A program made the position numbers and the translations under genes. A stretch of 64,000 nucleotides of DNA from positions 142,058 to 206,057 of the forward strand of contig JAIUPD010000011.1 in assembly GCA_020161615.1 (NCBI GenBank), in the 5' to 3' direction. This stretch comes from Pseudomonadota bacterium (GTDB lineage: Bacteria; Pseudomonadota; Alphaproteobacteria; Rhodobacterales; Rhodobacteraceae). Below the pieces are notes generated by a model that did no database searches, was not told where the DNA came from, and was given only the letters and a program-made list of their open reading frames with translations. Positions 1 to 64,000 of this stretch are shown here, in pieces (position 1 is the first letter of the stretch; every line of letters starts with the position of its first letter).

Positions 1-1119
1 CTGTCGAACGCGCTGAACTCGGGCATCCGCAAGATGGCCATCGCCACGCAATACAAGGCCCATTCGCTGATCCGCCATTGCCAGCGCGGCTGGAACTTCT
101 TTCGCGCCGAACGCAACGAATACCTCGACATCCTGCCCGCCTCGCAGCGGGTGGACGAGACGCATTGGTACGAGGGGACGGCCGACGCGGTGTATCAGAA
201 TATTGATATCGTCGACAGCTATGACATTGATTACGTGATCATTCTGGCGGGCGACCATATCTACAAGATGGATTACGAGGTGATGGTCCGCGAGCATGTG
301 GATTCGGGCGCCGACGTCACCGTGGGCTGCCTGACCGTGCCCCGCGCCGATGCCTCGGCCTTCGGCGTCATGGCCGTGGATCACTCGGGCCGCATCACCG
401 ATTTCGTGGAAAAACCGAAGGACCCGCCCAGCCTGCCCGGCGATCCCGAACGCTCACTGGCCTCGATGGGGATCTATGTCTTCCGCTGGAAATTCCTGCG
501 CCAGCTGCTGATGGACGATGCCCATGACCCGAATTCGAAGCGCGATTTCGGCGGCGACATCATCCCCAACGTGGTGCGCAACGGCAAGGCGATGGCGCAT
601 CGGTTCGAGGAAAGCTGCGTGCGCCACAAGCCCGAGGCGACCGCCTATTGGCGCGACGTGGGCACGATCGACGCGTTCTGGAAGGCCAATATCGACCTGA
701 CCGACTTCGACCCGGAACTCGACCTCTGGGACCATGACTGGCCGATCTGGACCTATTCCGAGGCCGTGCCGCCCGCGAAATTCATCCATAACGAGGAGAA
801 CCGCCGCGGCGTGGCGCTGAGCTCTCTGATCTCGGGCGGCTGCATCATCTCGGGGACCGAGGTGCGCAACTCGCTCCTCTTCACCGGGGTGCATTCCAAT
901 TCCTGGTCCTCGCTCGATCAGGCAGTGGTGCTGCCCTATGTGACGGTGAGCCGCCACGCCCGGCTGACCCGGGTGGTGATCGACCGCGGCGTGGTGATCC
1001 CCGAGGGGCTGATCGTGGGCGAGGACCCGGTCGAGGACGCCAGATGGTTCCGCGTCAGCCCCGGCGGCGTCACGCTCATCACCCAGGCGATGCTGGACCG
1101 CCGCGCGGGCAAGGCATGA
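1..1119 (+). CDS. glgC: Glucose-1-phosphate adenylyltransferase (ADP-glucose pyrophosphorylase), 5' truncated by window edge
   Basis: Makes ADP-glucose from ATP and glucose-1-phosphate, the committed step of cytoplasmic glycogen synthesis. The frame is open from base 1, and the first visible residues ([20 protein letters not shown]) are the family's N-terminal nucleotidyltransferase segment. Roughly 50 residues, including the start codon and the glycine-rich nucleotide loop, therefore lie upstream of the window. The middle carries the substrate-binding stretch with [10 protein letters not shown] and VEKPKDPP. The C-terminal third has the left-handed beta-helix pattern ([12 protein letters not shown]). 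The stop overlaps glgA by ATGA, so translation is probably coupled. Identification is secure. Confidence 0.96.
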
Positions 1120-2573
1120 GCGTGACCACGGCTCGCCCGGTCCTCGCCGTCGCCTCGGAATGCGCGCCCCTGGTCAAGACCGGGGGCCTTGCCGATGTCG
1201 TGGGCGCGCTGCCCCAGGCGCTGGCGGCCGAAGGCTGGGCCATCCGCACCCTGATCCCTGGCTATCCCCGCGTCATGGCCGCCCTGAAAAAGCCCAAGGC
1301 GGTGATGGTCCTGCCCGACCTGCTGGGCGTGCCGGCGCGGGTGCTGGCGGCGCCGGTGGCGGGGCTGGACCTGCTGATCCTCGACGCGCCCGCGCTCTAT
1401 GACCGCGAGGGTTCGCCCTATCTCGACGCGGCAGGCCATGACTGGACCGACAACGACCTGCGTTTCGCCGCGCTGGGCAAGGCGGCAGCGCTGATCGCGG
1501 CCGGGGGGATCGCCGGCTGGCGGCCCGAACTTCTGCATCTGCACGATTGGCAGGCGGGTTTCGCCCCGGTCTATCAGCGGCTTCTGGGCGCGACCCAACC
1601 TTCGCTGATGACGATCCACAACATCGCCTTCCACGGGCTGACCGGCGCCCATCGCCTGACCGCGCTGAAACTGCCGGACGAGGCCTTCACCCTCGACGTG
1701 GCCGAGTTCTACGGCCATCTCTCGGCGCTGAAGGCGGGGTTGACCGGGGCGACGGCGATCAATACCGTCAGCCCGACCTATGCGCAGGAACTCTGCACAC
1801 CCGAATTCGGCATGGGGCTGGAGGGGCTGATCCGGGCCCGTGCCGCCGATATGTCGGGGATCCTGAACGGCATCGACACCCGGAGCTGGGACCCGACCAG
1901 CGACCCGCTCATTTCCCCCTTCGCGACCCCCGCCGCCAAGGCGGCCAATACCCGCGCGCTCAGGGCCGAATTCGGCCTCGCCCCCGCCGAGGGGCCGCTG
2001 GCCGTGGTCGTCTCGCGGCTGTCGGACCAGAAGGGGCTGGACCTGCTGCTGACTGCCCTGCCCGCGCTGGTCGAGAATGGCGGGCAACTGGCGATGCTTG
2101 GCTCGGGCGACCGGCGGCTGGAAAACGCCTGGCTCGCCGCCGCCGCCGCCCATCCCGGCAAGGTGGCTGTCCGCGTGGGCTATGACGAGGCGCTGTCGCA
2201 CCGGATCTATGCCGGCGCCGATGCGGTGCTGGTGCCCTCGCGGTTCGAGCCCTGCGGACTGACGCAGATGTACGGGCTGCGCTATGGCGCGGTGCCGGTG
2301 GTGGCACGGACCGGCGGGCTGGCCGACACGGTGATTCACGCCAATGCCGCGGCGCTGGCCGCGGGCTGCGCCACCGGCATCGTCCACGACCCCCACAGCG
2401 CCGAGGCCCTGGCCCAGGCCCTGCGCCAGCTCTGCGCGCTCTGGGCCGACCGCGCCGTCTTTCGCAAGATCCAGAAGAACGCCATGAAACACCCGGTCGG
2501 CTGGGAAGCCAGCGCGCCGCTTTATGCCGCGCTCTACGCCCGCCTCGCCGCCCTCCCGCAGGAGCCCGCATGA
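1116..2573 (+). CDS. glgA: Glycogen synthase, ADP-glucose dependent (GT5)
   Basis: Transfers glucose from ADP-glucose to the growing alpha-1,4-glucan. The protein is 485 residues, normal for bacterial GlgA. The diagnostic KTGGL motif sits at residues 21-25, and the C-terminal GT-B nucleotide-sugar site shows the [18 protein letters not shown] segment and a second TGGL. The chosen ATG at 1116 overlaps the glgC stop. An upstream in-frame start exists, but it would lie inside glgC and add a non-homologous leader. The gene ends in another ATGA overlap with glgX, which supports one polycistronic glycogen operon. Confidence 0.97.
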
Positions 2574-4651
2574 CCCTGACCATCGAGCGCGGCCGCCACG
2601 ACCGCATCGGCGCCACTTTCGACGGCGACGGCGTGAATTTCGCCCTCTTCTCGGAACATGCCACCGCCGTGGACCTGTGCCTCTTCTCGCCCGACGGCAT
2701 GCGCGAGACGCACCGCCTGCGTCTGCCCGAACGCACGGGTTATGTCTGGCACGGCCGCGTCTCGGGCCTGTTTCCCGGGCAGCAATACGGCTACCGCGTG
2801 CACGGCCCCTACGCGCCCGAGGAAGGGCACCGCTTCAACGCCAACAAGCTGCTGCTCGACCCCTATGCCAAGCGCCTGACCGGGCATCCGCGCTGGTCGG
2901 ATGCGGTCTTCGGCTACAACCCCGGCGCCAAGACGCAGGATCTGACCTTCTCGACCCGCGATTCTGCCCGCTTCATGCCGAAATGCGTGGTCGAGGATCC
3001 CAGCTTCTATTGGGGCAACGACCGCCCGCCCGCCAAGCCTGCCAACGAGACGATCATCTACGAGGCGCATGTGAAGGGGCTGACCCAGCTTTCCGGCGTG
3101 GTCAATGCGGGCAAGTTCCTGGGTGTGGCCTCGGACCGGATCATCGACCATCTGGTCGATCTGGGCGTGACCGCGATCGAACTGCTGCCGGTGCAGAGCT
3201 TCCTCAACGACCGCTGGCTGATCGAGAAGAAGCTGACGAATTACTGGGGCTATCAGACGCTGGGCTTCTTCGCCCCCGACCCGCGCTATCTGGTCAATGG
3301 CCAGATCAACGAATTCCAGCACATGGTCGCGCGCCTCCATGCCGCCGGGATCGAGGTGATCCTCGATGTGGTCTACAACCACACCTGCGAAGGCTCGGAA
3401 CTGGGCCCGACGCTCAGCTTCCGCGGCATCGACAACCGCAGCTATTACCGCCTCGCCCCCTATCCGCGGCATTACATCAACGACACCGGTTGCGGGAACA
3501 CGCTGAACCTCGATCATCCCATGGTGCTGAGGATGGTCATGGACAGCCTGCGCTATTGGGTCGAGGTGATGCATGTGGACGGCTTCCGCTTCGACCTCGC
3601 GTCCACGCTGGCCCGCGACGATGCGGGGTTCCAGCCGAACTCGGCCTTCTTCGCGGCGATCCGGCAGGACCCGGTGCTGAACCGCGTGAAGCTGATCGCC
3701 GAGCCCTGGGACATCGGCCCCGGCGGCTATCAGCTGGGCGCCTTCCCGCATCCGTTCCACGAATGGAACGACAAGTTTCGCGATGGCGTGCGCCGCTTCT
3801 GGCGCCGCGATGCGCGCCCGGCGCCGGAACTCGCCGCCCGGATCACCGGCTCCGCCATCCAGTTCGACCATTCCGGCCGCGGCGCAACCAGCTCGATCAA
3901 CTTCCTGACCGCGCATGACGGCTTCAACCTGATGGATCTGGTCAGCTACAACCAGAAGAACAACATCGCCAATGGCGAGGACAACCGCGACGGCCATTCC
4001 GAGAATTACTCGGACAACATGGGGCACGAGGGGCCGACCGACGATCCGCAGATCCTGCAGGCGAGGGCGCTGAGGCGGCGCAACCTGATGGCCACGCTGC
4101 TCCTCAGCCAGGGCACGCCGATGATCCTGGCCGGTGACGAGATGGGCCACAGCCAGCAGGGCAACAACAACGCCTATTGCCAGGACAGCCCGATCTCCTG
4201 GCTGGATTGGGGCAAGATGGATGCCGACATGCTGGCCTTCACCCGCCGCCTGATCCAGTTCCGCAAGAACCACCCGATCCTGCGCCAGAAGCTGTTCCTG
4301 CATTCGAAGGCGCGCTCCTCGGACGGCAAGGCGGATGTCCTCTGGTGGCACCCCGAGGGGCGGCGCATGACGCCCGCCGATTGGGAGGACCCGGCGCTCA
4401 GCCATGTCTGCGTCGAATTGCGCACCGCTTCGGGCACGCCCGCCTATGCCGATCTGGAAGATGCGATCTTCCTCGTCTTCAACGCGGGCGGGCAGCTTGA
4501 CGTGACCCTCACCCCCGCCCCCGATGGCAAGGCCTGGTCGCGGCGCATCAACACCTATGCCCCGACCGCCCCGCATGAGCGGATCCTCTCGGGCAAGCTG
4601 GTGGTGCCCGCGCATTCCGTCTCGGCCCTGGTTCTGGAAAACCTGCGATGA
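2570..4651 (+). CDS. glgX: Glycogen debranching enzyme (isoamylase-type, GH13)
   Basis: Hydrolyses alpha-1,6 branch points of glycogen, normally after phosphorylase trimming. At 693 residues it has full GlgX length. An N-terminal CBM48-like beta-domain (about residues 1-130) precedes the GH13 barrel. The catalytic set is visible: nucleophile Asp342 in VDGFRFDLA, acid/base Glu378 in IAEPWDIGPGGYQ and transition-state Asp450 in TAHDGFNL. It starts within the glgA stop codon and ends in an ATGA overlap with malQ. The order glgC-glgA-glgX implies that synthesis and breakdown are co-expressed. Confidence 0.96.
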   Translation: MTLTIERGRHDRIGATFDGDGVNFALFSEHATAVDLCLFSPDGMRETHRLRLPERTGYVWHGRVSGLFPGQQYGYRVHGPYAPEEGHRFNANKLLLDPYAKRLTGHPRWSDAVFGYNPGAKTQDLTFSTRDSARFMPKCVVEDPSFYWGNDRPPAKPANETIIYEAHVKGLTQLSGVVNAGKFLGVASDRIIDHLVDLGVTAIELLPVQSFLNDRWLIEKKLTNYWGYQTLGFFAPDPRYLVNGQINEFQHMVARLHAAGIEVILDVVYNHTCEGSELGPTLSFRGIDNRSYYRLAPYPRHYINDTGCGNTLNLDHPMVLRMVMDSLRYWVEVMHVDGFRFDLASTLARDDAGFQPNSAFFAAIRQDPVLNRVKLIAEPWDIGPGGYQLGAFPHPFHEWNDKFRDGVRRFWRRDARPAPELAARITGSAIQFDHSGRGATSSINFLTAHDGFNLMDLVSYNQKNNIANGEDNRDGHSENYSDNMGHEGPTDDPQILQARALRRRNLMATLLLSQGTPMILAGDEMGHSQQGNNNAYCQDSPISWLDWGKMDADMLAFTRRLIQFRKNHPILRQKLFLHSKARSSDGKADVLWWHPEGRRMTPADWEDPALSHVCVELRTASGTPAYADLEDAIFLVFNAGGQLDVTLTPAPDGKAWSRRINTYAPTAPHERILSGKLVVPAHSVSALVLENLR

Positions 4652-6480
4652 GCGACCTGGACGATGCCTGCCGCGCCCTTGGCCTGATCTGGGTCTACCG
4701 CGATGGCGCTGGCCGGATGCAGGAGGCGCCCGAGGAAAGCCGCCGCGCCGTGCTGGCGGCGCTGGGCCAGGGCAATGCCGAAGCCGCGCTGCCCGTGGCG
4801 CTGCAACGCTCGACCTCGCGGGCCATTCCGGCGGGCGCGCCGACCGATTGGGGGCCGGGCCCCTGGGTGATCCTGACCGAGGACGGTGGCGAGATCCGGG
4901 GCGAAGGTCCGCTGCCCGCCCTGCCGATGGGCTATCACCGCATCCTGCATCAGGGCTGGACCGTGCACCTGCTGGCCGAACCCCCGCGCCTGCCGATGCC
5001 GCCCCGCCGATGGGGCGTGACCCTGCCGCTCTTTGCGCTGTGGGAGGGGGCCGAGGCCGGGATGGGCACCTATCCGCAACTCGGCGCGCTGGCCGAAGGG
5101 CTGGCGGGCCACGGTGCCGCCTTCCTCGGCATCAATCCGATCCATGCGGGCTTTCCCGCCGATCCCGGCAATTACTCGCCCTACGCCCCCTCGCACCGCC
5201 GCCGCCTGAACACGATGCATGTGGAAACCGGGCTGAAACTGCCCGAAAGCGGCGCGCTGATCGATTACGCCCGCGCCATCCGCGCCCAGCGCGCGGCGCT
5301 GGAAGAGGCCTTTGCCGAGTTCCACGGCGATCCCGATTTCGAGGCCTGGCGCGGCGAGGGCGGCGCGGCGCTGGAGGAATTCGTCACCCATCAGGCGCTG
5401 AGCGAGGTGCACGGCGCCTATTGGGGCGGCTGGCCGCTGGCCTATCAGGACCCCCGCAGCGCCGAGGTTCAGACCTTCGCGCGCGAGCGCTGGCAGCGGC
5501 TGCGGTTCCACGCCTGGGCTCAATGGCAGGCCGAGATGCAGCTGCACGACGCACAGATCCGCGCCCGCTCGGCCGGGATGAACTTCGGGCTCTATCTGGA
5601 TATCGCCGTGGGCACCCATCCCCATGGGGCCGAGACCTGGGCCGAGCGCGGCTCCTTCGCACAGGGCGTCAGCCTCGGCGCACCGCCCGATCTGCTGGGT
5701 CCCTCCGGCCAGCGCTGGGGCCTGGCACCGCTGCGCCCCGATGTGCTGCGCGCCACCGGCTACGCGGCCTTTGCCCAGACACTCCGCGCCCAGCTCAAAT
5801 TCTGCGGGCTGCTCAGGATCGACCATATCCTCGGCCTCGAACGCAGTTTCTGGCTGCCCGACGGCTTGCCCGGCCTCTATGTCACCATGCCGCGTGAGGA
5901 GCTGCTGGCCGTCCTCAGGATCGAGGCGACGCGCGCCGGGGCCTCGGTCATCGGCGAGGATCTGGGCACCATCCCCGAGGGGCTCAGGGCCGCGCTCGAC
6001 GCCTCGGGCGTGATGGGCTGCCGGGTGGCGATGTTCGAACGGGATTGGGAGGGCACCCGCGATTTCCTGCCGCCCGAGGCTTATACGCCGACCGCGCTGG
6101 CCTCCTGGGCGACGCATGACCTGCCGACCTGGGCCGGCTGGCGCCAGGGCCGCGACATCGACTGGCGCGCGCAACTGGGCGAGGTCCCCGACGAACCCGC
6201 CGCGCGCGCGGCCCGCGCCGCCGAGGTCGCGGCCTTCGACGCGCTTTCGGGCGGGTCGGACCTTTCGGCCATGCACCGCCACCTCGCCCGCACCGCGAGC
6301 CATCTGGTCGCCGTCCAGGGCGAGGATCTGGCGGGCGCCGTCGAGCAGGCTAACTTGCCCGGTACGATCTACGAACACCCGAATTGGTGTCGCCGCCTGC
6401 CTTTGCCGCTGTCGGGCCTCATTTCCGCCCCGAGCCTCGACCAGACCGGCGCCATCATGGCCGAAGCCGGAAGGACCTGA
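4648..6480 (+). CDS. malQ: 4-alpha-glucanotransferase (amylomaltase, GH77)
   Basis: Disproportionates short malto-oligosaccharides such as those released by GlgX, so they can re-enter phosphorolysis. The length is 610 residues. GH77 catalytic signatures are present: Asp392 in LLRIDHILGLERSFW, Glu437 in GEDLGTIPEG and Asp491 in ATHDLPTWAGW. The N-terminal 110 residues are the less conserved MalQ N-domain. The gene starts inside the glgX stop (ATGA) and is followed three bases later by pgm. It is the fourth member of the glycogen operon. Confidence 0.93.
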   Translation: MSDLDDACRALGLIWVYRDGAGRMQEAPEESRRAVLAALGQGNAEAALPVALQRSTSRAIPAGAPTDWGPGPWVILTEDGGEIRGEGPLPALPMGYHRILHQGWTVHLLAEPPRLPMPPRRWGVTLPLFALWEGAEAGMGTYPQLGALAEGLAGHGAAFLGINPIHAGFPADPGNYSPYAPSHRRRLNTMHVETGLKLPESGALIDYARAIRAQRAALEEAFAEFHGDPDFEAWRGEGGAALEEFVTHQALSEVHGAYWGGWPLAYQDPRSAEVQTFARERWQRLRFHAWAQWQAEMQLHDAQIRARSAGMNFGLYLDIAVGTHPHGAETWAERGSFAQGVSLGAPPDLLGPSGQRWGLAPLRPDVLRATGYAAFAQTLRAQLKFCGLLRIDHILGLERSFWLPDGLPGLYVTMPREELLAVLRIEATRAGASVIGEDLGTIPEGLRAALDASGVMGCRVAMFERDWEGTRDFLPPEAYTPTALASWATHDLPTWAGWRQGRDIDWRAQLGEVPDEPAARAARAAEVAAFDALSGGSDLSAMHRHLARTASHLVAVQGEDLAGAVEQANLPGTIYEHPNWCRRLPLPLSGLISAPSLDQTGAIMAEAGRT

Positions 6481-8112
<1,632 letters not shown>

Positions 8113-8122
8113 GACCGGGAAA

Positions 8123-8208
8123 GCTGTCCCATGCATGGGACAGCACCCTGCCCTGAGACTTATCAAGGGCTTGGTGGGTGCGTTTAACCTTTTGGCAACC
8201 CGTCCCAC
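8123..8208 (+). repeat. Intergenic palindrome-plus-tail element, copy A
   Basis: The 18-base core palindrome TGTCCCATGCATGGGACA lies at 8125-8142 and extends two bases on each side as a perfect inverted repeat. After exactly 41 bases comes TTAACCTTTTGGCA (8184-8197), followed by a further GTCCCACG half-site. The same arrangement, with the same 41-base gap, recurs in inverted orientation at 24826-24905. Both copies lie between converging genes. The function is unknown; a DNA-binding site, a terminator or a small structured transcript are all possible. Confidence 0.7.
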
Positions 8209-8299
8209 GCGCCATGGCCGGGACAAGGGACCGCGGGGCTTGCCCCCGCCGGCGCGGCGAGTGGCCCCCCTTGCGGGGGGTCCGAGCCGCGCCGCCCCT

Positions 8300-8614
8300 T
8301 CAGACCGCCGGCACCCTGACCACGATCCCGTCGATCTGCGGCGCCATTTCCAGCTGGCAGGAGAGCCGCGAGCAACCCAGCCGCGGGGCGTCGGTCGCGT
8401 CGAGCATCGCCTCCTCGAAATCCGAGGGGGTGCCGGCCGCGTCCTGCCAGCCCTCCTCGACATAGACATGGCAGGTGGCGCAGCTCATCGTGCCGCCGCA
8501 TTCGCCGATGATCCCGGGCACATTGCCGGCAACCGCCGCTTCCATCAGCGACAGGCCGGGCTTGACCTCCAGCGCGATCTCGCGCCCGTCGGGCAGGATC
8601 CAGGTGGCTTTCAT
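8300..8614 (-). CDS. [2Fe-2S] ferredoxin, adrenodoxin type
   Basis: Small soluble electron carrier of 104 residues. Four cysteines have adrenodoxin/putidaredoxin spacing: C39-x5-C45-x2-C48-x37-C86, within CGGTMSCATCHVYVEEGW and GCSRLSCQL. It lies 10 bases downstream of the glutamine-synthetase-like gene and in the same operon as a cytochrome P450, so it is probably the P450 redox partner. No ferredoxin reductase is encoded nearby, so a reductase from elsewhere must feed it. The cluster and iron-sulfur type are clear; the partner assignment is inferred from position. Confidence 0.93.
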   Translation of the reverse strand: MKATWILPDGREIALEVKPGLSLMEAAVAGNVPGIIGECGGTMSCATCHVYVEEGWQDAAGTPSDFEEAMLDATDAPRLGCSRLSCQLEMAPQIDGIVVRVPAV

Positions 8615-8624
8615 CGCGTCCCCC

Positions 8625-9917
8625 TCAAACGAACCAGATGGCGAAATCGCGGGCGCCCTCGGGCGTCATGTCCCTGGTCTTGTCGACCTCGACCCGCTTC
8701 ATATGGATGTGGTGGGCGCAATACTCGGCCCCCATCGCCGCGACCAGCGCGCCATCCGCCTCCAGGTCGTCCAGCGCCCCAGTCAGCGTTTCGGCCACGC
8801 CGTATTCCGCGCTCTGGCCCGTGAAGCAATCGCCGGTCTCGGCCGGCGGCAGCGGATAGCCCTGTTCGTAGCCCAGAAGTGCCGCCTGCAGGACAGCGGC
8901 GACGGCCGCGTAGGGATTGGCCGAGGCATCGGCCATCCGGTGTTCCAGCCGCGCCTTCTTGCCGCCCTCGCCCGAGACGCGGGTGGTGACGCCGCGGTGA
9001 TCCTCGCCCCAGTTGCACCAGAAGCCGGACATGGTGGCGGGCTGCAGCCGGGCGTAGGAATTGACCGACGGCGCGATCAGCCCGGCCAGCCCCTTGTGGT
9101 GCTTCATCCAGCCCGCAACGCAGCCCCGCATCAGGTCGTTCATCGCCGCGATCCCGCCTGTCTCGCCAGTGGCGAAGGCGTTGTTGCCCGCCTTGTCGGC
9201 GAAGCTGAGGTTGATATGCATGCCCGAGCCGCCGCGGTCAAAGAAGGGTTTCGGCAGGAAGGTCAGGATGACCCCCTTGCGATAGGCGACCTCGCGGGCG
9301 AGTTGGCGGAACATCACCATCTCGTCCACCGCATCCAGCGCCTCCTCGAAGGCGAGGGTGAATTCGTATTGCGGCGTGTCGTATTCGGTGGTGACCAGTT
9401 CCAGCCGGAAGCCCGCGGCCTCGGCCGTTTCCCAGATGGCATCGGTGAAGCCCAGGGGATCGTTGAAAGGCCCGCCGCCATAGACATGCCCGCCCGGCAC
9501 GTCATAGGGCGTGAGGCTGCCATCCTCGGCCCGGGTGAAGGCGAAGGCCTCCAGTTCCAGCCCGACCTTGGGGGTCAGCCCGTGCTTCTTCCAGCCGGCG
9601 ATCGCCGCTTTCAGCGTGGCGCGGCCGGCGATCGGGATCAGCCGGTCGTGGCGGTCATAGAGGTCGCCCGTGACCATATGCACGCCCGGCTCCCAGCCCG
9701 GGCGGATGTCGGGGGCGTCCCAGCGCAATTCCATGTCGGGCAGCCCCTCCAGACAGGCGGTGCCGGGCGCATCGACGATCAGGTCCTTGTCGTAATGGAC
9801 GGCAAAACAGGGCTGGGCGAAACGGGTCGCCCCCGCGCCGATCTTTTCCTGCGGCAGGTACTTGCCCCGCAGGATCGAGAGGTGATCGCACCAGACGGGG
9901 CGAAGGCGGTCGCGCAT
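8625..9917 (-). CDS. Glutamine-synthetase-like ligase (probable gamma-glutamyl-amide synthetase)
   Basis: A 430-residue protein with the glutamine synthetase catalytic fold, ATP-dependent and expected to join glutamate to ammonia or an amine. Visible motifs are metal ligands E121 and E123 (GLELEAF), E178/E185 in TEYDTPQYEF, KPFFDRGGSGMH at 223-234 and EHRMADASANPY at 325-336. No GlnB-regulated adenylylation tyrosine loop is recognisable. The start has a GGGAG ribosome site. It is operonic with a P450 and a ferredoxin and divergent from a glutamine-amidotransferase-like gene. That context suggests gamma-glutamylation of an amine substrate, as in aniline (AtdA1) or isopropylamine (IpuC) catabolism, rather than nitrogen assimilation. 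The substrate is unknown. Confidence 0.85.
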   Translation of the reverse strand: MRDRLRPVWCDHLSILRGKYLPQEKIGAGATRFAQPCFAVHYDKDLIVDAPGTACLEGLPDMELRWDAPDIRPGWEPGVHMVTGDLYDRHDRLIPIAGRATLKAAIAGWKKHGLTPKVGLELEAFAFTRAEDGSLTPYDVPGGHVYGGGPFNDPLGFTDAIWETAEAAGFRLELVTTEYDTPQYEFTLAFEEALDAVDEMVMFRQLAREVAYRKGVILTFLPKPFFDRGGSGMHINLSFADKAGNNAFATGETGGIAAMNDLMRGCVAGWMKHHKGLAGLIAPSVNSYARLQPATMSGFWCNWGEDHRGVTTRVSGEGGKKARLEHRMADASANPYAAVAAVLQAALLGYEQGYPLPPAETGDCFTGQSAEYGVAETLTGALDDLEADGALVAAMGAEYCAHHIHMKRVEVDKTRDMTPEGARDFAIWFV

Positions 9918-9999
9918 ATCGTTAACTCCCTGTTTGTCTTATCGTCGCGGCTCCGGGGTTCGTTACGCCCCGGGCGCGCGTTTCGTGGATCTTTGTCTT

Positions 10000-11256
10000 T
10001 CAGGCGCGGGTCACATGGACCGGCAATTCCTTGATCCCGCCCACGAAATTCGAGCGCAGGAATTTCTGCGGTCCCGCCGGCTCGATCCCCCTGATCCGCC
10101 GGGCCAGTTCCTGAAACAGTACCCGCACCTCCAGCCGCGCCAGATGCATGCCCAGGCACAGATGCGGCCCCCCCTGCCCGAAGCTCAGATGCCGGTTCGG
10201 GGTCCGTGCCAGATTGACGCGGAACGGATCCTCGAAGACCGCCTCGTCCCGGTTGCCGCTGATGAACCAGTAAAGCACCTTGTCGCCCGCCCGGATCGTC
10301 TTGTCATGCATCTCATGGTCCCGCGTGGCGGTGCGGCGGAAATAGAGCGCGGGCGTGGCCCAGCGGATGATCTCGTCGGGCGCCGTGTCCCAGATCGCGC
10401 CCTCCTGCATCTGGCCCAGCAGTTCCGGCTGATGCGCCATCGCCTGGATGCCGGCGGCGATGGAATAGCGCGTGGTGTCGTTCCCGGCCGCGACCAGCAG
10501 GCAGAAGAAGTTGCGGAATTCGGTTTCCGAGATGGTGCTGCCATCGGGACCCGGTTGCAAGATCAGATGCAGCACGCCCTCGGTATCGCCGCGCGCCGCC
10601 TTGTCGGCCATCAATTGCTTTGCGTAGTCATAGAGTTCCGCACCGGCGGGCGAGTTGAAGGGCATGAGCCGATAGGCATCGGTCGTCATGCGGTCCAGCA
10701 CGTGATCGGTGAAATCGGGGTCGGTATTGGCGATGAGCGCATCGCCCTTTTCCACCAGCCAGGGCAGATCCGCATCCGGCGTGCCGATGATCCGGCCCAG
10801 CATGCGCATCGGCAATTGCCGGGCGATGGCCTTGGTGGCGTCGAACGTGCCCTGCTCCAGCGCCTCGTCCAGGATCTCGTCGCAGAGGTCGCGGATCTGG
10901 CCCTCGAACCCGGCGACAACCGGCTTGGAAAAGGCCTTGGCGACCTTGACCCGGGTCATCGAATGCTCGGGCGGGTCGGTTTCCTGAAAGGTACGCCGGG
11001 CCAGATATTCCTCGTAGCTCTGATCCTCCATGCGGATCCCCCGGGCCGAGGACATCAGATCCGCCTGCCGGTTCAGCGCCAGGATATCCTCGTTGCGGGT
11101 GACCGACCAGAAGCCCTGCCCGCCGTCCCACTCCGTCCAGGACAGAGGATCCTCGCGCCGGAGGCGGGCAAATGTGTTGTGCGGCGGGCCGTCCGTGAAG
11201 GTGTCGTGCGAGGTCAGATCGGCGTGTCCGTCGTCGGTCGGTGTCCAGATGGTCAT
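10000..11256 (-). CDS. Cytochrome P450 monooxygenase
   Basis: Soluble bacterial P450 of 418 residues. The I-helix oxygen-activation motif is AGNDTT (257-262), the ExxR pair is E295/R298 and the heme thiolate is C367 in FGQGGPHLCLG. That loop has one residue more than the usual FGxGxHxCxG, a variant also seen in some actinobacterial families. The ATG at 11256 was chosen because AAGGAGAG lies just upstream; a longer upstream in-frame reading would run into the divergent promoter and gene. It is the first gene of the P450/GS-like/ferredoxin operon. The substrate is unknown. Confidence 0.92.
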   Translation of the reverse strand: MTIWTPTDDGHADLTSHDTFTDGPPHNTFARLRREDPLSWTEWDGGQGFWSVTRNEDILALNRQADLMSSARGIRMEDQSYEEYLARRTFQETDPPEHSMTRVKVAKAFSKPVVAGFEGQIRDLCDEILDEALEQGTFDATKAIARQLPMRMLGRIIGTPDADLPWLVEKGDALIANTDPDFTDHVLDRMTTDAYRLMPFNSPAGAELYDYAKQLMADKAARGDTEGVLHLILQPGPDGSTISETEFRNFFCLLVAAGNDTTRYSIAAGIQAMAHQPELLGQMQEGAIWDTAPDEIIRWATPALYFRRTATRDHEMHDKTIRAGDKVLYWFISGNRDEAVFEDPFRVNLARTPNRHLSFGQGGPHLCLGMHLARLEVRVLFQELARRIRGIEPAGPQKFLRSNFVGGIKELPVHVTRA

Positions 11257-11326
11257 GCGACTCTCCTTGAATGCCCCGCCCAATATGTATATTATTGGAC
11301 TTGCAACGTATGCAAATGGAAAATTC
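11257..11326. promoter_or_regulatory. Divergent AT-rich control region with two inverted repeats
   Basis: This short gap separates the P450 operon from the divergent amidotransferase-like gene and is strikingly AT-rich against its surroundings. It contains AATAT-GT-ATATT at 11282-11293 and TTGCA-ACGTA-TGCAA at 11301-11315, both perfect inverted repeats. Either could be the operator for the nearby GntR/FCD regulator. The operator role is inferred from position and symmetry. Confidence 0.5.
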
Positions 11327-12037
11327 ATGCATATCGCCTTTCTGGACACCAACATCGACCGATCCGCGCTGGCCGCCCGCCATCCCGGCGAGGTGGACAA
11401 GTTCCGCACCCTGATGGGACCGGCGGCCCCCGGCTGGACCTATGCCGATTTTCGCGTGACCGAAGGGCATTTTCCCGCGGCGCTGGCAGGGTTCGACGGG
11501 GTGATGATCTCGGGCAGCCCGGCCTCGGTCAACGATCCGACGCCCTGGATGGCGCGGCTGGAGGCGGTGATCCGCGAGGCGGTCGCGCAGGGCGTGCCCG
11601 TCTTCGGCGCCTGCCTCGGCCATCAGGCGGTGGCCAAGGCGCTGGGCGGCCGGGTCGGGCGCAATCCACAGGGCTGGGTGCTGGGCCGTGTCGAAAGCCG
11701 GATCCACGACCCCGCCCCCTGGATGGCGGGCGCCGGGCCCCGGATCGCCCTGCATGCCGCGCATAACGAACAAGTGCTGACCCTGCCCCCGACCGCCCGG
11801 GTTCTGGGCGGGACGGACGCCACGCCCTATGGCCACCTGGCCTATGGCGCGCGGGTCTTCACCACCCAGTACCACCCGGAACTGACGCGGGATTTCATGC
11901 TGGATCTGGTGGGCGAAATGACCCCGGGCCTCGATGCCGCCATCGCCCGCACCGCGCGGGAATCGCTCGCCGCCCCCGTGGACGACGCCCGGATGGCGCG
12001 TTGGATCGCCGCTTTCTTCCACCAGGCGCGGGGCTGA
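11327..12037 (+). CDS. Class I glutamine amidotransferase-like hydrolase
   Basis: A 236-residue stand-alone class I GATase domain with a complete triad: nucleophile C96 in FGACLGHQ, H183 and E185 in QYHPE. No synthetase domain is attached, so it probably acts as a hydrolase of gamma-glutamyl bonds, comparable in role to AtdA2 or PuuD. It is transcribed divergently from the P450/GS-like operon across a 70-base control region and converges on the GntR gene. The inferred job is removing the glutamyl group from an oxidised amine or its amide. The fold is certain; the reaction is not. Confidence 0.85.
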   Translation: MHIAFLDTNIDRSALAARHPGEVDKFRTLMGPAAPGWTYADFRVTEGHFPAALAGFDGVMISGSPASVNDPTPWMARLEAVIREAVAQGVPVFGACLGHQAVAKALGGRVGRNPQGWVLGRVESRIHDPAPWMAGAGPRIALHAAHNEQVLTLPPTARVLGGTDATPYGHLAYGARVFTTQYHPELTRDFMLDLVGEMTPGLDAAIARTARESLAAPVDDARMARWIAAFFHQARG

Positions 12038-12211
12038 GGCGGGCCAAGCGTCGACGTGAAGCACGGCCCGCGCGCGAAAGCGCAAGGGCCGATCCCGCCA
12101 CCTGTTGCCGAGAGCGCAAGGGGATGTCGCCTGGGGGGCCGCGCCGACACGGATCGCCGCGCCCGTCCGGCGGCGGACCGCCCCCTCACAACAGGAACGC
12201 GGGCAGCGCCC

Positions 12212-12862
12212 CTAGCCCAGCGCCGCCAGCAGATCCATGGCCGTGACCTGATCGAACTGCACATGCTGGCGCATTGCCGCCTCGGCGGCCTCGGAATCGC
12301 GCGCGACGATCAGCCCGGCAATCGCCCGGTGATCGCGGGCCGAGGCCTCGATCGATCCCGCATAGCGATAGCGCGCCCGGTAATAGGCCATCAATTTCCG
12401 CGCGTTGGTCTTGATCATGTCCAGCAGGAACGGATTGCCCGCGCTCTCCGCCACCGCGGCATGGAAGCGCAGGTTCAACTGGTAATAGGCATCGGGCTCG
12501 GCCTCGCCCCGGGTGGCGAAATGCGCCTCGCAGGCCGCCGTCGCCTCCTCCAGCGCCGCGGCCCCCGACGCCGAAAGCCGCCGCGCCGCCAGCCCCGCCG
12601 CCTGCCCCTCGAGCTTGGCATGAACCTCGAGGATCGCCAGGAATTCGGTCAGCGTCGGCTTGAACACGACCGCGCCCTTGCGCGGCAGGCGGCGCACCAG
12701 CCCGGTCGCCTCGATCTGCATCAAGGCCTCGCGCACCGGGGTGCGCGAGACGCCGAAATGCTGGACCAGCGCCGCTTCCTCGATCTCGTCGCCGGGGTTG
12801 AGGCGGCCTGTGTCGATCCAGTCATGCAGCGTCCGCAGGATGGTTTCCGTCTGGCTGGCCAT
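12212..12862 (-). CDS. GntR-family transcriptional regulator with FCD ligand domain
   Basis: About 216 residues. The N-terminal winged helix-turn-helix (residues 1-70) contains HFGVSRTPVREALMQIEATGLV, the classic GntR recognition pattern. The remainder is an all-helical FCD domain with its metal/acid ligand histidines (FHAAVAESAGNP and ARDHRAI). The start is taken at the ATG at 12862; an in-frame GTG three codons upstream is also possible. It converges on the amidotransferase gene and probably controls the P450/GS-like cluster. A GTATAC core about 30 bases upstream could be an autoregulatory site. Confidence 0.9.
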   Translation of the reverse strand: MASQTETILRTLHDWIDTGRLNPGDEIEEAALVQHFGVSRTPVREALMQIEATGLVRRLPRKGAVVFKPTLTEFLAILEVHAKLEGQAAGLAARRLSASGAAALEEATAACEAHFATRGEAEPDAYYQLNLRFHAAVAESAGNPFLLDMIKTNARKLMAYYRARYRYAGSIEASARDHRAIAGLIVARDSEAAEAAMRQHVQFDQVTAMDLLAALG

Positions 12863-12978
12863 GAAATGCACCCCGGGTTGAGGCTATCCGTATACACACC
12901 GCGGCGTCCTTTGTGCAATCCCGGACCCGCTCCTGCCCCCTTGCGCCGCCCCCCGCGCTTGGTTATTGCTGCGCCCAC

Positions 12979-13068
12979 GGACAGTTGGCCGAGTGGTCGA
13001 AGGCGCACGCCTGGAAAGTGTGTAGGCGGGGAACCGTCTCGAGGGTTCGAATCCCTCACTGTCCGCCA
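12979..13068 (+). tRNA. tRNA-Ser (anticodon GGA)
   Basis: A 90-base class II tRNA. The acceptor stem GGACAGT pairs with ACTGTCC, followed by discriminator G and an encoded CCA. The anticodon stem CACGC/GTGTG closes the loop CTGGAAA, giving anticodon GGA (codons UCC/UCU). A long variable arm and the GGTTCGAATCC T-loop are present, as expected for serine. The GC-poorer polysaccharide island begins immediately downstream. Confidence 0.97.
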
Positions 13069-13449
13069 TTTACCCTCGCGAAAGCGTTCTCTCGATCTGG
13101 CTACGAGCGGATTTTCCCCTTGTTTTCGAGTGTTATGCGGGACGTATTGTTGAGCGGTCCCGGTGCCAAGAGCCTCGGAAGCAGTACCTCAGGGCCGACA
13201 CTCTCCGGAACTATTGACTTGGCGGACCAAGGTTTAGCCTTCGCGAGCCTTTGAATCATTAATCTCTAAATCAACGCGAAGCTGTTGACTTCGAGGACAG
13301 CGGCGGCGGCCTGAGACGGAACGGCAATCGAGCCTTCACCGACGAGGCGACACCTCACTGTCGCTCCGCCGCGTGGCACTTGACCTCACCCCCGGGGAGC
13401 AGCGCGGATAAGGTTGGCAACCAACCACCTGTCTGTCTTTGATCGGCGC
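13069..13449. other. Non-coding stretch between tRNA-Ser and the polysaccharide island
   Basis: About 380 bases with no convincing reading frame. It begins with tRNA trailer sequence, then lower-GC DNA including a short AT-rich patch around 13250-13280. No integrase fragment and no second copy of the tRNA 3' end were recognised. It may be a remnant of the junction where the island joined the chromosome. Confidence 0.4.
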
Positions 13450-14517
13450 TCAGAGTCCGACTTCTTCTTTTCCTGGTGGCTCTGCTGCAGCTTTGACCGT
13501 GCGTGCCATCACCAGTTGCCACGTATCGGCCCAATGCGTCGAAAAGGCATGCAGCGCCTCAGGACTATGAGCCGGGTGTCCACCGAAGACCTCATCGATA
13601 TGCAGGCACATCTGATACACCTTCCGCGACTTCTGTCGTGCCCATTGCGTGGGATCCGTCATCACCACGGGCTGAATGCCGCGCGCGTAGCTCTCGATGA
13701 TCTTCGATGGCGAACTGTAGATCAGCCGCGCAGTCGAGATCGGCAATAGTACGGATTCACACTTTGAAAAGATCCGGTCAGTATCTTCGTTCCGCCAAGG
13801 GAACACGACCTCGAGGTCCGGCAAATCCGGGTCGGGCAGGTCTATATCCCGCGAGGTTGCAATCAAGACGCGAACACCACGCTCCTTTGCCTGTTCGAAG
13901 AAATGTGGAAAGCCATCCCGCATCCACTGGCTCTCGATATTGCCGATGATGCCAATGGTATGAGTGCTTGATCGCGAAAGCTTCGTAGGTTGCTCTCGGC
14001 CCTTGATCGGCAACGGCACATAATGGGTTCGGGCTCTGATAGCCCGGCTTGACGGAGCGTGGTCGGCGAAAGCTTCATCAATTACGAAGATATTGCCGAC
14101 GGACCGCTTGACGATCCACGACGCCAGATAGAACGGCAGCCACCAGAACCACCAGTTCCGGGTGACGTACTTCAAGCAACCGGGATAACTGTCCATGATC
14201 CACAAATCGCAAGGGATGCGATGGCGCGCAAAAGTCGCGATGGCGAACAACTGCGACAGGGACCCGTTTAAATTCAACAAGCCCCGGTCGAAGGTTCCCT
14301 TCGCCAGCAGTTTGCCAAGTGTGCGGGCGTCCTGCAGCGTCTGCCGCAGGCTCCGAGCGTTCTCGAACAGCACCTTAACTTCCGCGCCGCTGTCGCGATA
14401 GCGGGCGGCAAGCTCACCGCTGGGATGCGAGCGCTCTGGAGAAACACAACTGACAAACAGCAGCTTCCGCGGCTTTCCTGTGTCGTTGTCACCGGTTGAG
14501 GGGTTTCGATCAGTCAT
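13450..14517 (-). CDS. Probable GT-B-fold glycosyltransferase
   Basis: About 355 residues. The N-terminal half begins with a beta-strand and turn (RKLLFVSCVSPERSHPSGEL). A hydrophobic, tryptophan-rich stretch (WWFWWLPFYLASWIV) suggests membrane association. The C-terminal half has the donor-site pattern SPSKIIESYARGIQPVVM seen in GT-B enzymes. It overlaps the 3' end of manB and is the last gene of the GDP-fucose operon, so a role in assembling a fucose-containing exopolysaccharide is plausible. Exact start is uncertain (14517 or 14523). Donor and acceptor are unknown. Confidence 0.7.
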   Translation of the reverse strand: MTDRNPSTGDNDTGKPRKLLFVSCVSPERSHPSGELAARYRDSGAEVKVLFENARSLRQTLQDARTLGKLLAKGTFDRGLLNLNGSLSQLFAIATFARHRIPCDLWIMDSYPGCLKYVTRNWWFWWLPFYLASWIVKRSVGNIFVIDEAFADHAPSSRAIRARTHYVPLPIKGREQPTKLSRSSTHTIGIIGNIESQWMRDGFPHFFEQAKERGVRVLIATSRDIDLPDPDLPDLEVVFPWRNEDTDRIFSKCESVLLPISTARLIYSSPSKIIESYARGIQPVVMTDPTQWARQKSRKVYQMCLHIDEVFGGHPAHSPEALHAFSTHWADTWQLVMARTVKAAAEPPGKEEVGL

Positions 14518-15883
14518 CGGCATCCAGGAGTGTTCGCAGGTCCCCGATTTTTTCAGCGAGCAGAGTCGCATCGCCGCGCGTTTCGACGTTGAGCCGAAGC
14601 AACGGTTCGGTATTCGACCCACGCAGGTTGAAACGCCAGCGGTCGAACGACAGCGAAAGCCCATCGGTGTCGTCACGGGCGACGGATTTCGGGGCAAGTG
14701 CGGTCTCGACACGGGCGATTGATGCAGGCATGTCGGCGACACGGAAGTTGATCTCGCCCGATGACGGGAAGGCGGCGCGGCGAGCATCGACCAGGTCGGC
14801 CAGCTTGGCCCCGCGGCGGCTCATCAGATCGAGCACAAGAAGCCACGGAATCATTCCCGAATCGCAAGCCATGAAATCGCGGAAATAGTGGTGCGCCGAC
14901 ATTTCGCCGCCGTAGACTGCGCCGGTCTCTCGCATCACCTGCTTCACGAAGGCGTGGCCGGTGCGCGATTGCACGGGCTGGCCGCCAAGGCGGGTGACGA
15001 TTTCCTGCGTGTTCCAGACGATGCGCGGATCGTGCACGATTTTCGCACCGGGTTCGCGAGCCAGAAACGCCTCCGCGAGCAGGCCGACAACATATTCGCC
15101 GGGAATGAACCGACCAGCACCATCGAACAGGAAACACCGATCGAAATCACCATCCCACGCAATACCGATATCAGCACCATTGGAGCGTACGGCCGTTGCC
15201 GTAACGGGCTGATTTTCCTCCAGCAGCGGGTTCGGAATGCCGTTGGGGAAGCGTCCATCGGGTTCGTGATGCATCCGAACGACTTCGAGGGCCGCGCCGC
15301 GAGATCGTAACTCAGCCAGCAAGGCATCAAAGGTCGGGCCTGCCGCGCCATTTCCAGCGTTGACGAGCAATTTCAGCGGGCGCAAGGCGTCCACGTCGAT
15401 GAATGACAGCACGCAGTCCACATAAGCCGATCGCACCCCTTCGGAGGGCACAATCTTTCCAGGTTGCAGCGCGGCGTCAAACGTATTGGCTTCGGCGAGT
15501 TCCCTGACACGGGCTAGATCCGTTGCGGGATCCAGCGGAGCCGAACCGGCCTTCACCATCTTCATCCCGTTGTAGTCTATCGGGTTGTGCGAGGCAGTCA
15601 CGCAGATGCCGCCATCAGCCCCAAGATGGCTGGTTGCGAAATACATTTCTTCGGTGCCGGACAGGCCAAGGTCAAGCACTGCGACCCCTTGAGACGTGAG
15701 CCCTTCGGCCACTGCGGCGGCCAAGCTCTCCGACGAAGCTCGCACATCGCGCCCCAGAACAACCCGCTGGGCGCCAAGGGCCACGGCAAAGCCAGCGCCA
15801 ATTCGCCGCGCGATGCCCTCGTCAAGATCGACGCCAAGACGGCCGCGAATGTCATAGGCCTTGAAGCAGGTCAGCGATGTCAT
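14510..15883 (-). CDS. manB: Phosphomannomutase (phosphoglucomutase family)
   Basis: Converts mannose-6-phosphate to mannose-1-phosphate for GDP-mannose synthesis. The length is 457 residues, typical of ManB/CpsG. It shows the phosphoserine loop TASHNPIDYNGMKMVK, the metal loop AWDGDFDRCF, the sugar-binding GGEMSAHHYF and the phosphate-binding RGSNTEPLLRLNVE. It overlaps manC by ATGA upstream and the glycosyltransferase downstream. Sequence between the conserved loops is less GC-rich than the neighbouring housekeeping genes. Confidence 0.92.
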   Translation of the reverse strand: MTSLTCFKAYDIRGRLGVDLDEGIARRIGAGFAVALGAQRVVLGRDVRASSESLAAAVAEGLTSQGVAVLDLGLSGTEEMYFATSHLGADGGICVTASHNPIDYNGMKMVKAGSAPLDPATDLARVRELAEANTFDAALQPGKIVPSEGVRSAYVDCVLSFIDVDALRPLKLLVNAGNGAAGPTFDALLAELRSRGAALEVVRMHHEPDGRFPNGIPNPLLEENQPVTATAVRSNGADIGIAWDGDFDRCFLFDGAGRFIPGEYVVGLLAEAFLAREPGAKIVHDPRIVWNTQEIVTRLGGQPVQSRTGHAFVKQVMRETGAVYGGEMSAHHYFRDFMACDSGMIPWLLVLDLMSRRGAKLADLVDARRAAFPSSGEINFRVADMPASIARVETALAPKSVARDDTDGLSLSFDRWRFNLRGSNTEPLLRLNVETRGDATLLAEKIGDLRTLLDADD

Positions 15884-17313
15884 CCCTTCGCTCCCTGACC
15901 GCGTGCATAGACGTCCTCGTACCGGATGATGTCGTCTTCTCCGAGATAGGACCCCGTCTGCACTTCGATCAGCACCATGGGAACCTTCCCTGGATTCTTC
16001 ATCCGGTGCTTTTCACCGAGCGGAATGTAAACCGACTGGTTCTCGCTCACGAGCTTCACTTCGTCGCCGATTGTAATCTCGGCGGTACCGGAGACCACAA
16101 TCCAGTGTTCAGCCCGATGATGGTGACTTTGCAGGCTGAGGGCCGCCCCAGGGTGGACGTGAATGCGTTTCACCTGAAAACGGTCGCCGATGACCAGGCT
16201 TTCGAACCAACCCCAGGGACGGTGATCGACGGGAAAGCTCTCGGCCTGCCGCGCGCTTTTTGCCTTCAGCGCCGCCACCGCCTTCTTCACCTCCTGCGCT
16301 CGAGAGGCGTCGGCCACCAGCACGGCGTCAGGCATGGCCACGGCGATGATGTTTTCGAGGCCCAGCCCCACCAGTTCCACCCTATCGTCTTCAGAGCGCA
16401 GAAGGGTGTTCCGGCAGTCGATGGCGACGACATGCCCGGCGGTGGAAACGCCCGCCGCGTCCGGTCCACTTTCCCGCCAAACGGCGTCCCAGCCGCCCAG
16501 GTCGGACCAGCCCGCAGAGAAGGGCACCACGACAAGATTGTCCGCCCGTTCCATGACTGCGTAGTCGATCGAGACATTCTCGGCCGCGCTCCAAGCTTCC
16601 GGCTCAAGACGCAGGAAGCCGAGGTCGAGGGTAGCATCTGCCAGCGCCTGCTCCACAGGCTTCATGAGGTCAGGTGCATGGGCAGCGAACGCGGCCTTCA
16701 TCGTCGCCACGGAGAAAAGGAAAATGCCCGCATTCCACAAGTGCCGCCCCGACGCGATCATCTCCTCCGCCCGGGTGGTATCCGGCTTCTCGACGAAGCG
16801 GACAAGTTCGATTGCCCGCCCACCGTCGCCGGGGGCATCGGCAAGCTCAAGGTAGCCATAGCCCGTTTCTGCATGAGTAGGAGTAATCCCGAACGTCACG
16901 ATCTTACCGGCCTGCGCCGCCTGGACACCCGTCTCGACCGCCGCACGGAAGGCTGCGGCGTCGGGCACCACATGGTCCGACGGCGCCACCAGCATCAGGG
17001 CATCCGGATCCTGCCGTTCAAGCCACAATGCCGCCGCGAGGATTGCGGGCCCGGTGTTGCGCATCTCGGGTTCGATCAGGATCGCGCCCGGCCTGATGCC
17101 GACCTCGGCCAGTTGCTCGGTGACGATAAAGCGGAAATCGGCATTCGTCAGAACAAGCGGCGGCGCATAGCCTGGCCCGCTCAATCGCCGCGCCGAGGCT
17201 TTGAAGAGGGTTTCCTCCCCGACCAGCGGAACGAACTGCTTCGGGTATGACTTTCGTGACAAGGGCCACAACCGCGTGCCGGAGCCGCCGGAGAGCAGAA
17301 CAGGAGTGATCAT
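15880..17313 (-). CDS. manC: Mannose-1-phosphate guanylyltransferase / mannose-6-phosphate isomerase (bifunctional)
   Basis: Makes GDP-mannose from mannose-1-phosphate and GTP. The 477-residue length fits the two-domain type II enzyme. The N-terminal nucleotidyltransferase has LSGGSGTRLWPLSRKSYPKQ, and a C-terminal cupin-type isomerase domain ends with QSVYIPLGEKHRMKNPGK. It precedes manB with a 4-base overlap and follows fcl by about 60 bases. Together they supply GDP-mannose to Gmd and Fcl. Confidence 0.95.
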   Translation of the reverse strand: MITPVLLSGGSGTRLWPLSRKSYPKQFVPLVGEETLFKASARRLSGPGYAPPLVLTNADFRFIVTEQLAEVGIRPGAILIEPEMRNTGPAILAAALWLERQDPDALMLVAPSDHVVPDAAAFRAAVETGVQAAQAGKIVTFGITPTHAETGYGYLELADAPGDGGRAIELVRFVEKPDTTRAEEMIASGRHLWNAGIFLFSVATMKAAFAAHAPDLMKPVEQALADATLDLGFLRLEPEAWSAAENVSIDYAVMERADNLVVVPFSAGWSDLGGWDAVWRESGPDAAGVSTAGHVVAIDCRNTLLRSEDDRVELVGLGLENIIAVAMPDAVLVADASRAQEVKKAVAALKAKSARQAESFPVDHRPWGWFESLVIGDRFQVKRIHVHPGAALSLQSHHHRAEHWIVVSGTAEITIGDEVKLVSENQSVYIPLGEKHRMKNPGKVPMVLIEVQTGSYLGEDDIIRYEDVYARGQGAKG

Positions 17314-17371
17314 GTCAATTCCTTGGTAATCGAAATGTAAGTGTCAGGACACGTTTCTGCAGACAGGCCGC

Positions 17372-18331
17372 CTATTTCATCCGCAGGCCGACTTCGCCCT
17401 GATCGAGGAACCATGCATAGGTGCTCTCGATCCCCGTCTCCAGCGCGATCGTCGCCTCCCAGCCGAGACGGGACAGTCGACTGACATCCATCAGTTTCCT
17501 GGGGGTGCCATCTGGCTTGGTCGCGTCAAAGGTGAGACGCCCTTTGAAGCCGGTCACGCGGGCAACGGTTTCAGCAAGCTCGCGGATGGTCACATCGGTG
17601 CCGGTGCCCACATTGATATGGCTCAACATAGGCTGAACCTCGCGCGCAAGAATCTCGCGGTTGAGATCGAGCACGAAGAGACAAGCGTCAGCCATATCAT
17701 CCACATGCAGGAATTCCCGCATCGGCGTACCGGACCCCCAGACCACCACCTCGTCAATCCCGGCGCGCGCCGCTTCGTGAAACCGGCGGATGAGCGCGGG
17801 CAAGACGTGCGAGTTCTCCGGGTGGAAATTGTCACCCGGACCGTAAAGGTTGGTTGGCATCACAGAGCGGTAGTCGGTTCCATACTGCCGGTTGTAGCTC
17901 TCGCAAAGCTTGATGCCCGCAATCTTGGCGATGGCATAGGGCTCGTTGGTGCTTTCCAGCAACCCTGTCAGCAAAGCATCCTCCCGCATCGGCTGGGGCG
18001 CCAGACGCGGGTAAATGCAGGAAGAGCCCAGGAATAGAAGCTTCTGAACCCCAGCTTCGTAGGCTTGGTGGATAATGTTCGCTTCCATCATCAGGTTATC
18101 ATAGATGAACTCGGCCGGATAGGCGTTGTTGGCATGAATGCCACCCACCTTGGCCGCAGCGATGATCACCCGATCTGGCCTTTCGCTTTGCATGAAATCG
18201 CGCACTGCCGCCTGATCGATAAGGTCGAGCTCGGCATGCGTTCGGGTCAGGGTTTCCTGTCCTCGATCCTTGAGCTTCTGCAAAATGGCACCACCGACCA
18301 TTCCGCGGTGACCTGCAACATACGTCCTCAT
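17372..18331 (-). CDS. fcl: GDP-L-fucose synthase
   Basis: Epimerase-reductase of 319 residues converting GDP-4-keto-6-deoxymannose to GDP-L-fucose with NADPH. It shows the extended-SDR nucleotide loop GHRGMVG at the N-terminus, [14 protein letters not shown] carrying the catalytic serine and cysteine, and the YAIAK catalytic tyrosine/lysine. It lies 10 bases downstream of gmd. The pair commits GDP-mannose to fucose. Confidence 0.96.
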
Positions 18332-18341
18332 CGCGAATCCC

Positions 18342-19463
18342 TTAATTGTCGATCGAAACCGGCAACTCCAACCCGTGCGCTTTCAGAAGTGCATGCCGCT
18401 TAGCGGATTTCAGGTCTTCGGATACCATCTCCGCGCACATTTCACGCGCGGTGATGTGCGGCTCCCAGTCGAGTTGCTTCTTCGCTTTGGCCGGATCGCC
18501 CAGCAAGGTCTCAACCTCTGCCGGGCGGAAATACCGCGGATCGATCCGCACGATCACATCGCCGGGCTTCACCTCGGGCGCTTTGTCCCCGGAAACCGCT
18601 TCAACGATACCGACCTCATCAATGCCTTCGCCCGCGAACCGCAGGGTAATCCCCAGCTCTTCGGCTGACCAATTAATGAACTCGCGCACCGAATACTGGA
18701 CACCGGTCGCGATCACGTAATCCTCCGGCTGCTCCTGTTGCAGCATCAGCCATTGCATTCGGACGTAATCCTTCGCATGGCCCCAATCGCGCTTGGCGTC
18801 GATATTGCCCATGAACAAGCAATCTTCCAGGCCTTGTGCAATATTAGCCAAACCGCGTGTGATCTTGCGCGTCACAAATGTCTCGCCGCGACGCGGGCTC
18901 TCGTGGTTGAACAGAATGCCGTTGCAGGCATACATGCCATACGCCTCCCGGTAGTTTACCGTGATCCAATAGGAATAGAGCTTGGCCACCGCATAGGGGC
19001 TACGCGGATAGAAAGGCGTGGTTTCTCGCTGCGGCATTTCCTGAACCAAGCCGAACAACTCGGAGGTCGACGCCTGATAGAACCGGGTCTTTTGATCCAG
19101 GCCGAGGAAGCGAATCGCTTCCAGCAGCCGAAGCGTGCCGAGAGCATCGACGTCAGCGGTATATTCGGGGCTTTCGAAGCTGACAGCCACGTGGCTCTGG
19201 GCGCCGAGGTTGTAAATCTCGCAAGGTTCGACTTCGCGAATGATCCGCGTCAGGTTTGAGGTATCGCTCAGATCGCCGTAATGCAGCTTGAGCTTCGGGT
19301 TTGGTGTATGCGGATCCTGATAGATGTGGTCGATCCGCTGGGTATTAAAGAGCGAGGCGCGCCGCTTGATGCCATGAACTTCATAGCCTTTATCGAGCAG
19401 AAACTCAGCAAGGTACGAGCCATCTTGTCCCGTGATGCCTGTAATGAGTGCACGTTTTGTCAT
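18342..19463 (-). CDS. gmd: GDP-mannose 4,6-dehydratase
   Basis: First enzyme of GDP-fucose or GDP-rhamnose synthesis, 373 residues. It has the N-terminal nucleotide loop [17 protein letters not shown], the active-site segment STSELFG and the catalytic YxxxK in SPYAVAK. It is the first gene of the operon gmd-fcl-manC-manB-glycosyltransferase. Upstream lies an AT-rich leader with paired GATCAAAG repeats. Confidence 0.97.
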
Positions 19464-19558
19464 TGTTCTCTTTCGGTTCAGCTTTTCGTGAGGTGATTAT
19501 GGATCAGGAGTACGAAGGGGGCGTCGGGCCTTTCGGTGTACAAGAAATTCATAGCTAC

Positions 19559-19587
19559 GATCAAAGACAATCCTGATTAGATCAAAG
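19559..19587 (-). promoter_or_regulatory. Paired 8-base direct repeats upstream of gmd
   Basis: CTTTGATC (minus strand) occurs at 19587-19580 and again at 19566-19559, a 21-base period or two helical turns. The site is about 100 bases upstream of gmd in an AT-rich leader. It is a candidate operator for the MarR-type EPS regulator encoded nearby. That link is inference only. Confidence 0.35.
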
Positions 19588-19615
19588 ATGGAAGGCACAC
19601 GCATGCTTGCAGCAA

Positions 19616-20209
19616 TCAAAGAACGGGTATCGAGAGGTCAGATAGATTGCGATCCGATGGACCAGGGTTGAGGCTCATTCTCCGGTACAGCAAGAAGGTG
19701 ACACTTGTAACGGTGGAGACGGTGAAGAGGAAGGTCTTGAGGCACCTGCGATGACGGCCAGCTTCCTGTATCAGCCCTTCTATTGAGCGAACAGGGTCTC
19801 GAACCAGTGACAGCGCCGGTATCCTTGCTCGCCGATGCCAAACGCGCCCCCTTGCGGCCAAAGGCCATGGGCAGTTAGGCGTGTTCCGCTGCCCAACAGG
19901 TACTTCCTTGCCAGAAGTCGCTCCGACCCTATGAGCGAGGATCCGCTCGCCCATGGGCAGACAGTCGTGGGGCGGGATGCTTCCGGTCTCATCGCCGCCG
20001 TCCCCGGCTCTCGGCACGACTGTCAGCAGACGAAGCAAGGCGCCTGTCGCATCGTAGCACTCGGTGCTAGGCCCGCCGCTGGCTTCAACAATCATGTCGA
20101 TTGATCTGCAGGTCATCGTTCCCCCTTGCGGCGCTTGGTCAGGCCCGCCAAGGCAAGATGTCGACCTTTCTGGCCGCAAGCGCAGAAAGAGTTCCTGCAA
20201 CGGAGTCAT
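19616..20209 (-). CDS. Uncertain 197-residue reading frame coupled to the EPS regulator
   Basis: The ATG overlaps the stop codon of the upstream regulator by ATGA, the arrangement typical of coupled genes, and the frame stays open to 19616. However, the protein resembles nothing I recognise. It has mixed composition, rare codons (ATA, AGA) and one hydrophobic patch near residues 160-177 (TFLFTVSTVTSVTFLLY). It could be a small island-specific membrane protein, a frameshifted remnant or chance. If it is not a gene, 19464-20205 is non-coding apart from the gmd leader. Confidence 0.3.
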   Translation of the reverse strand: MTPLQELFLRLRPERSTSCLGGPDQAPQGGTMTCRSIDMIVEASGGPSTECYDATGALLRLLTVVPRAGDGGDETGSIPPHDCLPMGERILAHRVGATSGKEVPVGQRNTPNCPWPLAARGRVWHRRARIPALSLVRDPVRSIEGLIQEAGRHRRCLKTFLFTVSTVTSVTFLLYRRMSLNPGPSDRNLSDLSIPVL

Positions 20210-20580
20210 TTGGCCAACAGCCTCAGGGAATTGGCATCATCCGGAGGCTCGATCTCCTTTTTCAGGACCTCTATCTCTTCTCTCAGCGCCTCATATTCCT
20301 CTATCTTTCGTCTCAGGAACGCATGGGTCAGCGCGGCTTTCCTGGCAACTCCCTTGGGCGTCAGGATATACGCGTAGCGCCGCTTGTCTTCGGCCGCGGT
20401 GAAGTTGCCTAACTTCACCAGCCCTTTTTCAATCAGAGCATTCAATACATAATGAATACCACCAACACTGACGCCGACGGCCTCTGCAAGCTCCCTCTGA
20501 GACATCTCGGAGTTTTCTCGCAAGAGTCGCAGAACGCGAAAATGCGTATCTTCTTGTAGTTTGATGCGCTTGCTGGTCAT
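20206..20580 (-). CDS. MarR-type EPS-associated transcriptional regulator
   Basis: A 124-residue DNA-binding protein. A winged helix (about residues 10-75) contains FRVLRLLRENSEMSQRELAE, VGVSVGGIHYVLNALIEKGL and a wing with RRYAYILTPKG. The C-terminal 35 residues form a charged coiled coil (RRKIEEYEALREEIEVLKKE). This architecture matches small MarR-like regulators found beside exopolysaccharide clusters. It lies upstream of gmd on the same strand, so it probably controls the fucose operon. Confidence 0.88.
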   Translation of the reverse strand: MTSKRIKLQEDTHFRVLRLLRENSEMSQRELAEAVGVSVGGIHYVLNALIEKGLVKLGNFTAAEDKRRYAYILTPKGVARKAALTHAFLRRKIEEYEALREEIEVLKKEIEPPDDANSLRLLAK

Positions 20581-20962
20581 TCAGGAACTTCCTCACGCTA
20601 CCGCACGCGGACGGCCCCCAAATCGCCTGGCTGTGTGCGAGGGTGGCGGAAGCAACCACCGCCATATCGTTCGAATTCGAGCGGTAGCAAATGCTGCATG
20701 AGCAAACAAGGGGGATATGCAAATTTTCAGGAAGACCATGCAACAGCTAACGTTGGAAGGGTCGCTGAACTTGGCGTGAGGGGCCCAGCCATCGCTCGGT
20801 CTCGTTCAGGGACCTCGGTATCAGGGCTCTCGCGCAGGAGTCTGATGGCCCGGCGCTTGGCCATTTTCCTGAGTCCCACACCCGGCAAGAGCGCCAGGAG
20901 ATCAGGCCACATCAAAGCGTTACCGCCGGACGCCTGCGCCCTGCGGCGCCATTCCTCGTGCC
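20581..20962. other. Non-coding gap between the EPS regulator and the groEL terminator
   Basis: About 380 bases. The part next to the regulator should hold its promoter. Short frames occur on both strands, one of 62 residues on the minus strand at 20727-20915, but none has a recognisable domain or convincing start. It marks the far boundary of the low-GC island. Confidence 0.4.
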
Positions 20963-20992
20963 AAAGGAAAGGGGCGGCCCGAAGGCCGCCCC
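20963..20992 (-). terminator. Rho-independent terminator of groESL
   Basis: A perfect 9-base stem, GGGGCGGCC (20971-20979) with GGCCGCCCC (20984-20992), closes a four-base loop. On the minus strand it is followed by a T-rich tract, TTTCCTTT. It sits about 30 bases after the groEL stop. Confidence 0.85.
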
Positions 20993-21019
20993 GTCCCGTA
21001 TCCCGCGGTGAACCGCAGA

Positions 21020-22669
<1,650 letters not shown>

Positions 22670-22701
22670 TTAGGAATTTCGTTGAGGGAAGGGGGACAGG
22701 C

Positions 22702-22989
22702 TCAGGCGAGGATGCCGAGGATGTCGCTTTCCTTCATGATCAGCAGCTCTTCGCCGTTGATGGTGACCTCGGTGCCCGACCATTTGCCGAACAGGATGCG
22801 GTCGCCGGCTTTCACCGACATCGGGATCAGCTCGCCCGAATCCTTGCGCGCGCCTTCGCCGACCGCAACGATCTCGCCCTCGGCGGGCTTTTCCTTGGCG
22901 GAATCGGGGATGATCAGACCGCCCTTGGTCTTTTCGTCGCTGGCGACGCGGCGGACCGTCACGCGGTCATGGAGGGGTTTGAAAGCCAT
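22702..22989 (-). CDS. groES: 10 kDa co-chaperonin GroES
   Basis: Heptameric lid of GroEL, 95 residues, normal length. It begins [14 protein letters not shown] and contains the mobile loop [20 protein letters not shown]. It is the first gene of the groESL operon, preceded by a CIRCE operator and a sigma70-like promoter. Confidence 0.99.
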
Positions 22990-23025
22990 CTGTGAACACT
23001 CCCTAGGGTTCAGTGCGAATGGATC

Positions 23026-23052
23026 TTAGCACTCACTCAAGGCGAGTGCTAA
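23026..23052. promoter_or_regulatory. CIRCE operator (HrcA binding site)
   Basis: A perfect TTAGCACTC-N9-GAGTGCTAA inverted repeat sits 37 bases upstream of the groES start. This is the canonical heat-shock operator bound by HrcA, so groESL here is expected to be HrcA-repressed. Confidence 0.98.
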
Positions 23053-23060
23053 CGACGCCC

Positions 23061-23089
23061 TAGGTAGGCAGAGGTTTTCCGCCTGTCAA
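23061..23089 (-). promoter_or_regulatory. Putative sigma70 promoter of groESL
   Basis: On the minus strand TTGACA (23089-23084) is separated by 17 bases from TACCTA (23066-23061), just upstream of CIRCE. The -35 box is consensus; the -10 box is weak. Confidence 0.65.
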
Positions 23090-23123
23090 CACTTGAAACC
23101 GAGGATTTTTTCGCAGTCGGGGC

Positions 23124-23390
23124 TCAGCCCCGAAGATGCTGCGACGCAGCGTGAAACGCCGCCCAGGCACCGGGGCACAGCGCCTCGATCTCGGCCTCCG
23201 ACAGCGCCCCGCCGCCCGGATCGAAGGCCCGGATTCCGGCCCCATCGGCCAGCAGCAGCGCCACCGGCTCTTTCCGGCCCCAGCCCAGCAGGCGGGATTT
23301 CAGCCCCTCGACGCCGACCGAAGACCGGCTCAGCGCCGCGACCATCCTGCCCTGCGCCTCCACCGGGCTTTCCATCACCACAGGGCTCAT
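23124..23390 (-). CDS. Small hypothetical protein, 88 residues
   Basis: Not recognised. The start overlaps the stop of the DUF2953 gene by four bases, and codon use matches its neighbours, which supports it as the third gene of the operon. The protein is soluble-looking, with no signal or membrane segment. It has a central strand-like stretch (EPVALLLADGAGIRAFDPGG) and an acidic helix (LSEAEIEALCPGAWAAFHAA). Confidence 0.6.
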   Translation of the reverse strand: MSPVVMESPVEAQGRMVAALSRSSVGVEGLKSRLLGWGRKEPVALLLADGAGIRAFDPGGGALSEAEIEALCPGAWAAFHAASQHLRG

Positions 23391-23899
23391 CGCAGCCTCC
23401 AGACGAAGCGCAGCAGCACCGGCAGCAGGCGCGCCGGGACGACCGAAAGCACGATCTCGCCCTCGCCTTCCAGCGTCTGCCTATCAAAGAGCGGCAGCAG
23501 ACGAAACCCGCGCCAGGGCAGCGCCTGCAGGATCCCGCTGGCCTTGCCCCAGAATTCGCCGGTCAGGGCCGGATCGCCCAGGCCAATCCGTACCTCGCCC
23601 CTGAGCCGGTCGATGCGCACGCATCCCAGCGCCTCGAGCCCCGCTCGGGCGCCCGCGCGCAGCATCTTGGCCGAGGGGCGGCGCTTCTTCGCGGCCGGTT
23701 TCGCGGCGTCGGGCTTTGGCCCCGTCGGCTTGCGCGCCCGCGCGCTGTCCAGCAGCGCCACGGGCACCAAGCCGCCCAGAAGGCCAAGCTCCACCCGATA
23801 CCGCGGCGGATCGCTGCCAGCCACGGCCTGCAACCGCAGCGGCGCCAGCAACAGCGCCGCCACCAGCAGGAACACCCCGGCCAGCGCCCAAAGCATCAT
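23387..23899 (-). CDS. DUF2953-family membrane-anchored protein
   Basis: A 170-residue protein with one N-terminal membrane helix (LWALAGVFLLVAALLLAPLR). A basic linker rich in Lys, Pro and Ala (about 55-80) and a beta-rich C-terminal region follow. The arrangement matches DUF2953, whose function is unknown. It overlaps the upstream gerW-like gene by ATGA, and the pair recurs in alphaproteobacteria to my knowledge. The linker suggests an anchored domain exposed on one side of the inner membrane. Confidence 0.65.
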   Translation of the reverse strand: MMLWALAGVFLLVAALLLAPLRLQAVAGSDPPRYRVELGLLGGLVPVALLDSARARKPTGPKPDAAKPAAKKRRPSAKMLRAGARAGLEALGCVRIDRLRGEVRIGLGDPALTGEFWGKASGILQALPWRGFRLLPLFDRQTLEGEGEIVLSVVPARLLPVLLRFVWRLR

Positions 23900-24246
23900 G
23901 CCTCGGGCTTGCCCTTGGCCTTCATCACCTTGGCAACGGTCGAGCCCACGGCCTCGGCCATCGTCGCCATGTCGCCGCGCACCGGCTCGACCCTTGCGCC
24001 GCCCGCGTCGATGATGATGGCGCCGACCGGACGGATGCCGCCGCCCGCCGCCGTCCCCATGCCGTTGCCGGTCTGGCCCGCGACCCCGCCGGTGCCCCCG
24101 CCCGCGCCGAAACCGAAGCCGTAGCTGACGATGGGAATCACCGTCGCGCCGTCGCGGTCGATGGGATCGCCCAGCACGTTCTTGGCGTTGAGCAGCTTTT
24201 CCAGCTCGTCCACGGTGCCCTTGAGCAGTTTCACCACGTCGTCCAT
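23896..24246 (-). CDS. GerW/YtfJ-family protein
   Basis: A 116-residue protein. The N-terminal helix (VVKLLKGTVDELEKLLNAKNVLG) is followed by VIPIVSYGFGFGAGGG and a glycine-rich middle, then AIIIDAGGARVEPV. This is the pattern of the GerW (YtfJ) family first described in sporulating Firmicutes. This organism type does not sporulate, so the role is unknown. The ATG at 24246 is chosen for its AGGAGAGG ribosome site. It is the first gene of a three-gene operon with DUF2953. Confidence 0.85.
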   Translation of the reverse strand: MDDVVKLLKGTVDELEKLLNAKNVLGDPIDRDGATVIPIVSYGFGFGAGGGTGGVAGQTGNGMGTAAGGGIRPVGAIIIDAGGARVEPVRGDMATMAEAVGSTVAKVMKAKGKPEA

Positions 24247-24347
24247 GTGCCTCTCCTGTGCAGACAGCCCATTCTGGCGCATCCCGTGAGGCGCCGCCAT
24301 GATCTGTGTCACTTGCCCGGAACGGCGCGCAGGGCTACGCCATCGGC

Positions 24348-24806
24348 ATGTCGTTCGTGATCTCTCTCCTGCCCCTCCATCGCGGCACGCTGGCGCTCTG
24401 CGCCCTGCCCGCCTCGGCCGAGTCCCGGGCGGCCGTTCTGGATTTCGCTCCCGCGCTGATCCTGTCGCTGACGCCCGAGGACGAACTCGCCCGGCTCCAC
24501 GCCGCCGACCTGCCGGATTGGTGCGCGGCGGTGGGGATCCCCCGCCTCGCCTTCCCGGTCGAGGATTTCCAGACCCCGCCCGAGGGGGCCGACTGGGCGG
24601 CGATCAGCGCCCCGGCGACGGCTGTGCTGAAGGACGGCGGCCGCGTTCTGGTGCATTGCCGGGGCGGGCTGGGGCGCTCGGGCATGGTGGCACTGAGGCT
24701 GATGATCGAGGCGGGCGAAGCGCCGGACGCGGCCCTGCGGCGGCTGCGCGCGGCCCGTCCCGGCGCGGTCGAGACCGAGGCACAGGAACGCTGGGCGCAG
24801 GGCTGA
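24348..24806 (+). CDS. Dual-specificity / tyrosine phosphatase family protein
   Basis: A 152-residue protein with the cysteine phosphatase signature VHCRGGLGRSGMVAL (Cys-x5-Arg-Ser) near residue 103. An acidic residue that could serve as general acid lies in the preceding loop (VEDFQTPPEGADW). It has no signal peptide. It probably dephosphorylates a protein or small phosphorylated metabolite; the substrate cannot be inferred. The start at 24348 (MSFVISLLP) is preferred over upstream starts because the domain begins there. It is divergent from the GerW operon. Confidence 0.82.
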   Translation: MSFVISLLPLHRGTLALCALPASAESRAAVLDFAPALILSLTPEDELARLHAADLPDWCAAVGIPRLAFPVEDFQTPPEGADWAAISAPATAVLKDGGRVLVHCRGGLGRSGMVALRLMIEAGEAPDAALRRLRAARPGAVETEAQERWAQG

Positions 24807-24825
24807 GCCCCCCTTGGCAGCCGTG

Positions 24826-24905
24826 GGACTCCTGCCAAAAGGTTAATCGCGCAACCCAAAGCCTTGGAATTGCTGATCCAGACCCCCTGTCCCATGCGTG
24901 GGACA
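24826..24905 (-). repeat. Intergenic palindrome-plus-tail element, copy B
   Basis: Second copy of the element at 8123-8208, on the opposite strand. The palindrome TGTCCCACGCATGGGACA (minus strand) lies at 24905-24888, one central mismatch from perfect symmetry. A 41-base gap follows, then TTAACCTTTTGGCA at 24846-24833 and a trailing GTCCCACG. The palindrome starts two bases beyond the stop of the DUF2161 gene, between two converging genes as in copy A. Confidence 0.7.
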
Positions 24906-24907
24906 AC

Positions 24908-25582
24908 TCAGTCCGGCAGCGCCCCGTCCCAATCGGCAAGCCCCTTCCGACCCGCCTCGGTCAGCCCGTAGACCCCGGTCGCAACCCGCGCGAACCAGCC
25001 GTAATGATTGTCCGCCATGATCCGCGTGGCCCCCGGCACGCCGGTATCCCGCGCCACCGCCGCCCCTTTCGCCGCACCGTATTCCGCCAGATAGGCCGCG
25101 CATCTGAGCGCATCCTGCCGGTAGCCCGTCACCAGCCCGTGCCGAGTCGCGCCGCCGGCGTTCGGATCGCCTTGCCGGCGGGTGAATTCCTTTTCCAGCC
25201 GCGCCCGCTTCACCTTCGAGCCGCGCGGCGCATAGGGCCCGGGCTCGGCCAGAACCTCAACGAACCCGTCGCGCGCCCGCACGGTGATCAACCCCATCCC
25301 CAGCCTGCGGCAGAGCGCCGTATTCTCGACCAGCATCCGCCGCGCCTGCCGCCCCTCGGGGCGCAGCACCGCCAGATAGACCTGCGGCGACAGCGCCAGC
25401 CGGGCGATGCCCTGGTGGTAAAGCGCCAGCGAGAACTTGAGCTTCATCTCGACGATGACCGGATCGGCGCCCCCCATCGCCACCAGATCCGCCGCTCCGA
25501 TCTCGCCCTTGACCGACAGGCCCCGGCCTTCGAAATGCGCCTTGAGGGGCGGGTAGAGATCGGCTTCGCGCATCACGGACAT
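24908..25582 (-). CDS. DUF2161-family protein, PD-(D/E)XK nuclease-like
   Basis: A 224-residue soluble protein. The N-terminal half (residues 1-75) has a restriction-endonuclease-like pattern, KGEIGAADLVAMGG then PVIVEMKLKFS, giving the D...ExK set of PD-(D/E)XK folds. The C-terminal half looks like a winged helix (VARDTGVPGATRIMADNHYGWF and GVYGLTEAGRKGL). The family is widespread in Rhodobacteraceae, but its function is unknown to me. The start (MSVMREADLYPP) is chosen because upstream in-frame sequence is antisense to the next gene. Confidence 0.75.
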   Translation of the reverse strand: MSVMREADLYPPLKAHFEGRGLSVKGEIGAADLVAMGGADPVIVEMKLKFSLALYHQGIARLALSPQVYLAVLRPEGRQARRMLVENTALCRRLGMGLITVRARDGFVEVLAEPGPYAPRGSKVKRARLEKEFTRRQGDPNAGGATRHGLVTGYRQDALRCAAYLAEYGAAKGAAVARDTGVPGATRIMADNHYGWFARVATGVYGLTEAGRKGLADWDGALPD

Positions 25583-25636
25583 GACCTCAGATAACCCGGG
25601 CCGGAACCGCAGGGAAAGCCCCGGCGTTGTGCCTTC

Positions 25637-26338
25637 ATGCTGACCGCGCTGATCGTCCTTGCCCTGGTTGCCGCAGCGCTCCTGATCGGGGCGGCCTGGG
25701 GCCTTTGGGCGCCGCTGCCCGAAAAGCTGGAGGGGTTTCTCATCGCGATGGCGGGTGGCGCGCTGATCGTGTCGATCATGTCGGAATTGGTGGAACGTGC
25801 CGCGCCCCAGATCCCCTGGCTGGTGCTGGCGGGCAGCCTGATAGCCGGCGCCTGCACCTTCGTGGCCCTGGACAAATTCATCAAGCGCAAGCTCGGCGCG
25901 GAATCGGGCGGCGGGCTGCTGGTTTCGGTCACGCTGGACGGCATTCCCGAGAACCTGGCGCTGGGCGTCGCGCTGATCGGCGCCTCGGGGCTGGAGGTGG
26001 CGGCGCTGGCGGGCTCGATCTTCCTGTCGAACCTGCCCGAGGCCGCGGGCGGTGCCAAGGGAATGCTGGAGGACGGCTATTCGAAGGCCAAGGTCTTCGC
26101 CATCTGGGCCGCGACCGCGGTGCTGCTGGTCGGGGCTGCGCTTCTGGGCAACCTGGCACTGGCGGGCGTGGCGGCGCCGGCGCTGGCGACGATCCGCGTC
26201 TTTGCCGCCGGGGTCGTCGCGGCCTCGCTCGCCATCGAGGTCTTTCCCAAGGCCTATGATCAGGACCGCTATGCCACCGGATTCGCAGTGGCGCTGGGTC
26301 TGGTGGCGGCGCAGGGGCTGGGGCAACTGGGGGGCTGA
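25637..26338 (+). CDS. ZIP-family-like metal transporter
   Basis: A 233-residue integral membrane protein with about seven or eight hydrophobic helices. Two metal-site-like motifs are placed as in ZIP proteins: LDGIPENLALGV in helix 4 and LSNLPEAAGG in helix 5. The usual histidine of HNxPEG is replaced by aspartate, so metal choice may differ from zinc or the protein may not transport. It is divergent from the DUF2161 gene and precedes ppaC without evident coupling. Confidence 0.72.
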   Translation: MLTALIVLALVAAALLIGAAWGLWAPLPEKLEGFLIAMAGGALIVSIMSELVERAAPQIPWLVLAGSLIAGACTFVALDKFIKRKLGAESGGGLLVSVTLDGIPENLALGVALIGASGLEVAALAGSIFLSNLPEAAGGAKGMLEDGYSKAKVFAIWAATAVLLVGAALLGNLALAGVAAPALATIRVFAAGVVAASLAIEVFPKAYDQDRYATGFAVALGLVAAQGLGQLGG

Positions 26339-26433
26339 ACCTGCGACCCCGGCGGCTAGTGACAAGCCCTGCCCCCGCGCCTATAAAACGCGCGCCAAAT
26401 CGCCCCAGCCTGCGCATTCACGGGAAAACCCTC

Positions 26434-27351
26434 ATGACGATCCAAGTTTTCGGCCACAAATCGCCCGACACCGACTCGACCGGCTCGCCCATCGCCTGGG
26501 CCTGGTATCTGACGCACAAGGGGACGCCCGCCAAACCCGTGCTGCTGGGCGAGCCGAACACCGAAGCCGCTTTCGTGCTGAAACACTGGGGGCTGGACAA
26601 GCCCGAGATCATCCAGGGCGTCGAGGCCGGGGCGCCGGTCGTCATCGTCGACACCAACAACCCGGCCGAACTGCCCGCCGACATCAACAAGGCCGATATC
26701 CGCGCCATCATCGACCACCACAAGCTGGTGGGCGGGCTGGAAACCAAGGGGCCGATCGACATCACCGTCCGCCCGCTGGCCTGCACCGCCACCATCATGG
26801 CCGACCTGATGGGCGACGACCTCGTCGCCGCGCCACGCGGCGTGAAGGGGGCGATGCTGTCCTGCATCGTCTCGGACACGCTCGAATTCCGCTCGCCCAC
26901 AACCACGCCGCATGACAGGGCCGTGGCCGAGGCGCTGGCCAAGGATCTGGGCGTCGATCTGCATGCGCTGGCCGCGGCGATGTTCGAGGCGAAATCCGAC
27001 GTCTCGGCCTTTTCGGACGCGGAACTGCTGCGGATGGATTCGAAGGAATACACCGTCGCCGGGAAGGAGCTGCGCGTCTCGGTGCTGGAAACCACCGCGC
27101 CCAAGGTGGTACTGGACCGCAAGGCGAGCCTGATGGACTCGATGGTGGGCGTCGCCAAGGAAGACGGCGCCGATCAGGTGCTGTTGTTTGTCGTCGACAT
27201 CATCCGCGAGGAAGCGACGCTGCTGGTGCCCAACGCGCTGGTCAAGGAGATGGCCGAGAAGAGCTTCGGCGTCACCGTCACCGGCGATACCGTGGTGCTG
27301 CCGGGCGTGATGAGCCGCAAGAAGCAGATCATCCCGGCGCTGACCCTCTGA
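26434..27351 (+). CDS. ppaC: Manganese-dependent inorganic pyrophosphatase (family II, DHH)
   Basis: Cytoplasmic hydrolase of pyrophosphate, 305 residues. Family II signatures are visible: GHKSPDTDSTGSPIA, VIVDTNNPAE, IIDHHKLVGG (the DHH motif), and the C-terminal substrate-binding SRKKQIIP. The ATG at 26434 begins at the domain boundary; earlier in-frame starts would add a non-conserved basic leader. A double hairpin repeat and a T-tailed terminator follow. Confidence 0.96.
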   Translation: MTIQVFGHKSPDTDSTGSPIAWAWYLTHKGTPAKPVLLGEPNTEAAFVLKHWGLDKPEIIQGVEAGAPVVIVDTNNPAELPADINKADIRAIIDHHKLVGGLETKGPIDITVRPLACTATIMADLMGDDLVAAPRGVKGAMLSCIVSDTLEFRSPTTTPHDRAVAEALAKDLGVDLHALAAAMFEAKSDVSAFSDAELLRMDSKEYTVAGKELRVSVLETTAPKVVLDRKASLMDSMVGVAKEDGADQVLLFVVDIIREEATLLVPNALVKEMAEKSFGVTVTGDTVVLPGVMSRKKQIIPALTL

Positions 27352-27357
27352 CGGGGC

Positions 27358-27447
27358 CCGCGGGGGGCCAGCCCCCCGCACCCCCCGCCGGGAGGGTTTT
27401 GCACCCTCCCGGGCCCACCCGCAGGATATTTCCGGAACAAAGATGAA
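27358..27447. repeat. Composite hairpin repeat, copy 1
   Basis: A seven-base hairpin GGGGGGC/GCCCCCC (27362-27377) is followed by a ten-base hairpin CCGGGAGGGT/ACCCTCCCGG (27388-27412). Then comes the box AGGATATTTCC with CAAAGATGAAG. Related composites occur inverted at 41806-41866 and 44090-44182. This resembles intergenic repeats I recall from roseobacters. Confidence 0.6.
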
Positions 27448-27448
27448 G

Positions 27449-27476
27449 GGGCGCCGATGTCACCGGCGCCCTTTTT
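27449..27476 (+). terminator. Rho-independent terminator after ppaC
   Basis: The stem GGGCGCCG (27449-27456) with CGGCGCCC (27464-27471), a seven-base loop and a TTTTT run at 27472-27476. It separates ppaC from the MFS gene. Confidence 0.88.
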
Positions 27477-27552
27477 CCTTTGCCGCGCGTGGGTTGCTTG
27501 CCCAGAAGCCCGCCTGTAGCCTGCGCCGAAACAAGACTCCGGGGGCAAGGGC

Positions 27553-28716
27553 ATGGCGGGCACGAACTGGCGGGCGGTGGTGCTGGCCTATGCGATCGGC
27601 GTGATCGGCGCAGTGCAGGTGGGGCGGCTGGCGCCGGCCACCGAGGAATTGCGCGACGGGCTGTCGATGAGCCTGGCAAGCCTGGGCTGGGCGATCTCGA
27701 CCATCACCCTGCCCTCGGCCTTGCTGGGGGTGGCGGCCGGGCTCTGGGTCAGGCGGCGGGGCGCCCGCCAGGCGCTGCTTCTGGGCGCCGGGCTGCTGGC
27801 CGTGGCGGCGCTGGCGGCGAGCGCGGCGCCGAATGCGCTGCTGCTGACTCTGCTGCGCGGGGTCGAGGGGATCGGCTATCTGGCCATCGTCGTCGCGGCC
27901 CCCACGCTGATGGCCGAACAGGCGCAGGGCCGCGACCAGCAGGCGGCGCTGGCGCTTTGGGGCACCTTCTTCACCTTCGGGCTGAGCCTGGCGGCCATGG
28001 CAGGGGGCGGGCTGTCGGTCGCCTGGGGCTGGCGCGGCTGGTTTGCCGCCAATGCGCTGCTGGTGGCTGGCGCGGCGCTGCTGGCGCTCCGTGCCCTGCC
28101 TCGCGCGCCGGAACCCGTGCAGCTCGCGCCCGGGGCGGCGCCGGAACGCGGCCGCCTGGGGGCCGCCGCCTGGCTGCTGGGGGCGGCGTTCCTGGGCATG
28201 ACGCTGGTCACGCTGGCGCTGATGAGCATGATGCCGAGTTTCCTGATCGAGATGCGCGGCTTCACCCAGGCCGAGGCCGGGCGGGCCACCGGCCTGGTGG
28301 CGCTGGCGGCGATTGCCGGCAGCCTGTCCTATGGGCTGATCGGCAGCCGGATCCGGCCCGGACTGCTGATCGGGCTGGCGGGGGCGCTGCTGCTGCTCTG
28401 CGCCCTGCCTGCCTTCGATCCGCGGCTGGGGCTGGGCGCGGCCATGACGGCGGCGGTCATCGCGGTCTATGGGTCGGGCGTGCTGACGGGCTTCACCTTC
28501 GCCGCCGTGCCGCGCCTTGCCCCCTCGGCGGCCGAGGTCGGGCCGACCAATGGCCTGATCGCGCAACTGGGCAGCATCGGCGCCTTCCTCGGCCCGCCGC
28601 TGATCGGCGGGCTGGTCACGCGCTATGGCTGGCAGGCGCTGTCGCTTGCCATCATCGGCTTCACGCTGAGTTTTCTGATCCTGGGCTGGGCGGCGCTGAG
28701 GGCCGCTCAGAGGTAG
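27553..28716 (+). CDS. Major facilitator superfamily permease
   Basis: A 387-residue inner-membrane transporter with about twelve hydrophobic helices. The loop 2-3 motif appears as GLWVRRRGARQALLLG. The central cytoplasmic loop (about 185-205) is short. No substrate-specific signature was recognised; it resembles cyanate/nitrate-type or drug-type MFS carriers only in general form. The 3' end overlaps the converging PopZ-like gene by ten bases. Confidence 0.85.
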   Translation: MAGTNWRAVVLAYAIGVIGAVQVGRLAPATEELRDGLSMSLASLGWAISTITLPSALLGVAAGLWVRRRGARQALLLGAGLLAVAALAASAAPNALLLTLLRGVEGIGYLAIVVAAPTLMAEQAQGRDQQAALALWGTFFTFGLSLAAMAGGGLSVAWGWRGWFAANALLVAGAALLALRALPRAPEPVQLAPGAAPERGRLGAAAWLLGAAFLGMTLVTLALMSMMPSFLIEMRGFTQAEAGRATGLVALAAIAGSLSYGLIGSRIRPGLLIGLAGALLLLCALPAFDPRLGLGAAMTAAVIAVYGSGVLTGFTFAAVPRLAPSAAEVGPTNGLIAQLGSIGAFLGPPLIGGLVTRYGWQALSLAIIGFTLSFLILGWAALRAAQR

Positions 28717-29399
28717 GAGCGCTCGTCCAGGGCCTTGGCGATCTCGGCCCGGACCAGCTTGCGGACTTGCTGGGTGATGCGTTCGCCCAGTTGGCCCTTC
28801 AGCTCTTCGCGGACGATCTGGGCGACCAGGAGGCGCAGGGTTTCCTCGTCCAGAACCGTGTCTTCCTCGCCCGTCAGTGCCGCATCGTCATTCGGCGCGG
28901 CATGGAGGTAATCGGCGACATCCGCGGCGGGTTCGACCGCCGGTTCAGCGGCGATTTCCGCGCCGGGCTCTGACGCAGGCTCGGCGGCGGGGATGTCGGC
29001 CACGGGCGCCTCCCCACCAGGAAGCTCGGCCGGGGCGGCCTGATTGGCGACCTCGACCTCCTTGCCGCGATGGGCAAAGCTGAGCCGGCCGTAGAGTTCG
29101 GTCACGTTCGAGGCGCGCGGCGCCTCGCTGTCGGCGGCGTTGTCGCCCTCGAACTCGCTGGTGGCGAAGGCCGCTTCCAGCTCGGCGATCGTCGCCTCGA
29201 GCTTGCCGAAATCGGGGGCCGGGATGGCGACCTGCGCCTCGTCCGCCGCGGACTCGTCCTCGGGCGCCGCGTTGACGCGCTGGGCTTCGGTCAGGATCAG
29301 CCGCCCGGCTTCGGCACCCCGCCCGCCTTCCTGCGCGACCAGGCGACGGATCGACGTGAGAACGTCCTCAATCTCGCGATTGGTCATGGCGTCAGACAT
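28707..29399 (-). CDS. Acidic, disordered protein with PopZ-like (DUF2497-like) ends
   Basis: A 230-residue protein. The N-terminus MTNREIEDVLTSIRRLVAQE resembles the first helix of PopZ (consensus MEEILASIRRII). A long Ala/Glu/Pro-rich linker (about 50-175) follows. The C-terminus has two amphipathic helices (DEETLRLLVAQIVREELKG and GERITQQVRKLVRAEIAKAL) like the PopZ oligomerisation region. PopZ organises the cell pole and binds ParB in Caulobacter. The homology is suggested by architecture and short motifs only. It is a single gene converging on the MFS permease. Confidence 0.55.
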   Translation of the reverse strand: MSDAMTNREIEDVLTSIRRLVAQEGGRGAEAGRLILTEAQRVNAAPEDESAADEAQVAIPAPDFGKLEATIAELEAAFATSEFEGDNAADSEAPRASNVTELYGRLSFAHRGKEVEVANQAAPAELPGGEAPVADIPAAEPASEPGAEIAAEPAVEPAADVADYLHAAPNDDAALTGEEDTVLDEETLRLLVAQIVREELKGQLGERITQQVRKLVRAEIAKALDERSYL

Positions 29400-29479
29400 G
29401 GGGGGCCTCTGCTCGTTTTGAGACGAGGATAGCGCGGGAAGGCCCTCGAAACAATGGCGGATCGGCCGTGGCGTGACGC

Positions 29480-30877
29480 TCAGGGGGCCGAGTTGCGGTA
29501 GCGCCCCATGATCCGGTCCAGCGCCGCGCCCTGCGCCGAGGGCGTGCTGCCCGGGGTCGCATGCGGCAGGGTCGCGGAATAGGCCTCGACGTCATAGGTC
29601 GGGATCCCGAGATTGAGCGCCGAGACCGTCAGTTGACCCATCGATTCGAGCAGGCTGTAGGCCGCAAGCTGCACATTCGCCGCCGCCAGGATGCGCGAAG
29701 AGCGGGCATCCAGCAGCTCCTGCTCGGCATCGAGCACGTCGAGCGTGGTGCGCGAGCCCAGCTCGGCCTCGGCGCGGACCGCATCATAGGCCGATTGCGC
29801 GGCGGAAATCTGCAGATCCCCGGCGCTGAGCGTGGCGCGGGCGATCTGCAGCTGGGCCCAGCTGGCCGCGACCGATTGCTGGACGATGGCCACGGTCTGA
29901 TGCAGGGCGGCGCGGCGTGACTGCGCGCGGGCGACGCCCTGACGCTCGACCGAGCGCAGGCGCCCGGCCGTGTAGAGGGGCACCTGATAGGTGACCGAGG
30001 CACTGAGGTCGCTGTCCCGGGTTTCCGGCAGCGGACGGGCGCGGGTGATATCGGCGCTCAGCCCGACCGAGCCCGTGACCGTGCCGCGGCGTTGCAGACC
30101 GGCGATCTCGGTCGAGATATCGGCGGCGGTGACCTCATGCTGGGCCTGGGTGATGGCCGGATGATTGCGCCGGGCGATGTCCTGCGCTTCCTCGAGCGAC
30201 GAGGGCAGGCGCGGCAGCCGGGGCGGCGCGGCCAGCTCGCTGGGATACTGGCCGACGGCGAGGTTGTATTGCTCGCGCGAGATGGCGACATCGCCCTGGG
30301 CTGCGGCCAGCGCCGAGCGCGAGGCGGCAAGGCGGGCCTCGGCCAACGCCACATCGGTGCGGGTGGAATCGCCCAGCTCGAACCGCTCGCGCGCGGCGCG
30401 CAGCTGTTCGCTGATCACGCCCACGTTGTTGCGCTGCAATTGCAGGGTCTGGAGATCGGTATAGAGCCCCATATACGAGGAAACGGCGTTCAGCAGCACG
30501 TTCTGTTCGACCACCACCAGCGCCGAACGGGTCGAGAGCACCATCTCATGCGTCATGTCGACGGCGCGGCGGTTGCGGCCGAAATCATAAACCGGGATCG
30601 AGGCGGTGATGCCGAAGCTCAGCCGGTAATCCGGCGTGCCGGAGGCGGTGCTGAGGGCGGTGGTGGCGAAATTCACCACCGGATAAAGGGCCGAGATCGC
30701 CTGCTGCACATCCTCGTCTGCGGCGCGCAAGAGGGCGCGGTTCTGCTCCAGCAGGTTCGAGTTGCGATAGGCCGCAACCAGCGCATCCGCCAGCGAATCG
30801 GCCGACGCGGGGGCGGCCAGCGCCAGAGCCAGCGCGCTCGCACTGAGGGCAGCGCGTATCCGTTTGCGAACGCTCAT
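29480..30877 (-). CDS. tolC: TolC-family outer membrane efflux channel
   Basis: Outer-membrane trimeric exit duct for type I secretion and RND efflux, 465 residues. A signal peptide (ALSASALALALAAPASADS) ends near residue 27. The mature part has the duplicated long-helix pattern, for example AALLRAADEDVQ and ERFELGDSTRTDVALAEARLAAS with its second-repeat counterpart AEAELGSRTTLDVLDAEQELLDAR. The start at 30877 follows a GGAGGG ribosome site. It lies downstream of pcm, a common alphaproteobacterial pairing. Confidence 0.93.
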   Translation of the reverse strand: MSVRKRIRAALSASALALALAAPASADSLADALVAAYRNSNLLEQNRALLRAADEDVQQAISALYPVVNFATTALSTASGTPDYRLSFGITASIPVYDFGRNRRAVDMTHEMVLSTRSALVVVEQNVLLNAVSSYMGLYTDLQTLQLQRNNVGVISEQLRAARERFELGDSTRTDVALAEARLAASRSALAAAQGDVAISREQYNLAVGQYPSELAAPPRLPRLPSSLEEAQDIARRNHPAITQAQHEVTAADISTEIAGLQRRGTVTGSVGLSADITRARPLPETRDSDLSASVTYQVPLYTAGRLRSVERQGVARAQSRRAALHQTVAIVQQSVAASWAQLQIARATLSAGDLQISAAQSAYDAVRAEAELGSRTTLDVLDAEQELLDARSSRILAAANVQLAAYSLLESMGQLTVSALNLGIPTYDVEAYSATLPHATPGSTPSAQGAALDRIMGRYRNSAP

Positions 30878-30941
30878 CGCGCCCTCCGTGCTTTGGTTCC
30901 GGCCCGCGCCCGAGCGGGCGCGCGTCAATGTTATGCCTGTG

Positions 30942-31595
30942 TCAGAGGGCGAAGCCCCTCTCGGCGACGAAGCCGTCAAGCACCGGCGCCGCCGCATTGA
31001 ACGCATCACGCCAGCGGATTCCGTCGCCGTGACGTACGCCCAGCCGAACAGTGCCGAGCGCGCCCTGCATGAAGATGGCGACGACGCGGCCGCCCTCTTT
31101 CAACTGCGATTCCAGCGCGGCCGGAAAGACCTCGATTCCGCCTTCGACGATGATCGCATCATAGGGGCCATGCTCCGGCGCGCCCGCGGTCGGTGTGCCC
31201 GTCTCCAGCGCGACATTGGTCACGCCGATCGCTTCGAGCGCGGCCTCCGCTTCGGCGGCAAGGCTCTCATCGGCTTCGACGGCGACGACCGCCTGCGCCA
31301 TATGGGCGATGACGGCGGTGGAATAGCCGGTGGCCGGGGCCAGGTCGAGCACCAGGTCCGTCGGCTTGATATCCAGCGTATCCAGCATCTTGGCCAGCGT
31401 CCGAGGCTCCAGCAGCACGCGCCCGCCCCCCAGCGAGACATTCTCGCCGACATAGGCGGCCTCGACCATCGGCCCGGGCACGAAACGCTCGCGCGGGATG
31501 GTGAGCATCGCCTGGATGATCGGCAGCTTGGTCACGTCCGAAGGGCGAACCTGAGTGTCGACCATCACGGTACGGCGGGCGGCGAAAGCGGGCAT
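30942..31595 (-). CDS. pcm: Protein-L-isoaspartate O-methyltransferase family protein
   Basis: A 217-residue SAM-dependent methyltransferase of the PCMT family, which repairs isoaspartyl residues. It begins with the alphaproteobacterial-type segment MVDTQVRPSDV (from residue 10) and has IPRERFVPG. SAM motif I reads VLDLAPATGYSTAV, where the usual GxGxG is altered to APATG, so activity is uncertain. It is 64 bases upstream of tolC and probably co-transcribed with it. Confidence 0.85.
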   Translation of the reverse strand: MPAFAARRTVMVDTQVRPSDVTKLPIIQAMLTIPRERFVPGPMVEAAYVGENVSLGGGRVLLEPRTLAKMLDTLDIKPTDLVLDLAPATGYSTAVIAHMAQAVVAVEADESLAAEAEAALEAIGVTNVALETGTPTAGAPEHGPYDAIIVEGGIEVFPAALESQLKEGGRVVAIFMQGALGTVRLGVRHGDGIRWRDAFNAAAPVLDGFVAERGFAL

Positions 31596-31775
31596 GGCAC
31601 GGGCTCCGTCTGGGTCTGTCAGCCCCTCTTGCCACAGGGGCCGCGCGCTTGGCAATGCCGCCCCCCGGGGCGGGGTCAAGCACCCGGTGGACTGTGGCTT
31701 CGTGACACGCGGAAAGGCCGGGCGCAAGCAGAATGTTCAGCCGCGACTGAACGAAGAGGCCGCGCCCTGCCCCGC
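31596..31775. other. Intergenic region with GTTCAG/CTGAAC inverted repeat
   Basis: It lies between the GST stop and the pcm start on the minus strand. It contains the perfect inverted repeat GTTCAG-N6-CTGAAC (31735-31740 and 31747-31752) and a GC hairpin near 31660-31675. It probably holds the pcm-tolC promoter. The repeat could be an operator or part of a GST terminator. Confidence 0.35.
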
Positions 31776-32492
31776 TCAGCCCGCGACCGGAACGTCGAGG
31801 CCGCGCTGGACCGCGGGCCGCGCCAGGAATCGCTCCATCCAGGCGGGCACGTTCCTCAGCCTGTCCCAGCCGACCAGGGGTCCCGCCTCGTAGAACCCGG
31901 TCAGCGACCGGACCCAGGGCGCGACGGCAATATCGGCCACGGAATACTCGCCCACGATCCAGTCGCGGCCCTCGAGCTGACCGTCCAGCACCTTGAGCAG
32001 GCGCTCGGATTCGGCGCGGTAGCGTTCGAAGGGCCGCTTGTCCTCAATGTCCTTACCGGCGAACTTGTGGAAGAAGCCCAGCTGCCCGAACATCGGCCCG
32101 ACGCCGCCCATCTGCCACATCAGCCATTGCACCGCCTGCCAGCGCAGCGCGGGATCCTCGGGCAGGAATTTCCCCGATTTCTCGGCCAGATACATCAGGA
32201 TTGCCCCGGATTCGAACAGCGCGAGCGGCGCACCCCCCGGCCCGTTCGGGTCCAGGATCGCCGGGATCTTGTTGTTGGGATTGAGGGACAGGAATTCGGG
32301 CGTCATCTGGTCGTTGTCGCCGAAACTGATGCGATGCCCCTCGTAGGGGATGCCGGTTTCCTCCAGCATCACGCCCACCTTGATGCCATTGGGCGTGGGC
32401 AGGGAATACAGCTGCAGGACCTCAGGATTGGCGGCGGGCCAGCGGCGGGTGATCGGGTGATCGGTCAGGCGGGTCACGGTGGAACGGGTCAT
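31776..32492 (-). CDS. Glutathione S-transferase (YfcG/YghU-like)
   Basis: A 238-residue protein. A thioredoxin-like N-domain (QLYSLPTPNGIKVGVMLEETG, NPNNKIPAILD and LFESGAILMYLAEK) is followed by the helical C-domain with VGEYSVADIAVAPWV. The TPNG segment is typical of disulfide-bond reductases of the Nu class such as YfcG. Cytoplasmic and glutathione-dependent. No operon partner. Confidence 0.92.
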   Translation of the reverse strand: MTRSTVTRLTDHPITRRWPAANPEVLQLYSLPTPNGIKVGVMLEETGIPYEGHRISFGDNDQMTPEFLSLNPNNKIPAILDPNGPGGAPLALFESGAILMYLAEKSGKFLPEDPALRWQAVQWLMWQMGGVGPMFGQLGFFHKFAGKDIEDKRPFERYRAESERLLKVLDGQLEGRDWIVGEYSVADIAVAPWVRSLTGFYEAGPLVGWDRLRNVPAWMERFLARPAVQRGLDVPVAG

Positions 32493-32624
32493 GGGAACTC
32501 CGGGTAAGGCGGCGAATGGGCCTTGGAATTGGCCTGCGCCGCGCGCATCATCGCCCGGGACGAGGTAAACAGCCGGTGAACCCGGTTCAAGCGTCACACG
32601 GAAGAAACGCAGAGGGGACAATCT

Positions 32625-33080
32625 ATGCTCAAGGAATTCAGGGACTTCATCGCCCGGGGCAATGTCATGGACATGGCCGTGGGTATCATCGTCGGGGCGG
32701 CCTTCACCGCCATCGTCAGCTCCATGGTCGCCGATCTGATCAACCCGATCATCGGCCTGATCATCGGCGGCATCGACTTCAAGAACATGTATTGGGTGAT
32801 GTCGGGCGACGTGCCCGCCAATGCGGGCCTCGACACCGCGCGCGAAGCGGGCGCGGCTGTCTTTGCCTATGGGTCCTTCATCACCGCGGTGATCAACTTC
32901 GTGATCATCGCCTGGGTCGTGTTCATGCTGGTCAAGGGCGTGAACAAGATCAAGGATTCGGCCATGCGCGCCGAGAAGGTCCAGGCCCCCGCCGCCGAGG
33001 AACCCGCCGCGCCCCCGCCCCCCTCGACCGAGTCGCTGCTGGCCGAGATCCGCGACCTGCTGAAGGACCGCGCCGCCTGA
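32625..33080 (+). CDS. mscL: Large-conductance mechanosensitive channel
   Basis: Homopentameric inner-membrane safety valve for hypo-osmotic shock, 151 residues. It begins with the conserved N-terminal helix [19 protein letters not shown], then TM1, a periplasmic loop and TM2 ([19 protein letters not shown]). The C-terminal cytoplasmic helix with its Pro/Ala linker is present and ends [17 protein letters not shown]. Monocistronic. Confidence 0.97.
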
Positions 33081-33119
33081 GCGCCCGCCCCCGCCGGTCC
33101 GCCCGGCGGGGGTTTCCCG

Positions 33120-33821
33120 TCAATCCTTGCGCCGGACCTCGACCTGCGCGCCGACGCGCCGCATCTGATAGCGCCCCGCCTTTTCCACCAGATCGGACAG
33201 TTTCCCACAGCCGAAGGACCGGCTGTCGAAATCGGGATGCGTCGACTGGATGGTCTGCCCGATCAGCCCCAGCGGGAACCATTCGCCCTCCGGGTCCAGC
33301 GCATTCATCGCCGCGTTGATCAGGGGCACGGCGTCGCGCGGCGCGGCCTTCGAGGGCAGCGGCACCTGCGGTTCAGGCTCCTTGATCAGGTTCTCCACGA
33401 AGATGAAGCGCTTGCAGGCCTTGCGGAAGGCCTCGGGCGTCTTCTGCTGGCCGATACCATAGACATCGAGCCCCTGCTCGCGGATCCGGCTGGCCAGGCG
33501 GGTGAAGTCGCTGTCCGAGGAGACGAGCACGAAGCCGTCGAATCGGCCGGAGTGCAGCAGATCCATCGCATCGATCACCAGGGCAATGTCAGACGAATTT
33601 TTCCCCACGGTATTCGCGGGTTGATGATGCGGCACCAGCGCCAGCGCCGGCAATCTCTCCTGCCAGCCGGACATCTGCTGGCGCGAGAAATCGCCATAGA
33701 TGCGCCGCACCGAGGCTTCGCCCAAGCTGGCGATCTCTTCAAAGATCGACTCCGCCCATTTGGGCGAGGAATTGTCGGCGTCCACCAGGACGGCCAGGAT
33801 CGGGGTTCCGTTTCGGGCCAT
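33120..33821 (-). CDS. NYN-domain (LabA-like) protein with C-terminal OST-HTH/LOTUS domain
   Basis: A 233-residue cytoplasmic protein. The PIN-like NYN nuclease fold (1-150) has acidic residues D14 and D16 in VLVDADN, the NTVGKNSSDIALVIDAMDLL stretch and VLVSSDSDFTRLA. The C-terminal part (about 160-233) fits an OST-HTH/LOTUS RNA-binding domain (AVPLINAAMNALDPEGEWFP and LSDLVEKAGRYQMRR). It is probably an RNA-processing factor; the target is unknown. It lies 70 bases downstream of mfd on the same strand. Confidence 0.88.
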   Translation of the reverse strand: MARNGTPILAVLVDADNSSPKWAESIFEEIASLGEASVRRIYGDFSRQQMSGWQERLPALALVPHHQPANTVGKNSSDIALVIDAMDLLHSGRFDGFVLVSSDSDFTRLASRIREQGLDVYGIGQQKTPEAFRKACKRFIFVENLIKEPEPQVPLPSKAAPRDAVPLINAAMNALDPEGEWFPLGLIGQTIQSTHPDFDSRSFGCGKLSDLVEKAGRYQMRRVGAQVEVRRKD

Positions 33822-33893
33822 GTCAGGCTCCTTTCGGGGGAATGATGGGCCGGGGCCGCCAGGAGCGCAAGCACCCAGACGCGGCGCAAGCGC

Positions 33894-36800
33894 TCAGACG
33901 GCGGCTTTCTCGGCAAGGTCCCGGGCGATGGCGAAAGCGCCGCGCAGGCGATCCTTCTCGGTGGTCCAGTCTTGCGGCAGGACCAGCTTATTGTCGCGGA
34001 TCTTCGCGCCCGGGTGCGTATGAAGAAACTCGACCAAACCCTTGGGATTGGGGAATTTGTCGAGGTGGAATTGCACCGTGGCGCCCTTCGGCCCCGCGTC
34101 CAGCCGCGCGATCTGCGCCTTCTTGCACAGCGCCTTGATGCGGACCACGGCCAGAAGCGTGTTGACCTCGCGCGGGAGGTCGCCGAAGCGGTCGATGAGC
34201 TCGGCGGCGAAGCCCTCGAACTCGACCTTCTTCTCCAGCGTGGCGAGGCGCCGGTAAAGCCCCAGCCGCACGTCCAGATCGGTGACATAGGTATCGGGAA
34301 TCAGCACCGGCACGCCGAGGTTGATCTGCGGCGCCCAGGCGCCATCGGTCAGGTCCTGCAACTCGCCCGAGCGGAGTTTCGAGATCGTCTCTTCCAGCAT
34401 CTGCTGGTAGAGTTCGTAGCCTACCTCGTTGATATGGCCCGATTGTTCCTCGCCCAGGATGTTGCCCGCGCCCCTCAGATCCATGTCCTGCGAGGCGATG
34501 GTAAACCCGGCGCCCAGGCTGTCGATGGAGCCCAGAACCTTCAGCCGCCGCTCGGCCTGCGGGGTCAAGGGCGTGCGGGGTTTCGTCGTCAGATAGCAAT
34601 AAGCGCGGGTCTTCGAACGCCCCACCCGGCCCCGGATCTGATAGAGCTGCGACAGGCCGAACATATCGGCACGGTGCACGATCATCGTGTTGGCCCGGGG
34701 AATGTCGAGGCCGGATTCGACAATCGTCGTGGCCAGAAGCACGTCATACTTGCCGTCGTAGAAGGCGTTCATCCGCTCGTCCAGCTCGCCCGCGGCCATC
34801 TGGCCATGGGCGACCAGAACCGAAACCTCGGGCACCTGGGTTTTCAGGAAATCCTCGATATCCGGCAAGTCCTTGATGCGGGGCACGACATAGAAGCTCT
34901 GCCCGCCGCGATACCGCTCGCGCAGCAGCGCCTCGCGGATCGTCACCGTGTCGAACTCGCTGACATAGGTGCGGATCGCCAGCCGGTCGATGGGCGGGGT
35001 CGAGATCAGCGACAGGTCCCGAACCCCGGTCAGCGACAATTGCAGCGTGCGGGGGATTGGCGTGGCGGTGAGGGTCAGGACGTGAATGTCAGACCTCATT
35101 TCCTTCAGCCGTTCCTTGTGCGTCACGCCGAAATGCTGCTCCTCGTCGATGACCATCAGGCCCAGGTTGCGGAACTTGACCGCCTTGGCCAGCAGCGCAT
35201 GGGTGCCGACGACGATATCGACCGTCCCGTCGGAAATCCCCGCACGGGTGGCCGCGGCTTCCTTGGCCGAGACGAAGCGCGACAATTGTCTGACAACAAG
35301 AGGAAAGCCGCGGAACCGCTCGGAAAAGCTGTGGAAATGCTGGCGGGCCAGAAGCGTCGTCGGGCAGATGACGGCCACTTGCAGGCCCGACATGGCGGCG
35401 ATGAAGGCCGCGCGCATCGCCACCTCGGTCTTGCCGAAGCCCACGTCGCCCACCACCAGCCGGTCCATCGGCCGGCCACGGTCGAAATCCTCGATCACGT
35501 CCTCGATGGCTTTGAGCTGATCCTCGGTCTCGGCATAGGGGAAGCGGGCGGCGAAGGCTTCCCACATGCCTTCGGGCGGATTCAGGACGGGCGCCTTGCG
35601 CAATTCCCGCTCGGCGGCGATGCGGATCAATTTGTCGGCGACCTCGCGGATGCGCTGCTTGAGGCGGGCCTTCTTGGCCTGCCAGGCGCCGCCACCCAGC
35701 TTGTCGAGCAGCCCTTCCTCATGGCCATAGCGGCTGAGGAGTTCAATGTTTTCAACGGGCAGATAGAGCTTGTCGCCCCCCGCATATTCCAGCGCCAGGC
35801 ATTCATGCGGCGCCTTCATCGCGGTGATGGTCTCGAGCCCCAGATAGCGGCCGACCCCGTGCTCCACATGCACCACCAGATCGCCGGGCGAGAGGCTTTG
35901 CGCCTCGGACAGGAAATTCTCGGCCTTCTTGCGCCGGGGACCGCGCACCAGCCGCTCGCCCAGCACGTCCTGTTCCGAGATCACCGCCAGATCCGGCGTC
36001 ACGAAGCCGGCCTCCAGCGGCCAGACCACCAGCGAGACCTGACCCTTGCCCCCGATCCCGCGGGCGTCGGTGACGAGCTTGGCGTCCTTCAGCTTGTGTT
36101 CGGCCAGAAGCCCCTGCAGCCGGTCGCGCGCCCCCTCGGACCACGACGCGATGACCACCGCGCGGGCCTCGCGCTCTTTCTGAACATGGTCGCGCAGGGC
36201 CTTGAAGATATTGACGTTATCCTGTTGCCTCTCCAGCGAGAAATTACGCCCGGCACGGCCTTGGGCATCCAGCACCCCGGGCCCGGGCGGCTGCGGCAGC
36301 GGCGAGAGCTGTACCACCCTGAGCGGCGCCAGCGCCGCGTCCCAGGCGGCATCGTCGAGATAGAGCGTGTCGGGCGCGGCGGGTTTGTAGACGGTATCGA
36401 CGCGCGCCTTGTGGCTCAGCGCCTCCTGCCGGTTCTGGTACTGATCGGCGATCGTCTCCCACCTGGCGGCGCGCACCGCATCCGACTGGTCGTCCAGCAG
36501 GACGCTGGCACCGGGGAGATAGTCGAAGATCGTCTCCAGCCGGGCGTGGAAATAGCCCAGCCAATGCTCCATCCCCTGATGCTTGCGCCCGGCGCTGACC
36601 GCCTCGTACAGGGGATCGTCGGTGCCGGCTGCGCCGAATTCCACGCGATAGGTCTGGCGGAAGCGGGCGATGGAGGGCTCATCCAGGATCACCTCGGACG
36701 CGGGCGCCAGTTCCAGCCGGTCGAGCTTGCCGGTGGTGCGCTGCGTCGCCGGATCGAAATGCCTGAGCCCGTCCAGCGTATCGCCGAACAGGTCCAGCCG

Positions 36801-37313
36801 CACCGGTTCGGCATCGCCGGGCGGATAGATGTCGACGATCCCGCCCCGGACGGCGAAATCGCCGGGCTCGGTCACCGTGGGGCTGGGGGAATAGCCCATG
36901 CGCGCCAGATAGTTACGCAGCGCCCCTTCATCGACGCGGCGCCCCACCTCGGCAATGAAACTGGACGCGGCGACCGTCTCGCGCGCGGGCAGCTTCTGCA
37001 TCGCCGCGTTGAGCGTGGTGAGCAACACGAAAGGCCCGGGCACGCCCTGCGCCAGCGCGGCCAGGGTCGCCATGCGCCGGGCGACGATCTCGGGATTGGG
37101 GGACACCCGATCATAGGGCAGGCAGTCCCAGGCCGGCAGCGTCAGCACCACCAGATCGGGGGCGAAGAAGGCCAGCGCCCGGCGCATCGCCTCCAGCCGC
37201 TTGTCGTCGCGCGCCACATGGATCAAGGGCGCGCCGCGCTTCGCGACCTCGCGGCGCAGGAGTTCGGCGTCAAAGCCCTCCGGGGCGCCGCCCAATAGGA
37301 TCCGCTCAGCCAT
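33894..37313 (-). CDS. mfd: Transcription-repair coupling factor Mfd
   Basis: A 1139-residue ATP-dependent DNA translocase that removes stalled RNA polymerase and recruits UvrA. The N-terminal UvrB-like region is followed by the RNA-polymerase interaction domain (DLVVHVEHGVGRYLGLE), then RecG-like helicase motifs: Walker A VVGDVGFGKTEVAMR, DEEQ in VIDEEQHFG and TATPIPRTL. The C-terminal UvrA-masking domain closes the protein. Full-length. A DUF-type membrane-protein gene ends four bases upstream of its start. Confidence 0.98.
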   Translation of the reverse strand: MAERILLGGAPEGFDAELLRREVAKRGAPLIHVARDDKRLEAMRRALAFFAPDLVVLTLPAWDCLPYDRVSPNPEIVARRMATLAALAQGVPGPFVLLTTLNAAMQKLPARETVAASSFIAEVGRRVDEGALRNYLARMGYSPSPTVTEPGDFAVRGGIVDIYPPGDAEPVRLDLFGDTLDGLRHFDPATQRTTGKLDRLELAPASEVILDEPSIARFRQTYRVEFGAAGTDDPLYEAVSAGRKHQGMEHWLGYFHARLETIFDYLPGASVLLDDQSDAVRAARWETIADQYQNRQEALSHKARVDTVYKPAAPDTLYLDDAAWDAALAPLRVVQLSPLPQPPGPGVLDAQGRAGRNFSLERQQDNVNIFKALRDHVQKEREARAVVIASWSEGARDRLQGLLAEHKLKDAKLVTDARGIGGKGQVSLVVWPLEAGFVTPDLAVISEQDVLGERLVRGPRRKKAENFLSEAQSLSPGDLVVHVEHGVGRYLGLETITAMKAPHECLALEYAGGDKLYLPVENIELLSRYGHEEGLLDKLGGGAWQAKKARLKQRIREVADKLIRIAAERELRKAPVLNPPEGMWEAFAARFPYAETEDQLKAIEDVIEDFDRGRPMDRLVVGDVGFGKTEVAMRAAFIAAMSGLQVAVICPTTLLARQHFHSFSERFRGFPLVVRQLSRFVSAKEAAATRAGISDGTVDIVVGTHALLAKAVKFRNLGLMVIDEEQHFGVTHKERLKEMRSDIHVLTLTATPIPRTLQLSLTGVRDLSLISTPPIDRLAIRTYVSEFDTVTIREALLRERYRGGQSFYVVPRIKDLPDIEDFLKTQVPEVSVLVAHGQMAAGELDERMNAFYDGKYDVLLATTIVESGLDIPRANTMIVHRADMFGLSQLYQIRGRVGRSKTRAYCYLTTKPRTPLTPQAERRLKVLGSIDSLGAGFTIASQDMDLRGAGNILGEEQSGHINEVGYELYQQMLEETISKLRSGELQDLTDGAWAPQINLGVPVLIPDTYVTDLDVRLGLYRRLATLEKKVEFEGFAAELIDRFGDLPREVNTLLAVVRIKALCKKAQIARLDAGPKGATVQFHLDKFPNPKGLVEFLHTHPGAKIRDNKLVLPQDWTTEKDRLRGAFAIARDLAEKAAV

Positions 37314-37316
37314 CGG

Positions 37317-37838
37317 TCACAGCATCCGGGCCGTCAGGTTATGCCACATGCCCCACATCGTGGTGACAAAGATCGCCACCAGGCCGATCGACTGGATCAG
37401 CACGCGGGTCCAGAAGATCGCCTTGACCAGCGCCTCGCCCTGAAGCGCCTGCGCCTCGACCCGCGCGGCCAATCTGAGGCCGAGCCAGGCGCCGAGCGTC
37501 AGCGGCCCCAGAAGCAGGAACAGCGCCTGGGACAATTCGTAGCCATACCAGAAGCCCAGCACCGCCAGCGAACTCAGCACCGTCAGCCAGAACCCCAACA
37601 GCAGGGCACCCGAACTGCGCAGGATCGTCATCCGCCGCCGGGCCTGGATCAGGGCCAGGGTATTCAGATCCTCCATCACCGCGCCGCCGCGTCGGCGGGC
37701 ACGCTGCACCAGGTCGAAGGGAACGCCCATGACGAAATGGGTGACGTTCGACCACGCCACCGCCAGCACCAGCCAGAACCACAGGTTCGAAAAGGACCTG
37801 AGGTCGATGGTAGAAAAAAGCGAGTCCGTCAGATTCAC
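37317..37838 (-). CDS. Conserved inner-membrane protein of unknown function
   Basis: A 173-residue protein with about four hydrophobic helices (FWLVLAVAWSNVTHFVMG, SGALLLGFWLTVLSSLAVLG, LFLLLGPLTLGAWLGL and VLIQSIGLVAIFVTTMWG). The loop between helices 1 and 2 is rich in arginine (RARRRGG). I do not recognise a functional family; some homologues are loosely labelled as associated with SufBCD, for which I see no evidence here. It sits four bases upstream of mfd and is probably co-transcribed. Confidence 0.75.
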   Translation of the reverse strand: MNLTDSLFSTIDLRSFSNLWFWLVLAVAWSNVTHFVMGVPFDLVQRARRRGGAVMEDLNTLALIQARRRMTILRSSGALLLGFWLTVLSSLAVLGFWYGYELSQALFLLLGPLTLGAWLGLRLAARVEAQALQGEALVKAIFWTRVLIQSIGLVAIFVTTMWGMWHNLTARML

Positions 37839-37965
37839 CCGGAGCCCCTTGCCTGATGCCCTCTGATTAGTCGCCTTTCACGCCGGGGCCAAGCCGGGAA
37901 ACCCGGCCGGGCTTGAGCTTGCCGCCCGCGCATGGCACCAAAGCGCCGCAGACCGGAGAGACTTC

Positions 37966-38964
37966 ATGCCCGTCCACACCCCCGCCCCCTATCCCGCCGC
38001 CCGCCTCCGCCGCCTGCGCCGTACCGGCGCGCTGCGCGATCTGGTGGCCGAGAATGCCGTGACCGCCGCCGATCTGATCTGGCCGGTTTTCATCCGCGAG
38101 GGCGAAGGGGTCGAGGAAAAGATCCCGTCGATGCCCGGGGTGAACCGGCTGTCGCTGGACGTCATGCTGCGCAAAGCCGAGGCCGCGCACAGGGACGGCG
38201 TGGGGGCGATCTGCCTTTTCCCCTATACCGCCGCCGAACTCCGCACCGAGGATTGCGCCGAGGCCTGGAACCCCGAGAACCTGACAAACCGTGCCATCCG
38301 GCTGCTGAAGGCCGAGCTGCCTGAGATGGCGGTGATGACCGATATCGCGCTCGACCCCTACAACATCAACGGCCATGACGGCTTCGTTGTGGACGGCCAG
38401 ATCCTGAACGACGAGACGGTCGAGGCGCTGGTCAAGATGGCGCTGGCGCAATGCGAGGCGGGGGCCGATATCCTCGGCCCCTCGGACATGATGGACGGCC
38501 GCATCGGCGCGATCCGCACGGCGACCGAGGGCGCCGGGTTCCAGAAGGTCGCGATCCTGAGTTACGCCGCGAAATTCGCCAGCGCCTTCTACGGCCCGTT
38601 CCGCGATGCGGTCGGCGCCTCGGGGCGGCTGGTCGGCGACAAGAAGACCTATCAGGTGAATCCGGCCAACCGGCTGGAGGCCCTGCGCTGCGTCGCCCGC
38701 GATCTGGACGAGGGCGCCGATATGGTGATGGTCAAGCCCGGCATGCCCTATCTCGACATCTGCCGGTCGGTGAAGGACGAGTTCGGCGTGCCGACCTTCG
38801 CCTATCAGGTCAGCGGCGAATACGCGATGTTGGCTGGCGCGATGGAGCGCGGCTGGCTGGGCGAGGCGGTGATGCTGGAGAGCCTTCTGGCCTTCAAGCG
38901 CGCGGGCTGCGACGGGGTGCTGACCTATTTCGCCCCGGCGGCGGCGAAAGCGCTGAAGGTCTGA
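37966..38964 (+). CDS. hemB: Delta-aminolevulinic acid dehydratase (porphobilinogen synthase)
   Basis: Condenses two 5-aminolevulinate molecules in tetrapyrrole synthesis, 332 residues. Schiff-base lysines are K203 (SYAAKFAS) and K257 (MVMVKPGMPYLD). The metal-site segment reads ALDPYNINGHDGF, with aspartates and no zinc-binding cysteines. That marks the zinc-independent type known from Rhodobacter. The ATG at 37966 follows GGAGAG. Single gene. Confidence 0.97.
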   Translation: MPVHTPAPYPAARLRRLRRTGALRDLVAENAVTAADLIWPVFIREGEGVEEKIPSMPGVNRLSLDVMLRKAEAAHRDGVGAICLFPYTAAELRTEDCAEAWNPENLTNRAIRLLKAELPEMAVMTDIALDPYNINGHDGFVVDGQILNDETVEALVKMALAQCEAGADILGPSDMMDGRIGAIRTATEGAGFQKVAILSYAAKFASAFYGPFRDAVGASGRLVGDKKTYQVNPANRLEALRCVARDLDEGADMVMVKPGMPYLDICRSVKDEFGVPTFAYQVSGEYAMLAGAMERGWLGEAVMLESLLAFKRAGCDGVLTYFAPAAAKALKV

Positions 38965-39097
38965 CCTATATCAGCGGCGATTCGCCCAGCGAATCGCCGC
39001 GCGCGTGACAAGCGCGTGATGGCGCCGTATACTTCCGCCACAGGCATTTTCCGGTGACAGGGGCGACAGATCCCGCGCCAAACCTTTGAGGATGAGC

Positions 39098-39676
39098 ATG
39101 ACCCAGACCTTGCGCCTTTCGCGCCCGCTTTCGCGTCGCAGCCTGCTGGTTGGCGGCGCCGCCACCTCGCTTCTGGCCGCCTGCGGCAATCCGGTGGGCA
39201 ATTTCAACGCTGAACGCCTGGACGCGCGCGTCGATGCCACCCGCGACTATCTGCGCCAGAACCACCCCGAGTTGAGCAACCTCTTCGCCAACGCCCAGGG
39301 CATCCTTTACATGCCGCTGGTGACCGAGGCCGGGTTCTTCGTCGGCGGCTCGTTCGGACAGGGTGCGCTGCGGATCAACGATGCCACCGTCGATTATTAT
39401 TCCGCGACGCGGTTGAGCGCGGGGCTGCAGATCGGCGCCCAGCAATATGCGCATGTCCTCTTCTTCATGACGCCCCAAGCGCTGCAGGATTTCCGTGCCG
39501 GCGAGGGTTGGGCAGCCTCGGCCGACCTGCGCTATGCCACGCCCGAGATGGGCGGCTCGGCCGGGGTGCAGACCACGACCATGTTCTCGCCCGTGATCGC
39601 CGTGGTCTTCGGGCAGGCCGGTCTCATCGCCGGGGCCTCGCTGGCCGGCGTGCGCTATCAGCGCATCATTCCCTGA
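39098..39676 (+). CDS. SYLF-domain (Ysc84-like) lipoprotein
   Basis: About 192 residues. A twin-arginine-like N-terminus (RPLSRRSLLVGG) runs into a lipobox, LLAAC, so the protein is probably a lipoprotein anchored at residue Cys. The SYLF domain is seen in NAQGILYMPLVTEAGFFVGGSFGQGALRIND and the C-terminal VFGQAGLIAGASLAG. Eukaryotic SYLF proteins bind lipids; the bacterial role is unclear. The start is set at the second ATG, where GAGG is best spaced. Confidence 0.82.
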   Translation: MTQTLRLSRPLSRRSLLVGGAATSLLAACGNPVGNFNAERLDARVDATRDYLRQNHPELSNLFANAQGILYMPLVTEAGFFVGGSFGQGALRINDATVDYYSATRLSAGLQIGAQQYAHVLFFMTPQALQDFRAGEGWAASADLRYATPEMGGSAGVQTTTMFSPVIAVVFGQAGLIAGASLAGVRYQRIIP

Positions 39677-39796
39677 TCCGCGAAACGGCGTTTCCGATCG
39701 GCGTCCCGGTCGGGGCGCCCTTTTTCGTATCCGCGGAAAATATCCATTTACGGCTTCGCGCCGCCTGATAGCCTGCCGGTCAAACGGGAGGACATC

Positions 39797-41440
39797 ATGA
39801 TCACCATCAGCGGCGAGGGCCTGACCCTCGCGGATATCGTGGCCGTATCGCAGGGCGCCGAGGTTCGGCTGTCGCAGGACCCCGCCGTCCTTGGCCGGAT
39901 CGAAGCCAGCCAGGGCCGGATCGAGGCCGCCGTGGCGGCGGGCGAGCAGGTCTACGGCGTGACCACGCTTTATGGCGGCATGGCCGACCAATACGTGCCC
40001 GTCGAGCGGATGGTCGAGTTGCAGCATATCGCGCTGTGGCACCACAAGACGGCCACCGGCCCCCGCCTGCCCGAGGCGGATGTGCGGGCGGCCATGCTGC
40101 TGCGCGTAAATTCGCTGATGAAGGGCTATTCCGGTGTCCGGCTGGAGCTGATCCAGCGCTACGTCACCTTCCTCAACGCGGGTGTGACGCCCCATGCCTA
40201 TCAGCGCGGCTCCATCGGCGCCTCGGGCGATCTTGTCCCGCTCAGCTATATCGGCGCCTCGGTCATCGGCCTCGACCCGGCGTTTCTGGTCGATTGGAAC
40301 GGCGAGACGCTCGATTGCCACACGGCGCTCTCCCGGCTGGGGCTGGCGCCGCTGACGCTGCGCCCCAAGGAGGGGTTGGCGATGAACAACGGCACCACCG
40401 CCTCGACCGGTGTGGCGGCCAATGCGATGGGCCGGGGCGTCACCATCTTCGCGCTGTCGATGGCGGTGCAGGCGATGCTGGCCGAGGCATTGCTGGCCAC
40501 CAACCAGAGCTTCCACCCGACCATCCAGGCGGTCAAGCCGCATCCCGGGCAGATCTTCGTGGGTTCCCTGTTCCGCGACCTGCTGGAGGGCTCGCAGCTC
40601 ATCCGTTCCGAGGCGGCAGGCGCCCGCGGCCATCGTCAGGGCAAGCTGATCCAGGACCGCTATTCGCTGCGCTGCCTGCCGCAATACACCGCCCCCATCG
40701 CCGATATGCTGGCCGTCGCCGCCCGTCAGATCACCACCGAGGCCAATTCGGCGAATGACAACCCGCTGGTTGATCCCGACACCGGCGAGGTCTATCACAC
40801 CGGCAATTTCCTGGCGCAATATACCGGGGTCGCCTGCGACACCCTGCGGGCGCAACTGGGGATGCTGCTGAAACACCTCGACGTGCAGATCGCCATGCTG
40901 GTGACGCCTGAGTTCAACAACGGCCTGCCGCCGTCGCTGGTCGGCAACACCGGGCACGGGCTGAACATGGGGCTGAAATCCTTGCAGCTGACCTGCAACT
41001 CGGTGGCGCCGCTGGTGCAGTTCTACGGCCGTTCGATGGTGGACCTCTACCCGTCTCACGCCGAGCAGTTCAACCAGAACATCAATTCGCAGGCGATGAA
41101 CGCGGCCAATCTGGCGCGCGAGGCGGTCGAGGCGTCCGAGCATTTCCTCGCCGCGGCGCTGGTCTTTGCGGTGCAGGCGGTGGAACTGCGGGCGCATTCT
41201 GTCCGCCCGGGCTATGACGCCTCGGACCTTTTGTCCCACCGCAACGCCGTCCTCTACCGCGCCGCCCGGACGGTTGCGCTGGGTGCCCCTGATCCCGCGC
41301 GGCCGATGCTCTGGGACGATACCGAGGGCTTCATCCAGGACAAGGTGGAAGGCATCCTCACGGACCTGCGCCAGGGCACGGCGATTCGCGCGGCCCTCGC
41401 GCCCACGCTGGCGGATGTCGAGGCCTTCCTCGCCGCCTGA
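39797..41440 (+). CDS. MIO-dependent aromatic amino acid ammonia-lyase (HAL/PAL/TAL family)
   Basis: A 547-residue enzyme that forms the methylidene-imidazolone cofactor from Ala142-Ser143-Gly144 (GASGDL) and deaminates an aromatic amino acid. The conserved tyrosine Y53 (VYGVTTLYGG), NNGT and EANSANDNPLV segments are present. The selectivity pair aligns to H82-H83, unlike HAL (Ser-His), TAL (His-Leu) or PAL (Phe-Leu). The glycine-rich GFG of the inner loop is LYG. It is not near hut genes. Family is certain, substrate is not; an aminomutase is also possible. Confidence 0.85.
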   Translation: MITISGEGLTLADIVAVSQGAEVRLSQDPAVLGRIEASQGRIEAAVAAGEQVYGVTTLYGGMADQYVPVERMVELQHIALWHHKTATGPRLPEADVRAAMLLRVNSLMKGYSGVRLELIQRYVTFLNAGVTPHAYQRGSIGASGDLVPLSYIGASVIGLDPAFLVDWNGETLDCHTALSRLGLAPLTLRPKEGLAMNNGTTASTGVAANAMGRGVTIFALSMAVQAMLAEALLATNQSFHPTIQAVKPHPGQIFVGSLFRDLLEGSQLIRSEAAGARGHRQGKLIQDRYSLRCLPQYTAPIADMLAVAARQITTEANSANDNPLVDPDTGEVYHTGNFLAQYTGVACDTLRAQLGMLLKHLDVQIAMLVTPEFNNGLPPSLVGNTGHGLNMGLKSLQLTCNSVAPLVQFYGRSMVDLYPSHAEQFNQNINSQAMNAANLAREAVEASEHFLAAALVFAVQAVELRAHSVRPGYDASDLLSHRNAVLYRAARTVALGAPDPARPMLWDDTEGFIQDKVEGILTDLRQGTAIRAALAPTLADVEAFLAA

Positions 41441-41883
41441 GCCCGTGGACCCTTCGACTTTGCCCGGGCGGACCCCTTGCCGGGGGACCCTGGCCGGGCA
41501 TAGGATCAACGCAGGAGGAACGGGCAAGGGGGAAGACGCAGTCGACAGGCCTTGATCGGCTCCTTTTCCGGCCTCTTGTCGGCGTGCGCCACCGCTGCGG
41601 AAACGCCGCCTGCGGGCGGCCTCTGGCTACAGATCCTCAGCCAGATCCCCCACCCGGCGCCCGCCTCCTGCTGCCGGGTCTGCCATCAAGGCCAAGCCTG
41701 CGGCAATTCCTGCATCAGCCGCACCCGCTGCTGCCACCAGCCCCCGGGCTGCGCCTGCGACGGATGAAGGCCTCTCGGCCGCCCAAAGCCTCCCGGCCCC
41801 GCCTTTCTTTGCGCTAAAAATATCCTTGCGGGGTCCGGGGGGTGGAAACGCCCCGTTTCCGCAGCCCCCACCAGCGCCGCCGC
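41441..41883. other. Non-coding gap with composite hairpin repeat, copy 2
   Basis: No credible gene lies between the ammonia-lyase and the converging YeeE gene. Inverted copy 2 of the hairpin repeat occupies about 41806-41866: CTTTGCGCT, AATATCCT, then the seven-base hairpin GGAAACG/CGTTTCC (41844-41860). The rest is GC-rich sequence with short frames on both strands and no recognisable domain. Confidence 0.5.
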
Positions 41884-42927
41884 CTATTCCGCCGCCACCC
41901 CGATCAGGCGCCTGAGCCCGAAAACCGCCCCCGCGGCGATGGCGGCCAGCGTCACCGGCCCGGACCAGGCCAGCGTGGCGAAGGCGCTCACGCCCTGCCC
42001 CACCGAACAGCCCATGGCGATGACTCCGCCCACGCCCATCAGCGCAGCCCCCCCCACCTGGCGGCCGAGTTCGCGCGGATCCTCGCAGGCCTCCCAGCGG
42101 AACATGCCGCGCCAGAGCGAGCCTGCCAGCGCCCCCGCCATCACCCCCAGCACCGCACCGACGGAGAAATTGATCCCGCCGGCGGTCGAGGTCATGAGGT
42201 ACAGGATCGTCCGCCCCACCGGCGCGGTGAAGGACAGCCCCTCGACCCCGATCTCGCCGAAACTCTCGTGGCTGATCCAGCCGGTGCCCCAGAAGGCCAG
42301 CACCACCGCCCCCCCGGCGACGGCCCCCCAGGCCATTTCGCCGGGGCGCCCCCGCAGCGGTCCATAGGCCAGCGCCCAGATCAGCAGGGCCGCGGCGACG
42401 ACCAGCGCGGTCACCAGCGGCGGCACGCCCGCCAGTCCCTGAAGCGCCGCGGTGATCCCCTGCTCGCCCGTCGCCGGATCCTGCGGGAACAGCATGACGC
42501 GCAGGGGCGCGAGGGGGCCCGACAGGGTGATGAAGCCGAAGACCCCCATCACCACCACCACGACCAGCGACCGCAAGTCGCCGCCCCCGAACCGCACCAA
42601 CGCGCCGAAGCCGCAATTGCCCGCCAGCGCCATGCCATAGCCAAAGAGCAGCCCGCCCGCGATCGAGGCCAGCGGGTTCCAGGCGATCTGGTGATAGAAG
42701 GTCTCGCCCAGCCGCAGGAAGCCCAGCTCGACGCCCAGGAAAGTGCCGGTGATTGCCACCGCCAGCACGATCCCCCAGAGCCTGAGCCGCCGCTGGTCGC
42801 CGCCATAGACCGCCATCTCCAGCGCCCCCAGCGTGCAGAAATTCCCCAGCCGCGCCGACAGGCCCAGCACGACCCCCGACACCAGCCCGACAAGGGCGGC
42901 CATCACACCATAGGAAATGCCGTCCAT
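41884..42927 (-). CDS. YeeE/YedE-family (sulfur-compound transport) membrane protein, paralogue 1
   Basis: A 347-residue inner-membrane protein with about nine to ten hydrophobic helices. Family cysteine motifs are present: RLGNFCTLGALEMAVYG, GMALAGNCGFGALVRFGGGDLRS and GVIAMGCSVGQGVSAF. YeeE (TsuA) takes up thiosulfate, and SoxT homologues accompany sox clusters. The position beside the sox region suggests thiosulfate, sulfite or other sulfur-compound transport. The ATG at 42927 is chosen at the domain start; the longer in-frame reading lacks conservation. Confidence 0.88.
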   Translation of the reverse strand: MDGISYGVMAALVGLVSGVVLGLSARLGNFCTLGALEMAVYGGDQRRLRLWGIVLAVAITGTFLGVELGFLRLGETFYHQIAWNPLASIAGGLLFGYGMALAGNCGFGALVRFGGGDLRSLVVVVVMGVFGFITLSGPLAPLRVMLFPQDPATGEQGITAALQGLAGVPPLVTALVVAAALLIWALAYGPLRGRPGEMAWGAVAGGAVVLAFWGTGWISHESFGEIGVEGLSFTAPVGRTILYLMTSTAGGINFSVGAVLGVMAGALAGSLWRGMFRWEACEDPRELGRQVGGAALMGVGGVIAMGCSVGQGVSAFATLAWSGPVTLAAIAAGAVFGLRRLIGVAAE

Positions 42928-43167
42928 CCCCGCCTCCGGTTCCCTGACGGGCCGCCGCCCGATGGCGGGCCCCGCGATACCCCGCCAGAATCCCGATTCA
43001 CCCCCCGGAATGCAAGCCCTCACGCCGTACCCTCCCGCGATTGCCCGGCAAAGGGGGCTTGCCTTTGCGCCCCGCGCGCCTAGACTGGGGTGACGGGCGT
43101 TTTCTCCCATCCGCACCGCACGGCATCACGCCCGCCCTTCCGGCGGGCCTTACCCATGGGAGTCATC

Positions 43168-44085
43168 ATGCAGATCACGCGACGCGCTTTCACCTCCGGC
43201 GGGCTCATGCTCGGCGGTCTCGCCCTGGGCCAGGGCCTTGTCCGGCCCGCCCGCGCCTCGGCGCAGCTGGGCGCCATGCAGATCGACATGGTCTCGGACG
43301 GCAATCTGGTGCTGCCCCGCGATTTCATCACGGGGCCGATGCCCGCCGACGAGGTCGCCGCGATCCTCACCCGCAACGGGGTGACGGGCGAGGCGCTGAC
43401 GCCGCCCTGCAACATCACGCTCCTGCGCCACGAGGACCGCGTGATCCTCTTCGATGTGGGCTCGGGCTCCGATTTCCAACCCTCGGCGGGCCTCCTGCCC
43501 GAGACGCTCGACAGCCTCGGCCTCGCGCCCGAGGACATCACCCATCTGGTCATCACCCATGGCCATCCCGACCATATCTGGGGGCTGCTGGACGATTTCG
43601 ACGAGCCCTTCCTGCCCCAGGCGCAGATCCTGATGGGACAGGCCGAATTCGACTACTGGATGGATCCCGGCACGCTCGACAGCATCGGGGCCGCCCGGCA
43701 GGCCTTTGCCATCGGCGCCCAGCGGCGGCTCGAGGCAGTGGCGGATCTGGTGACCTTCTTCGAGGACGGGGCCGAGATCCTGCCGGGTGTCGCCGCCCGC
43801 CTGACCCCGGGCCATACGCCGGGCCACATGTCTTTCGAACTGCGCGACGGGTCGGAAAGCCTGATGGTGCTGGGCGATGCCATCGGCAATCACCACGTCG
43901 CCTTCGAGCGCCCGCAATGGGAATCGGGCTCGGACCAGGACCCCGCCACCGCTGCCGCGACCCGCGTGGCGCTCTTCGACCAGTTGGCGAGCGCCCAGAT
44001 GCCGATCGCGGGCTTCCACCTGCCCGGCGGCCTCGGCCGGGTCGAGGCCCATGCCGAGGGCGGCTACCGGTTCCTGCCCGCCTGA
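43168..44085 (+). CDS. Tat-exported metallo-beta-lactamase-fold hydrolase
   Basis: A 305-residue periplasmic protein. The N-terminus MQITRRAFTSGGLMLGGLAL is a twin-arginine signal. The MBL metal motif is THGHPDHIWG, followed by further metal ligands in GHTPGHMSF and LGDAIGNH. It lies between two YeeE-type genes at the edge of the sox cluster. SoxH, encoded at the end of the Paracoccus sox operon, is also an exported MBL-fold protein, so a similar role is plausible. Lactonase-like activity is the alternative. Confidence 0.88.
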   Translation: MQITRRAFTSGGLMLGGLALGQGLVRPARASAQLGAMQIDMVSDGNLVLPRDFITGPMPADEVAAILTRNGVTGEALTPPCNITLLRHEDRVILFDVGSGSDFQPSAGLLPETLDSLGLAPEDITHLVITHGHPDHIWGLLDDFDEPFLPQAQILMGQAEFDYWMDPGTLDSIGAARQAFAIGAQRRLEAVADLVTFFEDGAEILPGVAARLTPGHTPGHMSFELRDGSESLMVLGDAIGNHHVAFERPQWESGSDQDPATAAATRVALFDQLASAQMPIAGFHLPGGLGRVEAHAEGGYRFLPA

Positions 44086-44089
44086 CCCG

Positions 44090-44267
44090 CCCTTCTTTGC
44101 GCTGGAAATATCCTCGGGAGGATTTTCAAGGAGGGTGGAAAACCCTCCTTGAAGGAGGGGGTGCGGGGGGCGGCAGCCCCCCGCCCTTTGCGATCTCTGG
44201 GGGCGGCAGCCCCCCGCCTCCGCGCACGGCCGCAACGCGCGTCTCGCCCCATGGGAGCGCCCTGGCC
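44090..44267. repeat. Composite hairpin repeat, copy 3, with extra hairpin
   Basis: An inverted version of copy 1. It has CTTTGCGCTGG, AAATATCCTC, then the perfect eleven-base hairpin TCAAGGAGGGT/ACCCTCCTTGA (44126-44152). A seven-base hairpin GGGGGGC/GCCCCCC (44165-44182) follows, and near 44199-44215 a second hairpin with the same GGCA loop. It lies between converging genes and could act as a bidirectional terminator. Confidence 0.65.
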
Positions 44268-45335
44268 TCACGCCGCCGCCAGCCGCGCCCCCCGTTGATC
44301 GACCAGCAGATCCGTCGCCATCGCCCCGATCCAGAAGCAGAACAGCGCGAGCCAGGCGGTCGCGGCAAAGATCGAGCCGCCGGTGACGCCGGCGCCGATG
44401 GCGCAGCCGCCGGCCAGCATCCCGCCGAAGCCCATCAGCACCGCGCCGAACATCGAGCGGCGCATATTGGCCTCGCCTTCGAAGCCCTGAAAGCGGAACT
44501 CGCGGCGGATCAGCGACATCAGGAAGGCACCCAGGAACACCCCCGGCACCAGCCCGATGTCGAAGTCCAGCGCGGGCGAGGGTTCGAGTAAGAACATGAG
44601 CGTATTGGCCGAGGGGCCGGTGAAGGTGGCCGAGGTCACGTTGACCGGCTCCCAGGCGACCTCGGCCAGGGTCCAGGTCAGCACCCAGCCCATCGCCACG
44701 GCGAAGCCCACGCCCGAGGCGAAGATGAGCGTGCCGACGGGCATCTTCGCCCGGATCGCCACGCCGATAGCCACCAGCGCAAGGATCAGCCCCAGCACCA
44801 GCCCCGCCTCGTCCGGCAGGCCGACCAGCGTCAGCAGGTTCAGGTTCTGCCCGTTCGGCGTGGTCCAGAGCCCGGCGAGCCAACTGCGCAGGGGCGCGAG
44901 CCAGCCGTGCAGGCTCATCTGCGCGACCACGGCAAATATCAGCCCCGAGACCACGCTGCGCAGGTTGCCGGTCGCGGCCAGAACCAGCAGCCGCCCCGAA
45001 CAGCCCCGCGCCAGAACCATGCCCGCGCCGAACATCAGTCCGCCGATCACCGCGCCCGACCACGAGCCCGCAACGCCCATCATCCGCGAATCGCGCGCGT
45101 CGAAGAGGCCCAGCCATTGCGCGCCCTGCACCCAGACCATCGCGGTCGAGAAGGTCAGCAGCCACACGCCGACCTTGCCGCCCAGGATGCCGCGCGCGAA
45201 TTCCACCGTCGCCGCGCGCAGGCAGAAGGACGAGCGTTGCGCGGCGATGCCGAAGACCATCCCCGTGAGCAGCCCGAACACGGCCCCGGCGCGGTCCTCG
45301 CCGATCCATTCGACAAAGGCGATGACACTCTCCAT
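44268..45335 (-). CDS. YeeE/YedE-family (SoxT-like) membrane protein, paralogue 2
   Basis: A 355-residue inner-membrane protein, duplicated family architecture, about nine to ten helices. Cysteine motifs: AAQRSSFCLRAATVEFARG, GMVLARGCSGRLLVLAATGN and GMLAGGCAIGAGVTGGS. It lies downstream of soxS-soxR on the same strand but has its own control region with tandem AT-rich repeats and an FNR-like box. Likely imports thiosulfate or handles sulfane sulfur. Confidence 0.9.
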   Translation of the reverse strand: MESVIAFVEWIGEDRAGAVFGLLTGMVFGIAAQRSSFCLRAATVEFARGILGGKVGVWLLTFSTAMVWVQGAQWLGLFDARDSRMMGVAGSWSGAVIGGLMFGAGMVLARGCSGRLLVLAATGNLRSVVSGLIFAVVAQMSLHGWLAPLRSWLAGLWTTPNGQNLNLLTLVGLPDEAGLVLGLILALVAIGVAIRAKMPVGTLIFASGVGFAVAMGWVLTWTLAEVAWEPVNVTSATFTGPSANTLMFLLEPSPALDFDIGLVPGVFLGAFLMSLIRREFRFQGFEGEANMRRSMFGAVLMGFGGMLAGGCAIGAGVTGGSIFAATAWLALFCFWIGAMATDLLVDQRGARLAAA

Positions 45336-45366
45336 GCGCGTTCCTCCGGTCCCGGGACGCCTGGCA

Positions 45367-45406
45367 AATATCGCAATATCGGAATACCGGCCTTGATCTG
45401 GATCAG
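45367..45406 (-). promoter_or_regulatory. Tandem AATAYCGS repeats plus FNR-like box upstream of the SoxT-like gene
   Basis: Three contiguous 8-base units matching AATAYCGS occupy 45367-45390. They are followed by TTGAT-CTGG-ATCAG at 45393-45406, one base from the FNR/FnrL consensus TTGAT-N4-ATCAA. The block is about 30-70 bases upstream of the gene starting at 45335. The tandem units could bind the ArsR-type SoxR. Both assignments are inferred. Confidence 0.5.
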
Positions 45407-45418
45407 GCCCCGCGCCCC

Positions 45419-45811
45419 TCAGGGCAGGCGGAACAGCCGCTGGATCACCATGACCATCTCGCGCACACGGGCATCGGCCAGGGAATAGATGATCTGATTG
45501 CCATCGCGCCGTGTCGTCACCAGCTTCTCATGCCTGAGACGCGCAAGCTGCTGGCTGACGGCGGCCTGCCGCGACATGATCAGCTGTTCCAGTTCGGTCA
45601 CGGTGTGGTCGCGCTCGCAGAGGTGATAGAGCATCAGAAGCCGCCCCTCATGCCCCATCGCCTTGAGGAAATCGGCGGCCTGCCGGGCCTCCAGCGCCAG
45701 CGCCTCGGGCGAGGCGGCGGGGGCGCAGCTGCGATCGACCGGACGCGCCATCGCCGCGCGCTCGGCAGGCGCGGCCTCCTCGTGATCGGCGTTTCGCCCG
45801 TCTGGCGCCAT
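45419..45811 (-). CDS. soxR: SoxR, ArsR-family repressor of sulfur oxidation genes
   Basis: A 130-residue winged-helix repressor. The ArsR core is ADFLKAMGHEGRLLMLYHL, the recognition helix SRQAAVSQQLARLRHEKLV and the wing TTRRDGNQIIYSLAD. SoxR of Paracoccus represses sox genes until reduced sulfur is present. Only two cysteines occur, C29 in the N-terminal tail and C65. The C-terminal cysteine used by SqrR/BigR-type persulfide sensors is absent. It is encoded downstream of soxS. Confidence 0.9.
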   Translation of the reverse strand: MAPDGRNADHEEAAPAERAAMARPVDRSCAPAASPEALALEARQAADFLKAMGHEGRLLMLYHLCERDHTVTELEQLIMSRQAAVSQQLARLRHEKLVTTRRDGNQIIYSLADARVREMVMVIQRLFRLP

Positions 45812-45934
45812 ATGGTCCCACCCTGCCCCGCCGCTGGCGGCGACAGCCCTCGTCCGTCATTCCGGCGACCCTAGCATGCCGCGACAGGGGAATCGAGCGC
45901 GCGAAGGCGGGAATGCGACCTTCCGGCGAGGCCC

Positions 45935-46336
45935 TCAGCCGTTGGGCCGGGTACGGGCGCGGTCGATCATCTCGTTGACATAGGGCCAGAAGAAATCCTC
46001 GCCCGGAAAGCCGATCAGCCGGTCCACCTCGGCCCCATCGGGGCCAAGCAGGATGAAGGTAGGCGTGACGAAGGGCCGCGAGGCCAGCGTCACCCCCTCG
46101 GGCAGCGGGCCGCGCAGATCGGCATGGATCAGCGGTGCCGCCTGCCCCTCGGGCGAGGCCTCGTAAGCGGGGGCAATGTCACGGTTGAAGGCCGCGCAGA
46201 TGTAGCAGCCGACCTGTTCGATCATCAGAAGCCTGAGCTCCTGCGCCGAGGCCGCCCCGGCCGAGACCAGCGCGACACCGGCCAGCGCCACCGCAGCAGC
46301 GGCCGAGCGCAGACGAATCGATAGGGTCCTGACCAT
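45935..46336 (-). CDS. soxS: SoxS, periplasmic thioredoxin-like protein
   Basis: A 133-residue exported protein with a signal peptide (AAAVALAGVALVSAGAASA) and a short thioredoxin-like domain holding the redox motif C44-Y-I-C47. In Paracoccus SoxS keeps the SoxY cysteine in active form. It is divergent from soxV and upstream of soxR on the same strand, matching the canonical soxRS arrangement. Confidence 0.9.
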   Translation of the reverse strand: MVRTLSIRLRSAAAAVALAGVALVSAGAASAQELRLLMIEQVGCYICAAFNRDIAPAYEASPEGQAAPLIHADLRGPLPEGVTLASRPFVTPTFILLGPDGAEVDRLIGFPGEDFFWPYVNEMIDRARTRPNG

Positions 46337-46517
46337 GGCATCCTCCTCGCCCCCAAGGCGATCTCATCCTACCAGAGAAACTGCACGCGTGCACGAATCC
46401 GGTTGACGGGTCTCAAAATACATATGAACATTGTAATGTTTTCAGACCGCCGGAACAAGGCCCAGCGCATACCGCTTCTGCGCCGCCACCGGCGGCGCCT
46501 TGGGAGGGGCGCCCTTC
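46337..46517. promoter_or_regulatory. soxS-soxV divergent control region with candidate SoxR operator
   Basis: It contains the palindrome AACATT-GT-AATGTT at 46427-46440 in an AT-rich patch starting near 46415. It also has TGCACGCGTGCA at 46382-46393. SoxR of Paracoccus is known to bind the soxS-soxV and soxW-soxX gaps. The AT-rich palindrome is the likelier site; the assignment is inferred. Confidence 0.5.
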
Positions 46518-47255
46518 ATGTTCGATATCTCCTTCGGTGGGGCGGCGCTGGCCGGTATCCTGTCGTTCCTGTCGCCCTGCATCCTGCCGATGGTGCCCTT
46601 CTACCTGTGCTACATGGCCGGTCTCTCGATGGCCGAACTGCGCTCGGATCAGGGGCTGGCCCCCGGGGCGCAGCGGCGGCTGGTGCTGTCCTCCATCGCC
46701 TTCGCACTCGGCGTGACCTCGATCTTCATGCTGCTGGGGCTGGGGGCCACGGCGCTGGGGCAGGCCTTCATCCAGTGGAAGGACACGCTGCGCTGGGTCG
46801 CGGCGGCGGTGCTGCTGGTCTTCGGCCTGCATTTCCTGGGCGTGGTCAAGATCGGCTTCCTCTATCGCCAGGCGCGGATCGAATCCGCAGGCTCGCCGCA
46901 ATCCATCCTGGGCAGCTACGTCATGGGGCTGGCCTTCGGCTTCGGCTGGACGCCCTGCGTGGGCCCGGCGCTGGCGGCGATCCTGATGATCGCCTCGGGC
47001 ATGGGGGATCTGGTGCGGGGCACGCTGCTGCTGGCGGTCTATGGCCTCGCCATGACGCTGCCCTTCGTCATCGCCGCGCTTTTCGCCCGGCCGTTCCTGG
47101 GCTGGGTCGGCCGCCACCGCGACAAGCTGCAATATGTGGAGAAGGTGATGGGCGTCATGCTCATCGTCTTCGCCATCCTGATCTCCACCAACAGCCTGAA
47201 CTATATCGCGCAATGGATGATCGAGACGATGCCCTGGCTCGCCACGATCGGATGA
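46518..47255 (+). CDS. soxV: SoxV, CcdA-type thiol-disulfide transporter
   Basis: A 245-residue inner-membrane protein with six helices. The redox-active cysteines lie in LSFLSPCILPMVPF and GFGWTPCVGPALAAIL. It moves electrons from cytoplasmic thioredoxin to the periplasm, for SoxW. The ATG at 46518 follows GGGAGGGG; an in-frame TTG upstream is less likely. First gene of the plus-strand sox operon. Confidence 0.94.
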   Translation: MFDISFGGAALAGILSFLSPCILPMVPFYLCYMAGLSMAELRSDQGLAPGAQRRLVLSSIAFALGVTSIFMLLGLGATALGQAFIQWKDTLRWVAAAVLLVFGLHFLGVVKIGFLYRQARIESAGSPQSILGSYVMGLAFGFGWTPCVGPALAAILMIASGMGDLVRGTLLLAVYGLAMTLPFVIAALFARPFLGWVGRHRDKLQYVEKVMGVMLIVFAILISTNSLNYIAQWMIETMPWLATIG

Positions 47256-47271
47256 CCCGAGGGAGGAACGC

Positions 47272-47868
47272 ATGACCACAAGACGCCGCCTGATCACCAC
47301 CGGCCTCGCTTTGGGCCTGGCCGCCCCCGCCCTGCTGCGCCCGCATGCCGCGCGCGCCGACCAGCCGGTCGCCCCCCTGGGCGAGGACGGGCTGCACAAG
47401 CCCGACTGGCTGGTCGAAACCTTCCGCGACATGCGCGACGACCTGGCCGAGGCCAATGCGCTGGGCAAGCGCATGCTGGTCATGGTCGAGCAGCGGGGCT
47501 GCATCTATTGCACCCGCATGCACGAGACGGTCTATACCGACGACGAGATCGCCCGGATGCTGCGCGAGGATTTCTTCGTCGTGCAGATGAATCTCTTCGG
47601 CAATATCCCGGTCACCGATTTCGACGGCACCGAGATGGACGAACGCGACATGATGGTGCGCTGGGGCGTGGTCTTCACCCCCACGATGCTCTTCATGCCC
47701 GATACCGTTCCCGAATCGGGCACGGCGGCGCAGAATGCGGTCATGGTGATGCCCGGCGCCTTCGAGCGGGGAACGACGCGGCTCATGCTGCGCTGGGTGC
47801 TGGAGAAGGGCTATGAGGGCGACGAGCATTTCCAGCATTACGTGGCCCGCAACCTGAGCAGCAACTGA
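47272..47868 (+). CDS. soxW: SoxW, periplasmic thioredoxin
   Basis: A 198-residue exported thioredoxin-like protein. The N-terminus MTTRRRLITTGLALGLAAPA is a signal, twin-arginine-like. The redox motif is C77-I-Y-C80, and the cis-proline region appears as VVFTPTMLFMP. It is the partner reduced by SoxV, whose gene ends 16 bases upstream. Confidence 0.93.
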   Translation: MTTRRRLITTGLALGLAAPALLRPHAARADQPVAPLGEDGLHKPDWLVETFRDMRDDLAEANALGKRMLVMVEQRGCIYCTRMHETVYTDDEIARMLREDFFVVQMNLFGNIPVTDFDGTEMDERDMMVRWGVVFTPTMLFMPDTVPESGTAAQNAVMVMPGAFERGTTRLMLRWVLEKGYEGDEHFQHYVARNLSSN

Positions 47869-48077
47869 GACGCTGCACCGCAGAAACGGAAAACCCTGGC
47901 GCGCCAACGCCTTGGCGCGCGACCTTCGCAAGGGCGCGAGGGGCGAATTCGATAATTTTTGTCTATATGCAGATAAATGAATTTCCTGTTGCCCTTCCGG
48001 TACGCCATCGTCTACGATGCACCGTGATGCGTTTGGGAGAGCGCAACGCCATCTGCTGAATGTCAGGGAGGACATCC
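47869..48077 (+). promoter_or_regulatory. soxW-soxX intergenic control region
   Basis: A perfect nine-base hairpin GCGCGCCAA/TTGGCGCGC (47899-47920) follows soxW without a strong T run. An AT-rich stretch at about 47946-47990 (AATTC...GAATT outer arms) precedes soxX. In Paracoccus this gap holds a SoxR-controlled promoter. The same layout is likely here. Confidence 0.5.
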
Positions 48078-48557
48078 ATGAAGCTGAACGCTGTGACCGG
48101 GCTCGTCGCCGCCCTCGTGCTGGCCGGAACTGCCTACGCCGAGACCGCGCCGGCGGATGTGGTCTGGGTCGACGACGTGCAGATCCCCGAATCGCTGACC
48201 GGCGCCCCCGGCAATGCCGAGGCCGGCGTTGCCGTCGTCTCGAGCCGCGCGCAGGGCAATTGCGTGGCCTGCCACGAATTCGCCGCCCTGCCCGACGTGC
48301 AATTCCAGGGCAACATCGGCCCGGCGCTGGACGGCGTGGGCAGCCGCTGGACCGAGGCCGAACTGCGCGGCATCATCGTCGACGCCAAGCATATGTTCCC
48401 CGACACCCGCATGCCGTCCTTTTACCGGGTCGATGGCTTCATCCGCCCGGGCGATGCCTTCACCGGCCGCGCCGCCGATCCCGCGACCTTCGGTCCGCTG
48501 CTGAGCGCGCAGCAGATCGAGGATACGCTCGCCTATCTCATGACGCTGACCGAGTGA
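48078..48557 (+). CDS. soxX: SoxX, monoheme c-type cytochrome
   Basis: A 159-residue periplasmic subunit of SoxXA, which oxidatively attaches thiosulfate to SoxY. A signal peptide ends at AYA-E (about residue 21). The single heme site is C62-V-A-C65-H66, with MPSFYRV containing a likely axial methionine. The start at 48078 follows GGGAGG. Confidence 0.95.
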   Translation: MKLNAVTGLVAALVLAGTAYAETAPADVVWVDDVQIPESLTGAPGNAEAGVAVVSSRAQGNCVACHEFAALPDVQFQGNIGPALDGVGSRWTEAELRGIIVDAKHMFPDTRMPSFYRVDGFIRPGDAFTGRAADPATFGPLLSAQQIEDTLAYLMTLTE

Positions 48558-48598
48558 TCCGGCCGGCACCGTCCCCCCTTTCGAAAAGGAGTATCCCC

Positions 48599-49015
48599 AT
48601 GCTGACAAGACGCGACACTTTCGCGATCGGTCTGGGCGCCTCGGCCGTGGCCCTGCTGCCGGCCACCGCCTTCGCCGATGCCGTTGACGACTGGATCGCC
48701 GCCTATACCGGCGGCGCGGCCATGGAAGACGGCGGCGTGACCATCACCGCCCCCGAGATCGCCGAAAACGGCAACACCGTGCCCGTCTCGGTCTCGGCCG
48801 AGGGCGCGACCGAGATCGTGCTGGTGGCCACCGGCAACCCGACCCCCGGTCTGGGCCGCTTCACCTTCGGCCCCGGCTCGGGCGCCCCGATGATCGCCAC
48901 GCGCATCCGTCTGGGCCGCACCCAGGACGTGGTCGCGATCGCCAAGATGGCGGACGGCACCTTCAAGACGACCCGCGTCGAAGTGAAGGTCACCATTGGC
49001 GGCTGCGGCGGCTGA
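48599..49015 (+). CDS. soxY: SoxY, sulfur-carrier subunit
   Basis: A 138-residue exported protein. The Tat-type leader begins MLTRRDTFAIGLGASAVAL. It ends with the flexible GGCGG arm, whose Cys136 carries the sulfur intermediates through the Sox cycle. It forms the SoxYZ heterodimer with the next gene, 42 bases downstream. Confidence 0.97.
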   Translation: MLTRRDTFAIGLGASAVALLPATAFADAVDDWIAAYTGGAAMEDGGVTITAPEIAENGNTVPVSVSAEGATEIVLVATGNPTPGLGRFTFGPGSGAPMIATRIRLGRTQDVVAIAKMADGTFKTTRVEVKVTIGGCGG

Positions 49016-49057
49016 TCCCGTCAGGATCCGCCCCACCGACCCTTTCAGGAGCACATC

Positions 49058-49384
49058 ATGACCGACGTCAGACCCCGCATCCGCCTTCCCCGCTCGGCCT
49101 CGGCCGGGGATTCCATCGTGGTGAAAACGCTGATCAACCACGACATGGAAACCGGCCAGCGCCGCAACTCGGCCGGCGAAACCATCCCGCGCCAGATCAT
49201 CAACCGGTTCACCTGTGAATACAACGGCGTGATGGTGATCGACGTGGCGCTGGAGCCCGCCATTTCGGCGAACCCCTATATGGAATTCGAGGCCGTGGTG
49301 CCCGAATCCGGCGAGTTCGTCTTCACCTGGTACGACGATAACGGCGAAGTCTACACCGCGACCGAAGCCTTTGAAGTGAGCTGA
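49058..49384 (+). CDS. soxZ: SoxZ, SoxY partner
   Basis: A 108-residue protein without a signal of its own, exported with SoxY. It has the immunoglobulin-like SoxZ pattern PRSASAGDSIVVKTLINHDM and YMEFEAVVPESGEFVFTW. Positioned directly after soxY. Confidence 0.96.
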   Translation: MTDVRPRIRLPRSASAGDSIVVKTLINHDMETGQRRNSAGETIPRQIINRFTCEYNGVMVIDVALEPAISANPYMEFEAVVPESGEFVFTWYDDNGEVYTATEAFEVS

Positions 49385-49419
49385 GCATTCGGCGCAACAG
49401 AAGTCTGGGAGGAGACATT

Positions 49420-50289
49420 ATGCAGCACCTGAAGCCTGCAAGATCGCTGGCGCTGGCTTCGGCCTGCGTGGCCGCGCTGTGGAGCGGCGCGGCCCTGGCC
49501 GACCCCGACCTTTCGGCGGATCTGGTCATTGACGGCGAATTGCACATCGTGACCCGCGCCCCGAGCGACGACACCATCACGCCCTATCTGCCCGAGCGCT
49601 ACTCGGGCTGGCTGTTCCGCAGCGAAGACACCAGGGCGATGCAGATGGACGACTTCGAGAACCCGGCGATGATCGCCGCCGAGGCGGGCGCCGAGCTCTG
49701 GACCACCGTGGACGGCTCGGCCGGTCAGTCCTGTCAGGATTGCCACGGCGACGCCGAGGAGTCGATGCGCGGCGTCCGGGCGATGATGCCCCACGTCAAC
49801 GAGGACGGCGTGCTGTGGTCGATGGAGAACTACGTCAACAATTGCCGGACTGAACGCATGGGCGCCGAAGCCTGGCGCTGGTCGGGTGACGAGATGACCT
49901 CGATGACCTCGTTCCTCTCGCTGCAATCGCGCGGCATGCCGGTTGCGGTGCAGATCGACGGTCCCGCCGCCCCCTATTGGGAGCAGGGCCGCGAGATGTA
50001 CTACACCCGTTACGGCCAGTTGGAACTGAGCTGCGCCAATTGCCACGAGGACAGCACGGGCCAGATGATCCGCGCCGACCACCTCAGCCAGGGGCAGATC
50101 TCGGGCTTCCCGACCTACCGGCTGAAGAATGCGGGCATCGTCTCGATCCACAACCGTTTCCGGGGCTGCATCCGCGACACCCGCGCCGAGACCTTCGCCG
50201 AAGGCTCGGACGAGTTCCGCGCGCTCGAACTCTATGTCGCCTCGCGCGGCATGGGTCTGGGCATCGAAGGTGTCTCGGTCCGTCCGTGA
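49420..50289 (+). CDS. soxA: SoxA, diheme c-type cytochrome
   Basis: Catalytic subunit of SoxXA, 289 residues with signal peptide ending near residue 27. Two heme motifs are present, C105-QD-C108-H109 and C205-AN-C208-H209, making this the diheme form. The active-site cysteine ligand, expected as a persulfide, is C250 in RFRGCIRDTRAE. The intervening C142 (NNCRTER) probably pairs in a disulfide. Confidence 0.96.
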   Translation: MQHLKPARSLALASACVAALWSGAALADPDLSADLVIDGELHIVTRAPSDDTITPYLPERYSGWLFRSEDTRAMQMDDFENPAMIAAEAGAELWTTVDGSAGQSCQDCHGDAEESMRGVRAMMPHVNEDGVLWSMENYVNNCRTERMGAEAWRWSGDEMTSMTSFLSLQSRGMPVAVQIDGPAAPYWEQGREMYYTRYGQLELSCANCHEDSTGQMIRADHLSQGQISGFPTYRLKNAGIVSIHNRFRGCIRDTRAETFAEGSDEFRALELYVASRGMGLGIEGVSVRP

Positions 50290-50445
50290 ACCATGCCGGG
50301 GGACGCGGCCGCCGCGTCCCCTGCCCTCCTCCCTGCCGGTTGAGCGCCCGGAGTTCCGGCCGCGCAACTATATTCACCTCTATGAAGGTTGGCATGCGTC
50401 CCTCCCGGCATGCCCCTTCTCCGACCGCTTCCAAGGAGCATCCCT

Positions 50446-52143
50446 ATGATTTCCCGGCGCGAGTTCCTGCAAGCCTCGGTGGCTGCGTCCGCCCTTTACG
50501 GCGCATCCGGTTTCGGCAATTGGTCGAAAGTCGCCGCGCAGCAATCCCTGACCCAGGACGACCTGCTGCGCTTCGACACGTTCGGGAATGTGTCGCTGAT
50601 CCATGTCACCGACATTCATGCACAGCTCAAGCCGATCTGGTTCCGAGAGCCCGAGTTCAACTTCGGCGTCGGCGACGTCCGGGGCCTGCCGCCGCATGTC
50701 ACGGGCCAGGATTTCCTGAACCTCTACAACCTGACGCCCGGCTCGCGGGAGGCCTATGCCCTGACCTATCAGGATTTCGTGGCATTGGGGCGCGAATACG
50801 GCAAGATGGGCGGCCTCGACCGCATCGCGACCGTGGTCAAGGCGATCCGCGCCGACCGTTCGGATGCGATCCTGCTCGATGGCGGCGACACCTGGCATGG
50901 TTCGATGTCCTCGTATCTCAGCCGGGGGCAGGACATGGTGAACCTGATGAACCTGCTCGGGACCGAGGCGATGACCTCGCATTGGGAATGGACCTTCGGC
51001 ACGGACCGGGTGATGGAGCTGATGGAACAGCTCAACTTCCCCTTCCTCGGCCAGAACATCTTTGACGCCGAATGGGACGAACCCTACGAGGATATCCCCT
51101 CGTACACCTTCTTCGACCGGGGCGGCGTCAAGGTCGCCGTGATCGGTCAGGCCTTCCCCTATACCCCCATCGCCAACCCGCGCTGGATGTTCCCCGAATT
51201 CAGCTTCGGCATCCGCGACGAGCGCATGCAGGAGATGGTGGACGAGGTCCGCGGCGACGGGGCCGATGTGGTGGTCGTGCTGTCGCACAACGGCTTCGAC
51301 GTGGACCGCAAGATGGCGGGCCGGGTCAATGGCATCGACGTGATCCTGACGGGCCATACCCATGACGCCCTGCCCGAGCCGGTGCTGGTGGGCGAGACGC
51401 TGCTGATCGCCTCGGGCAGCCACGGCAAGTTCGTAACCCGTCTGGATCTGGACGTGCGCGACGGTCGGATGATGGGTTTCCGCCACAAGCTGATCCCGAT
51501 CTTCTCGGACGTGATCGCGCCCGATGCCGAGATGGCTGCCGCCATCGAAGCCGAGCGCGCGCCCTACAAGGACCAGATGGAAGAAGTTGTCGGCACCTCC
51601 GACAGCCTGCTCTACCGCCGCGGCAATTTCGCCGGAACCTGGGACAACCTGATCTGCGACGCGGTGATGAGCGAGCGCGACGTGGAGATCGCCATGTCCC
51701 CGGGCGTGCGCTGGGGCGCCAGCATCATGCCGGGCCAGGACATCACCCGCGAGGATATCCACAACGTCACCTCGATGACCTACGGACAGGTTTATCGCAC
51801 GGAAATGACCGGGGAACTCATCCACACGATCCTGGAAGACGTGGCCGACAACCTGTTCAACACCGACCCCTATTACCAGCAGGGCGGCGACATGGTGCGG
51901 CTGGGCGGCCTTGGCTATGCCATCGACATCTCCAAGCCCATCGGTGAGCGGATCACCGGCCTCACGCTGCTGAGGACCGGCGAGGCGCTGGACCCCGCGC
52001 GCAGCTACACGGTCGGCGGCTGGGCCTCGGTCAACGAGGGCACCGAAGGGCCGATGATCTGGGACCTGGTGGAAGCCCATATCCGCAAACTCGGGACCGT
52101 CAGCGCCGAACCCAACGGGTCGGTCACGGTCACCGGCCAATAA
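50446..52143 (+). CDS. soxB: SoxB, sulfate thiohydrolase
   Basis: A 565-residue periplasmic dimanganese enzyme of the 5'-nucleotidase type that releases sulfate from SoxY-bound intermediates. The Tat signal is MISRREFLQASVAASALYG. Metal motifs: HVTDIHAQ, DGGDTWHGS, VLSHNGFDVD and TGHTHDALPEP. The start at 50446 follows AAGGAG; the longer in-frame reading lacks a signal motif. Confidence 0.97.
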   Translation: MISRREFLQASVAASALYGASGFGNWSKVAAQQSLTQDDLLRFDTFGNVSLIHVTDIHAQLKPIWFREPEFNFGVGDVRGLPPHVTGQDFLNLYNLTPGSREAYALTYQDFVALGREYGKMGGLDRIATVVKAIRADRSDAILLDGGDTWHGSMSSYLSRGQDMVNLMNLLGTEAMTSHWEWTFGTDRVMELMEQLNFPFLGQNIFDAEWDEPYEDIPSYTFFDRGGVKVAVIGQAFPYTPIANPRWMFPEFSFGIRDERMQEMVDEVRGDGADVVVVLSHNGFDVDRKMAGRVNGIDVILTGHTHDALPEPVLVGETLLIASGSHGKFVTRLDLDVRDGRMMGFRHKLIPIFSDVIAPDAEMAAAIEAERAPYKDQMEEVVGTSDSLLYRRGNFAGTWDNLICDAVMSERDVEIAMSPGVRWGASIMPGQDITREDIHNVTSMTYGQVYRTEMTGELIHTILEDVADNLFNTDPYYQQGGDMVRLGGLGYAIDISKPIGERITGLTLLRTGEALDPARSYTVGGWASVNEGTEGPMIWDLVEAHIRKLGTVSAEPNGSVTVTGQ

Positions 52144-52165
52144 TCCGAACGAAGGAGCAAGCGTC

Positions 52166-53464
52166 ATGACCGACAGGACCGACGACGACGCGCTTGACGG
52201 CGCCGCAATCGACGTCAGCCGCCGCGGCTTCCTGCGCACCGCCACCCTCGCCGCCGGCGGGGCCGCGCTGGGCGGGGCCGCTGCCGCGCAGGAAACCCCC
52301 GATCCGCTGATCACTGAAGTGCAGGAATGGGCCTCGGCCACCGGCGAGGGTGTGGACGCCACGCCCTATGGCCTGCCGATCCGCTTCGAGGGCGATGTAG
52401 TGCGCCGCACCGTGTCCTGGCTGACCGCCGATCCGATCAGTTCGATCAACTTCACGCCGATCCACGCGCTGGACGGCACGATCACCCCCGCCGGCTGCGC
52501 CTTCGAGCGGCACCATTCCGGCGCCATCGAGCTTTCCAAGGACGACTACCGGCTGATGATCACCGGGCTGGTGGACCGGCCGCTGGTCTTCACCTGGGAC
52601 GACCTGCAACGCTTCCCCCGCGAAAACCATGTCTATTTCTGCGAATGCGCGGCGAACTCGGGCATGGAATGGGGCGGCGCACAGCTGAACGGCGCGCAAT
52701 TCACCCATGGCATGATTCACAACATGGAATATTCAGGCATCCCGCTGCGTGTGCTGCTGGAGGAAGCGGGCGTCCAACCCGAGGGCCAGTGGATCTATGT
52801 CGAGGGCGCCGATGCCTCGTCCAACGGCCGCTCGATGCCGATCGAGAAGGCGATGGACGACGTGCTGGTGGCGCTCACCGCCAACGGCGAGGCGCTGCGC
52901 AAGGAGCATGGCTATCCCGTGCGGCTGGTCGTGCCGGGCTGGGAAGGCAATATGTGGGTCAAATGGCTGCGCCGCATCGGCGTCACCCATTCGGCGGTCG
53001 AGGCGCGCGAGGAGACCTCGAAATACACCGACCTCATGCCCGATGGCCGGGCCCGGAAATGGACCTGGGCCATGGACGCAAAATCGGTCATCACCTCGCC
53101 CTCGCCGCAGAAACCCATCACCCATGGCACCGGGCCGCTGGTCATCACCGGCCTCGCCTGGTCGGGCCGGGGCGCGGTCACCCGGGTCGATGTTTCGCTC
53201 GATGGCGGCGTGAACTGGCAGGAGGCGCGCATCGGCACGCAAGGTGGCAAATACGCCCTGTCGCGCTTCTACCTGGACATCGACTGGGACGGCTCGCCCC
53301 TGCTGCTGCAATCGCGCGCGACCGACGAGACGGGCTATGTCCAGCCCACCAAGGACGCGCTGCGCGAGATCCGCGGCCTCAACTCGGTCTACCACAACAA
53401 CGGCATCCAGACCTGGGCTGTCTACGAAAACGGAGCGGTGGAAAATGTCGAAGTCGGCTCGTAA
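52166..53464 (+). CDS. soxC: SoxC, molybdopterin sulfane dehydrogenase subunit
   Basis: A 432-residue molybdenum-cofactor protein of the sulfite oxidase family. The Tat signal is VSRRGFLRTATLAAGGAAL. The Mo-binding cysteine lies in HVYFCECAANSG, and the C-terminal dimerisation domain in SGRGAVTRVDVSLDGGVNWQ. With SoxD it oxidises the SoxY-bound sulfane sulfur, so thiosulfate can be oxidised fully without sulfur globules. Its 3' end overlaps soxD by 20 bases. Confidence 0.97.
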   Translation: MTDRTDDDALDGAAIDVSRRGFLRTATLAAGGAALGGAAAAQETPDPLITEVQEWASATGEGVDATPYGLPIRFEGDVVRRTVSWLTADPISSINFTPIHALDGTITPAGCAFERHHSGAIELSKDDYRLMITGLVDRPLVFTWDDLQRFPRENHVYFCECAANSGMEWGGAQLNGAQFTHGMIHNMEYSGIPLRVLLEEAGVQPEGQWIYVEGADASSNGRSMPIEKAMDDVLVALTANGEALRKEHGYPVRLVVPGWEGNMWVKWLRRIGVTHSAVEAREETSKYTDLMPDGRARKWTWAMDAKSVITSPSPQKPITHGTGPLVITGLAWSGRGAVTRVDVSLDGGVNWQEARIGTQGGKYALSRFYLDIDWDGSPLLLQSRATDETGYVQPTKDALREIRGLNSVYHNNGIQTWAVYENGAVENVEVGS

Positions 53465-54533
53465 CCTCCTCGCGGCCACCGCGATCATCCTGGCGCTTCC
53501 GGCAAGCGCGCAGACCTACAACCTGGGCCGCACCGCGCTGCCCGAGGAAATCGCCGCCTGGGACGTGGCGGTCGAGCCTGATGGAACCGGCCTGCCGGTC
53601 GGATCGGGCGATGTGCTGACCGGCGAGGACCTCTGGGTCGAGAATTGCGCCATGTGCCACGGCGATTTCGGCGAGGGGGCCGGGGCCTATCCGGTGATCG
53701 CCGGCGGCGACGGCACCCTGCGCGACCGCCGCCCGGTGAAGACGGTGGGCAGCTATTGGCCCTATCTCTCGACCGTCTGGGATTACATCCACCGCTCAAT
53801 GCCCTTCGGCAACGCGCAGATCCTGACGGATGACGAGACATACGCGATCACAGCCTATATTCTCTATTCGAACGGTATCGTTGACGACGATTTCGTGCTG
53901 TCGAACGAGAATTTCACCGAGGTGCCGATGCCCAATGCCGAGGGTTTCTACGCCGACGACCGGGTGGAGACGGAATTCCCGCTGTTCACGGCTGAAGCCT
54001 GCATGGCGGATTGCGGCCCGGCGGTGCATGTCACCCGCCGCGCCACCGACCTGCAGTCGACGCCCGAAGGCGCGGTGACGGTCTTCGCGCCGGACCGCCC
54101 CAATGGCGTGGCCGATGGGGCCGGGGCGCCCGAGGGCGGCGAAGGGGCCGCGCCCGCGCCGGTCCAGGAAGCGGCCGCCGAGCCCGAACCCGAACCCGCC
54201 GCCGGGCCGGACCCGGCGCTGGTGGCCCAAGGCGAGGGGCTCTGGCGTCAGTGCCGCAGCTGCCACACGGTCGGCGACAATGCCCGCAACGGCACAGGCC
54301 CGCAGCTCAACGGCGTCGTTGGCCGCCATGCCGGGGCCGTCGAAGGCTTCCGCTACTCGCCGCCCATGCAGGAAGCGGGCGAAGCAGGCCTGATCTGGAC
54401 CGTCGAGGAGCTGGACCAGTTCCTCGCCGACCCCCGCGCCTATATGCGCGGCACGCGGATGAGCTTCCGCGGGATCCGCGACGCGGCCGACCGGGCGGCG
54501 ATCATCGCCTATCTGCAAGCCCATCCCGGCTGA
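53445..54533 (+). CDS. soxD: SoxD, diheme c-type cytochrome subunit
   Basis: A 362-residue periplasmic cytochrome with signal peptide ending near ASA-Q (residue 22). Heme sites are C68-AM-C71-H72 and C270-RS-C273-H274. A Pro/Ala/Glu linker (about 221-258) joins the domains. The ATG at 53445 lies inside the soxC 3' end and is preceded by GGAGCGGTGG; longer upstream readings run within soxC. Confidence 0.95.
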   Translation: MSKSARNLLAATAIILALPASAQTYNLGRTALPEEIAAWDVAVEPDGTGLPVGSGDVLTGEDLWVENCAMCHGDFGEGAGAYPVIAGGDGTLRDRRPVKTVGSYWPYLSTVWDYIHRSMPFGNAQILTDDETYAITAYILYSNGIVDDDFVLSNENFTEVPMPNAEGFYADDRVETEFPLFTAEACMADCGPAVHVTRRATDLQSTPEGAVTVFAPDRPNGVADGAGAPEGGEGAAPAPVQEAAAEPEPEPAAGPDPALVAQGEGLWRQCRSCHTVGDNARNGTGPQLNGVVGRHAGAVEGFRYSPPMQEAGEAGLIWTVEELDQFLADPRAYMRGTRMSFRGIRDAADRAAIIAYLQAHPG

Positions 54534-54537
54534 CATC

Positions 54538-55272
54538 ATGATCCAGGCACCGCGCGTCCTCGCCCTTGCCACCCTCCTTGCCGGGGCCTTCGCGGCCCCG
54601 GCCCTGCCGCAAGCCGCTGACCGTGCCGAGGCCCTGGGCGATCCCGCCCGGGGCCTTGCGCTGTACCGCCGCGACTGCGCCTTCTGCCACCAGATCGGCG
54701 AGGAGGCGCAGAACGCCGTCGGCCCCCATCTGAACCGGATCTTCGACCGCGGCGCCGGGGCGCTGGAGGATTTCCGCTATTCCGCGGGCCTTGCCCGGAT
54801 GGGCGATGACGGGCTGACCTGGACTTACGAGACACTCGACGCCTATCTGGCCAATCCCCGCGCGCTGGTCTCGGGCACCCGCATGTCCTATCGGGGCCTG
54901 CGGGACGAGCAGGGGCGCCACGACCTGATCGCCTTCTTGCGGGCCAATTCCGACCAGCCGCAGAACATCCCCGAATCCGCGCCGACCGCCCTGCCCCGCC
55001 AGCCCGATCTCTCGGCCGAGGTGCTGGCGCTGGAGGGAGACGAGGAATACGGCGAGTACCTGGCCGCCGAATGCACCACCTGCCACCAGCGCAGCGGCGC
55101 CGATGCCGGGATCCCGGCCATCGTCGGCTGGCCGCCGCAGGATTTCGTCGTCGCCATGCACGCCTACAAGCAGGGGTTGCGCCCGCATCCGGTGATGCAG
55201 ATGATGGCCGGGCGGCTCGACGACGAGCAGATTGCCGCGCTCGCCGCTTACTTCGCGACGCTGGGCGAATGA
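54538..55272 (+). CDS. soxE: SoxE, diheme cytochrome c
   Basis: A 244-residue periplasmic diheme cytochrome with signal peptide. Heme motifs are C47-AF-C50-H51 and C179-TT-C182-H183. The protein looks like two fused class I cytochromes. It pairs with SoxF as a flavocytochrome c. The gene starts four bases after the soxD stop. Confidence 0.93.
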   Translation: MIQAPRVLALATLLAGAFAAPALPQAADRAEALGDPARGLALYRRDCAFCHQIGEEAQNAVGPHLNRIFDRGAGALEDFRYSAGLARMGDDGLTWTYETLDAYLANPRALVSGTRMSYRGLRDEQGRHDLIAFLRANSDQPQNIPESAPTALPRQPDLSAEVLALEGDEEYGEYLAAECTTCHQRSGADAGIPAIVGWPPQDFVVAMHAYKQGLRPHPVMQMMAGRLDDEQIAALAAYFATLGE

Positions 55273-55392
55273 CGCGAACGACCGGGGCGCGCCCGCCGCC
55301 GCGCCCCGCCCCCGAGGAGGAGACCGCACCGGCCGCGCCGGATGGGGTTGGGGGGATGAGGCGGCCTTTGTGCTGATATCAGGGAGGAACGT

Positions 55393-56655
55393 ATGACACT
55401 GAACCGACGCCTATTTCTTGCCAGCGCCACGGCTGTGACCGCCACGCTGGCCGCGCCCGCCGTGCTGGGTCAGGCCCGCCCGCGGGTGATCGTGATCGGC
55501 GGCGGCGCGGGCGGGGCCACCGCCGCGCGCTATATCGCCAAGGACAGCGACGGGGCCATCGACGTCACGCTGATCGAGCCGACGCGGCAGTATTACACCT
55601 GCTTCTTCTCGAACCTCTATCTGGGCGGGTTCTGGGAGTATGAGAACCTTGGCCATTCCTACGGCACGCTGGCGGCCGAGTACGGGATCAACGTCCTGCA
55701 CGACTGGGCGGTGGGCGTGGATCGCGACGCCAAGACCGTCAGCACCGCGGGCGGCCATACCCTGCCCTACGACCGGCTGATCGTCGCCCCCGGCATCGAC
55801 TTCATCGAGGGCTCGGTCCCCGGCTGGGATGTCAGCGCCCAGGACGTGATGCCCCATGCCTACAAGGCCGGCAGCCAGACCCAATTGCTGAAGCATCAGG
55901 TCGAGAGCATGCGCGAGGGCGGCACCTTCGCCATGGTCGCGCCGCCCAACCCCTATCGCTGCCCGCCCGGCCCCTATGAGCGGGTCTCGATGGTCGCCCA
56001 TGTCCTCAGCCAACGGAACCCAACGGCGAAGATCCTGGTCCTCGACCCCAAGGAGAGCTTCTCGAAACAAGGCCTCTTCGAAGAAGGCTGGGCGCGCCAT
56101 TACAGCGGCATGATCGAGCGGATCGGTCCCGATTTCGGCGGCGATGCCGTCGAGGTGCGGCCCGACAGCATGGAGATTGTCGTCGATGGCGAGGTGCAGG
56201 CGGTCGATGTCTGCAACGTGATCCCGGCGCAGAAGGCCGGGCGCATCGCCGAACTCGCCGGGCTGACGGATGGCAATTGGGCGCCGGTGACGCCGACCGA
56301 CATGCGCTCGCGCCTTGACGAGGCCTGTTTCGTGCTGGGCGATGCCTCGGCCCAGGGGGCGATGCCGAAATCGGGCTTCTCGGCCAACAGCCAGGCAAAG
56401 GTCGTGGCCAATGCCGTGCGCGCCGACCTGACCGGCAGCCGCCTGTTCCCGGCGCGCTATTCCAACACCTGCTGGTCGCTGATCGCGCCCGAGGACGGCG
56501 TCAAGGTCGGCGCCAGCTACGAGCCGGGCGCCGATCAGATCGAAAGCGTCTCCAGCTTCGTCAGCCAGGTGGGCGAGGATGCCGACCTGCGGCGGCGCAC
56601 CTACGAGGAAAGCATCGGCTGGTACGAGGGGATCTGCGCCGACATTTTCGGCTGA
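55393..56655 (+). CDS. soxF: SoxF, flavoprotein subunit of flavocytochrome c sulfide dehydrogenase
   Basis: A 420-residue exported FAD protein. The twin-arginine leader is MTLNRRLFLASATAV, and the dinucleotide fold is VIVIGGGAGGATAAR. The redox disulfide cysteines are expected in YYTCFFSN and PYRCPPGPYERV. It oxidises sulfide and, in Paracoccus, reactivates SoxYZ. Last gene of the sox operon, followed by a shared terminator. Confidence 0.95.
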   Translation: MTLNRRLFLASATAVTATLAAPAVLGQARPRVIVIGGGAGGATAARYIAKDSDGAIDVTLIEPTRQYYTCFFSNLYLGGFWEYENLGHSYGTLAAEYGINVLHDWAVGVDRDAKTVSTAGGHTLPYDRLIVAPGIDFIEGSVPGWDVSAQDVMPHAYKAGSQTQLLKHQVESMREGGTFAMVAPPNPYRCPPGPYERVSMVAHVLSQRNPTAKILVLDPKESFSKQGLFEEGWARHYSGMIERIGPDFGGDAVEVRPDSMEIVVDGEVQAVDVCNVIPAQKAGRIAELAGLTDGNWAPVTPTDMRSRLDEACFVLGDASAQGAMPKSGFSANSQAKVVANAVRADLTGSRLFPARYSNTCWSLIAPEDGVKVGASYEPGADQIESVSSFVSQVGEDADLRRRTYEESIGWYEGICADIFG

Positions 56656-56669
56656 CCCGGCAACGAAAA

Positions 56670-56696
56670 ACCCCCGGCGGTGATGCCGCCGGGGGT
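56670..56696. terminator. Bidirectional terminator between soxF and bioY
   Basis: A perfect ten-base stem, CCCCCGGCGG (56671-56680) with CCGCCGGGGG (56686-56695). An A run on the left and a T-rich right side serve both converging genes. Confidence 0.88.
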
Positions 56697-56721
56697 CTTG
56701 CTTTCCGTGATCCCGACAGGA

Positions 56722-57294
56722 TCAGCCGCGGCGGGCGGTCAGCGCGGTCCAGGCGCCGCTGACGATCAGCGCGGCCGCGACGGCCTTGACCGCATCACCC
56801 GGCAGGAAGGGCAGCGCACCGACCGTGGCAGCACCCGACAGGTCCAAGGGCGTCACGGCGGTCAGCCAGGCCAGGCCCGGCACATAGAGCGCGGCCGACA
56901 CCAGCAGAGCGCTGAGCGCGGTGCCGACGAAACCCCGGGCCAGGCCCCGCTCGGCCAGCAGGCCCGCGGCCCAGGCCATCGCCACGAAGCCCAAGAGGAA
57001 GCCGCCGGTCGGGCCCATCAGATAGGCCGCACCCGCGCCGCCACCGGCGAAGACCGGCAGACCCGCCGCCCCTTCGAGCAGGTAGGCCACGACCGCCGCG
57101 GCGCCCAGACGCGAGCCGGCGGTGAAGCCGACCAGCAGGATCGCCAGGGTTTGCAGGGTCATCGGCACGGGCAGCATGGGCACGCTGACCTGGGCACCCA
57201 CCGCGATCAGGGCTGAGCCGCCCAGCACGATGAGGGCTTTCTTGACGAGCGAGGACGTCCCGAACGACGCCTGAAGAAGGGTTTGCTGGGCCAC
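56722..57294 (-). CDS. bioY: BioY, biotin ECF transporter substrate-binding protein
   Basis: A 190-residue membrane protein with about six helices. The BioY patterns VPMTLQTLAILLVG, GAAGLPVFAGGGAG and LMGPTGGFLLGF are present. It starts with GTG, supported by a GGGAG ribosome site. No bioM or bioN is adjacent, so it may act alone or with ECF modules from elsewhere. Confidence 0.94.
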   Translation of the reverse strand: MAQQTLLQASFGTSSLVKKALIVLGGSALIAVGAQVSVPMLPVPMTLQTLAILLVGFTAGSRLGAAAVVAYLLEGAAGLPVFAGGGAGAAYLMGPTGGFLLGFVAMAWAAGLLAERGLARGFVGTALSALLVSAALYVPGLAWLTAVTPLDLSGAATVGALPFLPGDAVKAVAAALIVSGAWTALTARRG

Positions 57295-57522
57295 GAGTAT
57301 CTCCCTGATCCTTGGTCCGAGTTGCAGCGTTTATCCAGCGCCGCGCGCAGGCGGTCAAGCGTCCGTGCGGGCGCGGGGCGAATTTCGGGCGAATGACTTT
57401 GCAAACCGAGGTCTTTGCAAACGCCTGGAGTTTACAGCCGCCCGACGCCGCGAAAACCCGGCCCCGCAGCCGCGGCCCAACGCCGCCTTGCCTTGCGCCA
57501 TGCCCGATGGCATGAGCCAGCC

Positions 57523-58230
57523 ATGACCGAGAGCCTCCGCACCCCCGAATCACCCGCCCCCCGACTCGCCCTGATCACCGGCGCCTCGCGCGGCCTTGGC
57601 GCTGCGCTGGCCGAGGCTCTGGGCGCCGAGGGCTGGCATATCATCGCCCTCGCCCGGACCACCGGCGCGCTCGAGGAACTGGATGACCGTATCCAGGCCA
57701 AGGGCGGCAGCGCCACGCTGGTGCCGGTGGACATCACCAATGACGATGCGATGCGGCAGATCTGCCTGTCGATCCACCAACGCTGGGGCAAGGTCGACCT
57801 CTGGGCGCATCCGGCCGTGCATGTGCCGCCGCTGGCCCCGGCCGGGCATATCGCCGCCAAGGATTGGGACAAGACCATCTCGATCACCCTGCGCGCCACG
57901 GGCGCGCTGATCCCGATGATCGAGCCGCTGCTGCGGGCCAGCGGTCAGGGAACCGCGCTCTTCTTCGACGATGCCGCCTGGCATGACGGCGCGGGCACCG
58001 CCAAATTCTTCGGTGCCTATGGCGCGGCAAAAGCCGGGCAGATCGCGCTGGCCCGCGCCTGGCAGGCTGAAAACGCGGCGCTGGGTCCGACCCGCGCGCC
58101 GCGCATTCTGATCGACACGCCCGCGCCGATGCCGACCGCCACGCGCGGCCGCTTCTTCCCGGGTGAGGATGCCTCGCTGCTGACCCCCTGCGCCGATGAG
58201 GCCAAGCGGTTGCTCGGCCTCATCGGCTGA
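57523..58230 (+). CDS. Short-chain dehydrogenase/reductase family protein with altered active site
   Basis: A 235-residue protein with the cofactor loop ITGASRGLGAA and the catalytic pair Y-G-A-A-K (AYGAAKAGQIAL). The NNAG motif is replaced by HPAV, and the position of the catalytic serine is in FFDDAAWHD. It may therefore be a weak enzyme, a different chemistry or a structural paralogue. Divergent from bioY. Substrate unknown. Confidence 0.85.
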   Translation: MTESLRTPESPAPRLALITGASRGLGAALAEALGAEGWHIIALARTTGALEELDDRIQAKGGSATLVPVDITNDDAMRQICLSIHQRWGKVDLWAHPAVHVPPLAPAGHIAAKDWDKTISITLRATGALIPMIEPLLRASGQGTALFFDDAAWHDGAGTAKFFGAYGAAKAGQIALARAWQAENAALGPTRAPRILIDTPAPMPTATRGRFFPGEDASLLTPCADEAKRLLGLIG

Positions 58231-58235
58231 AGGGC

Positions 58236-58715
58236 TCAGCGCAGCTCGGTCACGTAGAGCCGGGTATTGGGCACGCGCGAACGGTTGTAGGTGGCGATCC
58301 AGATGTCGTACTGGCCCGAGCGCGGGCTGCCGAAGCGGATCGCCGGGTCCAGCCCGTCGGTGTCATCGTTGCAATACCAGTTGCCGCTCGGATCGTTGAT
58401 CAGCAGGATCGTGTCGCCCGGGGCGCGGACATAGAAAGTCAGCGGCCAGCTGCTGGCCTGATAATGCACGCGGAAGTCGGGCGCGTTGGCGACCCAGCCG
58501 CCACCGGGGCAGCCGTTGACCGGGTTGAAGTGGACATCTCCACCGGCCCGGCCCTGCAGCCATTGCGGATCCGGGGTGAAGCCCGCGACCAGGTTGAACG
58601 AGCCATAGGACGGCCGGAGGTTGTAGTTCTGCGCCTCGGCCGGACGGGTGCCGACAGCGGCGAGCGAGGTCACGGCCAGGGCCGCGGCAAAGGCCAGTTT
58701 GATAAATTTCCGCAT
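58236..58715 (-). CDS. Secreted beta-sandwich protein with PPC-like domain
   Basis: A 159-residue exported protein. A signal peptide (FIKLAFAAALAVTSLAAVG) ends near residue 28. The C-terminal part DTILLINDPSGNWYCNDDTD and SGQYDIWIATYNRSR matches pre-peptidase C-terminal style beta-sandwich domains with a calcium-like acidic loop. Two cysteine pairs may form disulfides. No catalytic domain, so it is probably a binding protein. The start at 58715 is chosen for GGAG spacing. Confidence 0.7.
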   Translation of the reverse strand: MRKFIKLAFAAALAVTSLAAVGTRPAEAQNYNLRPSYGSFNLVAGFTPDPQWLQGRAGGDVHFNPVNGCPGGGWVANAPDFRVHYQASSWPLTFYVRAPGDTILLINDPSGNWYCNDDTDGLDPAIRFGSPRSGQYDIWIATYNRSRVPNTRLYVTELR

Positions 58716-58980
58716 CGTAGTCTCCATGGGTATCTCAAATCCGCGACCGGGAGGCTTTGGGCTTGGCGGCGATGAATAGCGGCCTGGCATTGCCCCCCGG
58801 ATCAGGCGGAATGCTGCCCGCAAATCCGCCAACTGTCCAGTTTCATTCTATTTGTTCAGGCCTTTGTTAAGGATTGAAACAATTTGCTGACACCCGCATG
58901 CCCCGCCCCGCGACGTGATGGCCCTTGCCCGCCTCCCGCACCGGGGTAAGCTGCCAGCCCGTGACCTGCCCGAGGCGCCG

Positions 58981-59325
58981 ATGCATCCGACCTCCCCGAA
59001 GATCCGCTGGCTGTTGCGCGCCGGTTTCGCGCTGGCGCTCGTTGGCACGCTCTATTTCGGCATCCGGGTGGCCATGGGCGCTTTCTATTGGTCCGACCCC
59101 GCGCATCGGGACCAGGTGATCGAGGGCTGGATGCCGCTGGGCTATGTCGGCCGCTCGTGGAACGTCCCGCGCGAGGTGATGATGGAGATCGCCGGCATCA
59201 CCCCCGATGGCCGCCCGCGCCGCAGCCTGGAGATGATCGCCCGGGACGAAAACATTCCCCTGCCCGTTCTGATCGAGCGGATCCAGAGCGGCATCGCGCA
59301 GTGGCGCGAGCGTCCGCATGACTGA
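58981..59325 (+). CDS. Small membrane-anchored hypothetical protein
   Basis: A 114-residue protein with one N-terminal helix (WLLRAGFALALVGTLYFGI) and a soluble C-terminal region containing WMPLGYVGRSWNVPREVM. Not recognised as a named family. Its 3' end overlaps the DedA gene by eight bases, suggesting coupling. Confidence 0.72.
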   Translation: MHPTSPKIRWLLRAGFALALVGTLYFGIRVAMGAFYWSDPAHRDQVIEGWMPLGYVGRSWNVPREVMMEIAGITPDGRPRRSLEMIARDENIPLPVLIERIQSGIAQWRERPHD

Positions 59326-59917
59326 GTGGATGCTGGCCCAGGTCGCGGATTGGGGGGCGCTGGCGCTGGCCATCGTGACCTTTCTGTCCTGCCTAGCCCT
59401 GCCGGTGCCCTCGTCGATGATGATGCTGACGGCCGGGGCCTTTGCCGCCTCGGGCGATCTGGCACTGGGCCCCGCGGCGGCGGCGGCGCTGGGGGGCGCG
59501 GTGCTGGGCGATCAGGCGGGCTATCAGCTGGGGCGGCTGGGATACCGGCAGGCCGAGGGCTGGCTTCTGCGCTCGCGCAGCCGCGCCGCGGTGCTGCAGC
59601 GTGCCCGGCATTCGGTGCAAACGGGCGGCGGCATTGCCGTCTTCCTGTCGCGCTGGCTGTTCAGCGTGCTCGGCCCCTATGTCAACCTGCTGGCGGGGGG
59701 CGCGGGCATGAACTGGCTCACCTTCACGGCGATGGGGATCCTGGGCGAGATTGTCTGGGTCGCGGCCTATATCGGCCTTGGGTATCTGGCCGGCGGCCAG
59801 ATCGCCCAGGCGAGCGACATCCTGGGCAATGCGCTGGGCCTGCTGGCCTCGCTGGCGCTGACGCTGGGGCTGGGATGGCTTCTGTGGAAGCGTACCCACC
59901 GCAGGCCCGCGGCCTAG
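59318..59917 (+). CDS. DedA/SNARE-associated (VTT) membrane protein
   Basis: A 199-residue inner-membrane protein with about five helices. The family motifs are CLALPVPSSMMMLTAGAFA and FLSRWLFSVLGPYVNLLAGG, the second matching the conserved F-x-R-x3-G-P-x4-G region. DedA proteins act as lipid flippases or scramblases. It converges on uup with a 4-base overlap. Confidence 0.88.
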   Translation: MTEWMLAQVADWGALALAIVTFLSCLALPVPSSMMMLTAGAFAASGDLALGPAAAAALGGAVLGDQAGYQLGRLGYRQAEGWLLRSRSRAAVLQRARHSVQTGGGIAVFLSRWLFSVLGPYVNLLAGGAGMNWLTFTAMGILGEIVWVAAYIGLGYLAGGQIAQASDILGNALGLLASLALTLGLGWLLWKRTHRRPAA

Positions 59918-61737
59918 CTCTCGTCGCGCTCGGCCAGCTCCAGCCATTCCTCCTCGGCCGCGGCCAGCGCCGCCTGCCGCTGGCCCAGCATCTCGGTCGC
60001 CTTGGCGGCCTTGACCGGCTCGCGGGTGTAGAGGTCGGCGTCGGACAACAGCTCGGACAGTTTGCCGATCTCGGCCTCCAGCCGGGCGATCTCGGCCGGC
60101 AGCGCGGCGAGGCGCTTTTTCTCGGTGAAGGTCAGCGTGGCGGCCTTGATCGCCGCCTTGGCGGCAGCCTTGGAGCCGGGCTTCGGCGCCTCGGCCTTTA
60201 CCGCCACCGGGCGCCCGGGCTCTTCCGACAGCGCCTTCTGCGCCCGGTAATCCGACCAGCCGCCGGCATAGGCGATGATCTTGCCCTGCCCCTCGAAGGC
60301 CAGCGTCGTCGTCGCCACCCGGTCGATGAAATCCCGGTCGTGGCTGACCAGCAATACGGTTCCCGGGTATTCGCCCAAGAGGTCCTGCAACAGGTCGAGC
60401 GTTTCCACGTCCAGGTCGTTGGTCGGTTCGTCCAGCACCAGCAGGTTCGATTCCCGCGCCATGATCCGCGCCAGCAGAAGCCGCGCGCGTTCCCCGCCCG
60501 AAAGGCTGCGCACCGGGGCCCGGGCCTGCTGCTCGTCGAAGAGGAAGTCCTTCAGATAGGCGACCACATGCTTCGGCACGCCCCGCACCATGACCTGATC
60601 TGCCTGACCGCTGACCCGCATCAAGGGATCGCCGGTCAGGTTCTCCCACAGCGTCGCCTCGGGATCGAGCCGGGCGCGGGTCTGGTCGAAAACCGCCATC
60701 TCCAGATTGGTGCCCAGCCGGATCGTACCGCTGTCGGGCTGGATCTCACCGGTCAGCAGTTTCAGCAGCGTCGTCTTGCCCGCGCCATTGGGGCCGACCA
60801 ACGCCACCCGGTCGCCGCGAAGGACCTTGAGCGACAGGTCGCGCACGATCGGCACGCCCTCGAAGGACTTGCTGATCCCGACCGCCTCGGCCACCAGCTT
60901 GCCCGATTGCGGCCCGGCCTCCAGTGCCATCGCCGCCGTGCCCTGCCGCCGGATCTGCGAGGATCGCTCGTCCCGCAAGGCCTGCAAGGCGCGGACCCGG
61001 CCCTGGTTGCGCTTGCGCCGGGCGCTGATGCCTTCGACGGCCCATTTCGCCTCGTGCTTGATCTTGCGATCCAGCTTGTGGCGGGCCTCGTCCTCTTCGG
61101 CCCAGGTCCGGTCGCGCCAATCCTCGAAGGCGGCGAAGCTCTGGTCCAGACGGCGCACCTGCCCCCGGTCGACCCAGAGCATCGCCCGGCTCAGCGCGTT
61201 CAGGAAGGCCCGGTCGTGGCTGATCATCACGAAGCCCGCCCGCGTCTCGCGCAGGCGTTCCTCCAGCCAGCCGATGGCCTGGATATCGAGGTGGTTCGTG
61301 GGCTCATCGAGCAGCATCAGCTCCGGCGCCTCGGCCAGCAGTTTCGCCAGCGCCGCCCGGCGCCTCTCGCCGCCGCTCGCCGTCTCGACGGCGACAGAGG
61401 GGTCGAACCCCAGCCCTTCGGCCGCGATCTCGACCCGGTAGCCCTCGGACGGGTCGAGCCGCGACAGCGCGTAATCGCCCAGCGTGGCGAAACCCTTGAA
61501 ATCGGGCTCCTGCTCCATGTAGCCAACCGTGGTCCCCGGGGTCAGCACGCGCCCGCCCTGATCGGGATCGACCAGCCCGGCCATGATCTTCATCAGCGTT
61601 GATTTGCCCGAGCCGTTGCGCCCGACCAGCGCCAGCCGGTCGCCGGGCTGGATCACGAGGTCGAGCCCGTCGAACAGCGGGTTGCCGCCATAGGTGAGCG
61701 AAATGCCGGAAAGCTGGAGAAGGGGTGCGGGCGCCAT
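59914..61737 (-). CDS. uup: ABC-F family ATPase, Uup-like
   Basis: A 607-residue soluble twin-ATPase without membrane segments, acting on ribosomes or replication intermediates. Domain 1 has GRNGSGKSTLMKIM and LLDEPTNHLD; domain 2 has GPNGAGKTTLLKLL and LVLDEPTNDLD. The linker between them is the ABC-F tether. A C-terminal coiled coil (about 520-600) fits Uup. Confidence 0.94.
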   Translation of the reverse strand: MAPAPLLQLSGISLTYGGNPLFDGLDLVIQPGDRLALVGRNGSGKSTLMKIMAGLVDPDQGGRVLTPGTTVGYMEQEPDFKGFATLGDYALSRLDPSEGYRVEIAAEGLGFDPSVAVETASGGERRRAALAKLLAEAPELMLLDEPTNHLDIQAIGWLEERLRETRAGFVMISHDRAFLNALSRAMLWVDRGQVRRLDQSFAAFEDWRDRTWAEEDEARHKLDRKIKHEAKWAVEGISARRKRNQGRVRALQALRDERSSQIRRQGTAAMALEAGPQSGKLVAEAVGISKSFEGVPIVRDLSLKVLRGDRVALVGPNGAGKTTLLKLLTGEIQPDSGTIRLGTNLEMAVFDQTRARLDPEATLWENLTGDPLMRVSGQADQVMVRGVPKHVVAYLKDFLFDEQQARAPVRSLSGGERARLLLARIMARESNLLVLDEPTNDLDVETLDLLQDLLGEYPGTVLLVSHDRDFIDRVATTTLAFEGQGKIIAYAGGWSDYRAQKALSEEPGRPVAVKAEAPKPGSKAAAKAAIKAATLTFTEKKRLAALPAEIARLEAEIGKLSELLSDADLYTREPVKAAKATEMLGQRQAALAAAEEEWLELAERDES

Positions 61738-61845
61738 GGCGGCGGGCTATCCCGGCGCCTCGATGCGGTCAAGGGTTCGCGCATCGCGGGTCTTGAAACA
61801 GCGCCCCGCCACGCCATGTAAATATCATTAACATATGGAGCTGCG

Positions 61846-62238
61846 ATGAACCTGATCCTGAACGTCTTGTGGATTGTGCTGGGCGGCGCCTGGATGGCGG
61901 CGGGCTGGCTGCTGGCGGCGCTGCTCATGGCGCTGAGCATCGTGGGCCTGCCCTGGGCGCGCTCGGCGGTGGTGATGGCGGGCTACACGCTCTTGCCTTT
62001 CGGGATGCGCGCGGCGGACCGCGAGGAGGTCACCGGGCCCGACATCGGCACCGGCGCCCTGGGGACGTTGGGGAACCTGCTGTGGCTGGTGCTGGCGGGC
62101 TGGTGGCTGGCGCTGGGCCATCTGATGGCGGCGGTGCTGAACGCGGTGACGATCATCGGCCTGCCCTTCGCCTGGGCGCACCTCAAACTCGCGGGCTTCG
62201 CGCTCTGGCCGGTGGGGCGGACGCTGGTGCCGCGCTGA
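61846..62238 (+). CDS. YccF-domain inner-membrane protein
   Basis: A 130-residue protein with two copies of a YccF-type unit, each with a hydrophobic helix and a short motif: LSIVGLPWARSA in the first and VTIIGLPFAWAHLKLAGFAL in the second. The C-terminal WPVGR ending is typical. Function is unknown. An AT-rich upstream stretch (61818-61845) probably holds the promoter. Confidence 0.9.
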   Translation: MNLILNVLWIVLGGAWMAAGWLLAALLMALSIVGLPWARSAVVMAGYTLLPFGMRAADREEVTGPDIGTGALGTLGNLLWLVLAGWWLALGHLMAAVLNAVTIIGLPFAWAHLKLAGFALWPVGRTLVPR

Positions 62239-62321
62239 CGGCCACACCCGGCCCCCGGACCGGGGCCGGGTGTCAGGGGGCTTCGACGGCACCGCCCCGA
62301 CGACCTGCCGCGGCGCTTCCC

Positions 62322-62747
62322 TCAAGGCCCCCGACAGATCCGGGCCAAGGAGCGGAGGTAGTTTTCCAGATCATCCAGCATCGCCGCGCTGTCGGTCAGG
62401 CGGTCGACATTGCCCTCGGCCCGCGTGCGGTTGACGCCATAGCACAGCGCCGCCGCCAGCTGGAACCGGCGCTGCGCCTCGCCCAGATCGCGGCCGACGC
62501 GGGCCAGGCGTTCCTGTACCAGCGCCACCTCCTGACAGGCGGTGGTATGGGCCGATCGCTCCTCCAGCCGGGCCAGCACGCCCCGCCGGGTGACCCAGCC
62601 GAGGCCGGCGTAGAGGCTCACCTCGATGTCATCGAGCCGGGTATCGACCAGACGATAGGCGCTCAGCCCGGCACGGAAATGATCCTCGCAGGGGTCGGCG
62701 GCGAAGGCGGGGAAAGCGGCAAGCAGCAGGGCAAGGACAAGGCGCAT
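62322..62747 (-). CDS. Small exported hypothetical protein
   Basis: A 141-residue protein with signal peptide MRLVLALLLAAFPAFAADP. The mature part is mainly helical with four cysteines, which may pair (DPCEDHFRA, TACQEVAL, ALCYGVN and RICRGP). I do not recognise a family. Convergent with the yccF gene. Confidence 0.72.
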   Translation of the reverse strand: MRLVLALLLAAFPAFAADPCEDHFRAGLSAYRLVDTRLDDIEVSLYAGLGWVTRRGVLARLEERSAHTTACQEVALVQERLARVGRDLGEAQRRFQLAAALCYGVNRTRAEGNVDRLTDSAAMLDDLENYLRSLARICRGP

Positions 62748-62892
62748 GATCTGTGGGGCGCATGAAAGGGATCAGGACCCCATGCTGCAGCGCCGGGATT
62801 AAGAAATCGTGCGCCCGCCCTGCTTTAGGAACCCTGCGGTGCGGCGGGGTGCGGGGCGGACCGCCGCAGGGGGGCGCTCACCCCCCTTCCCG

Positions 62893-63657
62893 CTATCTCG
62901 GGATCTCGCCCTCGACCGCGGCCAGCGCCGTGCTGCGCAGCGAGCCGTTGAAGTCGTGCGACGCGCCGCGGACGACCGTGACCCCCGCCGGAACCCCGCG
63001 CGCCTGAAGGCCCGCAATATACTCCTGCGACAGAACCGGCGCGGTGTTGGAATCGTTGGACCCGACGACCGCGATCACCCGCGTCGACCGCGGCACGCGC
63101 GAAGCGAACTGACTGGGGGATTCGCTGTTCTGCCAGGCGCCCCGCCCGCGCATGCTGCGCCAGCGGCCGATGTCGCAGGGGCAGGACACCAGCACCGCGC
63201 TGTCCACCAACTGGGGAAAACGCCCGATGATCGCGCCGACTTGCGCAGCACCGCCCGAATGCCCCACCACGATCACCCGGCGCGCGCCGGTCGCCCGTTG
63301 CAGCGCGCGAATGCTCTCGGCCACCAGATCGTTGTTGCGCCGGGTGTAATGGTCGCGCCGGTTGTTGTTGCTGCCCGCGCTTTGCAGGCCGCGACCGCCG
63401 GAATAGCCCGGCCGGACCAGGGCCACGGCGACCACGCCGCTGTTCCGCCGCGCGATGTCTTCGGCGAAACTCCGGTGATAGGTGGCGTCGCGGCCATTCG
63501 AGAGGTCCCCGTGCAGGACGACGACCAAGGCCCGTTGTCCCGAGCCGAACATCGTGCCCGCCAGGGGGCCGGGGATCTGCGCGGAGGCGAGCGAGGACAG
63601 GGCCAGGGTGAAAAAGGCAACGAGCAGGGCGCGGAAGTCCCGACGAGCAATGCGCAT
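62893..63657 (-). CDS. Exported alpha/beta-hydrolase
   Basis: A 254-residue protein. A signal peptide (FRALLVAFFTLALSSLASA) is followed by an alpha/beta-hydrolase core with oxyanion strand LVVVLHGDLSNGRDA and the nucleophile elbow GHSGG. Candidate acid and histidine residues are in VGSNDSNTAPV and GASHDFNG. Probably a periplasmic esterase or peptidase. Start at 63657 is the first ATG before the signal. Confidence 0.85.
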   Translation of the reverse strand: MRIARRDFRALLVAFFTLALSSLASAQIPGPLAGTMFGSGQRALVVVLHGDLSNGRDATYHRSFAEDIARRNSGVVAVALVRPGYSGGRGLQSAGSNNNRRDHYTRRNNDLVAESIRALQRATGARRVIVVGHSGGAAQVGAIIGRFPQLVDSAVLVSCPCDIGRWRSMRGRGAWQNSESPSQFASRVPRSTRVIAVVGSNDSNTAPVLSQEYIAGLQARGVPAGVTVVRGASHDFNGSLRSTALAAVEGEIPR

Positions 63658-63858
63658 GGCGAACTCCTTGGACAAAGACACTACGGAATGCGAACAGGCT
63701 GACGGAATACAGCCCATAACGCAACCTTTTAAGGTCCAAAGCGTCCTGAGCTACAATTCCTGCGGCCGCATCCCGTCCACCACCGATGGGATTGCTGCGC
63801 GATGAAAGCGCGCCTCAAGGCTTGCTTCGGCGTTTCGATGGAAGGCGTGGGTGCCCCC

Positions 63859-64000
63859 TGACCTGCTCCCCTTGGAGTCCGCGTTTATAGGTTAGCTCTG
63901 TTCAGAGTTTGGTCCTCTTGTGACCGTTGGTGATACTCCCGCGGGGTGAGGCCGTCGAGGCTCGAATGCGGGCGGTGGTGGTTGTAGTCGTCGCGCCATG
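63859..64000 (-). mobile_element. IS3-family insertion sequence end, truncated by window edge
   Basis: The terminal sequence starts near 63859 with TGACCTGCTCCCC, likely the right-end inverted repeat, and the transposase C-terminus reads inward. The left end is outside the window, so completeness and target duplication cannot be judged. Confidence 0.75.
63885..64000 (-). CDS. IS3-family transposase (OrfB), 3' fragment
   Basis: Only the last 38 residues are visible. They contain WRDDYNHHRPHSSLDGLTP, the diagnostic C-terminus of IS3-group DDE integrases, and end at a TAA (63885-63887). The rest lies beyond base 64000. Confidence 0.88.
   Translation of the reverse strand, partial: WRDDYNHHRPHSSLDGLTPREYHQRSQEDQTLNRANL

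Follow-up and report, generated by a model that had tools for sequence, protein, structure and literature searches.

A cytochrome P450 gene that appears to share an operon with genes for a glutamine-synthetase-like ligase and a ferredoxin raises the question of which substrate these enzymes would process together. The locus lies within a 64,000-nucleotide stretch of a Rhodobacteraceae contig (here called the window) and comprises the following features, in window coordinates.

8300-8614, minus strand: 2Fe-2S ferredoxin of the adrenodoxin/putidaredoxin type (PF00111, E 8.8e-10)
8625-9917, minus strand: glutamine-synthetase-like ligase (PF00120, E 2.7e-70)
10000-11256, minus strand: cytochrome P450 (PF00067)
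11257-11326, no strand: divergent promoter region between the P450 and amidotransferase genes, intergenic, a region that contains a recurrent 8-mer element in many homologous loci
11327-12037, plus strand: stand-alone class I glutamine amidotransferase (GATase; PF00117, E 3.2e-17, the match being scored on a longer open reading frame [ORF] from 11030)
12212-12862, minus strand: GntR/FCD regulator (PF00392 and PF07729)

Organization, conservation, and predicted activities

The P450, ligase, and ferredoxin genes are co-directional and separated by 82 and 10 bases. The GATase gene diverges from the P450 gene across 70 bases, and the regulator gene converges with the GATase gene. These strands and gaps agree with the initial annotation, which described a P450-ligase-ferredoxin operon with a divergent GATase and an adjacent GntR/FCD regulator. 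Its five family calls and their positions are likewise borne out by the Pfam matches and by motifs seen by eye in the translations, i.e., the I-helix AGNDTT, EIIR, and the heme-cysteine FGQGGPHLCLG in the P450, a cysteine motif in the ferredoxin, and GACLGHQ and QYHPE in the GATase.

Homologous loci (n = 80) were retrieved through P450 similarity, and neighbors were scored within 5 kb of the P450 gene. The ligase gene was present in 80/80 loci and lay immediately downstream of the P450 gene on the same strand in 79 of them. A divergent GATase gene stood beside the P450 gene in 79/80, the exception being L097, a locus whose stretch starts 61 bases ahead of the P450 gene. The initial annotation had staked its reading on co-occurrence of these families beyond the window genome, and these counts bear it out. 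The GntR/FCD regulator was found in 68/80 loci and the ferredoxin in 61/80, and the P450 and ligase genes are also paired in eight more genomes from four other families. Among 395 sampled genomes of the window's family (Rhodobacteraceae), 76 were ligase positive and 319 ligase negative, a status assigned by the ligase search alone. The module is a widespread gene set that appears to be unstudied, and no description of it or of its proposed intermediates was found in open-licence papers.

The ligase scores under the NCBIfam cut-offs for GlnA, type III glutamine synthetase (GS), and gamma-glutamylputrescine synthetase. In an alignment to canonical GlnA, other residues occupy the ammonium-site positions Asp50 and Glu327, whereas the ExE/His/Arg/Glu core is retained, and the protein is for this reason unlikely, judging from its sequence, to be an ammonia-using GS. 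We propose instead that it is a gamma-glutamylamide ligase. The P450 falls in a CYP125/CYP124-like clade, with 'CYP125MRCA', CYP124, CYP268, CYP126, and CYP125 as its top solved relatives, and is 59 to 87% identical to ten aligned module orthologues. It is proposed to be a hydroxylase acting on a gamma-glutamyl-amide, and the ferredoxin is its presumed electron donor. The putidaredoxin-reductase-type family Reductase_C has one match in the genome, on a different contig. The solved chain nearest to the GATase is gamma-glutamyl peptidase 1 (E 4.3e-17), and we propose that the GATase is a gamma-glutamyl hydrolase.

Aromatic context and candidate substrate class

Neighbor counts were made on the 80 P450-similarity loci only, with an in-house gene caller and with extra loci removed. 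A transaminase gene adjoined the module in 47/80 loci, and an aromatic-L-amino-acid decarboxylase gene was near it in 18/80. Homogentisate-type genes were near the module in 19/80 loci, paa genes were near it in 9/80, and homoprotocatechuate genes stood beside it in 6/80; in 47/80, none of these three ring pathways was found near the module. The paa and homogentisate loci fail to indicate a single product. Of the eight genomes from four other families, four (L158 to L161) share a co-directional series encoding MarR, an HpaE-like aldehyde dehydrogenase (ALDH), a LigB dioxygenase, an FAA hydrolase, the P450, the ligase, the ferredoxin, and a ferredoxin reductase, and in three of the four a Pyridoxal_deC decarboxylase gene lies directly ahead of the P450 gene. 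In L158, the LigB protein scores under the HpaD_Fe cut-off and the ALDH under that for HpaE. The search for a GATase in L158 to L161 was negative, as was that for a transaminase in L158, L160, and L161; L159 carries a class III transaminase of a different type, encoded on the other strand. The stretches examined around the module in L162 and L164 include hpa genes, and L165 encodes, in one direction, IclR, a transaminase, a decarboxylase, a Tct transporter, the GATase, the P450, and the ligase; the transporter presumably points to a carboxylate entering somewhere.

Across the sampled genomes, hpaD was found in 65/76 ligase-positive and 64/319 ligase-negative genomes (Fisher p 9e-27, kinship ignored) and was missing from 11/76 ligase-positive ones; genome size or deep ancestry may account for part of this association. 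Transaminase and decarboxylase genes were counted in 40 ligase-positive genomes, 20 hpaD-positive ligase-negative genomes, and 20 genomes with neither. The transaminase was present in 38/40, 15/20, and 4/20, respectively, and the decarboxylase in 37/40, 16/20, and 6/20. The decarboxylase tracks hpaD about as well as it tracks the ligase (p 0.21), and the transaminase tracks hpaD only slightly less than the ligase (p 0.04). The decarboxylase gene and hpaD were both present in 47 genomes, and in 22 of these the two lay no more than 5 kb apart. In the window genome, the module adjoins glycogen-type genes and is not linked to its proposed partners; other loci there hold hpaF-E-LigB-D-G-H, a transaminase block, and a decarboxylase gene.

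Sequence and context show the gene families, a conserved module, changes at the ligase site, and a genomic association with genes for the decarboxylase, the transaminase, and the hpa pathway; from these we infer every reaction, the step order, and the exact substrate of the pathway outlined here. The balance leans modestly toward a P450 module that depends on gamma-glutamylation and acts on an aromatic arylethylamine, i.e., tyramine, phenethylamine, or a related compound. The unknown amine of the initial annotation is thereby narrowed to arylethylamines as the likeliest class, given the decarboxylase, transaminase, and hpa context. The ligase would use ATP to couple the amine to the gamma-carboxyl group of glutamate, and the glutamyl tag would mask the charged amine and provide the P450 with an amino-acid handle. 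The P450 would then hydroxylate the aryl part, with electrons supplied via the neighboring ferredoxin and a reductase encoded elsewhere; in the boldest form of this step, 3-hydroxylation of gamma-glutamyl-tyramide would yield gamma-glutamyl-dopamine, in effect turning tyramine into dopamine. The amidotransferase-fold hydrolase would cleave off glutamate, a class III transaminase and an ALDH would convert the amine to an arylacetate, e.g., homoprotocatechuate, and the hpa ring-cleavage enzymes would break the ring; homogentisate enzymes are neighbors in some lineages.

The classical entry to the hpa pathway is the flavin hydroxylase HpaBC, hpaB encoding 4-hydroxyphenylacetate 3-hydroxylase. We offer only tentatively a widespread route in Alphaproteobacteria that would begin with decarboxylation of aromatic amino acids and gamma-glutamylation of the resulting amines. 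The P450 would then act as a gamma-glutamyl-tyramide 3-hydroxylase, forming a dopamine-type catechol while the glutamyl group is still attached, and the product, once released, would pass to homoprotocatechuate cleavage without HpaBC. Among hpaD-positive genomes, hpaB was absent from 54/65 with the ligase and from 49/64 without it (p 0.39), i.e., about equally, and there is therefore no replacement signature for tyramine 3-hydroxylation. Of the six genomes in which hpa genes adjoin the module, two carried hpaB.

Known glutamylation systems and alternative readings

According to excerpts of PMC6776027, one step of the Ipu pathway for isopropylamine is carried out by a P450 and another is postulated to be the work of an amidotransferase. 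Paenarthrobacter aurescens TC1 already encodes a GS-like ligase, a P450, a ferredoxin, and an amidotransferase together, so that the remark of the initial annotation that it knew of no described system with exactly this gene set is not supported. The ipu/atd-like logic that it suggested, in which the amine is glutamylated and oxidized and glutamate is then released, is supported, and TC1 follows the same sequence of glutamylation, hydroxylation, and release. However, the TC1 cluster is ordered GATase-P450-ferredoxin-ferredoxin reductase-ipuC, whereas the window cluster has no reductase gene; the window P450 and ligase are 26% and 28% identical to their TC1 counterparts, the ferredoxin has no similarity (E 0.39), the GATase is of another type (E 7e-4), and the genomic context is aromatic, not alkyl. 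The P450 identity, the dissimilar ferredoxin, and the other-type GATase exclude the module as an Ipu orthologue. The Ipu pathway is reportedly also present in Pseudomonas KIE171.

A GS-like ligase and a class I amidotransferase also occur in the aniline systems (atd/tdn/dca), as in the GS-GATase-dioxygenase cluster of Comamonas testosteroni pI2, which we take to be an aniline pathway. The window GATase is 39% identical to the pI2 amidotransferase over 147 aa, and the ligase is 28% identical to its counterpart. The oxygenase of those systems, in contrast to the window's P450, is an aromatic ring-hydroxylating dioxygenase, no subunit of which was found among the five window genes by family scans, and the nitrogen of aniline is attached directly to the ring. 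The P450 of the pip/mor clusters of mycobacteria and Gulosibacter is of the CYP151 type. In Gulosibacter, GS genes are numbered beside PipA-type P450 genes, a likeness known from the description in excerpts of PMC9477822, which give N-heterocycles as the PipA/MorA substrates. A secondary-amine identity of this kind was considered and set aside, the window P450 grouping with CYP125/CYP124 among solved structures. The hpa pathway resembles the proposed one in that its ring-cleavage genes co-occur with the ligase, but a P450-ligase entry to it was not found in print among open-licence papers. The excerpted text of the GapMind paper (PMC9007349) mentions neither GS nor P450, and that of the OhpA P450 paper (PMC8449657) neither tyramine nor 3-hydroxyphenylacetate; neither text has a bearing on the module.

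Several other readings of the module were weighed against the arylethylamine pathway. In aniline catabolism, the amidotransferase keeps gamma-glutamylanilide from accumulating by reverting it to aniline (excerpts of PMC4539516). The ligase and GATase could similarly buffer or detoxify an aromatic amine by glutamylating, storing, and releasing it while the P450 oxidizes the free aromatic substrate, and both the divergent transcription of the GATase and the failure to find one in L158 to L161 fit this reading. We nonetheless regard it as unlikely, since the P450 and ligase genes are consecutive on one strand nearly throughout and stay paired in the eight genomes of other families, suggesting that the two enzymes act one after the other on a single substrate. 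A pathway for aliphatic alkylamines of the isopropylamine type would match the enzyme classes of TC1 and the nearest solved P450s, CYP125 and CYP124, deposited as a steroid C26-monooxygenase and a methyl-branched lipid hydroxylase. The low identities to TC1, the other types of ferredoxin and GATase, and the recurrence of aromatic decarboxylase and ring-cleavage genes beside the module make it quite improbable.

It is also very doubtful that the P450 hydroxylates the carbon beside the nitrogen, upon which the glutamyl-amide would split into glutamine and an aryl-acetaldehyde and the GATase would act as a glutaminase. Such chemistry would account for L158, L160, and L161, in which no transaminase was found, but it would render a transaminase superfluous, and one adjoins the module in more than half of the 80 loci and is present in nearly all of the ligase-positive genomes scored. 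Scarcely credible is an ordinary ammonia-assimilating GS set beside a P450 by chance: the Pfam family is shared, but seven further GS-family genes occur in the window genome, the top-scoring one being GlnA-like, the ligase departs from GlnA at the positions of Asp50 and Glu327, and linkage to the P450 is near-universal among the examined loci.

What is new under the arylethylamine reading is the likely substrate class, the use of a glutamyl tag with a P450 being already known from Ipu. The comparison suggests that this logic arose on two or more occasions, each time by recruitment of different families of P450, ferredoxin, and hydrolase. If the reading is true, a conserved P450 clade would gain a function, aromatic biogenic amines would join the substrates of the glutamyl-tag strategy, bacteria would have a route from tyramine to a catechol without a flavin hydroxylase, and a small cassette for hydroxylating amines selectively would be at hand.

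Divergent promoter element and regulator

In the P450/GATase intergenic region, the arrangement TTTACATATTTAT...TAATATACA is common to many homologous loci, and the window carries a variant. The 8-mer TATGTAAA occurs on either strand in 54/78 intergenic regions, while in the control, a single shuffle, the commonest 8-mer reaches 4/78. The GntR/FCD protein is presumed to be the regulator of the module. A search for a GntR operator found no repeat within 11250-11335, and no motif in the region upstream of gntR was enriched comparably to the divergent promoter element. Two short overlapping palindromes (9-nt arms, 89%) lie upstream of gntR, at 12869-12880 and 12896-12907.

Organization and conservation of the module

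The five genes and their strands were as the initial annotation had described them:

8300..8614, minus strand, ferredoxin
8625..9917, minus strand, glutamine-synthetase-like (GS-like) protein, a proposed gamma-glutamylamide ligase
10000..11256, minus strand, P450
11327..12037, plus strand, class I glutamine amidotransferase (GATase)
12212..12862, minus strand, GntR/FCD regulator

The P450, ligase, and ferredoxin genes are co-directional and separated by 82 and 10 bases, while the GATase gene starts 70 bases from the P450 gene in the opposite direction and is convergent with the GntR/FCD gene. Many homologous loci have in common an element, TTTACATATTTAT...TAATATACA, between the P450 and GATase genes, a variant of which is found in the window. 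The 8-mer TATGTAAA occurred in 54 of 78 such intergenic regions; in a single shuffled control, no 8-mer was present in more than 4 of 78. The conserved element fits a predicted shared divergent promoter or operator.

Apart from the window genome (4.87 Mb), 11 of 59 sampled relatives had a ligase orthologue (at least 58% identity), and the P450 lay beside the ligase at all 12 loci, the window included. A P450-alignment scan of one genome per species (84,980 species) confirmed at least 544 candidate stretches, the best match being Pararhodobacter aggregans (98%). We kept the best 80 loci; as these were selected by their P450, only the partner genes are informative. Among these best 80 of at least 544, a ligase was located within 5 kb of the P450 in all 80 (next to it and co-directional in 79), a divergent GATase in 79, GntR in 68, and ferredoxin in 61. 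GntR was missing from 12 loci, of which four offer no more than 2.2 kb of sequence ahead of the P450, and ferredoxin from 19, of which two have less than 1.4 kb behind it; in the others the gene is absent or diverged beyond the reach of the search. The ligase was found in 76 of 395 family genomes (351 genera; E up to 1e-90) and, among 385 genomes of the class, in 8 from four other families besides the window genome. These data confirm the five-gene observation as a conserved set that co-occurs beyond this genome.

One locus (L063, 11271-13503) carries a rearranged module, with ferredoxin and GntR directly after the P450 and the nearest ligase (48% identity) on the opposite strand. In the window, genes resembling by eye glycogen debranching enzyme, 4-alpha-glucanotransferase, and phosphoglucomutase (2570-8112) adjoin the module, and homologues lie near it in four same-genus genomes. 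A polysaccharide region (14510-18331, minus strand) holds phosphomannomutase, mannose-1-phosphate guanylyltransferase, and GDP-fucose synthase look-alikes, also read by eye. ARAGORN called a 99-base tRNA-Cys (23771-23869, minus strand) that Rfam did not report at gathering score and that is possibly false; a tRNA-Ser (12979-13068) is supported by both.

Enzyme families and known glutamyl-tag systems

The ligase scored far below the NCBIfam cut-offs for GlnA, type III GS, and gamma-glutamylputrescine synthetase. We aligned module ligases with the genome's best GlnA-like protein, six further GS paralogues, IpuC of the isopropylamine (Ipu) pathway, and two aniline-type-cluster ligases. In the module ligases, the core residues for binding metal, ATP, and glutamate (ExE, Glu, His, Arg) are kept, but other residues stand at the positions aligned with the ammonium-site residues Asp50 and Glu327 of canonical GS (Met or Leu at the latter). 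These changes speak against ammonia being the substrate of the ligase. A Cys/His/Glu triad can be recognized by eye in the GATase, whose nearest relative of solved structure is gamma-glutamyl peptidase 1. Among solved chains, the P450 comes nearest to those named CYP125MRCA (presumably a reconstructed CYP125 ancestor), CYP124, CYP268, CYP126, and CYP125. The window genome encodes one Reductase_C protein (putidaredoxin-reductase type), on another contig.

Plasmid pTC1 of P. aurescens TC1 carries GATase-P450-ferredoxin-ferredoxin reductase-ipuC, and PMC6776027 describes how isopropylamine is ligated and the glutamyl-amide hydroxylated by a P450, with release by an amidotransferase postulated. 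Glutamyl-tag logic with a P450 is therefore already in print. The initial interpretation (glutamylation of an amine, P450 oxidation, glutamate release) is partly supported: its gene families, strands, and glutamyl-tag logic stand, and the set co-occurs beyond this genome, but its statement that it knew of no described system with exactly this gene set gives way to this precedent. Compared to TC1, the window P450 and ligase are only 26% and 28% identical, and the GATase and ferredoxin match at E 7e-4 and 0.39; the GATase has a closer match in the pI2 cluster (39% over 147 aa). The simplest reading of these sequences is that module and Ipu assembled the logic independently. We found no description of the module in open-licence literature, and the system is real, conserved, and apparently undescribed, a glutamyl-tag strategy in a new form.

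Neighboring genes and genome-wide associations

Genes were called with a codon-based caller and clustered at 86 loci (the 80 plus L029, L030, L037, L042, L043, and L044). The following are raw counts restricted to the P450-selected best 80 of at least 544, without random-locus comparison. A class III transaminase was near the module at 47 loci and an aromatic-L-amino-acid decarboxylase at 18 (one cluster member best matched solved DOPA decarboxylase, E 1.7e-115). Homogentisate-type genes (hmgA, fahA, or PRK08132 FAD monooxygenase) occurred at 19, homoprotocatechuate (hpa) genes at 6 (in 4 of which the hpa cluster encloses the decarboxylase), and paa genes at 9. Any of these three ring pathways was found at 33 loci and none at the other 47, some of which end at contig edges, nor among the window ORFs examined near the module. 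The decarboxylase was always in loci also holding homogentisate-type or hpa genes. Identities rely on one representative per cluster: fumarylacetoacetase, HpaD, HpaE, and HpaD_Fe exceeded their cut-offs, HpaI fell slightly under (366.3 versus 368.8 bits), and HpaG well under; paa, IclR, Tct, transaminase, and ALDH were named from the Ruegeria TM1040 annotation, and HmgA, HpaF, and HpaH by eye. A DUF2783 gene follows the FAD monooxygenase in the loci inspected (one copy scanned), a pair that is a putative 3-hydroxyphenylacetate hydroxylase.

In other alphaproteobacterial families, genes for MarR, HpaE-like ALDH, LigB dioxygenase, FAA hydrolase, P450, ligase, ferredoxin, and ferredoxin reductase are all co-directional at each of four loci (L158-L161). 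Three of these (L158-L160) have a Pyridoxal_deC decarboxylase (~42% identical to the cluster-representative query) ahead of the P450, whereas the search detected none in L161. None of the four yielded a GATase, and in L159 a class III transaminase lies on the opposite strand. The L158 LigB and ALDH scored under the HpaD_Fe and HpaE cut-offs and are thus relatives rather than certified members. L162 has Tct genes, GATase, P450, and ligase followed by hpaI-H-G-D-E-F, transaminase, and ALDH; L163 and L164 hold transaminase, ALDH, Tct, GATase, P450, and ligase, with hpaH-G-D-E also in L164; and L165 runs IclR, transaminase, decarboxylase, Tct, GATase, P450, and ligase in one direction. In Novosphingobium EMRT-2, P450-ligase lies near LigB dioxygenase, ALDH, ADC-like, and FAA hydrolase genes, and no GATase match was obtained.

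Genome-wide, hpaD (TIGR02295, E up to 1e-70) was present in 129 of 395 family genomes, namely in 65/76 ligase-positive versus 64/319 ligase-negative ones (odds ratio 23.5, p 9e-27; 351 genera, uncorrected for deeper kinship and genome size); 11 of the 76 lacked it. Since hpaD was within 25 kb of the ligase in only 11 of the 395 genomes, the association is mostly not linkage. Among 80 genomes, the transaminase was found in 38/40 ligase-positive, 15/20 hpaD-positive ligase-negative, and 4/20 with neither, and the decarboxylase in 37/40, 16/20, and 6/20. Between the first two groups p was 0.04 and 0.21, respectively, so both genes track hpaD nearly as well as the ligase. Both the decarboxylase and hpaD were present in 47 genomes; in 22 of these, 15 of them ligase-positive, the two lay no more than 5 kb apart. 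Within hpaD-positive genomes, the 4-hydroxyphenylacetate 3-hydroxylase gene hpaB gave no contrast (absent from 54/65 with and 49/64 without ligase), which does not favor a tyramine 3-hydroxylase reading over others.

The window genome had no hpaB match at E 1e-30, and its decarboxylase is on another contig than hpa. Its hpaF-E-LigB-D-G-H genes lie ~10 kb, on the same contig, from the end of a block (L143, G000:C1 ~23081-33296) comprising transaminase, IclR, TctCBA transporter, ALDH, a second class III transaminase, and UPF0261, a type of block that many other genomes carry beside their P450 module.

Proposed pathway

The most economical order would lead from an aromatic amino acid or free amine through the decarboxylase to an arylethylamine, then through ligase, P450, GATase, transaminase, and ALDH to hpa. 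The hydroxylation position is our inference. Meta-hydroxylation would convert tyramine to dopamine, feeding hpa; from phenethylamine it would yield 3-hydroxyphenethylamine, and the acid derived from this could supply homogentisate via a 3-hydroxyphenylacetate hydroxylase. If true, it would unify the tyramine/hpa and phenethylamine/homogentisate routes. Rather than releasing the product, the GATase may act as a safety valve, a role on record for the amidotransferase of aniline catabolism (PMC4539516).

Elsewhere in the window genome, a class I GATase gene (37% identity to the GATase of the module) is flanked by two GS-like genes (G000:C3 ~423280-429359; L002, L005), which together form a second predicted gamma-glutamylation cluster, perhaps for polyamines.
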